Virus record (IMG/VR): IMGVR_UViG_3300036985_000140
Location: 1 to 25,853 of that record
Length of the DNA stretch: 25,853 nt
Reading direction: 5' to 3' (one strand)
Origin: a virus
Under the pieces are notes generated by a model that saw nothing but the letters and a program-made list of their open reading frames with translations, had not been told where the DNA came from and ran no database searches. Of this stretch, positions 1 to 25,853 are shown piece by piece; position 1 is the first letter of the stretch; each line of letters opens with the position of its first letter. The translations under genes were made by a program, and so were the position numbers.

Positions 1-59
1 GGTGAGTAGAGAAACCTGGCAGCAATGCCGAAATTTTTTATTCAACCAATGGAGTTTTT
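1..59 (+). promoter_or_regulatory. Leader of the coat gene with ribosome binding site
   Basis: The first 59 bases hold no complete gene. A GGAG at 51-54 lies five bases before the ATG at 60 and serves as ribosome binding site of the coat gene. A TAG at 7-9 could end an upstream gene (a scaffolding protein is expected there in P22-like phages), but only two codons would be visible, so this is not called. Confidence 0.5.
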
Positions 60-1349
60 ATGAGCAATTCATTCAGTAAGGAAGAGCGCGTAGCCTTTGA
101 GGACATCCTCGAAGGCTTTAACGATGCTCTAGTTTTGTCCCGCAACGTGTCCATCTACAACACAGATGGCTCGATGATGGAACGCACCAACAACGTTATT
201 TATCGTCCCCAACCGTACATCGCGCAATCGTATGACGGAATGGATCAGACTAATAACTTTACCGCATACACCCAACTTTCAGTCCCTGCGACACTTGGCT
301 TTCAAAAGTCTGTGCCGTTCATTCTGGATGCTTTGGAATTGCGTGATGCTTTGCAAGAAGGTCGCCTGGGCGAAGCTGCAAAGCAGAAACTGGCATCCGA
401 CATCAACATCGCTATCATGAACACTGCGGCCAATCTTGGTTCGTTGGTCGTTACTGTTAGCACTGCTGCCGGTGACTATGACGATATCGCTTTGTGCGAC
501 AGCATCATGAACGAGCAAGGCGTACAAGCCTTTGATCGTTACTTGGCATTGTCCTCGCGTGACTACAACGGCATCGCTGGCAATATCGCTGGTGGCGCTG
601 GTGGTGCATCAGTGGCGCGGAGCTTTGCTGGTAACAAGTCGAATAATGCGTTTGAGCGTTCTTATGTTGGTATGGTCGCAGGCTTTGAGACCTACAAACT
701 TGACTACGCAAATCGTATTGCAGCGGCTACCGGCGCTGACCCAACGATGAGCACTTTGGCTGCGGCAAGTAACTACTATGTGCCTGTTGCAACCTCTACT
801 GCGGTAACTGGTGAGACTGCCAACGTGGACAATCGTTTCCAAACGATTACCGTTTCCAGCACCACTGATCTTCCCGCTGGAACTGCTATCGAGATCGAAG
901 GCGTTGAGGCCGTGCATCACATCACCAAGCAAGGTACTGGATTCTCCAAGACCTTCCGTGTGGTGTCTGTGACCAATGCAACCACTTGCGTAATCACACC
1001 TCCAATCATTTCCGCACAAGGTGGAACTGATGCCGAGTTGCAGTATCAAAACTGTATCGTGACTGCTGCCGCTGGTCGCACCATCAATCGCCTGAATGTT
1101 GATGCCGCACCTATCAACTGCTTCTGGCAGAAAGATGCGCTGGAGATTCTGCCTGGTCGTTACGCTGTTCCTTCTGATGCTGGTGTTGCAGTGATGCGTG
1201 CCTCGACAGATCAGGGCATCGAATTGGTCATGCAAAAGCAATACGATGTGAACACCATGAAAACCAAGTATCGCCTTGATACCTTGTTTGGCGTGGTCAA
1301 CAAACAACCTGAGATGTCCGGCATCCTGTTGTTCAACCAAACACCTTAA
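60..1349 (+). CDS. P22-like major capsid (coat) protein
   Basis: Builds the icosahedral head shell. The 429-residue length is almost exactly that of P22 coat protein gp5 (430). From memory the resemblance is clearest in the middle, where VDNRF at residues 256-260 is followed by alternating strands, a segment matching the P22 stretch that starts VDNRFATVTL and belongs to the inserted I-domain region. The N-terminal part (residues 1-130) is helical with a spine/E-loop-like character and contains NTAANLGSLV, comparable to the P22 segment around its MAAEMGSLVI. The start at 60 is supported by GGAG five bases upstream. The gene is followed nine bases later by the next virion gene with its own AAGGAG site. 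The long antisense open frame inside this gene looks like a coding shadow. Confidence 0.93.
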   Translation: MSNSFSKEERVAFEDILEGFNDALVLSRNVSIYNTDGSMMERTNNVIYRPQPYIAQSYDGMDQTNNFTAYTQLSVPATLGFQKSVPFILDALELRDALQEGRLGEAAKQKLASDINIAIMNTAANLGSLVVTVSTAAGDYDDIALCDSIMNEQGVQAFDRYLALSSRDYNGIAGNIAGGAGGASVARSFAGNKSNNAFERSYVGMVAGFETYKLDYANRIAAATGADPTMSTLAAASNYYVPVATSTAVTGETANVDNRFQTITVSSTTDLPAGTAIEIEGVEAVHHITKQGTGFSKTFRVVSVTNATTCVITPPIISAQGGTDAELQYQNCIVTAAAGRTINRLNVDAAPINCFWQKDALEILPGRYAVPSDAGVAVMRASTDQGIELVMQKQYDVNTMKTKYRLDTLFGVVNKQPEMSGILLFNQTP

Positions 1350-1358
1350 GGAGTTATC

Positions 1359-1973
1359 ATGAGTTACAACGTAGTTTTTGCACAAGGTACGGCTACCGTT
1401 ACCGTGCCAGCAGGCGAGAAAATCGCCGTTCAAGCCTACTCGCCAGCAAGCGTGTTTCAAGAAGTTGGTTATCCCAATTTCCCCGAATCACAAGACTTGC
1501 TGCAAGTAGTTGAGAACACCACCTATGTGTCTGCCGCATTCACCAATGCCACCAGCGTGACTATCCAAGCTGGCGCATCTGGTGCGTACTATTCCGTAGG
1601 TGTTGCTCCTGACATCAACAACAATGGCAACTGGCAACCTCAAGGTGCGCCAGCCAACATTGCTGACGGTGGCTCGATGGTGGCAACTGCTGCCAACGTG
1701 TTGACAGGCATCATTACCGCTACCCCAACCGCATCACGCGACATTCAACTGCCAACAGGTGCAAACCTTGATCTGGCAACTGAGTGGGCCATCGGTGATT
1801 CGTTTGACTTCAGCGTCATCACTTTGGCTGCATTTGCTTTGACCCTCACAGTCAATACAAACGTGACCATCGTGGGTGCTGCGGCAACTGCTGCAACGTC
1901 TGGTGCATCTGCACGTTTCCGTTGCCGTAAGACTGCGGCTGATACTTTTATCGTCTACCGTATTGGTGGTTAA
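1359..1973 (+). CDS. Putative head decoration or head-fibre protein
   Basis: A 204-residue protein directly downstream of the coat gene. It is rich in Ala, Thr, Val and Asn, has no Lys-rich or membrane segments, and reads as almost all beta strand. Residues 1-80 resemble a small beta sandwich; residues 110-204 form a second beta-rich unit ending in a strand with FRCRKTAADTFIVYRIGG. This position and composition fit head decoration proteins or fibres that stud capsids, but I recognise no named family, so the role is inferred from position. AAGGAG at 1347-1352 provides a good ribosome binding site. A stem-loop with a short T-run follows the stop codon, so this gene may end a coat transcript or mark a point where expression is stepped down. 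Confidence 0.6.
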   Translation: MSYNVVFAQGTATVTVPAGEKIAVQAYSPASVFQEVGYPNFPESQDLLQVVENTTYVSAAFTNATSVTIQAGASGAYYSVGVAPDINNNGNWQPQGAPANIADGGSMVATAANVLTGIITATPTASRDIQLPTGANLDLATEWAIGDSFDFSVITLAAFALTLTVNTNVTIVGAAATAATSGASARFRCRKTAADTFIVYRIGG

Positions 1974-1980
1974 ACCCAAC

Positions 1981-2010
1981 GACAGGCCAGCAGAGATGTT
2001 GGCCTGTTTT
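1981..2010 (+). terminator. Stem-loop with T-run after coat and decoration genes
   Basis: ACAGGCCA (1982-1989) pairs perfectly with TGGCCTGT (2000-2007) around a ten-base loop, followed by TTT to 2010. This is the shape of a rho-independent terminator, though the T-run is short. It lies between the highly expressed coat block and the low-copy tail genes, so it may reduce rather than stop read-through. Confidence 0.6.
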
Positions 2011-2024
2011 ACATGGAGAGCAAA

Positions 2025-2189
2025 ATGCCAATGAAACAAGGTTATTCCAAAAAGACCATCGGCAAGAATATTGCGATGGAAATGAAATCAGGTAAACCCC
2101 AAAAGCAAGCCATTGCAATGTCTTTAGGCATGGCGGCTAAGTCTGCAAAAGCTGCTGGTAAGCCAAGCAAAGCACCAATGAAAAAATGA
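2025..2189 (+). CDS. Very basic 54-residue protein
   Basis: A small gene encoding MPMKQGYSKKTIGKNIAMEM followed by a Lys/Ala/Met-rich tail that ends APMKK. By count it has 13 Lys, no Arg and one Glu, so it is strongly positive. Residues 5-35 look like one or two amphipathic helices (YSKKTIGKNIAMEMKSGKPQ). Similar short YSKKTIGKNI-type proteins are familiar in tailed phages without known function. GGAG at 2015-2018 precedes the ATG by six bases, and the stop codon overlaps the next ATG (ATGA at 2186-2189), which argues that it is a real translated gene. Charge and location among virion genes suggest nucleic-acid binding or packaging in the particle, but that is inference. Confidence 0.7.
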   Translation: MPMKQGYSKKTIGKNIAMEMKSGKPQKQAIAMSLGMAAKSAKAAGKPSKAPMKK

Positions 2190-2521
2190 TTAAGTCTGCC
2201 GCAATTATCAAGACTAAGGCTCTTGCCCCGTGGAAAGAGTTGCGGCTGCAAAAGCGCAAACTTAAAAAGTCACAGGCTATAGAGCGCAAGGCAACCAAGC
2301 AAGTGCGACCATCGCCAATTGGAAAGCGTGAGGTCGTGGTAGTGTCTAAAGAAGTTGTTGAAGTTTTTGAAATCCCTGTGGACGAAAGTCCAGCAACCCG
2401 CGAAGAGATGCTGCAACAGGCCGAGGCTATTGGGCTAAAGGTTGACAAACGTTGGTCAGATGCAACACTGCTGAAACACATTGAGGAACTGCAATGGGCT
2501 ACACCAAACGACAATTCATAA
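2186..2521 (+). CDS. Hypothetical protein, basic N-terminus and HeH/SAP-like C-terminus
   Basis: This 111-residue protein overlaps both neighbours: its ATG shares ATGA with the previous gene and its 3' end overlaps the gp4-like gene by 28 bases. Residues 1-55 are rich in Lys/Arg; residues 56-68 are acidic and beta-like (EVVEVFEIPVDE). The last 40 residues contain TREEMLQQAEAIGLKVDKRW and then SDATLLKHIEEL, which looks like a small helix-extended-helix (HeH/LEM or SAP-like) unit, a fold often found in phage head-completion and DNA-binding proteins. I do not recognise a specific family. Position between the coat and the gp4 adaptor suggests a minor virion or assembly role. Confidence 0.6.
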   Translation: MIKSAAIIKTKALAPWKELRLQKRKLKKSQAIERKATKQVRPSPIGKREVVVVSKEVVEVFEIPVDESPATREEMLQQAEAIGLKVDKRWSDATLLKHIEELQWATPNDNS

Positions 2522-2976
2522 GCGCATCCTTTGAAGAAATAGGGCTTGCTTCTTATGTGTTCGACCTCGGCCCAGAGCAATTGCAATCAGCCCTGCGCCG
2601 CTTAGATGCAATGATGGCCGACTGGAATGCCAAGGGTATCCGCTTGGGTTATCCTTTGCCATCCAGCCCCCAGGACAGCGACCTAGACGAGGAAACGCTA
2701 GTCCCTGATTCAGCTTATGAAGCAATCATTTGTAGCCTTGGAATCAGGCTGGCTCCGAGTTTTGGCAAGCAAGTAATGATTGAGACCAAGACCACTGCAA
2801 AGCAGGGTTACGACATCTTGCTGCAAAGGGCTACATTCCCGTTTGAGAAGCAACTGCCAGCGACAACCCCATCGGGTGCTGGTAACAAGCCCTGGCGCGT
2901 CTACGATAATCCATTTGTCAGGCCACCGGCTAATCCAGTCAACGCTGGCCCTGATGGGCCTATTGAATATTACTAA
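2494..2976 (+). CDS. P22 gp4-like head-to-tail adaptor
   Basis: Tail accessory factor that docks below the portal and closes the head after DNA packaging. The 160 residues compare with 166 in P22 gp4. The N-terminal helical part contains LQSALRRLDAMMADWNAKGI followed by RLGYPLP, which matches the gp4 pattern (a run of the type LEAMMAEWYQDGI then TGY). The middle has an IICSLGIRLAPSFGK helix like the gp4 segment with LACRIAPDYA, and the C-terminal third is extended and Pro-rich, as expected for the arm that wraps the portal. GAGGAA before the ATG gives the ribosome site. Known gp4 proteins may also have muralytic activity; no catalytic signature can be judged here. Confidence 0.85.
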   Translation: MGYTKRQFISASFEEIGLASYVFDLGPEQLQSALRRLDAMMADWNAKGIRLGYPLPSSPQDSDLDEETLVPDSAYEAIICSLGIRLAPSFGKQVMIETKTTAKQGYDILLQRATFPFEKQLPATTPSGAGNKPWRVYDNPFVRPPANPVNAGPDGPIEYY

Positions 2977-2984
2977 GGACAATC

Positions 2985-4169
2985 ATGCCAACGATCAACC
3001 AACTACCCGTCCTAAACGTTATCTCCAGCGGAGACCAGTTACCCGTTTATTCGCCTAACAATGGGGATGCAAGGCGTACTTCTATCGGCAGTTTGCTGAC
3101 GTTTTTCCAGCAGAGTTTTGCTTCACCTACGCTGTCGGTGAATTTATATGTCCCTGGCTCTGGGTTCAACATCACTGTGCCAACACCTGTCAGCAATGAC
3201 CAATGGATGCTATTGCAACCCGCTGGAACGCTGGCAACAGGCACGATTACGCTACCTTTGAACACTGGTGTGCCTGATGGGACAACGGTGCTGATTACCA
3301 CAACGCAACAGATCACATCACTGACGATTGCACTAAATGGTGCTACTGCTATTTATGGTGGGGCAACTTCATTGGCGGCTGGCACAGCAACATCAATTCG
3401 CTTTTATCAACCAACAAATTCTTGGTATCAAATTAACGCTGAAGCAGTTTTTGCTGCTGGCGTGCAAAACTGGATGTCAACCCCATCAAGTGCTAATTTG
3501 CTTGCGGCAATGACAGATGAAACTGGAACTGGCCTATTGGTATTTAACACTAGCCCGACTTTTGTTACCCCAATTTTAGGCGTACCGACTTCTGGAACAT
3601 TAACTAATTGCACGGGGTTGCCAATTGCAACTGGTGTATCTGGTTTGGCTGGGAATATTGCAAACTTTTTAGCAACCCCATCTAGCGCAAACTTAGCAGC
3701 AGCCCTTACGGATGAGACAGGCACAGGGGCAAATGTATTTGCCAACACACCTACTTTGGTGACCCCAGTTATTGGTGCGGCTACAGGAACAAGCGTATCA
3801 ACCACTGGCAATCAAGTTATCAGCGGCACTGGTAAGCAGGGATATGCAACTGGTTCTGGTGGTGTTGTAACGCAACTGACTAGCAAAGCTACAGGCGTAA
3901 CACTAAGCAAATCCACAGGTCAAATTACATTAGACGCTGCTGCATTAGCTGCCTCGACTACCGTCAGTTTCACTTTAACCAATACGGTAATTGAAGCTGG
4001 AGACATTTTGGTGATGAACCATATCAGTGGCGGCACGGCTGGTTCATACTTGTTAAATTCTCAATCAGCCGCAGGGTCAGCAAGCATTAACGTTCGTAAT
4101 ATTTCTTTGGGTTCTTTATCTGAAGCCATTGTTATTGCTTTTGCAGTGATTAAGGCTGTGAGTGCGTAA
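2985..4169 (+). CDS. Tail fibre protein with two shaft repeats
   Basis: A 394-residue fibre-like protein. Residues 1-45 (PTINQLPVLNVISSGDQLPV and then SPNNGDARR) resemble a particle-binding leader common on phage fibres. Residues 45-160 are beta-rich. Two near-copies of one 38-residue unit follow, at about 162-199 and 227-264; each has TPSSANL, then TDETGTG, a VF.(N/A)(T/N)(S/T)PT(F/L)VTP core and ILG or VIG, a repeat common in trimeric fibre shafts. Residues 283-394 form a C-terminal module that is clearly related to the C-terminus of the fibre at 15023-15856. It sits between the gp4-like and gp10-like genes, unusual for a P22-type cluster. AAGGA precedes the ATG. Which surface receptor it binds cannot be told from sequence. 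Confidence 0.8.
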   Translation: MPTINQLPVLNVISSGDQLPVYSPNNGDARRTSIGSLLTFFQQSFASPTLSVNLYVPGSGFNITVPTPVSNDQWMLLQPAGTLATGTITLPLNTGVPDGTTVLITTTQQITSLTIALNGATAIYGGATSLAAGTATSIRFYQPTNSWYQINAEAVFAAGVQNWMSTPSSANLLAAMTDETGTGLLVFNTSPTFVTPILGVPTSGTLTNCTGLPIATGVSGLAGNIANFLATPSSANLAAALTDETGTGANVFANTPTLVTPVIGAATGTSVSTTGNQVISGTGKQGYATGSGGVVTQLTSKATGVTLSKSTGQITLDAAALAASTTVSFTLTNTVIEAGDILVMNHISGGTAGSYLLNSQSAAGSASINVRNISLGSLSEAIVIAFAVIKAVSA

Positions 4170-4345
4170 TGGCTACCAAGTCCACAGTCAATGCGGCTGG
4201 CAACTATACAAAGCCAACCATGCGGAAAGCCCTGTTTGAAAAGATAAAAGCAGGCACAAAGGGCGGCGACCCTGGTGAATGGTCAGCTAGAAAAGCACAA
4301 CTGTTGGCGGTGGAATACAAGAAAAAGGGTGGTGGCTATAAATGA
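4169..4345 (+). CDS. Basic 58-residue protein, DUF5872-like
   Basis: Starts MATKSTVNAAGNYTKPTMRK and contains GGDPGEWSARKAQLLAVEYK near its end. The YTKP...WSARKAQ...GGGY arrangement matches a small domain of unknown function seen in many phages and large DNA viruses; I believe this is DUF5872, but the number is from memory. It has 11 Lys and 2 Arg against 4 acidic residues. Its ATG overlaps the fibre stop codon (TAATG) and its stop overlaps the next ATG (ATGA), so it is embedded in a coupled string of genes. No catalytic residues stand out; nucleic-acid binding is a guess from charge. Confidence 0.75.
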   Translation: MATKSTVNAAGNYTKPTMRKALFEKIKAGTKGGDPGEWSARKAQLLAVEYKKKGGGYK

Positions 4346-4575
4346 AAGCCCCGCAAAAGTCACTGTCAGACTGGGGCAAGCAAGATTGGCGCACCAAGTC
4401 TGGAAAGCCATCGTCTGAAACTGGCGAGCGTTATCTGCCTGCCAAGGCTATCAAAGCCCTGACTGCTGCTGAGTATGCGGCAACCACACGGGCCAAGCGT
4501 GAAGCTACGAAAGCAGGAAAGCAGTTTGCCAAGCAACCTAAGAAGGTAGCCGAAAAGATTAAAGGCTTTAGATGA
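4342..4575 (+). CDS. Basic 77-residue protein of unknown function
   Basis: Contains SLSDWGKQDWRTKSGKPSSE near the N-terminus, then GERYLPAKAIKAL and a Lys/Arg-rich helical tail. By count it has 15 Lys and 5 Arg against 7 acidic residues. Proteins with the W.(T/S)QKWRTKSGKPS...RYLPAKA pattern are frequent in environmental phages and always lack an assigned function. It is coupled to both neighbours by ATGA overlaps (4342-4345 and 4572-4575). The three genes from 4169 to 4865 form one tight unit inserted between a fibre and the gp10-like gene, so they probably act together or in the same virion compartment. Confidence 0.75.
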   Translation: MKAPQKSLSDWGKQDWRTKSGKPSSETGERYLPAKAIKALTAAEYAATTRAKREATKAGKQFAKQPKKVAEKIKGFR

Positions 4576-4865
4576 AAACTCCAGCCTACGCACGCAAAGA
4601 AGGCCAGAATCCTAAAGGCGGTTTGAACGCTAAAGGTCGCGCTGCTGCCAAGGCCGAGGGCATGAATCTGAAGCCTCCAGTTAAGACTGGTGACAACCCG
4701 CGCAGAGCATCGTTCCTAGCCCGTATGGGCGGCAATCCTGGCCCTGAATACAAAGACGGTGAACCTACTCGCCTGCTTTTGAGTTTGAGGGCTTGGGGGG
4801 CTACTTCAAAAGCGGACGCGCAAGCCAAGGCAAAGAAAATATCTGCGCGAAACAAGGCGAAGTAA
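4572..4865 (+). CDS. Basic 97-residue protein, DUF6321-like
   Basis: Third member of the small basic cluster. Landmarks are YARKEGQNPKGGLNAKGR near the start, VKTGDNPRRASFLARMGG in the middle and PTRLLLSLRAWGATSKADAQ followed by AKAKKISARNKAK at the end. The combination of KEG.NP.GGLN.KGR with NPRRASFLARM and LRAWGA is a recognisable phage family of unknown function (DUF6321, number from memory). It carries about 14 Lys and 8 Arg against 7 acidic residues. The ATG overlaps the previous stop codon, and the gp10-like gene begins directly after its own stop. A role in binding DNA inside the head or during ejection is possible but unproven. Confidence 0.75.
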   Translation: MKTPAYARKEGQNPKGGLNAKGRAAAKAEGMNLKPPVKTGDNPRRASFLARMGGNPGPEYKDGEPTRLLLSLRAWGATSKADAQAKAKKISARNKAK

Positions 4866-6308
4866 ATGCAAATACCTATCCTCAACGGTATTTACGCCGA
4901 CAACACTCCAGAACTGCGAACATCGTATCCGGTGAACTTTGTGCCTGTGCCAAAACAATCAGGCATAAGTAATGGGTTTCTGCGTCCAGGTGATGGGATT
5001 GTGGCTAACGGCACAGGCCCAGGCATTGACCGTGGCGGGATTAATTGGCAAGGCAATTTGTATCGGGTTATGGGTACAAAGCTGGTAGAAATAGACAGCG
5101 CAGGCATAGTGACTACATTAGGCGATGTTGGTGGGCCGGTAACGGAATTAGTTACATTTGATTACAGTTTTGACGTGCTTGCAATTGCCTCCGGTGGGCG
5201 TTTGTATTACTGGATTCCAGTCAACACGACAGCAACATTGATATGGAATCCAACTGCCCCAATTCTGAGGCAAGTGACTGACCTCGACCTTGGCGTGGTT
5301 TTAGACTTCTGCTGGGTTGATGGTTACTTCATGACCACTGATGGAGAATCTTTGATAGTCACTGAGTTGACTAATCCAACCCAAGTCAACCCGCTAAAGT
5401 ATGGAAGTTCAGAGGTTGACCCTGACCCCGTAGTGGCTTTGTTAAAGCTAAGAAACGAGGTGTATGCGTTAAACAGGAACACCATTGAGGTATTTGACAA
5501 TGTGGGCGGTGAGTTGTTCCCATTTGCAAGGATTGATGGTGCGCAAATTCAAAAAGGCGTTATTGGTACACAAGGGTGCTGCGTCTTTATTGAGCGCATA
5601 GCATTTTTAGGCAGTGGACGCAATGAAGCGCCGAGCATTTATGTAGGCGCAGCGGCAACCACGCAAAAGATAAGCACGCAAGAGATTGACAACATCTTGT
5701 TGGAATACAACGAAGAACAATTAGCCTTGGTCAAACTAGAGGTTAGAAACGACAAAGCGCACCAGCATCTTTATGTGCATTTGCCTGACCAAACACTAGT
5801 CTATGACGCAGCAGCATCCGAGGCTTTGCAAACCCCTGTTTGGTTTACCTTGGTAAGCACTCTTAATGGTTTTGTTCAATACCGCGCACGAAATATGGTG
5901 TGGGCTTACGACAAGTGGTTAGTTGGCGACCCTCAATCAAGCAATATCGGCTATCTAGTGCAGGACACCGGACACCATTGGGGTGAGCAAGTGCGCTGGG
6001 AGTTTGGAACGTTGATTGTCTACAACGAGAGCAATGGCGCAATATTCAATCGATTGGAGTTAGTCAGCCTGACGGGTAGCATTGCCATTGGCAAGAATCC
6101 GCAGATAAGCACAAGCTACAGCGTGGACGGAAAGACTTACAGCCAAGACCGCAGCATCAGCGTTGGCACTACCGGAAGTAACAAGCGCCTGACCTGGTTC
6201 CAGCAGGGGCATATGCGGAACTGGCGCATCCAGCGATTCAGGGGCGATAGTGATGCTCACGTATCCTTTATTCGACTTGAGGCTCAGATTGAGCCACTGG
6301 CGTACTGA
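4866..6308 (+). CDS. P22 gp10-like packaged-DNA stabilisation (tail hub) protein
   Basis: Forms the ring below gp4 that plugs the head and holds tailspike and needle. Its 480 residues compare with 472 for P22 gp10. The layout follows gp10: an N-terminal YPVNFVPVPKQSGISNGFLR segment (P22 has LPVNMLATPKE... followed by GYLRSFPG), then WQGNLYRVMGTKLVEIDSAG as in the P22 YRVCGGKLYKGES region. Residues 140-300 carry beta-propeller-like strands with FCWVDGYFMTTDGESLIVTE and IEVFDNVGG, and there is a VYDAAASEALQTPVWF segment equivalent to the P22 VYDASSSQNGPQW. The gene begins immediately after the small basic cluster and ends in a TGATG overlap with the needle gene, as expected for the tail machine genes. 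Confidence 0.9.
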   Translation: MQIPILNGIYADNTPELRTSYPVNFVPVPKQSGISNGFLRPGDGIVANGTGPGIDRGGINWQGNLYRVMGTKLVEIDSAGIVTTLGDVGGPVTELVTFDYSFDVLAIASGGRLYYWIPVNTTATLIWNPTAPILRQVTDLDLGVVLDFCWVDGYFMTTDGESLIVTELTNPTQVNPLKYGSSEVDPDPVVALLKLRNEVYALNRNTIEVFDNVGGELFPFARIDGAQIQKGVIGTQGCCVFIERIAFLGSGRNEAPSIYVGAAATTQKISTQEIDNILLEYNEEQLALVKLEVRNDKAHQHLYVHLPDQTLVYDAAASEALQTPVWFTLVSTLNGFVQYRARNMVWAYDKWLVGDPQSSNIGYLVQDTGHHWGEQVRWEFGTLIVYNESNGAIFNRLELVSLTGSIAIGKNPQISTSYSVDGKTYSQDRSISVGTTGSNKRLTWFQQGHMRNWRIQRFRGDSDAHVSFIRLEAQIEPLAY

Positions 6309-7177
6309 TGGCAACCGCACCTATCTCCCGCAAGCTGAATTTAACCCGCGACCAGCTTGCGACATTCTTGACCGACCAGCAGCAGATTCGGCAGTTTGAA
6401 TTATTGTTTTCCACAGTTGACCAACTACAAGTTATTGTAGGATCTGACTTTGAGTTTCAGGCAGACAATGCTGCGGCTGCCGCAAATGAAGCATTAGCAC
6501 AGATCATTGCGTTGGCGCAGGAAACGGGAGTCAATGATGCGGCATTAGGAGCAAAAGCACAGGATGCACTCGATAGGATTGCATTACTGGCACAAGAAAC
6601 TGCGGTGACTGTGGCATTGGCTGAAAGCAAGGCAAATCAGGCACTGGCATTGGTAGACAAGCTGAATAAAGCGGTGGAGGGTTTGCAGATGACCCCGCCA
6701 CCACGGGAGTTCAAACGAGCAAGATATGGGTCATTTTACGACACTACCACCCAAACAGCAGCAGTTATCAACACTGCCACTGCCATCACATTCAACACCA
6801 CCGACCTGAGCAATGGGGTATTTATTGGCTCGCCCACCTCTCGCATCATTGTGGACAGCGAAGGCATTTACAACTTTGACACATCGTTTCAGTTGGACAA
6901 GATCAGTGGCGGCACGGCAGAGTTTTATTTTTGGTTCAGGCTTAATGGCGTGGATGTAACAGACAGCGCAAGCCAGATCAGGGTTCAGGGCAACAACGCT
7001 GAGATTTTCTCGTCGCTAAATTACTTTTTTGACCTCAAGGCCAACGATTATGTCGAGCTGATGTTTTCGGTCACCAGCCTCAGCGTTGAGGTTGCCGCAT
7101 TTGCAGCCTCTGCCCCACATCCAGGTATTCCGTCCATAATTCTCACAGTCAACAACAACATCGGAGGTGTTCAATGA
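6308..7177 (+). CDS. Tail needle (gp26-like) with jelly-roll knob
   Basis: The needle closes the bottom of the tail hub and is ejected first. Residues 1-40 form an N-terminal plug-like segment (RKLNLTRDQLATFLTDQQQI). Residues 55-125 are Ala/Leu-rich with repeating ANEALAQI, AQDALDRI and ANQALALV units at heptad-like spacing, typical of a trimeric coiled coil. After a PPPRE hinge (residues 130-134), residues 138-289 look like a C1q/TNF-type jelly roll: RYGSFYDTTTQTAAVINTAT, then GIYNFDTSFQLDKISGGTAE, then YFWFRLNG and a final strand. Sf6 phage carries such a knob on its needle, while P22 does not. The position right after the gp10-like gene (TGATG overlap) supports the assignment. Sequence similarity to P22 gp26 itself is not evident; the call rests on architecture and order. 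Confidence 0.75.
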   Translation: MATAPISRKLNLTRDQLATFLTDQQQIRQFELLFSTVDQLQVIVGSDFEFQADNAAAAANEALAQIIALAQETGVNDAALGAKAQDALDRIALLAQETAVTVALAESKANQALALVDKLNKAVEGLQMTPPPREFKRARYGSFYDTTTQTAAVINTATAITFNTTDLSNGVFIGSPTSRIIVDSEGIYNFDTSFQLDKISGGTAEFYFWFRLNGVDVTDSASQIRVQGNNAEIFSSLNYFFDLKANDYVELMFSVTSLSVEVAAFAASAPHPGIPSIILTVNNNIGGVQ

Positions 7178-7509
7178 CAGTCACAGTAAAGGTGCTTATC
7201 CCTGCAAAACAGGCAGAAAACGCACAGACCACCCAATATACCGCAACCAATGTCAAGGCGATTATTGACAAGTTCACGGTGACAAACACCAGCGCAAACA
7301 ATGTGACTTTCAGTTGCAACTTGGTCACTGTCTCTGGGTCAGCAGGGGCATCCAACCTGATTATTGATGCGCGAACCGTTGTACCTGATGAGACCTACAC
7401 TTGCCCCGAATTGGTTGGTCAGGCGCTCGATGTTGGTGGTTTTATATCTACGCTGGCAGGGACGGCAACATCCTTGACCATTCGTGCATCAGGCCGAGAA
7501 ATTTCATAA
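7174..7509 (+). CDS. Hypothetical beta-rich virion protein
   Basis: This 111-residue protein begins MTVTVKVLIPAKQAENAQTT and reads as a single beta sandwich with alternating Val/Thr strands; there are no membrane or catalytic signatures. Its ATG overlaps the needle stop codon (ATGA) and a GGAGGTG sequence lies just before it. Strand pattern and length recall small capsid- or needle-associated adaptor proteins, and it is comparable in size and style to the protein at 16223-16576, though the two do not obviously align. Function unknown; likely a minor structural protein, given that both neighbours are tail or ejection genes. Confidence 0.6.
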   Translation: MTVTVKVLIPAKQAENAQTTQYTATNVKAIIDKFTVTNTSANNVTFSCNLVTVSGSAGASNLIIDARTVVPDETYTCPELVGQALDVGGFISTLAGTATSLTIRASGREIS

Positions 7510-7519
7510 GGAGAACAGC

Positions 7520-7918
7520 ATGGACAAATTTATGATGATGCCCAAGGGATTTATGGGCCTGCCGATGGATGAGGGTTTCATTACCACAGCAGAAAACAAA
7601 AAGAACTATGCCATTGCGGTGCAGGACTGGAACTACGGCCCTGAAGTGCCAACGAACGAGCCAGGCGCAAACAAAGAGTTTTACGTGGGGTTGGCCGAGG
7701 CTATGCAGTGCGATGAGAAGGACGCAAGGCGCAAGCATTGTTCAAACTGTGAGTATTACGACAACAGCTTTATGACCCAAGTCAGGATTGAGCGCATCCC
7801 GCTGGCAACCTATGACAAGGGAGCAGGCTTTAGGGGCCACTGCGAAAAGCTGAACTTTATCTGCAACGATATGCGCGTCTGCCAAGCCTGGGAAGAACGC
7901 GAATCCGAGATGGATTGA
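7520..7918 (+). CDS. Hypothetical cysteine-cluster protein
   Basis: The ATG at 7520 is preferred over an in-frame start at 7484 because AAGGAG (7508-7513) lies six bases upstream and the longer version would overlap the previous gene. The 132-residue product has a Met-rich start (MDKFMMMPKGFMGLPMDEGF) and a C-terminal cysteine set: C64, C74, C77, C108, C115 and C121, with HCSNC and GHCEKLNFIC. This could bind a zinc ion or an iron-sulfur cluster. The spacing is not that of a classical zinc ribbon, and only loosely recalls high-potential iron-sulfur proteins. It lies upstream of the ejection genes. No function can be assigned. Confidence 0.65.
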   Translation: MDKFMMMPKGFMGLPMDEGFITTAENKKNYAIAVQDWNYGPEVPTNEPGANKEFYVGLAEAMQCDEKDARRKHCSNCEYYDNSFMTQVRIERIPLATYDKGAGFRGHCEKLNFICNDMRVCQAWEERESEMD

Positions 7919-7993
7919 CGAAATGCCAAAATGTGCGAAAATCAATCCGCTGAGTTACGGCATCCAGCGGCCTTCCCCATTAAGGAGTTGTGC
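7919..7993 (+). promoter_or_regulatory. Leader with stem-loop and strong ribosome site before 7994
   Basis: CCGCTG (7947-7952) pairs with CAGCGG (7965-7970) around a 12-base loop. A C-run follows instead of a T-run, so this is not a classic terminator. AAGGAG at 7982-7987 lies six bases before the ATG at 7994. It may set the expression level of the ejection gene block. Confidence 0.4.
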
Positions 7994-8437
7994 ATGACTG
8001 ATTGGCTCAAAGAAAACCTGCAAAGGGTTTTTATGCTGCCTGCGCCAGTCGTGGAATGGCTCATCATGGTTTACGATGCCATTCAGGTGTTTGACGATAT
8101 TGCCGATGGCGATACGGTAGAGCGCAAAGACCTGAATGCGACCATCTGGAACACACTGGTGGGCATCCACCAAAACCAGTTCTTTATAACCAATAGCCAC
8201 CACCTTGTGCCTTTGCTGGCAACAGCAATCATGAAGTGGCAAGCCTCAGACCAAGCAGAGCGTGCAGGCCAAGCCGATGCTAAATCATTTGTTTGGCGTG
8301 CAGGCTATTACGACCTGATTCTGATGGCCGTATCTATTACGCATGGCCCAGGCTTTGCCACAAAGAATGCTCACTTGGTCATGGAGTTATATGGCGAAAA
8401 ATTTGAAGATTACATGAAGGAGTTTGGCAATGCCTGA
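7994..8437 (+). CDS. Hypothetical helical protein before the ejection genes
   Basis: The ATG at 7994 is chosen because of AAGGAG six bases upstream; an earlier in-frame ATG at 7931 would have no such site and would span the stem-loop. The 147-residue product (MTDWLKENLQRVFMLPAPVV...) is mostly helical, with a hydrophobic stretch around PVVEWLIMVYDAIQVF and an acidic C-terminus ending FEDYMKEFGNA. In P22 the gene before gp7 is gp14, a short assembly factor for the ejection proteins. This gene holds the same place, but I see no direct sequence resemblance, so gp14-like function is inferred only from order. Its 3' end overlaps the next ATG. Confidence 0.55.
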   Translation: MTDWLKENLQRVFMLPAPVVEWLIMVYDAIQVFDDIADGDTVERKDLNATIWNTLVGIHQNQFFITNSHHLVPLLATAIMKWQASDQAERAGQADAKSFVWRAGYYDLILMAVSITHGPGFATKNAHLVMELYGEKFEDYMKEFGNA

Positions 8438-9074
8438 TCCAATCACAGCCCTAGTCGTCGGTGGAAGCCAACTTGTCGGAAGTTCACTGCAAGCCAAGGC
8501 AGCAAGCGGTGCTGCCGAAACGCAAGGCGCAGCCGCACAAGCTGGCATTGATGAACAGCGCAGGCAGTTTGATGCCATGCAAGCCTTGCTCAAGCCTTAC
8601 ACCGAGGCAGGAGTGCCAGCACTTGAAGCGCAGCAGGCATTCTTGGGTCTACGAGGCCCAGAAGCAGAGGCTGCGGCTATCGAGCGCATTCGTGGTGGTG
8701 AGACATTCCAAGCACTTGCAGGACAGGGCGAGGAAGCATTACTTCAGCGTGCATCGGCCACTGGTGGCCTGCGTGGTGGGAATATTCAAGGCGCATTAGC
8801 CCAATTCCGGCCACAGTTACTTTCAAGTCTCATTGAGCAGCAATATGGGCGATTAGGTGGGATGACTTCGTTGGGACAACGTTCGGCTGCCGGTGTTGGC
8901 GAAGCAGGAATGGCAACTGGAACTAATATTGGTAATCTACTATCTCAACAAGGCGCGGCTAGTGCAGGAGGTCAACTTGGTGAGGCTAAAGCCTATGGTC
9001 AATTGTTTAACCTACCTGCACAGTTTATCGGTGCGCAAATAGGCGCAGGAAAAACTCCAGGCTTTGGCTTTTGA
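8430..9074 (+). CDS. P22 gp7-like DNA ejection protein
   Basis: Start at ATG 8430, with AAGGAG (8417-8422) seven bases upstream; a TTG two codons earlier would be too close to that site. The 214-residue product is Ala/Gly/Gln-rich and helical: an N-terminal small-residue helix (ITALVVGGSQLVGSSLQAKA), a central Gln/Glu-rich helix with GIDEQRRQFDAMQALLKPY, then RGPEAEAAAIERIRGGETF and a Gly/Ala-rich C-terminus with SLIEQQYGRLGG and LLSQQGAASAGGQL. This pattern is common among gp7-type internal virion proteins, which leave the head with the DNA and help build the channel through the cell envelope. Two larger ejection candidates follow, in the same order 7-20-16 as in P22. Confidence 0.75.
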   Translation: MPDPITALVVGGSQLVGSSLQAKAASGAAETQGAAAQAGIDEQRRQFDAMQALLKPYTEAGVPALEAQQAFLGLRGPEAEAAAIERIRGGETFQALAGQGEEALLQRASATGGLRGGNIQGALAQFRPQLLSSLIEQQYGRLGGMTSLGQRSAAGVGEAGMATGTNIGNLLSQQGAASAGGQLGEAKAYGQLFNLPAQFIGAQIGAGKTPGFGF

Positions 9075-9085
9075 TTGGATAAAAC

Positions 9086-10525
9086 ATGGCAACAATTAAC
9101 CCATTCCAAGGCCCAATCAATTACTCAGTTGATGTGCAAAGCCCATTTGAGGCGGCACTTGGTGGCTTTAAACTTGGCGCTGCTGGAGCAGAAATACAAG
9201 CGCAACAGAAAAAAAATGAGCTTGAGATTAAAGCCGCACAGCAGGCACAACAACGGCAGACTGAACTGGCAGACCTGTTTAAAAATCCAAACGCAACAAG
9301 TGCAGACTATGCACGTGTAGTTGCTTTTTTACCCAAAGACCAAGCCACAATTGTTACGCAGGGTTTTGAAAGAAAAACTAAAGAGCAACAAGATAATGAT
9401 TTGCGAATGGGTGGTCAAGTTTATTCTGCCATCAAGTCAGGGCAGCCTAATATTGCAATACAAATGCTGACAGACCAAGCCGCTGCATTACGCAATAGTG
9501 GTCGTGAAAATGAAGCCAAAGCAGCAGAAGCATCTGCTCAAGCAATTGAGTTAAATCCAACAATGGCACAAGCAACCGTTGGTCTATATATGGCAACTTT
9601 GCCTGGTGGTACTGGGTTTCTTGAGGCAGCAGATAAAGCACTTGCAACGATTAGAGCAGAGGCTAAAGCGCCATCTGAATTGAAAACTTCTGTTGCAAAT
9701 GCAGACAAGGCAGTATCGGATGCAGACAAAGCCTTGTCAGATGCTATTACAGCCCAGGAAACTGCTAGAAATGCACCAGAGAAAGCAAAAGCGGATGCAG
9801 CAAAAGCCACGGCAGACGCACTAAAAGCAAAGGCAGACGCACAAAAAGCAGAGGTTGATGCCAAATATGCAGAAGAGATCACACTTGCAGACCTTAAAAA
9901 GAAAGCCGCTGACCTTGGATTAACAAGTGCTCAAACTGGCTCCGCATTAGCTCAGACTAGAAAACTTGGTGTTGAGACCAAAAAAGCGGTACTTGAATTA
10001 GAAGCATATAAAGCATCGGGTGGAATTGACCCAGCTAAAGCATTTGACCAAGAAGAAAAACTGCGTAAAGAATTCCAACTTCGCAGTAAAGTTTATGGAG
10101 AATTAGGAACTACTTTTTCTAACATCAAATCATCTGCTAATGCAAAAACTGGGCCAGGAGACATTGCTTTAATTACCGGATTCATGAAAATGCTTGACCC
10201 TGGTTCGGTGGTGCGCGAGACTGAATTTGCTACAGCACGAGACACCGCTGGCCTATATACAAGACTTGAAAACAGTCTGAAAAAGGCAGAAAGCGGTCAA
10301 TTCTTGCAGCCAAATCAGCGCGAAGAATTTGTCAATCTGGCTAAACAATATCTTGATTCCGCACAAAAGAAAGCAGGCGACGACAAGAAGGCGCTTAGCG
10401 TGGTGGTAAAGAATTACAAACTTAATCCTGAAAACGTCTTTGGCCCAGAGGTAACTGGTGGTGGTGGTCGTGGTGTAGTAAATCCTCCAACGCCTGGACA
10501 GATTAATGTAACGGTGGACTATTGA
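9086..10525 (+). CDS. gp20-like DNA ejection protein, coiled coil
   Basis: The 479-residue length is close to that of P22 gp20 (471). Residues 1-60 carry FKLGAAGAEIQAQQKKNELE, a helix seen at the N-terminus of many internal virion proteins. About residues 190-290 are an unbroken Ala/Lys/Asp-rich helix with repeating ADKA and DALKAKADAQ motifs, likely a long coiled coil. The end is Gly-rich (VTGGGGRGVVNPPTPG). Sequence identity to gp20 cannot be judged by eye; the assignment rests on length, composition and position between the gp7-like and gp16-like genes. It presumably travels from the head into the periplasm during infection. The Shine-Dalgarno site before ATG 9086 is weak. Confidence 0.65.
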   Translation: MATINPFQGPINYSVDVQSPFEAALGGFKLGAAGAEIQAQQKKNELEIKAAQQAQQRQTELADLFKNPNATSADYARVVAFLPKDQATIVTQGFERKTKEQQDNDLRMGGQVYSAIKSGQPNIAIQMLTDQAAALRNSGRENEAKAAEASAQAIELNPTMAQATVGLYMATLPGGTGFLEAADKALATIRAEAKAPSELKTSVANADKAVSDADKALSDAITAQETARNAPEKAKADAAKATADALKAKADAQKAEVDAKYAEEITLADLKKKAADLGLTSAQTGSALAQTRKLGVETKKAVLELEAYKASGGIDPAKAFDQEEKLRKEFQLRSKVYGELGTTFSNIKSSANAKTGPGDIALITGFMKMLDPGSVVRETEFATARDTAGLYTRLENSLKKAESGQFLQPNQREEFVNLAKQYLDSAQKKAGDDKKALSVVVKNYKLNPENVFGPEVTGGGGRGVVNPPTPGQINVTVDY

Positions 10526-10526
10526 T

Positions 10527-12902
10527 ATGCCCTACTCCATCACAACAAAAGATGGCATCACCATCAATAACATCCCAGACGATGTTGTTCCTGATTCGCC
10601 TGATCTAAAAGCGCGGGTTGCGGCAATTCGTGCGGGTGGTGGTGCAGCAGCCCTTGAGACTCCAGCACAACCACCAAAGATGGGATTCTTGGAGAGCATT
10701 GCAGAATCAATCACTGGCCGACAACGCGCAACACCAGAGACCCAAGCATTGCCCGAATGGGTGAATATGCCAGAACTCAATCAATTGAGTGTGGCTGGTT
10801 TCAAAACAGCACTCGGCACGCTAATGAGCGACCCAAAAGAAACAGTGCAAGTTTTGCAGGCTAACTTCCCTGGCGTTCAGGTTCGACAAGACGCAAAAGG
10901 TAATTACCTAATGCGTTCGTCCCTTGACCAAAAAGAGTACGCAATTACTCCAGGCCTGACATTTGGCGATATTCCTCGGGTTGGTTCAGCAATTCAGGCA
11001 TTTGGCCCTGCTGGTGCAGCAAGAACCATTGCTGGCGCTATAGCCGGTGCTGGCTTAACTCAAGCGGCTATTGAGACAAGTCAAGCACTAACAGGCGGTG
11101 AATTCAACCCTAAAGAAGTTGCACTTGCAGCAGCGACAGGCCCAGCAGGACAGATTTTGCAGCGCGTAGTCCCTCCGGCTGCCCAGGCAGTCAAGCGTAT
11201 GACAGGCCCAGGACGCGCACCAACGCCACCAGCAGGCACATCAATGGGTACAGCAATGGCCCCAGAAGCGCCTCCCACAATGGCAATGCCAGAGGTTGCA
11301 CCAGAAATTCCAGTCGTACCACCAATTGTTCCAGCAGTTACTGCGGTGGCTGAAGAGGAAGTAGGAAAGCTGGTAAAGCAAGCATCAGGCACAGGCTTTG
11401 GTTCGGCTGGCGCACGTGACCGGCTGGCAGACCTTGCTCAAGTCAATGTGGGAGCCAAAGAAGCAGCAGACCGGCTTGGCATTCAATTGCCTGCCGATGT
11501 GTTTAGCGACAATCCACAAGTCCGCGCAGCCGCTGGCCTGACTCGATCAGCCGCAGGCACTGAGGCAGAGGCCGCATGGCGCAACACCGTCACTCAGGCA
11601 GTGGATAAGGCAGATGATGTAATCAAGCAATTCGATGCCACCTTTGTTGAAGGTGCAGTTGCACCTGGAGTAGTCTCGCAAAAGATTAAAGACTCACTTA
11701 TCCAGCAACAAAAAGCATTAGTTCAAGACGCAAAAGTTTTGTACGATGCAGTTGATTTAAAAGTGCCAGAGCAAACACTGGTAACTTTTCCTGCATTAAA
11801 AGAAAAGTTGGCAGAAATCACATCAAGACTAGGTGCAGAAGGTGTTGAAAAAAATACAACACTCAAAATGCTTAACAAAATGGTCAGTGATGCCGATGCT
11901 GGAAAAGTACCTTATGGTCGATTAAAAGAGGAAAAAACTCTGATTGGTGATTCAATTAAGGGTGTGCAAAATGATTATTCAAAAAGCACATCACAAGGTA
12001 GATTAAAAGAAATTTATGGCGCATTGGCAAAAGATCAGCTTGACAATGTTGAAAAGCTAGCAGATGCAGAGGTGCGCCAACAATTACGAAGTGCTAACCT
12101 ATTGACGGCAAAAGAAAAAGCACTCGGCAAGCGCATTGTGAATGCGTTTGGTGAGGATATTGAAGGAAGTTTAGGTTCTAAATTAAGGTCAGCAATTATC
12201 AGTGGCGGTAAAGGTGATACAGGCGACTTCAATCGTTTGTTGAAAGTAGTGCCAGAGGAATTTCGCAAAGAGACGCTGGCAACGGCATTGGCATCAGCTA
12301 CAAGGTCGGCCAGGGGCGCAGAAAAGGGAGGATTCGGATTCTCCGAGTTTGCTGATCTATACCCCAAGCTGCGTGCCAATCCACCAGTCTACAAAACCAT
12401 CGTGGACACGCTAGGCAAAGATTCTGCGGATGTACTGCGCGACCTATATGTGGTTTCTAAGCGCGTCACAGAGGCCAGGGCAAATGTCCTGACCACCGGC
12501 AAGGCAAACCAAGCATTGCTGCAAGGTATGCAGGCCGAAAGCCTAATAGGTAAGGTAATGGAAAGCACACTGTCCAAAGGCGCATTAACTGGTGCAGCAG
12601 CAATGGGTGGCCCTATTGCAGCCGCAGCCACATCAATAATCACCGGAGCTATGACCCAAGGAAACAAGGATTCACTAAAAGCAGCGGGGAAATTGTTTGC
12701 TGATGAAGGATTCCAAAAACTTGCAATTGAAGCTGCAACAAAAGGAACACCAAGCGAAGCTAGTATTCGTCGAGCAGCCATGTCACAATCTTTTCAGAAT
12801 TTTGCAGATGCAGTTAAACTACCGAAAGCATTGGACGCAAGAATTCAATGGTTGCAGGCAGCAACCCAATCCGAGCGCCAATTCGACCAGGAGAATCAAT
12901 AA
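10527..12902 (+). CDS. Large gp16-like DNA ejection protein
   Basis: Third and largest internal protein, 791 residues (P22 gp16 has 609). It begins MPYSITTKDGITINNIPDDV, a start seen on many phage internal proteins. Residues 150-200 hold hydrophobic Ala/Gly-rich helices (GPAGAARTIAGAIAGAGLTQ) that could insert into membrane, residues 230-285 are a Pro/Ala-rich linker, and residues 290-640 are helical with NVGAKEAADRLGIQLPADVF and FDQ-type coils. Around 680-720 a second small-residue hydrophobic patch appears (SKGALTGAAAMGGPIAAAAT). I see no lysozyme or transglycosylase catalytic signature. It begins one base after the previous stop codon, consistent with a coupled ejection operon. Confidence 0.65.
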   Translation: MPYSITTKDGITINNIPDDVVPDSPDLKARVAAIRAGGGAAALETPAQPPKMGFLESIAESITGRQRATPETQALPEWVNMPELNQLSVAGFKTALGTLMSDPKETVQVLQANFPGVQVRQDAKGNYLMRSSLDQKEYAITPGLTFGDIPRVGSAIQAFGPAGAARTIAGAIAGAGLTQAAIETSQALTGGEFNPKEVALAAATGPAGQILQRVVPPAAQAVKRMTGPGRAPTPPAGTSMGTAMAPEAPPTMAMPEVAPEIPVVPPIVPAVTAVAEEEVGKLVKQASGTGFGSAGARDRLADLAQVNVGAKEAADRLGIQLPADVFSDNPQVRAAAGLTRSAAGTEAEAAWRNTVTQAVDKADDVIKQFDATFVEGAVAPGVVSQKIKDSLIQQQKALVQDAKVLYDAVDLKVPEQTLVTFPALKEKLAEITSRLGAEGVEKNTTLKMLNKMVSDADAGKVPYGRLKEEKTLIGDSIKGVQNDYSKSTSQGRLKEIYGALAKDQLDNVEKLADAEVRQQLRSANLLTAKEKALGKRIVNAFGEDIEGSLGSKLRSAIISGGKGDTGDFNRLLKVVPEEFRKETLATALASATRSARGAEKGGFGFSEFADLYPKLRANPPVYKTIVDTLGKDSADVLRDLYVVSKRVTEARANVLTTGKANQALLQGMQAESLIGKVMESTLSKGALTGAAAMGGPIAAAATSIITGAMTQGNKDSLKAAGKLFADEGFQKLAIEAATKGTPSEASIRRAAMSQSFQNFADAVKLPKALDARIQWLQAATQSERQFDQENQ

Positions 12903-15020
12903 ATGTCCGCACTCTCAATTCAAGTCCCATTTCCGGTCTTTCAAGACCGTGATGGACAGCCGCTGGACAATGGCTATGTCTGGATTGGCACTGCCAACCT
13001 AAACCCACAGACCAACCCAGTAGCGACCTTCTATGACGCTGCGCTGACCATTCCAGCAGCACAGCCTCTACGCACGCTCAATGGCTACATTTCACGCGCA
13101 GGAACACCGGCTCAAATCTTTGTTGACGGTGTGAATTTCAGCATCTTGGTGCAGGACAGTAAAGGGACAATGGTCTATAGTTTCCCAGATGGAACTGGTC
13201 TCAGCCCAAATGCTGCCGGTATCATTTATGACCCTGCTGGAACTGGTGCTGTACCAACCACGGTGCAAACTAAGTTGCGTGAGTTTGTAAGCGTTAAAGA
13301 CTTTGGTGCTGTTGGTAACGGTGTTGCAAATGATAGCACTGCTGTCTCTAATGCGTTTAATGCTTCAAATGGAATACGAGTTTTATTTCCATCTGGTGTT
13401 TATAAATTAAATAGTGCAGTTGCTGCTCCTGTAAATTCATCGGCTTACATGGAATACGGTGCTTCTTTTGCTACAAATAAACCGACAAACGTAGACTACA
13501 TTTGGGAATATAAAAACTCAGTTCCTGTTATAGCATTGGCAGCACAAACGCAACATCTTTTTGAACAAAATTCTTACACGATAGATGGTGTCGGTGGATA
13601 TTGGCCTAGCGGCCCCGTTGGTTCATACTTTGGTATCTCTAAAGAATTTGATTCAACTTATGGAAATGGCACAGACAGCCCATACGCAGCCCAATGGCTT
13701 TATGCAGTAAATAACAACTCTACCGCTACCGTTGTTTCTCAAATGAGCATAGCCAGGGCCATAACAAATAATGATTCTGTTTTTGGTCTAAACCCAATCG
13801 TAACAAATGAATCAGGGACAACTGGTGCTAAATTAGTTGGCATGGAGATTGATGTTGAATCGTCTGCTGGAAGCACAATAAGCACTGCGTCTGCGGGTCT
13901 TTACATCAATGTTTTTAACTCAACAAATTCTGGCGCGGTAATGCAAACGGCTGGGCTTGTTGGCGGTAATTTTTCTGATGGCATCGTAATGAACGGCATT
14001 GCGTCAACTGGCGCAGCATTTGCAGACCAAGCCGGTTTGTCTTGCGGTTGGGGTTTAGCTTTAACAAACGGTACTTATGCTCAAGCAGCTATTGAACTTG
14101 GCCCACAAAGAAATCTATCTATTAAAAGCAATGTATCAACTACTAATAACATCTACGCTAACGCCAGTGACAATTTCTTTTTTGACCTTGGCAAAGACAT
14201 TTATTTTTCAAGCCCATCAAGCACACAAGGTGCTCGAATTGCAACTATTCGCAACGTGAATGGAGTAGAAAGCGCAATTTTTAACGTAGTCAGCACTTAT
14301 GGGGCAAGTAGTGCAAATACCGCCGTTGGTGTGGGCACAGATTCGGTCACTTCACGGTCAATCAACGCTGGCGGCACAATCAATGCAAGCGGCGCTGACT
14401 ATGCCGAGTATGAGTACAAAAACAATACCTGTGGTGCGGTCTTAAAAGGCCAAATTATTGGCTTTGATGCGGATGGTAAAGTAACGGACAAGTACGATAG
14501 CGCCGTTTCTTTTGGTGTTAAAACAACCAACCCAAACATAGTTGGTGGCGATACTTGGTTTGAACAAGTTGGCGATGCGCCAGTTGCACCTGAGTACACA
14601 CCGCTTGACATTGAACGCCCAGCGCACCCAAGCCAAACTATCCGCAAATCAAAAGAGCAAGGCGATGCGGAACTTGCAGAATTTAAACAAAAAACCGCCG
14701 AGTACGAAAAGACTTTGAGCGAACATAAAGCGCAGTGGGAGAATACCGTACTTGCATCACATCAAAGTGCCATGAATGTTTACCAAGCCCAACTAGAAAT
14801 GGTCAGGGCTACAGTTGACCGCATATCCTATTGCGGGAAAGTTCCGGTCAATGTAACCGGCGCGGCGGTGGGTGAGTACATTATTCCAATAAAAGACGGT
14901 GATGGCATCAAAGGCGTTTGCGTGGCAAACCCAACTTTTGAGCAATACCGAAATTCAGTAGGTCAGGTGCGAAAAATCCTAAGTGATGGTCGCGCTGAAA
15001 TAGTTGTAAAGGCAATTTAA
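12903..15020 (+). CDS. Tailspike with P22-type head-binding domain and G2/IMC-like C-terminus
   Basis: 705-residue receptor-binding protein. Residues 1-105 match the P22 tailspike head-binding domain: PFPVFQDRDGQPLDNGYVWI near the start, a turn containing NPVATFYD, and QPLRTLNGYISRAGTPAQIF, comparable to the P22 [20 protein letters not shown]. Residues 129-145 (VSVKDFGAVGNGVANDS) are the usual opening of a pectate-lyase-like right-handed beta helix, which continues to about 480. From residue 497 (GADYAEYEY) the sequence resembles the Peptidase_G2/intramolecular chaperone family, which trimerises fibres and cuts itself off, with GFDADGKV, SFGVKTTNPNIVGGDTW and a C-terminal GKVPVNVTGAAVGEYIIP. 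A Lys/Glu/Gln-rich coiled coil (about 580-640) is inserted. AGGAGA precedes the ATG. The glycan substrate cannot be told. Confidence 0.85.
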   Translation: MSALSIQVPFPVFQDRDGQPLDNGYVWIGTANLNPQTNPVATFYDAALTIPAAQPLRTLNGYISRAGTPAQIFVDGVNFSILVQDSKGTMVYSFPDGTGLSPNAAGIIYDPAGTGAVPTTVQTKLREFVSVKDFGAVGNGVANDSTAVSNAFNASNGIRVLFPSGVYKLNSAVAAPVNSSAYMEYGASFATNKPTNVDYIWEYKNSVPVIALAAQTQHLFEQNSYTIDGVGGYWPSGPVGSYFGISKEFDSTYGNGTDSPYAAQWLYAVNNNSTATVVSQMSIARAITNNDSVFGLNPIVTNESGTTGAKLVGMEIDVESSAGSTISTASAGLYINVFNSTNSGAVMQTAGLVGGNFSDGIVMNGIASTGAAFADQAGLSCGWGLALTNGTYAQAAIELGPQRNLSIKSNVSTTNNIYANASDNFFFDLGKDIYFSSPSSTQGARIATIRNVNGVESAIFNVVSTYGASSANTAVGVGTDSVTSRSINAGGTINASGADYAEYEYKNNTCGAVLKGQIIGFDADGKVTDKYDSAVSFGVKTTNPNIVGGDTWFEQVGDAPVAPEYTPLDIERPAHPSQTIRKSKEQGDAELAEFKQKTAEYEKTLSEHKAQWENTVLASHQSAMNVYQAQLEMVRATVDRISYCGKVPVNVTGAAVGEYIIPIKDGDGIKGVCVANPTFEQYRNSVGQVRKILSDGRAEIVVKAI

Positions 15021-15022
15021 TT

Positions 15023-15856
15023 ATGGCAGATACCAAAATCTCGGCGCTTACTTCCGCAACAACCCCGTTAGCGGGTACGGAAGTTTTGCCCATTGTTCAA
15101 TCAAGTACCACGGTAAAAGTTTCCGTTGCTAACTTAACCGCAGGCCGAGCGGTAAGTATGTTGTCTGGGACAATTTCATCCGGCAATTTAGAGTTTAGCA
15201 CCACTGGACAACGTATTACTGGTGACTTTAATAACGGCACTGTTACTAACCGTGTCTTATTTCAAAATAGCACAGTTAATGACAACACCATTGTTGGTGC
15301 GCTGCCTAATGGGACTGCTACTATTTCTGGATTTGTTGCCTATGCGTTGTCTACTGCTGCGAATAGTTCTACATTAGATTTACTTGTCAGGAATGATGCG
15401 GCAAATGCTGTTCAGATACGATCTAATCGTCAAGGAACAGGGACGTTTTTGCCGATGCAATTTTTTACTAGCGGCGGTAAAAAATTTGAGATTGACACTA
15501 GCGGAAATGCAACTGTAACAACCGCAGCCGGTTTGGGCTACAGCACAGGCGCTGGTGGTACTGTTACACAGGCAACAAGCCGAACAACCGGCGTAACTTT
15601 AAACAAGCCTACTGGCGCTATCACCATGTTTTCTGACTTGGGGTCTGCTGTAGCGGCAACATTTACAGTAACTAATAGCTTGGTTGCGGCGACTGATACC
15701 ATCCTTTTGAGCCAACAATCAGGAACAAATCTTTATGTTTTGTTGGTTACGGCGGTCGCGGCGGGTAGCTTTAACATCACGTTTTACACAACTGGCGGCG
15801 TTGCAACTGATGCGCCGGTAATCAACTTTTCGCTAATCAAAGGAGCAACATCATGA
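15023..15856 (+). CDS. Second tail fibre protein sharing a C-terminal module
   Basis: 277 residues, starting two bases after the tailspike stop. Residues 1-45 (MADTKISALTSATTPLAGTE, then VLPIVQSSTTVKVSVANL) are a particle-attachment leader found on many phage fibres. Residues 60-165 are beta-rich. Residues 170-277 (GLGYSTGAGGTVTQATS, TTGVTLNKPTG, then alternating strands) align by eye with residues 283-394 of the fibre at 2985-4169 (GKQGYATGSGGVVTQLTS, ATGVTLSKSTG). The shared part is probably a trimeric tip or folding unit. Placement next to the tailspike suggests that both assemble at the tail. The ribosome site is weak (AAGG about ten bases upstream), so coupling to the tailspike gene is likely. 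Confidence 0.75.
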   Translation: MADTKISALTSATTPLAGTEVLPIVQSSTTVKVSVANLTAGRAVSMLSGTISSGNLEFSTTGQRITGDFNNGTVTNRVLFQNSTVNDNTIVGALPNGTATISGFVAYALSTAANSSTLDLLVRNDAANAVQIRSNRQGTGTFLPMQFFTSGGKKFEIDTSGNATVTTAAGLGYSTGAGGTVTQATSRTTGVTLNKPTGAITMFSDLGSAVAATFTVTNSLVAATDTILLSQQSGTNLYVLLVTAVAAGSFNITFYTTGGVATDAPVINFSLIKGATS

Positions 15857-16038
15857 GTTATTTAGCAGCAGTGTGTCACGACATTAAATCCAACACCTTA
15901 GAAGCCACATGGCTAGAGGAAACGGAAACGGAACTCAAGCGAGTAAAGTGCCGCAACTACAGCGCAGAACAAAAGGACGAGTTCCTTTCTGACTGTGGTG
16001 CAGACGGGCAAAAATACGCCGATTTAGCGGGGTGGTGA
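15853..16038 (+). CDS. Hypothetical 61-residue protein after fibre gene
   Basis: Overlaps the fibre stop codon by ATGA. The product starts MSYLAAVCHDIKSNTLEATW and ends SDCGADGQKYADLAGW. It is acidic with a helical C-terminal half (YSAEQKDEFLSDCGADGQKY). AAAGGAG lies just before the ATG (15839-15845). Short proteins of this kind often follow fibre genes in environmental phages. Their role is unknown; a fibre chaperone is one possibility from position only. Confidence 0.6.
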   Translation: MSYLAAVCHDIKSNTLEATWLEETETELKRVKCRNYSAEQKDEFLSDCGADGQKYADLAGW

Positions 16039-16042
16039 AAAA

Positions 16043-16213
16043 ATGTTAAAAGCAGTCAGAGCATCTATAACAAGTGGCGTGTTAAGTTATATTGCTTCAC
16101 GCCCTAAAGTCGTTCCGCTTTCAAGTCAAAGTCCAACACAAAGTGTTCTTTTACTTGAAGATGGTGGATTTTTGTTGCAAGAAAATGGCGACGAAATTCT
16201 TTTAGAAAACTAA
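16043..16213 (+). CDS. 56-residue protein with repeated acidic strand motif
   Basis: Encodes MLKAVRASITSGVLSYIASR followed by a Ser/Thr/Gln spacer and a C-terminal segment with three similar short units, LLLEDGG, FLLQENGD and EILLEN. These read as successive strands joined by acidic Gly/Asn turns. The N-terminus is a short amphipathic helix. Comparable LLLEDG repeats occur at the ends of small proteins in freshwater phages, with unknown function. The gene begins four bases after the previous stop codon (GGTGGTGAAAAAATG) and is followed by AAGGA ahead of the next gene. Confidence 0.55.
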   Translation: MLKAVRASITSGVLSYIASRPKVVPLSSQSPTQSVLLLEDGGFLLQENGDEILLEN

Positions 16214-16222
16214 GGAAAAATA

Positions 16223-16576
16223 ATGGCAAATAATTCACAAATCGCATTTGCACCTCTTGGCGAAACCGTTGTAGTTGCTGCGGCAGCTGTTGCCCCTACG
16301 GGCGTTCAGGCGCTGGTTAGCGGCAGACTAGACGCACAGGGTACGGGCCAGTATCGAATCATCAATAACAGCGCTTTAACGGTGTTTCTGGGTGTTGGAA
16401 CGACTGCGGCGCTGGCTACGGCAAACGCTGTTGCGCCAATAGCAGGAGACCCAAGTCCGGCCATCGTGTTAGTGCCTGGTGCGGTGGAGATTCTGCGCTT
16501 TGCTCGTACATCGTACTTTAGTGGCCTTGCATCGGCAGCGGCTACTGTCTACATTGTGCAGGGCGAAGGCATCTAA
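16223..16576 (+). CDS. Hypothetical beta-rich protein upstream of lysis genes
   Basis: A 117-residue Ala/Val/Thr-rich protein, starting MANNSQIAFAPLGETVVVAA and reading as a beta sandwich (QYRIINNSALTVFLGVGTTA). No membrane anchor is evident despite the hydrophobic character, because Gly, Thr and Pro break every stretch. It has AAGGA seven bases upstream and ends one base before the lysis cassette. It probably belongs to the virion, like other small beta proteins in this late block, but this is inference. Confidence 0.6.
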   Translation: MANNSQIAFAPLGETVVVAAAAVAPTGVQALVSGRLDAQGTGQYRIINNSALTVFLGVGTTAALATANAVAPIAGDPSPAIVLVPGAVEILRFARTSYFSGLASAAATVYIVQGEGI

Positions 16577-16795
16577 ATGGAACAGCAAACCATCAACCTT
16601 ATCCTTGGCGGCTGCATGGGCGTGGCCGGATGGTTCGCGCGTGAGTTGTGGACAGCGGTGCAAGACCTTAAAGATGACCTGTCCAAGCTGCCTACAATCT
16701 ATGTTGCCCGTTTAGACTACAAGGAAGATATGCGGGAAGTCAAAGAAATGCTTAGCAAGATTTTTGACAAACTGGATAACAAAGTAGACAAATGA
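16577..16795 (+). CDS. Small membrane protein of lysis cassette, possible holin or regulator
   Basis: 72 residues. An N-terminal membrane-spanning helix (INLILGGCMGVAGWFARELW, residues 6-25) is followed by a charged coiled-coil-like helix (YKEDMREVKEMLSKIFDKLD, about residues 48-67). One transmembrane span with a cytoplasmic or periplasmic coil suits a holin partner or antiholin; spanins usually have a Pro-rich or longer periplasmic coil, so spanin is less likely. The stop codon overlaps the next ATG (16792-16795). It is first of four genes joined by ATGA overlaps, which ends with the endolysin. Confidence 0.6.
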   Translation: MEQQTINLILGGCMGVAGWFARELWTAVQDLKDDLSKLPTIYVARLDYKEDMREVKEMLSKIFDKLDNKVDK

Positions 16796-17256
16796 CACTT
16801 GACCCAGTTACAGCCCTGTTTGAAGTTGGCAGCAAAGTCCTAGATAGGGTTCTGCCTGACCCTGCTCAGCAAGCTGCTGCCAAGTTGGAACTGATGAAGC
16901 TGCAAGAGAATGGTGAGTTGGCAAAGATGTCTAACGAAACCAAGCTGGTGGAGCTTGAACACGCCAATACAAATAGCGCCCGCGACATGAACGCCAAGAT
17001 TCAAGAGTCCGCCAGCGCTGCGTGGCTGGCTAAGAACACGGCCTATGCGCTTGATATTGGCATTGTCGCTTCGACGATCTTTCTGGCTTGGTTTGCATTT
17101 ATGAAAGATGTGCCAGAGGCTAATAAGCAATTGGTGTACATGGCGCTTGGCTCCCTAATCACGATGTGCGGAACTGTGCTAAATTTTCATCGTGGAAGCT
17201 CCCAAGGAAGCAAGGACAAAAACGCTGAGATTCTGAAGCTAAAGGACATGAAATGA
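16792..17256 (+). CDS. Holin of the 3TM (gene-transfer-release) family
   Basis: Forms membrane lesions that let the endolysin reach the peptidoglycan. The 154-residue product has the family's soluble N-terminus: DPVTALFEVGSKVLDRVLPD followed by PAQQAAAKLELMKLQENGEL, a Lys/Glu/Gln-rich helix. Two hydrophobic spans then follow, at about residues 83-105 (YALDIGIVASTIFLAWFAFM) and 113-130 (LVYMALGSLITMCGTVLNF), and a charged tail. The DP..AL...V..RV.PDP.Q...A..EL.KL pattern is characteristic of GTA-type holins. Coupled by ATGA to both neighbours. Confidence 0.8.
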   Translation: MTLDPVTALFEVGSKVLDRVLPDPAQQAAAKLELMKLQENGELAKMSNETKLVELEHANTNSARDMNAKIQESASAAWLAKNTAYALDIGIVASTIFLAWFAFMKDVPEANKQLVYMALGSLITMCGTVLNFHRGSSQGSKDKNAEILKLKDMK

Positions 17257-17480
17257 AAGCAAAACTTACGTTCTTTGTGACTTTGATGGTTAGCTTTACC
17301 CTTTGCGTGGTCGTCATTGGGATGGTCGGCGTACTTATGGCGGGTCTATTCAATCCTCTTGTGGACAATGCCGAAATCTTCAAACTGATTAGCCCTGCAT
17401 TTCAAACCATTGTCGGCGGCTTTATTGGCCTGCTGGCTGGTGTGAAACTATCCCACGCTGAAACGGAAGAATCAAAATGA
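17253..17480 (+). CDS. Small two-span membrane protein of lysis cassette
   Basis: 75 residues with two hydrophobic segments, about 7-32 (FFVTLMVSFTLCVVVIGMVG) and 46-66 (SPAFQTIVGGFIGLLAGVKL), and a charged C-terminus. It overlaps the 3TM holin gene and the endolysin gene by ATGA on each side. Such proteins are usually second holins or antiholins; which of the two cannot be told from sequence. Confidence 0.6.
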   Translation: MKAKLTFFVTLMVSFTLCVVVIGMVGVLMAGLFNPLVDNAEIFKLISPAFQTIVGGFIGLLAGVKLSHAETEESK

Positions 17481-17908
17481 ACCTAAGCCCCAACTTCACG
17501 CTAGAAGAACTGACCATCACAGATCACCGAGAGTTTGACAATACACCCAATGCCGCTGAAACCGCCAATTTGACCCGTTTAGCGGACTTTTTAGAGCAGG
17601 TCAAGGAAGCAGTAGGGGGCAAGGCTGTGATGGTAAATAGCGCCTTTAGATCGGCTCAAGTCAATGCGGCAGTCGGTAGCAAAGAAACAAGCCAGCACAG
17701 GCTAGGTTGTGCTGCTGATATTCGCGTCCCTGGCATGACCCCCGATGCTGTAGTCAAAGCAATCATGGCGGCGGGTTTGGCATACGACCAATTGATTCGT
17801 GAGTTTGATCGCTGGACTCACGTTAGCATCCCGAATGACTCACAAGGCAAGCCAAGGGGTCAAACGTTAATCATTGATAAGCAAGGCACTAGACTTTACT
17901 CGGCATAA
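17477..17908 (+). CDS. Endolysin, M15 (M15_3) zinc peptidase
   Basis: Cleaves peptide bridges of the bacterial cell wall at the end of infection. The 143-residue product is a single M15-type domain without cell-wall binding module or signal peptide, so it depends on a holin. Zinc ligands are H74 and D81 in SQHRLGCAADI and H115 in WTHVSI; E109 in IREFDRW is the candidate catalytic acid. The SAFRS motif (55-59) is the usual Arg-containing substrate-binding element. Length is typical of compact phage M15 endolysins. D-Ala-D-Ala carboxypeptidase versus L-Ala-D-Glu endopeptidase specificity cannot be separated by sequence alone. It is the last gene of the rightward late block. Confidence 0.92.
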   Translation: MNLSPNFTLEELTITDHREFDNTPNAAETANLTRLADFLEQVKEAVGGKAVMVNSAFRSAQVNAAVGSKETSQHRLGCAADIRVPGMTPDAVVKAIMAAGLAYDQLIREFDRWTHVSIPNDSQGKPRGQTLIIDKQGTRLYSA

Positions 17909-17978
17909 AGGTGGGGGTACTCGCTACGTCCGCTAGAGGTGTTGCACCATGTACTAGTCGGCATCCGCTTTTCCCCCG
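17909..17978. terminator. Convergent intergenic region with possible structured RNA
   Basis: Seventy bases separate the endolysin from the convergent early operon. GGGGG (17913-17917) can pair with CCCCC (17973-17977). Inside are a small hairpin GGTG-TTG-CACC (17938-17948) and two copies of GTAC (17917-17920 and 17951-17954). No T-run of usual length follows, so a classical terminator is doubtful. The gap might work as a bidirectional terminator or a folded RNA; confidence is low. Confidence 0.35.
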
Positions 17979-18206
17979 TTATGGTTTTGGACAATCTTCT
18001 GGAACATTAACGGCAACATAAACCGGCGTGACCGCTTTCTTAGCGGGAATTATCCAACGGTCTATGTAAATGTCTGGCATAGCATCTAAAGACTTTTTGA
18101 TTGAATTAGGACTAATGTTTATGATGTTGCAAATTTGGCTTTTTGTAAGGCCATCTTCATGCGCCAACAAAGTTTCACGAATTAGTTGATGTCTTGATTT
18201 TCTCAT
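17979..18206 (-). CDS. Small winged-helix-like DNA-binding protein
   Basis: I start this gene at ATG 18206, whose ATGA overlaps the upstream stop codon as in its neighbours; an in-frame ATG at 18230 would add eight residues but has no better ribosome site. The 75-residue product starts MRKSRHQLIRETLLAHEDGL, then TKSQICNIINISPNSIKKSL and a strand pair near DIYIDRWI. That order (helix, recognition helix, wing) suits a winged helix, so DNA binding is likely. It is last in the leftward early operon. A target cannot be inferred. Confidence 0.7.
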   Translation of the reverse strand: MRKSRHQLIRETLLAHEDGLTKSQICNIINISPNSIKKSLDAMPDIYIDRWIIPAKKAVTPVYVAVNVPEDCPKP

Positions 18207-18430
18207 GTATTTTTCTGTGGTGGTGTGCATGTATGAATGTGGTCAGCAGCGCCTAATCGTTTTCCGCAGCGTTCGCAAAAGTTGCGCTCAAGTTTGTACT
18301 TTTTCTTAGCGTCAAAGTAGCCAGACTGGTATGCAATCAGCAGCGCATTGCCATCTTCTTTGTAGACCTGTGTGTCGTCATCGTCTAGCTTGTCCTGCGC
18401 CGCTGCCTTTTTGCTTTGATAGCCTGTCAT
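18203..18430 (-). CDS. 75-residue zinc-binding protein
   Basis: Start at ATG 18430; an earlier TTG frame start adds only three residues. AGGAG lies about nine bases upstream, inside the preceding microgene, with which it overlaps by ATGA. The product has MTGYQSKKAAAQDKLDDDDT at the N-terminus, a helical middle and a C-terminal metal site: C52, C55, H64/H66 and C68 (FCERCGKRL then HIHTC). Similar CERCGKRL...HTC endings are frequent in phage early proteins. The first five codons are identical to those of the upstream microgene. Function unknown; protein or nucleic-acid interaction is likely. Confidence 0.7.
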   Translation of the reverse strand: MTGYQSKKAAAQDKLDDDDTQVYKEDGNALLIAYQSGYFDAKKKYKLERNFCERCGKRLGAADHIHTCTPPQKNT

Positions 18431-18510
18431 TTTCCGCAACTCCTACATTTAGTTAATATCGTGAACACCGGTCGTTTGCAATACACGCAATAAGATTGAT
18501 AGCCTGTCAT
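18427..18510 (-). CDS. 27-residue zinc-ribbon microprotein
   Basis: Encodes MTGYQSYCVYCKRPVFTILT followed by KCRSCGK and a TGA stop. Four cysteines in a CxxC-x10-CxxC arrangement (C8, C11, C22, C25) are exactly those of a minimal zinc ribbon. The ATG overlaps the stop of the upstream gene (18507-18510) and its TGA overlaps the next ATG (18427-18430), with AAGGGG about six bases upstream of its start. These overlaps and the metal motif argue that it is translated despite its size. It shares the codons for MTGYQ with its downstream neighbour, suggesting partial duplication. Confidence 0.65.
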   Translation of the reverse strand: MTGYQSYCVYCKRPVFTILTKCRSCGK

Positions 18511-18749
18511 GTTGTTCCCCTTGCTCGGATGGCGGCTGCACAGTCAGTGCAAGTTACATCCCACATAGACTTGTCGGTGTCTGTGTAGATGTCTGGCGCT
18601 AACAAGTCATCACACACCTTTGCACACGCCTCACGCTCATGTGCTTCTACCAAGTCGGCAAAGCGTTCAAGCTCACCCCAAGCCCAATCGATACCGCCGG
18701 GCCTTGCAGGATCGCCATTGGCTTGCTTTGCTAGTTCAATGATGTTCAT
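18507..18749 (-). CDS. Hypothetical Ea22-like early protein
   Basis: 80 residues. The core, ELERFADLVEAHEREACAKV followed by a short acidic region and a C-terminal CAAAIRARG, is a very common signature of small phage proteins loosely grouped with the lambda Ea22 type. The function is unknown. GGGG precedes the ATG by seven bases (minus strand), and its stop overlaps the microprotein start. Part of the leftward string of coupled accessory genes. Confidence 0.75.
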   Translation of the reverse strand: MNIIELAKQANGDPARPGGIDWAWGELERFADLVEAHEREACAKVCDDLLAPDIYTDTDKSMWDVTCTDCAAAIRARGTT

Positions 18750-18761
18750 TCTTCAACCCCA

Positions 18762-18947
18762 TTAATATGATGAGGACATATCGTCATCATCGCTACTGAA
18801 TTGATACGGGCTTTTATCATTGTTTGACAAGTTCCATGTCTTACGAATGTTGGCATAATATTCTTCCCGTTCTTGTTCACGGCGAATTCGTTGTCGATAT
18901 TCTTCATCACTCATATCACCATCATAATAATCATCTTCAATATTCAT
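18762..18947 (-). CDS. Hypothetical acidic 61-residue protein
   Basis: Strongly charged, rich in Asp, Glu, Tyr and Ser: MNIEDDYYDGDMSDEEYRQR at the start and a SSDDDDMSSSY end. Residues 13-40 probably form one helix (SDEEYRQRIRREQEREEYYA). A GGAG lies nine bases before the ATG. Very acidic early phage proteins sometimes mimic DNA or bind host DNA-binding proteins, but nothing here supports this beyond composition. The upstream open frame ends across its ATG. Confidence 0.6.
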   Translation of the reverse strand: MNIEDDYYDGDMSDEEYRQRIRREQEREEYYANIRKTWNLSNNDKSPYQFSSDDDDMSSSY

Positions 18948-19097
18948 ACTTCAACTCCAAAATGTTTTAGGATATTCTGCTCACAATGAACAGGTATGTA
19001 CGTTACTGAGTCTGGAACCCAATCGGTCATAAACAACACCTTCGCCACCAAAGTATGCTCCAGATTTAACCATCAGTTTATCAATTCGTTCGTTCAT
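18944..19097 (-). pseudogene. Microgene, probably frameshifted (MNERI-type start, ILKHFGVE-type end)
   Basis: ATG 19097 overlaps the upstream TGA (TGATG) and has GGGGG upstream. As read, it encodes 38 residues (MNERIDKLMVKSGAYFGGEG then 18 more) and stops at 18981-18983. In the frame one base further on, an open stretch from 19072 reads MTDWVPDSVTYIPVHCEQNI then LKHFGVEV and stops at 18944-18946, overlapping the next ATG. MNER... starts and ...ILKHFGVE ends belong together in a familiar class of small phage proteins, so one gene of about 50 residues with a one-base shift near 19030-19036 is likely. The cause could be mutation, sequencing error or programmed frameshifting. If no frameshift exists, the gene is 18981-19097. 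Confidence 0.5.
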
Positions 19098-19318
19098 CAC
19101 TTCCCCCAAATAATTAAACAAACAATCCACACACCAAGCATTAAAGTCAACATGGTAAGCAAGGCTTTAAACGTGTCGGCAAGGTCGTCTATCGGGTCAC
19201 CTAACTGCGCGTCCTTGTAGCCATTGCAATAGGCGTCGTTGATTTCTTTAAGGCGCTGCTTGCGTACAGGGCAGTCTTTGCCTTGGTCGCATTGACCATT
19301 TGCGTTACAGCAGTTCAT
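19097..19318 (-). CDS. Small membrane protein with Cys-rich N-terminus
   Basis: 73 residues. The N-terminus carries MNCCNANGQCDQGKDCPVRK, a cysteine set (C3, C4, C10, C16) often seen in short phage proteins; a Cys at 31 follows. Residues 50-71 form a transmembrane helix (ALLTMLTLMLGVWIVCLIIW) ending in GK. The ATG overlaps the stop codon of the upstream gene (ATGA), and its own stop overlaps the microgene start. Function unknown; the Cys cluster on a membrane anchor suggests metal or redox sensitivity only as speculation. Confidence 0.7.
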   Translation of the reverse strand: MNCCNANGQCDQGKDCPVRKQRLKEINDAYCNGYKDAQLGDPIDDLADTFKALLTMLTLMLGVWIVCLIIWGK

Positions 19319-19536
19319 TTGGCACGCTCGTTTAACATTGCTTCTGCCATTTTGTAAGACTCTCTTGCAAGCTCATCGTCAGGCGGTGCATACTTCCCTG
19401 TTGTAGCAGCATAAGAAATAAAACCTTGCATAGCTAGTCCCGCAAAGTAATCCCGCATGGTCATGCTGTCTAAATGGCCACCGGTTTTTATGTGCCATTC
19501 GGTGTATTCTTTTGCTACCGTTGCGTTGTTTTTCAT
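19315..19536 (-). CDS. Hypothetical early protein with MRDYFAG motif
   Basis: I choose ATG 19536, because AGGAG (minus strand, 19543-19547) precedes it by six bases; a start at 19572 would extend it by 12 residues and run into the upstream gene. The 73-residue product begins MKNNATVAKEYTEWHIKTGG and contains MTMRDYFAGLAMQGFISYAA, a motif widespread in phage and prophage small proteins, followed by a helical Glu-rich C-terminus. Function unknown. Its stop overlaps the next gene by ATGA. Confidence 0.75.
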   Translation of the reverse strand: MKNNATVAKEYTEWHIKTGGHLDSMTMRDYFAGLAMQGFISYAATTGKYAPPDDELARESYKMAEAMLNERAK

Positions 19537-19546
19537 TTGTACTCTC

Positions 19547-19696
19547 CTAGTGAAACCAAAGATAAAAACCATGCAAGATGCCGATGGGGAACAAGATTGC
19601 TCCTGCTAACAAAAAGCCCCACAAGCCGTGTGCAAAACAAGTAAAAACGTGTGTTATCCATGCGGCAAAACAAGAAAAACCAATAAATGCGTACAT
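19547..19696 (-). CDS. Small two-span membrane protein (49 residues)
   Basis: A short gene reading MYAFIGFSCFAAWITHVFTC then FAHGLWGFLLAGAILFPIGI and LHGFYLWFH. Two hydrophobic helices with an intervening Trp/His turn and an LFP.G..HG motif match a class of tiny phage membrane proteins whose function is unknown. The ATG overlaps the upstream stop codon (TGATG at 19694-19698), and the stop lies inside the ribosome site of the next gene. It is close to the average composition of the neighbouring early genes. Confidence 0.75.
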   Translation of the reverse strand: MYAFIGFSCFAAWITHVFTCFAHGLWGFLLAGAILFPIGILHGFYLWFH

Positions 19697-19887
19697 CACT
19701 TGTATTCCTCCATGCGCGTATTCAAACGCTCTATACGGCCCAAATTCAAGTCAAGCACAGCCTGGGCATACTCTACTGCGCCCTCGGCCTCCAAGCGGTC
19801 TAGGTGGGCCTGGGCAAGCTCACGCTGGATGACCTCGGCTGGCGTTAGGTCTCGGTAGTAGTCCTTCAGAAATTTAAGAAATCGCAT
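19696..19887 (-). CDS. Hypothetical helical protein (63 residues)
   Basis: ATG 19887 is preferred: AGGGA lies close upstream and the protein family I recall begins MRF(L/F)KFLKDYYRDLTPAEV. An in-frame ATG at 19914 would add nine residues. The remainder is one long helix with ERELAQ/EGAVEYAQAVLDLN-like Leu and Ala spacing, ending TRMEEYK. Such proteins recur in proteobacterial phage early operons, function unknown. It overlaps the upstream gene by 14 bases and the downstream gene by TGATG. Confidence 0.7.
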   Translation of the reverse strand: MRFLKFLKDYYRDLTPAEVIQRELAQAHLDRLEAEGAVEYAQAVLDLNLGRIERLNTRMEEYK

Positions 19888-20155
19888 ACCATTCCCTTTC
19901 CGCACGTTTGGCAATAGACTTTACAGTCCTACCTGTCAACCCAACTAGACCATCACGCAACATTTCGGGCAAGCGCCTAGCTACCTGGTGTCCGTCCATT
20001 ACGGCAAAGAAAGCAATCCCGTCTTTACCCAGTGGGCCTTGCTCTATCAAAGTTTTAAGAATTAATGCTGCATGGGCTTTGGCAAGGTCTTTTGCTTCGT
20101 CAGCCGCTTGCCAGCTTGTTATCGGGTCAGTGTTCCTAGCGCGATAGTGTTCCAT
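19874..20155 (-). CDS. Winged-helix-like protein of early operon
   Basis: 93 residues. DPITSWQAADEAKDLAKAHA leads into ALILKTLIEQGPLGKDGIAF and VMDGHQVARRLPEMLRDGLV, then a wing-like turn with LTGRTVKS and a basic RAEREW ending. The order matches a winged helix of MarR-like type found in many prophages, where QVARRLPEM is the recognition helix. DNA binding is therefore likely; the target is unknown. AAGGAT precedes the ATG by seven bases. Confidence 0.75.
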   Translation of the reverse strand: MEHYRARNTDPITSWQAADEAKDLAKAHAALILKTLIEQGPLGKDGIAFFAVMDGHQVARRLPEMLRDGLVGLTGRTVKSIAKRAEREWYAIS

Positions 20156-20164
20156 GATTTATCC

Positions 20165-20404
20165 TTAAAAGGGTACATCTTCAAAGTTGTCTTTAGGAAA
20201 ACCCTCATCCTTTGGCTTTGGTTCGTTGATGTAAGCCCAACCATTCCAGCCGCCTTCCATCAACGGGGTTACGTCCAGCTTCAGCATATCGCCAGATTTG
20301 GTTTCGATGATTGAACCGATGCGGGTGTAGCGGTTCTTTGCTTGGCCTTGGGCATTGGTGTATTTGCCGCTGATAACAGAGATTTCTTTTTTGATTTTGG
20401 ACAT
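20165..20404 (-). CDS. SSB-like single-strand DNA-binding protein
   Basis: 79 residues. The body (KKEISVISGKYTNAQGQAKN then RYTRIGSIIETKSGDMLKLD) has the strand-rich pattern of phage replication-associated OB-like proteins, and a WNGWAYINEPKPKDEG segment follows. The end, DNFEDVPF, looks like the acidic C-terminal tip by which SSB proteins recruit partners (consensus DDDIPF). It directly follows the YqaJ-type nuclease and ERF genes, forming a recombination set. True SSBs are longer (about 150 residues), so function as a mini-SSB is inferred. AAGGCT precedes the ATG. Confidence 0.7.
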   Translation of the reverse strand: MSKIKKEISVISGKYTNAQGQAKNRYTRIGSIIETKSGDMLKLDVTPLMEGGWNGWAYINEPKPKDEGFPKDNFEDVPF

Positions 20405-20406
20405 GA

Positions 20407-21027
20407 TTAGCCTTCGATGATTGAGTTAAGTTGTTGAATTTGCACGTTTACTTCAGCTAAGAAATTAACAATTTCCGCCTCCATTTCTTGAATAAAAGCA
20501 TCATCACGGAAAACCCGTTTGATAAATAGTTGCGCCTTGGCTGGCATCCTGGGGTCAAAGACCACGTAATCGCACCAATGGCGACCAGTACATGCCATTT
20601 GGAATTGCATCTGTGCGTTGTACTTGCTTGGCACTTTGCCTGTCAGCAGCGTGTCAATCATGGTCGCGGTGTTTGGGCATTTGATTTCCACTAGGCCATC
20701 GGCCCCTACAAGGCCATCAGGTGAAGCGCCAGCCCACTCAATTAGCGGATGGGGTACAAACCCTACTTCTTCAACCATCACGCCAGTTTTGGCCTCATAC
20801 GCTGCACGAGCAAATGGTTCCTGCTCTGTTCCCCATTCCATAGCGGCGTTGGTAAACCCTTCCGCTTTAGTTTTTGTAATGTTTTCGCAGACCAGTTGGG
20901 CCATGTAGTTGTCCCGCGAGGTGCTGTATCCGCTTTTAGTTTTAGCCATTAGGTCGGCAACCCTGCTGGCTGTCACTTTGCCTATACGGGCGGCAAACCA
21001 TGCATCTGTGCCTTGGTCATCAGACAT
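20407..21027 (-). CDS. YqaJ/lambda-Exo-type recombination nuclease
   Basis: A 5'-3' exonuclease that resects double-stranded ends for annealing. The 206-residue length is near lambda Exo (226). Motifs: GKVTASR (16-22), WGTEQEP (65-71, E70), SPDG (D104), EIK (E114, K116) and QMQFQ (139-143), all as in PD-(D/E)XK nucleases of this family. All expected catalytic residues are present. The gene overlaps the upstream ERF gene by eight bases and has AAAGGAAC before its ATG. Together with ERF and the SSB-like protein it forms a Red-like recombination module, likely used in genome replication, end repair or concatemer formation. Confidence 0.92.
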   Translation of the reverse strand: MSDDQGTDAWFAARIGKVTASRVADLMAKTKSGYSTSRDNYMAQLVCENITKTKAEGFTNAAMEWGTEQEPFARAAYEAKTGVMVEEVGFVPHPLIEWAGASPDGLVGADGLVEIKCPNTATMIDTLLTGKVPSKYNAQMQFQMACTGRHWCDYVVFDPRMPAKAQLFIKRVFRDDAFIQEMEAEIVNFLAEVNVQIQQLNSIIEG

Positions 21028-21592
21028 TTTTAAGTTCCTTTAAGCATTTGTTTTTTACTGCAATGACTTTTGCTTGCAATCCTTGGTCGCCATCGCAGCA
21101 AGCATAGGCACCGGTGTATGCAAGTTTTAATTCATCAACTGTTGTACAGGTAGCCATGACAGCTAATTGTTCTTCGATAAACTTTAAGTTTGGTTCTGAA
21201 GGTTGGACAACATCACGTTTGCGGCTGGCTAAATTGCCATCGTCATCTTCTGGAGCAATACCGCAGGCTGCCATCAGGGAATAGCGTCTAGCGTAAGTCA
21301 GCGCCGAGCCGTAGCCTTGCGGGTCTTGCTTGGCGGCTGGAACGTGCAGCTTGCCGCACTCCAGCATTTCGCCTGATTCGTGGACAAAGACCGTTTCCAC
21401 TGTCACGCCTGTATCGTCCTGGCTAGTGCGCTGGATAAGGGCTATTCCTGCGGCATTTAAGCTATCTACAACGGCCTCCACGCATCCAGCAAGGTCAACA
21501 TACTTTGACCTGAAATGCGGGTTTGTAGAAGTTTTTAAGGCCGGTGCAAAGCCGCGCTGGGCCTTGACTAATGCTGATGCAATATTTTTCAT
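21020..21592 (-). CDS. erf: ERF-family single-strand annealing protein
   Basis: Anneals complementary DNA strands resected by its partner nuclease. ATG 21592 overlaps the stop of the 28-residue gene upstream (ATGA); a longer frame from 21601 or from a TTG at 21619 is possible but less likely. The 190-residue protein has the ERF core: MKNIASALVKAQRGFAPALK at the start, HFRSKYVDLAGCVEAV, LNAAGIALIQRTS and, most typical, GYGSALTYARRYSLMAACGI followed by an acidic APEDDD stretch. The C-terminal 50 residues (ATCTTVDELKLAYTGAYACC) are the usual variable tail. P22 Erf has 204 residues. It sits directly ahead of the nuclease gene, as in other phage recombination operons. Confidence 0.92.
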   Translation of the reverse strand: MKNIASALVKAQRGFAPALKTSTNPHFRSKYVDLAGCVEAVVDSLNAAGIALIQRTSQDDTGVTVETVFVHESGEMLECGKLHVPAAKQDPQGYGSALTYARRYSLMAACGIAPEDDDGNLASRKRDVVQPSEPNLKFIEEQLAVMATCTTVDELKLAYTGAYACCDGDQGLQAKVIAVKNKCLKELKNV

Positions 21593-21675
21593 AGTGACCA
21601 TCCGTAAACAAGTACCCAAGCCAAAGAAATGCCGATAAACACGGCAAGCGAAATGTCTGCTAATTTTTTATTCAT
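21589..21675 (-). CDS. 28-residue single-span membrane microprotein
   Basis: Encodes MNKKLADISLAVFIGISLAW followed by VLVYGWSL. After a basic, polar start (MNKKLAD) one hydrophobic helix (residues 9-25) spans the membrane. GGAG lies six bases before the ATG. Its TGA overlaps the ERF start (ATGA), and its ATG overlaps the end of the upstream gene. The conserved placement of signals and the clean hydrophobic helix favour a real gene over chance, though length alone cannot prove this. Function unknown. Confidence 0.6.
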   Translation of the reverse strand: MNKKLADISLAVFIGISLAWVLVYGWSL

Positions 21676-21880
21676 CATGTGCTCCAAATTGTTGAATTGA
21701 TGTCCAAAGGTTGTCGCTCACATCGTCCAGGTTGTCGGACAGGCCGTTGTGAATGTCGGGGAAGTTTTTAGTCAATGACCAGTTCATGTCGTTAAGTAGC
21801 TTTGCCATTTCCAAGGGTGGGATAAATCCGCGCAATAGTGCTTCGCGGAATTCGGTTAGTAGAATGTGTATGTCTCTCAT
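21668..21880 (-). CDS. Hypothetical 70-residue early protein
   Basis: Starts MRDIHILLTEFREALLRGFI and continues with helical segments, then an acidic Asp/Asn-rich middle (DNLDDVSDNL) and a WTSIQQFGAHDE end. It overlaps its upstream neighbour by ATGA (21877-21880). I do not recognise it. Coupling to the recombination genes suggests co-expression with them. Confidence 0.65.
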   Translation of the reverse strand: MRDIHILLTEFREALLRGFIPPLEMAKLLNDMNWSLTKNFPDIHNGLSDNLDDVSDNLWTSIQQFGAHDE

Positions 21881-22158
21881 GCTTTGTACTCCAGTGCTTG
21901 CAGTTTGCTTATGCGTTCATTGATTTCGTCAACGGTTTTTTGATAGTCCGCCATAGCTTTGTTACGTTGTCTTTGCAAGGATGCAATTTGTTGGGGGCGA
22001 GGGTCGTAGTTGTCTGGTACTTCGATCTCGACCTCTTGCTCTCCTACGTAAGTGTGCTGATCGTCGTCGCCGAGCCTGCAATAAAAGATTTGGAACTCTC
22101 CCTTATCTTGCCAGTCCCACTTGCTGTAGTGAATGTGTGCCGTGAGTTTGATTTTCAT
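21877..22158 (-). CDS. Hypothetical early protein, first in the second leftward operon
   Basis: 93 residues. The first half is beta-rich (MKIKLTAHIHYSKWDWQDKG, then DDDQHTYVGEQEVEIEVPDN) and the second half a coiled-coil-like helix (RQRNKAMADYQKTVDEINER, then ISKLQALEYKA). This arrangement is common among small phage early proteins without known function. It is the promoter-proximal gene of the leftward recombination operon, about 40 bases downstream of the proposed start point at 22199. That placement fits a high-level or regulatory early protein. Confidence 0.7.
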   Translation of the reverse strand: MKIKLTAHIHYSKWDWQDKGEFQIFYCRLGDDDQHTYVGEQEVEIEVPDNYDPRPQQIASLQRQRNKAMADYQKTVDEINERISKLQALEYKA

Positions 22159-22205
22159 TCTGCTTACTTTCTAAAAAGACCCCAAGAAGTTCAGGGCATG
22201 GTTAA
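22159..22205 (-). promoter_or_regulatory. Leader C: weak stem-loop and T-run before 22158
   Basis: Read leftward, the leader begins near 22199 and contains GCCC then GGGG(T) as a short stem, followed by TCTTTTTAGAAAG and the ATG at 22158. The stem has only about four pairs. The same stem, T-run and SD-like order is stronger in the leaders at 23512-23548 and 23272-23305. Confidence 0.4.
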
Positions 22206-22235
22206 ATTATAAATCACAAATGTGAAGGTGTGCAA
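22206..22235 (-). promoter_or_regulatory. Leftward early promoter 1 with embedded operator
   Basis: On the minus strand, TTGCAC (22230-22235) is a -35-like element and TATAAT (22206-22211) a perfect -10, 18 bases apart. The operator at 22214-22225 fills most of the spacer, so a bound repressor would block RNA polymerase. The predicted start point is near 22199, upstream of the 22158 gene. Confidence 0.75.
22214..22225. promoter_or_regulatory. Operator copy 1 (TCACAAATGTGA)
   Basis: Imperfect palindrome with half-sites TCACA and TGTGA around a two-base centre. It matches the copies at 23562-23573 and 23650-23661 at 11 of 12 positions, and lies in the spacer of the promoter at 22206-22235. Presumed binding site of the HTH protein encoded at 23674-23853. 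Confidence 0.7.
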
Positions 22236-22283
22236 CTCTTTTTAATAAATAAATTTATCATGTTTGTGTTGCCGATAGATTTT

Positions 22284-22311
22284 GTAAATGGGGGCTAAGC
22301 CCCCGTTTTGT
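22284..22311. terminator. Strong hairpin after the DUF932 gene
   Basis: GGGGGC (22290-22295), TAA loop, then GCCCCC (22299-22304): a perfect six-pair stem in the gap between the DUF932 gene (ending leftward at 22312) and promoter 22206-22235. On the plus strand it is followed by GTTTTG; leftward it is followed by CATTTACAAAA, a weak T-run. It probably ends the leftward DUF932 transcript. Confidence 0.65.
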
Positions 22312-23271
22312 TTAAGCAAGTAAGAGTGATTCGGCTTGGGTTTTCATGCGGTCGCCATTGCCGAACCAAGCATTGTTCATTCGTGTATCTACATTGTGTC
22401 CACGCTCATGGTCAATGTATTGCGTTACGGCATTGAGCAATCCCCATTTAGTGCCATACACGCCAGAATTGTTAGCACCCATTCCAGCACCATCAAACAA
22501 TTCCATTACACGTTTAAAGCCCCGTGATTCTTTGAATGTATTGGTCTGCTGGTTGTATGCAGCAGGGAAAAGTTCATTAGTGAATTGCTTGGCGTATTCG
22601 GTGCTTACACCTTGACGGGCAAGGCGGCGATAGTTATCCATCATTCCGTCAAACCCGCCAACAATCAAACCAAGTTTGTCGCGCATGATGCTTGCATCAA
22701 ACTTTGCCCCATGGGTTAGGTTTACCCTGCTAAGTGCATTTTCACGGTCTGCTGCTGATAGTGTGTTGTTGCATACAACTCGTATGCTGGTGAACTGTCC
22801 TACAGTAGCTGTTAAGCCATCAAATGATGTGCTAAGTAGCAAGTACCCTCGCACAGCATCATCTTGTAAAACAACTGCTTCCCGATTAACATTTGCCAAT
22901 GCCCAAATTCGTTTGCCGCCTTTGATTGCGCCAGCAACTTCTAATGTAAATCCAGCACTTTGTACAAGCGTATTAAAGAAGTCTAATACTTCAGCAGGTT
23001 GGTGAACCTTGTAGCGGTCTGTCACCACGCCTAAAGCTGCATTTGTATCACTGCGGTAGATGACATTTTGGTTAGGCATTTCATTGTAGTTTTGCCCGTC
23101 ACACGTAAACATGATGGGTGCTAACTTTGCATCCCAATCCAGACCAGCCTCTTTGCGCCATACATCAATAGACGCATCCGCTGTAAGTTGCTGACCAAGA
23201 CCGTGCCAAGGTGTCTGCCCTGCGTATGCAATTTCTGCTTTACCGTTTGTTGTTTCAATTAAATGTGCCAT
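22312..23271 (-). CDS. DUF932 phage/plasmid-like protein
   Basis: A 319-residue protein of the DUF932 (TIGR03299) family, found on phages and plasmids with unknown biochemical role. Landmarks: TPWHGLGQQLTADASIDVWR near residue 20, SDTNAALGVVTDRYKVHQPA at about 74, FDGLTATVGQFTSIRVVCNN in the middle and YIDHERGHNVDTRMNNAWFG close to the end, with a C-terminal GDRMKTQAES. The family length matches. AGGAAAA before the ATG gives a ribosome site. Downstream is the strong hairpin at 22290-22304, so the DUF932 gene and the small gene upstream form one short leftward operon from the 23556-23583 promoter. DUF932 proteins are often expressed early near recombination genes, as here. Confidence 0.88.
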   Translation of the reverse strand: MAHLIETTNGKAEIAYAGQTPWHGLGQQLTADASIDVWRKEAGLDWDAKLAPIMFTCDGQNYNEMPNQNVIYRSDTNAALGVVTDRYKVHQPAEVLDFFNTLVQSAGFTLEVAGAIKGGKRIWALANVNREAVVLQDDAVRGYLLLSTSFDGLTATVGQFTSIRVVCNNTLSAADRENALSRVNLTHGAKFDASIMRDKLGLIVGGFDGMMDNYRRLARQGVSTEYAKQFTNELFPAAYNQQTNTFKESRGFKRVMELFDGAGMGANNSGVYGTKWGLLNAVTQYIDHERGHNVDTRMNNAWFGNGDRMKTQAESLLLA

Positions 23272-23305
23272 GATTTTTCCTAAAAATGGGGCAGAAGCCC
23301 CGTAA
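23272..23305 (-). promoter_or_regulatory. Leader B: stem-loop and T-run before the DUF932 gene
   Basis: On the minus strand GGGGC-TTCT-GCCCC (23288-23301, five pairs) is followed by ATTTTTAGGAAAAATC and the ATG at 23271. A terminator-like hairpin runs straight into the ribosome site. It lies between the 66-residue gene and the DUF932 gene, so it may trim read-through or set relative expression. Confidence 0.5.
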
Positions 23306-23310
23306 GTTGA

Positions 23311-23511
23311 TTAAGCGTTTGCAAGTTGTTGGATGGTTGGAAGTTTCAAAAAGCAAGCATCAAGGACACCAGCTTTTACTTCTTGACCACTAGATGTGGT
23401 GTAGACAAGTTCTACCGTGAAATGGTTTATTGATTGAACTGTATAAACAGTTGCATCCGGAAGGTCGTTAGCCACCACTTTGATGCCTTTGTAAAGTTCT
23501 TGAGGTTTCAT
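23311..23511 (-). CDS. Hypothetical 66-residue beta-rich protein
   Basis: Starts MKPQELYKGIKVVANDLPDA and continues with TVYTVQSINHFTVELVYTTS, a strand-rich pattern like a small SH3-like barrel. The C-terminal end is LKLPTIQQLANA. It is the first gene of the leftward transcript from the 23556-23583 promoter and is followed by the DUF932 gene. Similar short genes accompany DUF932 genes in other phages. No function assigned. AGGAAAA precedes the ATG. Confidence 0.65.
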   Translation of the reverse strand: MKPQELYKGIKVVANDLPDATVYTVQSINHFTVELVYTTSSGQEVKAGVLDACFLKLPTIQQLANA

Positions 23512-23548
23512 AATTTTCCTAAAAAGACCGCTACGGGATGTTGCGGCA
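23512..23548 (-). promoter_or_regulatory. Leader A: stem-loop, T-run and ribosome site
   Basis: On the minus strand GCCGC pairs with GCGGT (five pairs with one G-U; 23527-23547), followed by CTTTTTAGGAAAATT and the ATG at 23511. Transcription from the promoter at 23556-23583 should begin near 23549, so the hairpin would be at the 5' end of the mRNA. It has the same order of parts as leader B. Confidence 0.5.
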
Positions 23549-23555
23549 TGAATGA

Positions 23556-23583
23556 ACTATATCACAATTGTGAAGTCTTACAA
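23556..23583 (-). promoter_or_regulatory. Leftward early promoter 2 with embedded operator
   Basis: On the minus strand TTGTAA (23578-23583) and TATAGT (23556-23561) lie 16 bases apart. The perfect palindrome at 23562-23573 fills the spacer; its TGTGA end provides a TGA directly before TATAGT, an extended -10. Drives the 66-residue gene and the DUF932 gene. Confidence 0.7.
23562..23573. promoter_or_regulatory. Operator copy 2 (TCACAATTGTGA)
   Basis: Perfect 12-base palindrome identical to copy 3, immediately upstream of the leftward -10 at 23556-23561. Its place in the promoter spacer implies repression. Confidence 0.8.
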
Positions 23584-23606
23584 ATCTTTTTTAACAATAA
23601 TTCTTA

Positions 23607-23635
23607 TTGACTTTGGTTTTCTAATAGCTTTTATT
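23607..23635 (+). promoter_or_regulatory. Candidate rightward promoter (TTGACT)
   Basis: TTGACT (23607-23612) is a good -35 match; 17 bases later lies TTTATT (23630-23635), a modest -10. A start near 23642 would put operator copy 3 just downstream of the start point, where a bound repressor would block it. An alternative -10, TAAGAT at 23662-23667, is described with the operator. Confidence 0.4.
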
Positions 23636-23649
23636 TATAGCCTAAGGCA

Positions 23650-23661
23650 TCACAATTGTGA
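23650..23661. promoter_or_regulatory. Operator copy 3 (TCACAATTGTGA) in front of the repressor gene
   Basis: Perfect palindrome, extended to 14 bases (23649-23662) by A and T. It ends 12 bases before the repressor ATG at 23674 and directly before TAAGAT (23662-23667), which with the preceding TGA forms an extended -10. By analogy with copies 1 and 2 this is the regulator's own promoter, so autoregulation is expected. A start point about six bases after the -10 would fall on the ATG, giving a leaderless message. Confidence 0.7.
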
Positions 23662-23673
23662 TAAGATGCTAGG

Positions 23674-23853
23674 ATGGACATCTTAGAAATTGCAATCAAG
23701 GCATCAGGCGGCACGGGTCGCCTGGCCTACAAACTCGACGTTAAACAGTCGGTAGTCAGCAACTGGCGGCGGCGTGGCGTACCAAAGGGCTGGGAGCGAG
23801 TGCTGCAATTTATGTTCAAGAAACAGATTGCCGAAGCGGGAAAAGTGGTATAG
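23674..23853 (+). CDS. Cro/YdaS-like HTH repressor
   Basis: 59 residues: MDILEIAIKASGGTGRLAYK, then LDVKQSVVSNWRRRGVPKGW and a basic tail. GRLAYKLDVKQSVVSNW is a Cro-type helix-turn-helix (positions about 15-31), followed by RRRGVP as in YdaS/Cro-like regulators. The presumed targets are three copies of TCACAAWTGTGA at 22214, 23562 and 23650, each next to a -10. The gene is first in the rightward operon that continues with replication genes, like lambda cro. No well-spaced Shine-Dalgarno site precedes the ATG (AGG directly adjoins it), consistent with leaderless or weak translation. No CI-type protein is visible between the divergent promoters. Confidence 0.8.
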   Translation: MDILEIAIKASGGTGRLAYKLDVKQSVVSNWRRRGVPKGWERVLQFMFKKQIAEAGKVV

Positions 23854-23958
23854 AATTTTGTGAAACGCGGCTAGGTCTGAAGTCATGAGCAGACCGAAAA
23901 GGGTTATCCCTTCCCCTGCCGATGTTTCTTTTAAAGGGTGTAAAAAAGGAAAAACTCA
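23854..23958 (+). ncRNA. Structured leader between repressor and replication genes
   Basis: A gap of 105 bases. GGTCTG (23874-23879) pairs with CAGACC (23890-23895), and four bases later AAGGG (23899-23903) pairs with CCCTT (23908-23912) around TTAT. AAAAAAGGA then precedes the ATG at 23959. Two tandem stem-loops upstream of replication genes could be a regulatory RNA or antitermination site; a 45-codon open frame from 23886 that runs through this region lacks support and I do not call it. Confidence 0.4.
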
Positions 23959-24687
23959 ATGCACTACTACCAATTCAACATTGGTGACTATCAATCCCAT
24001 ACCGCACATCTTGAACCTTTAGAAGATTTGGCCTATCGCCGAATGCTTGATTGGTGTTACCTTCACGAAAAACCTTTGCCTTTTGAGGCTAATGAAATAG
24101 CCAGGATTATTCGTTTGCGTGACCACGCCGCTGTGGTTAGGGATGTTTTGAATGAGTTTTTTAGTCGATATGGTGAAGGTTGGGTTTGTGACAGAGTACT
24201 TGAAGAAATTGAACATTACAAAGCAAAAATTGAACAAGCGTCAAGGGCTGGCAAAGCATCCGCTGAACGCAGGAACAACGCACGTTCAACGGACGTTCAA
24301 CCAACCAAGAACCAAGAACCAATAACCAATAACCATAAACCAATAAAGAATACAGTCGCCCCGCCTGTCGGCGTGACGGATTTGGTTTGGCAGGATTGGC
24401 TCAGTCTGCGTAAGACAAAAAAAGCAGCAGTCACCCAAACCGCCATTGATGGCATAGCAAAGGAAGCCAGCAAAGCAGGGGTGAGCCTACAGACAGCCTT
24501 GGAAACGTGCTGTGCTAGGGGCTGGACAGGCTTTAAGGCCGAATGGCTGAAGGACAAAGGCGAACAGAAATCCTTTGCCGAGAAGGACTACGATTTCAAA
24601 CGTGCGCGATGGGAAGCAATGACCGGACGCACACAAGGCCAGGAAATGAAACCATTTTTGGAGTTAGAAGATGACACAACCAATTGA
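23959..24687 (+). CDS. DUF1376 (YdaU-like) replication protein
   Basis: An initiation-type phage replication protein. Residues 1-95 contain the family signature: HYYQFNIGDYQSHTAHLEPL, EDLAYRRMLDWCYLHEKPLP and IARIIRLRD, a winged-helix-like unit. A hydrophilic linker (residues 95-135) follows, with NQEPITNNHKPIKN encoded by heptanucleotide repeats. Residues 135-242 are helical with LVWQDWLSLRKTKK and GWTGFKAEWL, and an acidic tail ELEDDTTN. It overlaps the P-like gene by 17 bases. By analogy with lambda O, it may bind repeats in its own gene to start replication; the binding itself is inferred. Confidence 0.85.
   Translation: MHYYQFNIGDYQSHTAHLEPLEDLAYRRMLDWCYLHEKPLPFEANEIARIIRLRDHAAVVRDVLNEFFSRYGEGWVCDRVLEEIEHYKAKIEQASRAGKASAERRNNARSTDVQPTKNQEPITNNHKPIKNTVAPPVGVTDLVWQDWLSLRKTKKAAVTQTAIDGIAKEASKAGVSLQTALETCCARGWTGFKAEWLKDKGEQKSFAEKDYDFKRARWEAMTGRTQGQEMKPFLELEDDTTN
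24282..24344 (+). repeat. Iteron-like direct repeats inside the replication gene
   Basis: Six tandem heptamers of AACCAAG/AACCAAT type run without gaps from 24303 to 24344 (AACCAAG twice, AACCAAT twice, AACCATA, AACCAAT). Just before them, ACGTTCAAC occurs at 24282-24290 and 24293-24301. This is the arrangement of an origin of replication in a lambda O-like gene. The repeats also encode the linker NQEPITNNHKP, so selection on the protein alone cannot be excluded. Confidence 0.6.
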
Positions 24688-25111
24688 CCGCTTGTTTGAA
24701 CGCTTGTCTATGACCTACGGCATTGCTTGGGACAACTCGATAGGGACAGCCCCGCTAAACGAAATCAAAACCTTTTGGATGAATCAACTATCAGGCTTTA
24801 TGCAAAGCAAAGAATCCATGATGGCAATTTCATGGGCGCTGAACAACTTGCCTGAAAGACCGCCAAACCTGATTCAATTCAAAAATCTATGCTACCAAGC
24901 ACCAGCGGTGGAAAGACCGCAATTGCCTAGCCCTCCTGCTGACCCTGCGCGTGTAAACAGCGAATTGGCTAAATGGACAAATATCCGCAAAGATGGCCAA
25001 AAGTCTGACCCAAGAGATTGGGCGCGGAAAATATTGGGTGACTACGCTGCTGGAGTAAAAAAGTCACCAACAGTTGTTCAAATGGCACGTGATGCACTAA
25101 ATGTTCAATGA
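24671..25111 (+). CDS. P-like replication partner (helicase loader candidate)
   Basis: 146 residues. The N-terminal half, MTYGIAWDNSIGTAPLNEIK followed by FWMNQLSGFM and ISWALNNLPERPPNLIQFKN, is typical of a family that always follows DUF1376-type genes in phages and is loosely assigned to replication protein P. The C-terminal half, from QAPAVERPQLPSPPADPARV, is Pro-rich then basic/helical. By analogy with lambda P it would bring the host helicase to the origin, but no helicase-binding signature can be confirmed. Its 3' end overlaps the next small gene by 11 bases. Confidence 0.75.
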   Translation: MTQPIDRLFERLSMTYGIAWDNSIGTAPLNEIKTFWMNQLSGFMQSKESMMAISWALNNLPERPPNLIQFKNLCYQAPAVERPQLPSPPADPARVNSELAKWTNIRKDGQKSDPRDWARKILGDYAAGVKKSPTVVQMARDALNVQ

Positions 25112-25274
25112 ATCCCGCCAGCGTATGTTTGCCCACTACCTCATGCTTTGCAAAGACCCAGGATGGAAGGATTACGCTTGGCAGCGGGTTAAAGAGTTAG
25201 ACAAAGAGCCTGTTTACGCAGGAATAAAGGATTACATCATGGAGCAAATGAATGCGCCGAGCAGCAAGGATTGA
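25101..25274 (+). CDS. Hypothetical 57-residue protein of the replication operon
   Basis: Encodes MFNESRQRMFAHYLMLCKDP then GWKDYAWQRVKELDKEPVYA and GIKDYIMEQMNAPSSKD. The FAHYL.LCKDPGW.DYAW pattern is conserved in small phage proteins of this position, function unknown. It overlaps the stop of the P-like gene and the start of the nuclease gene, so translation is coupled. Mostly helical with a Trp-rich centre. Confidence 0.7.
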   Translation: MFNESRQRMFAHYLMLCKDPGWKDYAWQRVKELDKEPVYAGIKDYIMEQMNAPSSKD

Positions 25275-25518
25275 CGCTAACCAAGAGGCGGTAGTTATCG
25301 CATTACGGGCGGCTGGAGCTTACGTTTGGATTATTGGTCTGCCTGTAGACCTACTCGTAGGGTACAAAGGGCATACGTTTCTGGTAGAGATTAAAGATGG
25401 GCCTAAAAAGCGTTTAACGGCGCTCCAGGAGGCTTTTTTTGCAAAGTGGGCCGGAGGTACGCTAGCACGTGTTGATGGCCCTGAAGCCGCTTTAAGAATG
25501 ATTGGGGTAATGAAATGA
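25252..25518 (+). CDS. VRR-NUC-like small nuclease
   Basis: 88 residues. The PD-(D/E)XK nuclease core is visible: ARIDANQEAVVIALRAAGAY leads to GLPVDLLVG with D33, then HTFLVEIKDG with E46 and K48, and LTALQEAFFAKWAGG with Q59, as in VRR-NUC domains. Short phage proteins of this type are thought to cut branched DNA (Holliday junctions or replication ends). Length suits a stand-alone domain. The gene starts inside the previous gene and ends in an ATGA overlap with ninB, which agrees with a recombination/replication role. Confidence 0.8.
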   Translation: MRRAARIDANQEAVVIALRAAGAYVWIIGLPVDLLVGYKGHTFLVEIKDGPKKRLTALQEAFFAKWAGGTLARVDGPEAALRMIGVMK

Positions 25519-25853
25519 AACTTGCAGTCCAATGCTGGGAACCTGTCCAGGCCCATACGGTAATGACAAAAACAATCTGGCCGCAGCTAAAAAGCGCACT
25601 CATGGCAGGGCATAGGATGGTTTTGGAGATTAAACCGGCTACGCGAAGCCTTGAGCAAAACTCCCGACTTTGGGCCATGCTTGACGAAATAAGTGACCAA
25701 GTTGACTGGTACGGGCGAAAACTTACACCAGAGGAATGGAAGAACGTATTCACTGCGGCACTGAAAAAGCAGGACGTTGTGCCAGGCTTAGACGGTGGAT
25801 TTGTCGTGCTGGGGCAGTCAACCAGCAAGATGACCAAAGCCGAAATGTGTGAT
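25515..25853 (+). CDS. ninB: NinB recombination protein, truncated by the window end
   Basis: 113 codons are visible. MKLAVQCWEPVQAHTVMTKT is followed by the family's characteristic RSLEQNSRLWAMLDEISDQV, then WYGRKLTPEEWKNVFTAALK and VPGLDGGFVVLGQSTSKMTK. This is the core of NinB (lambda orf family), a protein that binds ssDNA/SSB and helps load recombination functions. The gene continues past 25853; lambda NinB has about 146 residues, so perhaps 20-30 residues are missing. The ATG overlaps the stop of the nuclease gene (ATGA). It is the third recombination-linked function next to the replication genes. Confidence 0.92.
   Translation, partial: MKLAVQCWEPVQAHTVMTKTIWPQLKSALMAGHRMVLEIKPATRSLEQNSRLWAMLDEISDQVDWYGRKLTPEEWKNVFTAALKKQDVVPGLDGGFVVLGQSTSKMTKAEMCD

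Follow-up and report, generated by a model that had tools for sequence, protein, structure and literature searches.

A Conserved 27-Residue Cys4 Microprotein Gene in an ATGA-Linked Chain of Phage Accessory Genes, and the Leader It Shares with Its Neighbour

1. Introduction

Two very small neighbouring genes on a stretch of viral DNA begin with the same 15 bases, and the question arises whether the shorter gene was made from the start of the longer one or whether the likeness has a wider source. The DNA concerned, here called the window, is one strand of 25,853 nt (IMG/VR record IMGVR_UViG_3300036985_000140). An earlier note on it had described genes of 27 and 75 residues with identical starts and had considered it plausible that the microprotein arose by partial tandem duplication or strand slippage. 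The analysis presented here leads to another answer; quite probably, the 27-residue frame is a selected gene for a zinc-knuckle microprotein and belongs to a chain of genes joined by ATGA overlaps, the leader it has in common with its neighbour having come about by shuffling and not by slippage. What appears new is the microprotein family, probably a zinc-binding one, while the gene chain is of a kind already known.

2. The Locus

Structural genes, among them those for the major head protein and the head closure protein Hc3, occupy positions 60–15856 (+) of the window; Hc3 is of the P22 type, and its nearest record is that of an uncultured Manatee Spring phage (64%). The small genes form a run on the minus strand, with genes for DUF932, ERF, and YqaJ proteins upstream; the ERF and YqaJ genes belong to the same same-strand run as the microgene. 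The latter (MTGYQSYCVYCKRPVFTILTKCRSCGK) spans 18427–18510 (−) and encodes 27 residues with a pair of Cys4 knuckles, CxxC-x10-CxxC, the cysteine codons lying at 18489–18487 (C8), 18480–18478 (C11), 18447–18445 (C22), and 18438–18436 (C25) (all −). Upstream lies an 80-aa gene (18507–18749, −) of the EREACAKVCD...CAAAIRARGTT family, which overlaps the microgene by ATGA and carries in its last codons, those for ARG, the Shine-Dalgarno-like AAGGGG of the microgene (18517–18522, −).

Downstream lies the 75-aa gene (18203–18430, −), which consists of a 15-codon leader, MTGYQSKKAAAQDKL, an acidic middle, and a C-terminal CxxC-x10-HxC module; its ATG is at 18430 and its stop at 18203, the ORF list beginning at an upstream TTG (78 aa). 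A Shine-Dalgarno-like AGGAG is found 9 nt before this ATG (18440–18444, −), within the C-R-S-C codons of the microgene. The next gene, MRKSRHQL... (17979–18206, −), overlaps the 75-aa gene, again by ATGA; an earlier ATG exists in its frame at 18230, where the ORF list starts it, profile searches gave weak, sub-threshold helix-turn-helix matches, and relatives occur in 21 of 57 microgene loci. Each junction from the 80-aa gene through the 27-aa and 75-aa genes to the gene starting at 18206 is an ATGA, so the overlaps of stop and start codons that the earlier note had reported at both genes are indeed present.

Other small genes of the same run encode 61 residues, very acidic and rich in tyrosine (18762–18947, −), 38 residues ending in HTCSL (18981–19097, −), and 73 residues that include a Cys cluster, MNCCNANGQCDQGKDCPVRKQR, at the N-terminus and a hydrophobic stretch at the C-terminus (19097–19318, −). 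Profile searches, two for the 61-aa and 73-aa proteins and one for the 38-aa protein, gave no significant family match for any of these three; relatives of the 73-aa gene are present in 17 of 57 microgene loci.

3. Conservation of and Selection on the Microgene

Relatives of the microgene were collected with the peptide pattern YCVYCKRPVxxTI, which is blind to the second CxxC, the stop codon, and the overlap. It retrieved 57 viral stretches, which together with the window make 58 (48 distinct contexts; metagenomic contigs, partly redundant). Fetched by the first CxxC alone, all 58 have the second CxxC at an unchanged distance and end in TGA, 57 have a core of exactly 21 codons (the sole exception being L143), and 57 overlap a following ATG by ATGA. 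Two further patterns, for which the overlap was required, gave 56 and 61 stretches. A deduplicated set of 58 distinct contexts, window included, was selected on all four cysteines; here, 5 of 57 ATGA overlaps open frames of at most 30 codons, namely, of 5 codons in L151, L153, and L178, of 30 in L175, and of 13 in L145, where the frame runs off the end of the stretch.

The family ranges from 24 to 32 residues, with 27 in the window. By construction, the four-Cys pattern is present in all 35 distinct peptides, as they were selected on it; none contains Asp or Glu, and each has 4–6 Lys or Arg, four positions being partly fixed by selection of the set.

Over codons 1–15 of 46 distinct cores, pN was 0.059 and pS 0.687, giving a pN/pS of 0.086 (bootstrap 0.070–0.105); the same codons read in the other two frames gave 2.8 and 1.3. 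These are pairwise counts made without a tree, and four rows of a GTG-started branch were left out. Since the fetching patterns fix some residues, the calculation was repeated for the codons left free by one of the overlap-requiring patterns, which yielded 0.126 (0.148 for codons 9–15), with a residual bias in that some of these codons are fixed by the YCVYCKRPVxxTI pattern. All 15 third positions vary among codons 1–15, as compared to five first and five second positions. The 27-residue frame, whose integrity in relatives the earlier note had made the touchstone, is thus conserved and undisrupted (second CxxC in 58/58; pN/pS 0.09), and judged by these figures it is a real, selected phage gene that dozens of uncultured phages have preserved. 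With it, a strongly conserved family of 24–32 residues joins the smallest proteins maintained by selection in phages.

A divergent branch (L143, L151, L153, and L175) starts with GTG, reads KGYQSYC, and has CSSC followed by RK as its second knuckle; the preceding gene ends in EMRGVM. L143 is without an ATGA overlap, and the others open a short frame there.

4. Junctions and Ribosome Binding

The AGGAG for the 75-aa gene is part of TGT AGG AGT TGC GGA AAA TGA, the stretch that encodes the second knuckle. A Shine-Dalgarno-like motif is found ahead of the second gene in 51 of 54 microgene relatives, compared with 747 of 5611 random ATGs (13%) of the same loci; AGGAG itself is present in 42 of the 46 distinct cores, and 64 of the 1152 synonymous spellings of CRSCGK contain it. 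Relatives of the 80-aa gene behave alike: in a sample of 108 contexts, to which one search contributed its best 80 loci and from which matches stopping before residue 70 or lying at the end of a stretch are omitted, a −4 overlap is present in 104 and ATGA in 101, and a Shine-Dalgarno-like motif occurs in 101, as opposed to 14% at random ATGs; behind these 108 contexts, 84 distinct hexapeptides begin the next gene. In the window, the Shine-Dalgarno motifs of the 27-aa and 75-aa genes (AAGGGG, AGGAG) lie inside the previous gene, whereas the 75-aa gene itself ends in CAGAAAAATACATGA, with no clear motif for the next gene. The commonest end of genes of its mosaic family (Section 6) is ...CAAGGAGAAGAACACATGA, which gives the peptide KEKNT in one frame, and 98 of 147 such genes end in ATGA. 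In L282, L138, L032, and L324, the gene behind a member of the EREACAKVC...AIRARG family starts with MNIIELAK or nearly so.

Quite probably, the 27-aa gene encodes a basic Cys4 zinc-knuckle peptide and is one of a series of accessory genes joined by ATGA overlaps, in which ribosomes finishing one gene would re-start on the next via the Shine-Dalgarno motif in the last codons of the previous one; the AGGAG in the second-knuckle codons would serve the start of the 75-aa gene. The ATGA/Shine-Dalgarno junctions would then be natural seams for gene swapping, and the microgene a small portable unit, placed behind several kinds of gene and ahead of many. Genes of several kinds are indeed found upstream of it, and 52 distinct proteins are encoded downstream.

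Alternatively, the microgene might be a cis element only, that is, a translated spacer furnishing a Shine-Dalgarno motif and an ATGA start, with a peptide devoid of function. Nucleotide conservation is strongest in the motif-bearing codons 16–21 (TGT AGG AGT TGC GGA AAA; pS 0.185 versus 0.687 in codons 1–15), the element stands directly ahead of another ATG in 57 of 58 stretches, and what follows varies freely (the 52 proteins just mentioned), all of which would suit a spacer. What makes this reading quite unlikely is that amino acids are kept while silent sites drift in codons 1–15 (pN/pS 0.09–0.15, free codons included), that the second CxxC is present in 58/58 though it was not selected for, and that mosaic genes lacking a microgene (see below) have similar junctions.

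5. The Nature of the Microprotein

Zinc binding by the microprotein is probable from its knuckle pattern. Against Zn_ribbon_3 (PF13248) the 27-aa peptide scored 13.2 bits (E 0.065), below the gathering cut-off of 27 bits; 11 of 16 members of the family match this profile at E ≤10 (best E 0.0021), likewise below the cut-off, and the sub-threshold Pfam matches of the microgene peptides are mostly to zinc-binding domains. The peptide had no match in PHROGs or NCBIfam and none at cut-off in Pfam. Searches of INPHARED phages (tblastn, E ≤10; a weak test with so short a query) and of GTDB genomes (two exact patterns) gave no match, and no sequence in the PDB matched with an E under 2.7. AlphaFold2 predicts two short strands, with modest scores (pLDDT 72.5, pTM 0.37), for the 32-aa variant found in L162; in a structure search of the PDB with the microprotein model, all E values were at least 6.4, and none of 10 chains reached a Z of 2. 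In a literature search covering mostly open-access journals, no description of the peptide or of the MTGYxSK mosaic family was found.

Basic zinc-knuckle peptides are often nucleic-acid binders, and the charge and the knuckles of the microprotein together suggest that it, too, may bind nucleic acid. Having, within few residues, two CxxC knuckles that together could hold one zinc, it resembles Zn_ribbon_3, similar short zinc ribbons, and the C(P)xCG micro-proteins of Haloferax (PMC10716476); it differs in that the family stays below the Pfam cut-off, has 24–32 residues, and was found here in viral contigs only.

In phage Mu, the com gene precedes the gene on which Com acts. Com, a 62-aa Cys4 finger reported in PMC6483171 to activate translation of mom, can by analogy be regarded as the nearest precedent in style: it is, like the microprotein, a small Cys4 protein encoded just before another gene, although the microgene products, at 24–32 residues, are much shorter. 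A peptide of this kind might bind its own mRNA near the stop–start junction and control the next gene, and a small basic Cys4 protein whose gene lies immediately ahead of and overlaps another would fit such a Com-like role. The Com family, which presumably has a Pfam profile, is absent from the 13 Pfam families matched by the 16 members at E ≤10, a range in which the HMMER filters drop most weak matches. Further, the downstream genes are wholly different, so that there is no fixed target outside the junction, and one RNA fold, made for the window only, demonstrated no regulatory hairpin. Com-like regulation is rather unlikely for these reasons.

More speculatively, and with a small chance of being right, the microgene could be a portable "coupler" of ~80 bp: its basic peptide would bind the junction RNA or the ribosome and tune re-initiation, it could be placed before any accessory gene, its knuckle codons would double as Shine-Dalgarno motif, and 15-bp repeats would allow its insertion and removal by recombination. 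If this were true, the flanking 15-bp repeats would permit gain or loss of the microgene without harm to the next gene.

6. The 75-aa Gene and Its Mosaic Family

The earlier note had ascribed Cys-based metal sites to both proteins. This applies in full to the 27-aa protein; the site of the 75-aa protein (C52-x2-C55-x10-H66-x-C68) is Cys-based as well, but follows a CCHC pattern with a histidine instead of four cysteines. A Cys-based metal site is likely in both. Among the best 80 loci fetched by six peptide seeds, one of which covers the CxxC, 72 retain CxxC..HxC; the spacing is 10 in 61, 7 in 10, and 9 in 1. A structure model of the 75-aa protein (pLDDT 56.1) was too poor for use.

Its relatives form a mosaic. 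Compared in pairs, 105 genes with the 15-aa leader are on average 78% identical over nt 1–45 and 30% (ungapped) over nt 46–135. Since genes entered this set by their leader motif, only silent choices count as independent evidence; ACA, for instance, is shared by 97 and GGC by 90 of the 105. Of 410 pairs whose leaders are at least 93% identical, 350 show an ungapped identity under 45% over the 90 nt that follow; in other words, conserved border DNA is followed by unrelated contents. The interchangeable downstream parts include DDDDTQVY, AYQSGYYDGKKA, QPAQEPVAW, TPPQR, RPWVGLT, and the CxxC..HxC end. Counts for this MTGYxSK family are samples, among the matches listed. On the evidence of these shared pieces of sequence, the 75-aa gene is a member of a mosaic family composed of a 15-codon leader with interchangeable middles and ends.

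7. Why the Neighbours Share Their First Codons

The window contains two exact copies of ATGACAGGCTATCAA and no more, at 18496–18510 (−) and 18416–18430 (−), and both, the first 15 bases of the 27-aa and of the 75-aa gene, sit exactly on the start codons; the identical starts described by the earlier note are thus confirmed. The second copy is common leader DNA of the MTGYxSK family. Allowing up to three mismatches, there are three sites, the third at 21940 inside another ORF; 100 shuffles had a mean of 0.73 and none reached three, by which a chance origin of the repeat was ruled out. Aligned with each other, the two proteins share MTGYQS (6/6, E 0.003) and are otherwise weakly alignable (E 0.053). 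That weaker match, to residues 31–57 of the 75-aa protein, was considered as homology and is taken as coincidence, because the spacing there differs in most relatives of the 75-aa protein.

Slippage or partial tandem duplication of the start of the 75-aa gene, as a recent source of the microprotein, is suggested at first sight by the exact 15-base direct repeat at neighbouring starts. The frequency of the leader tells against it: ATGACAGGCTATCAA starts 47 of 134 MTG[YF]xSK genes that have no microgene and 10 of 23 that follow one (Fisher p 0.49; among the matches listed), so that over all loci the 15-mer is not clearly enriched behind the microgene. This comparison is partly biased, some loci having been obtained with a leader pattern biased towards Gln or Glu at codon 5. 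Without these loci, ATGACAGGCTATCAA starts 13 of 47 other family genes (summed over four sets, with no significance test), and the somewhat larger gap to the 10/23 speaks for slippage to that extent; among loci fetched via the 80-aa gene alone, it starts 3 of 8. Of 22 tandem pairs with MTG[YF] starts, only 6 have identical 15-mers. The repeat is about what would be expected from a common leader pool, and no recent duplication is needed.

The microgene itself points the same way. Its core is conserved behind other N-termini, which comprise MTGYQSYC, MTGYQYYC, MTGQQYYC, MTSYQSYC, MTNYQSYC, MTSYC, MTTYYC, MTNQYRC, and MTQYLC, besides the GTG-started KGYQSYC and, in L162, MKVYLAWNHQAYC, and it is found next to other neighbours; many of the cores starting with MTSYC, MTTYYC, or MTNQYRC precede unrelated genes. 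Beyond the leader, no clear similarity of the two proteins is seen. In a sibling locus (L058), 82% identical to the window over the recombination-gene stretch and 75% over the end of the second gene and beyond, the microgene is absent and another small gene precedes the MTGYQSKK gene.

Two observations lend slippage some colour. Of 24 contexts in which the microgene is of a GYQ or GQQ form, 17 have an MTG[YF] gene next, as against 0 of 21 with an MTSYC form, counts uncorrected for relatedness, from which it appears that the two leaders may be linked, by exchange or by descent; an older link between the leader of the microgene and that of the second gene is accordingly possible by either route. 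Moreover, at least 13 of the first 15 bases are shared in 22 of 1386 distinct ATGA-joined pairs, where 200 shuffles had a mean of 10 and a largest value of 20; the excess is not unbiased, as some of the loci came from searches directed at the microgene pair itself. Start sharing is not confined to MTGY genes and was also seen in MNIIE–MNIIE, MTRDD–MTRDD, MNRDD, and MNRED pairs, MNIIE accounting for three adjacent pairs (L001, L006, L249). With the leader statistics and the microgenes having other N-termini both disfavouring it, a recent duplication or slippage is very improbable, and the proposal of the earlier note that such an event made the microprotein is not borne out. The shared first codons are best read, from the distribution of the leader, as a family leader and not as a local slippage scar; under the preferred reading, this common leader would have been brought to both starts by shuffling.

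8. Comparison with Known Systems

ATGA chains have been described for the nin-region genes of lambdoid phages (Kroger and Hobom 1982, cited in PMC8022706). Small, tightly packed accessory genes in ATGA overlaps, with neighbours varying among relatives, are what the present locus has in common with that region, and such overlaps were found at four window genes, in 57 of 58 microgene stretches, and in 101 of 108 contexts of the upstream family; here, ERF and YqaJ genes lie close to the chain, and the head closure protein of the phage is of the P22 type. It differs from the nin region in that last codons carry strongly kept Shine-Dalgarno motifs and in having a zinc-knuckle microgene and leader-sharing mosaic genes. 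Among the proteins scanned, none matched the nin region.

The boundary-sequence model of phage mosaicism, as summarised in PMC3233612, offers a second parallel, in which short conserved border sequences flank unrelated gene contents. Unlike in that model, the border here is protein-coding on both sides, consisting of C-terminal codons that bear the Shine-Dalgarno motif and of the 15-codon leader. As for the agent, phage recombinases of the Rad52-like kind, with an Erf among the enzymes assayed, act on short homology (PMC3945230); the presence of ERF and YqaJ genes in the phage of the window makes exchange at gene seams plausible, and swapping there might be the work of these recombination genes.

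The locus illustrates how coding sequence itself can spell out the seams of a mosaic gene chain. Codons kept at the ends and starts of genes that are otherwise unrelated would be a trace of ribosome binding and probably of exchange sites, and such sharing is a trap if it is read as local duplication.

Small genes with CxxC and an acidic tail, FGDEEKPQ, were also seen under different starts: the MTGYYCVICGK gene of L013 and the MTDKEVMKEGYYCVICG genes of L140–L142, the latter adjoining the microgene directly downstream, seemingly represent one module behind different leaders.
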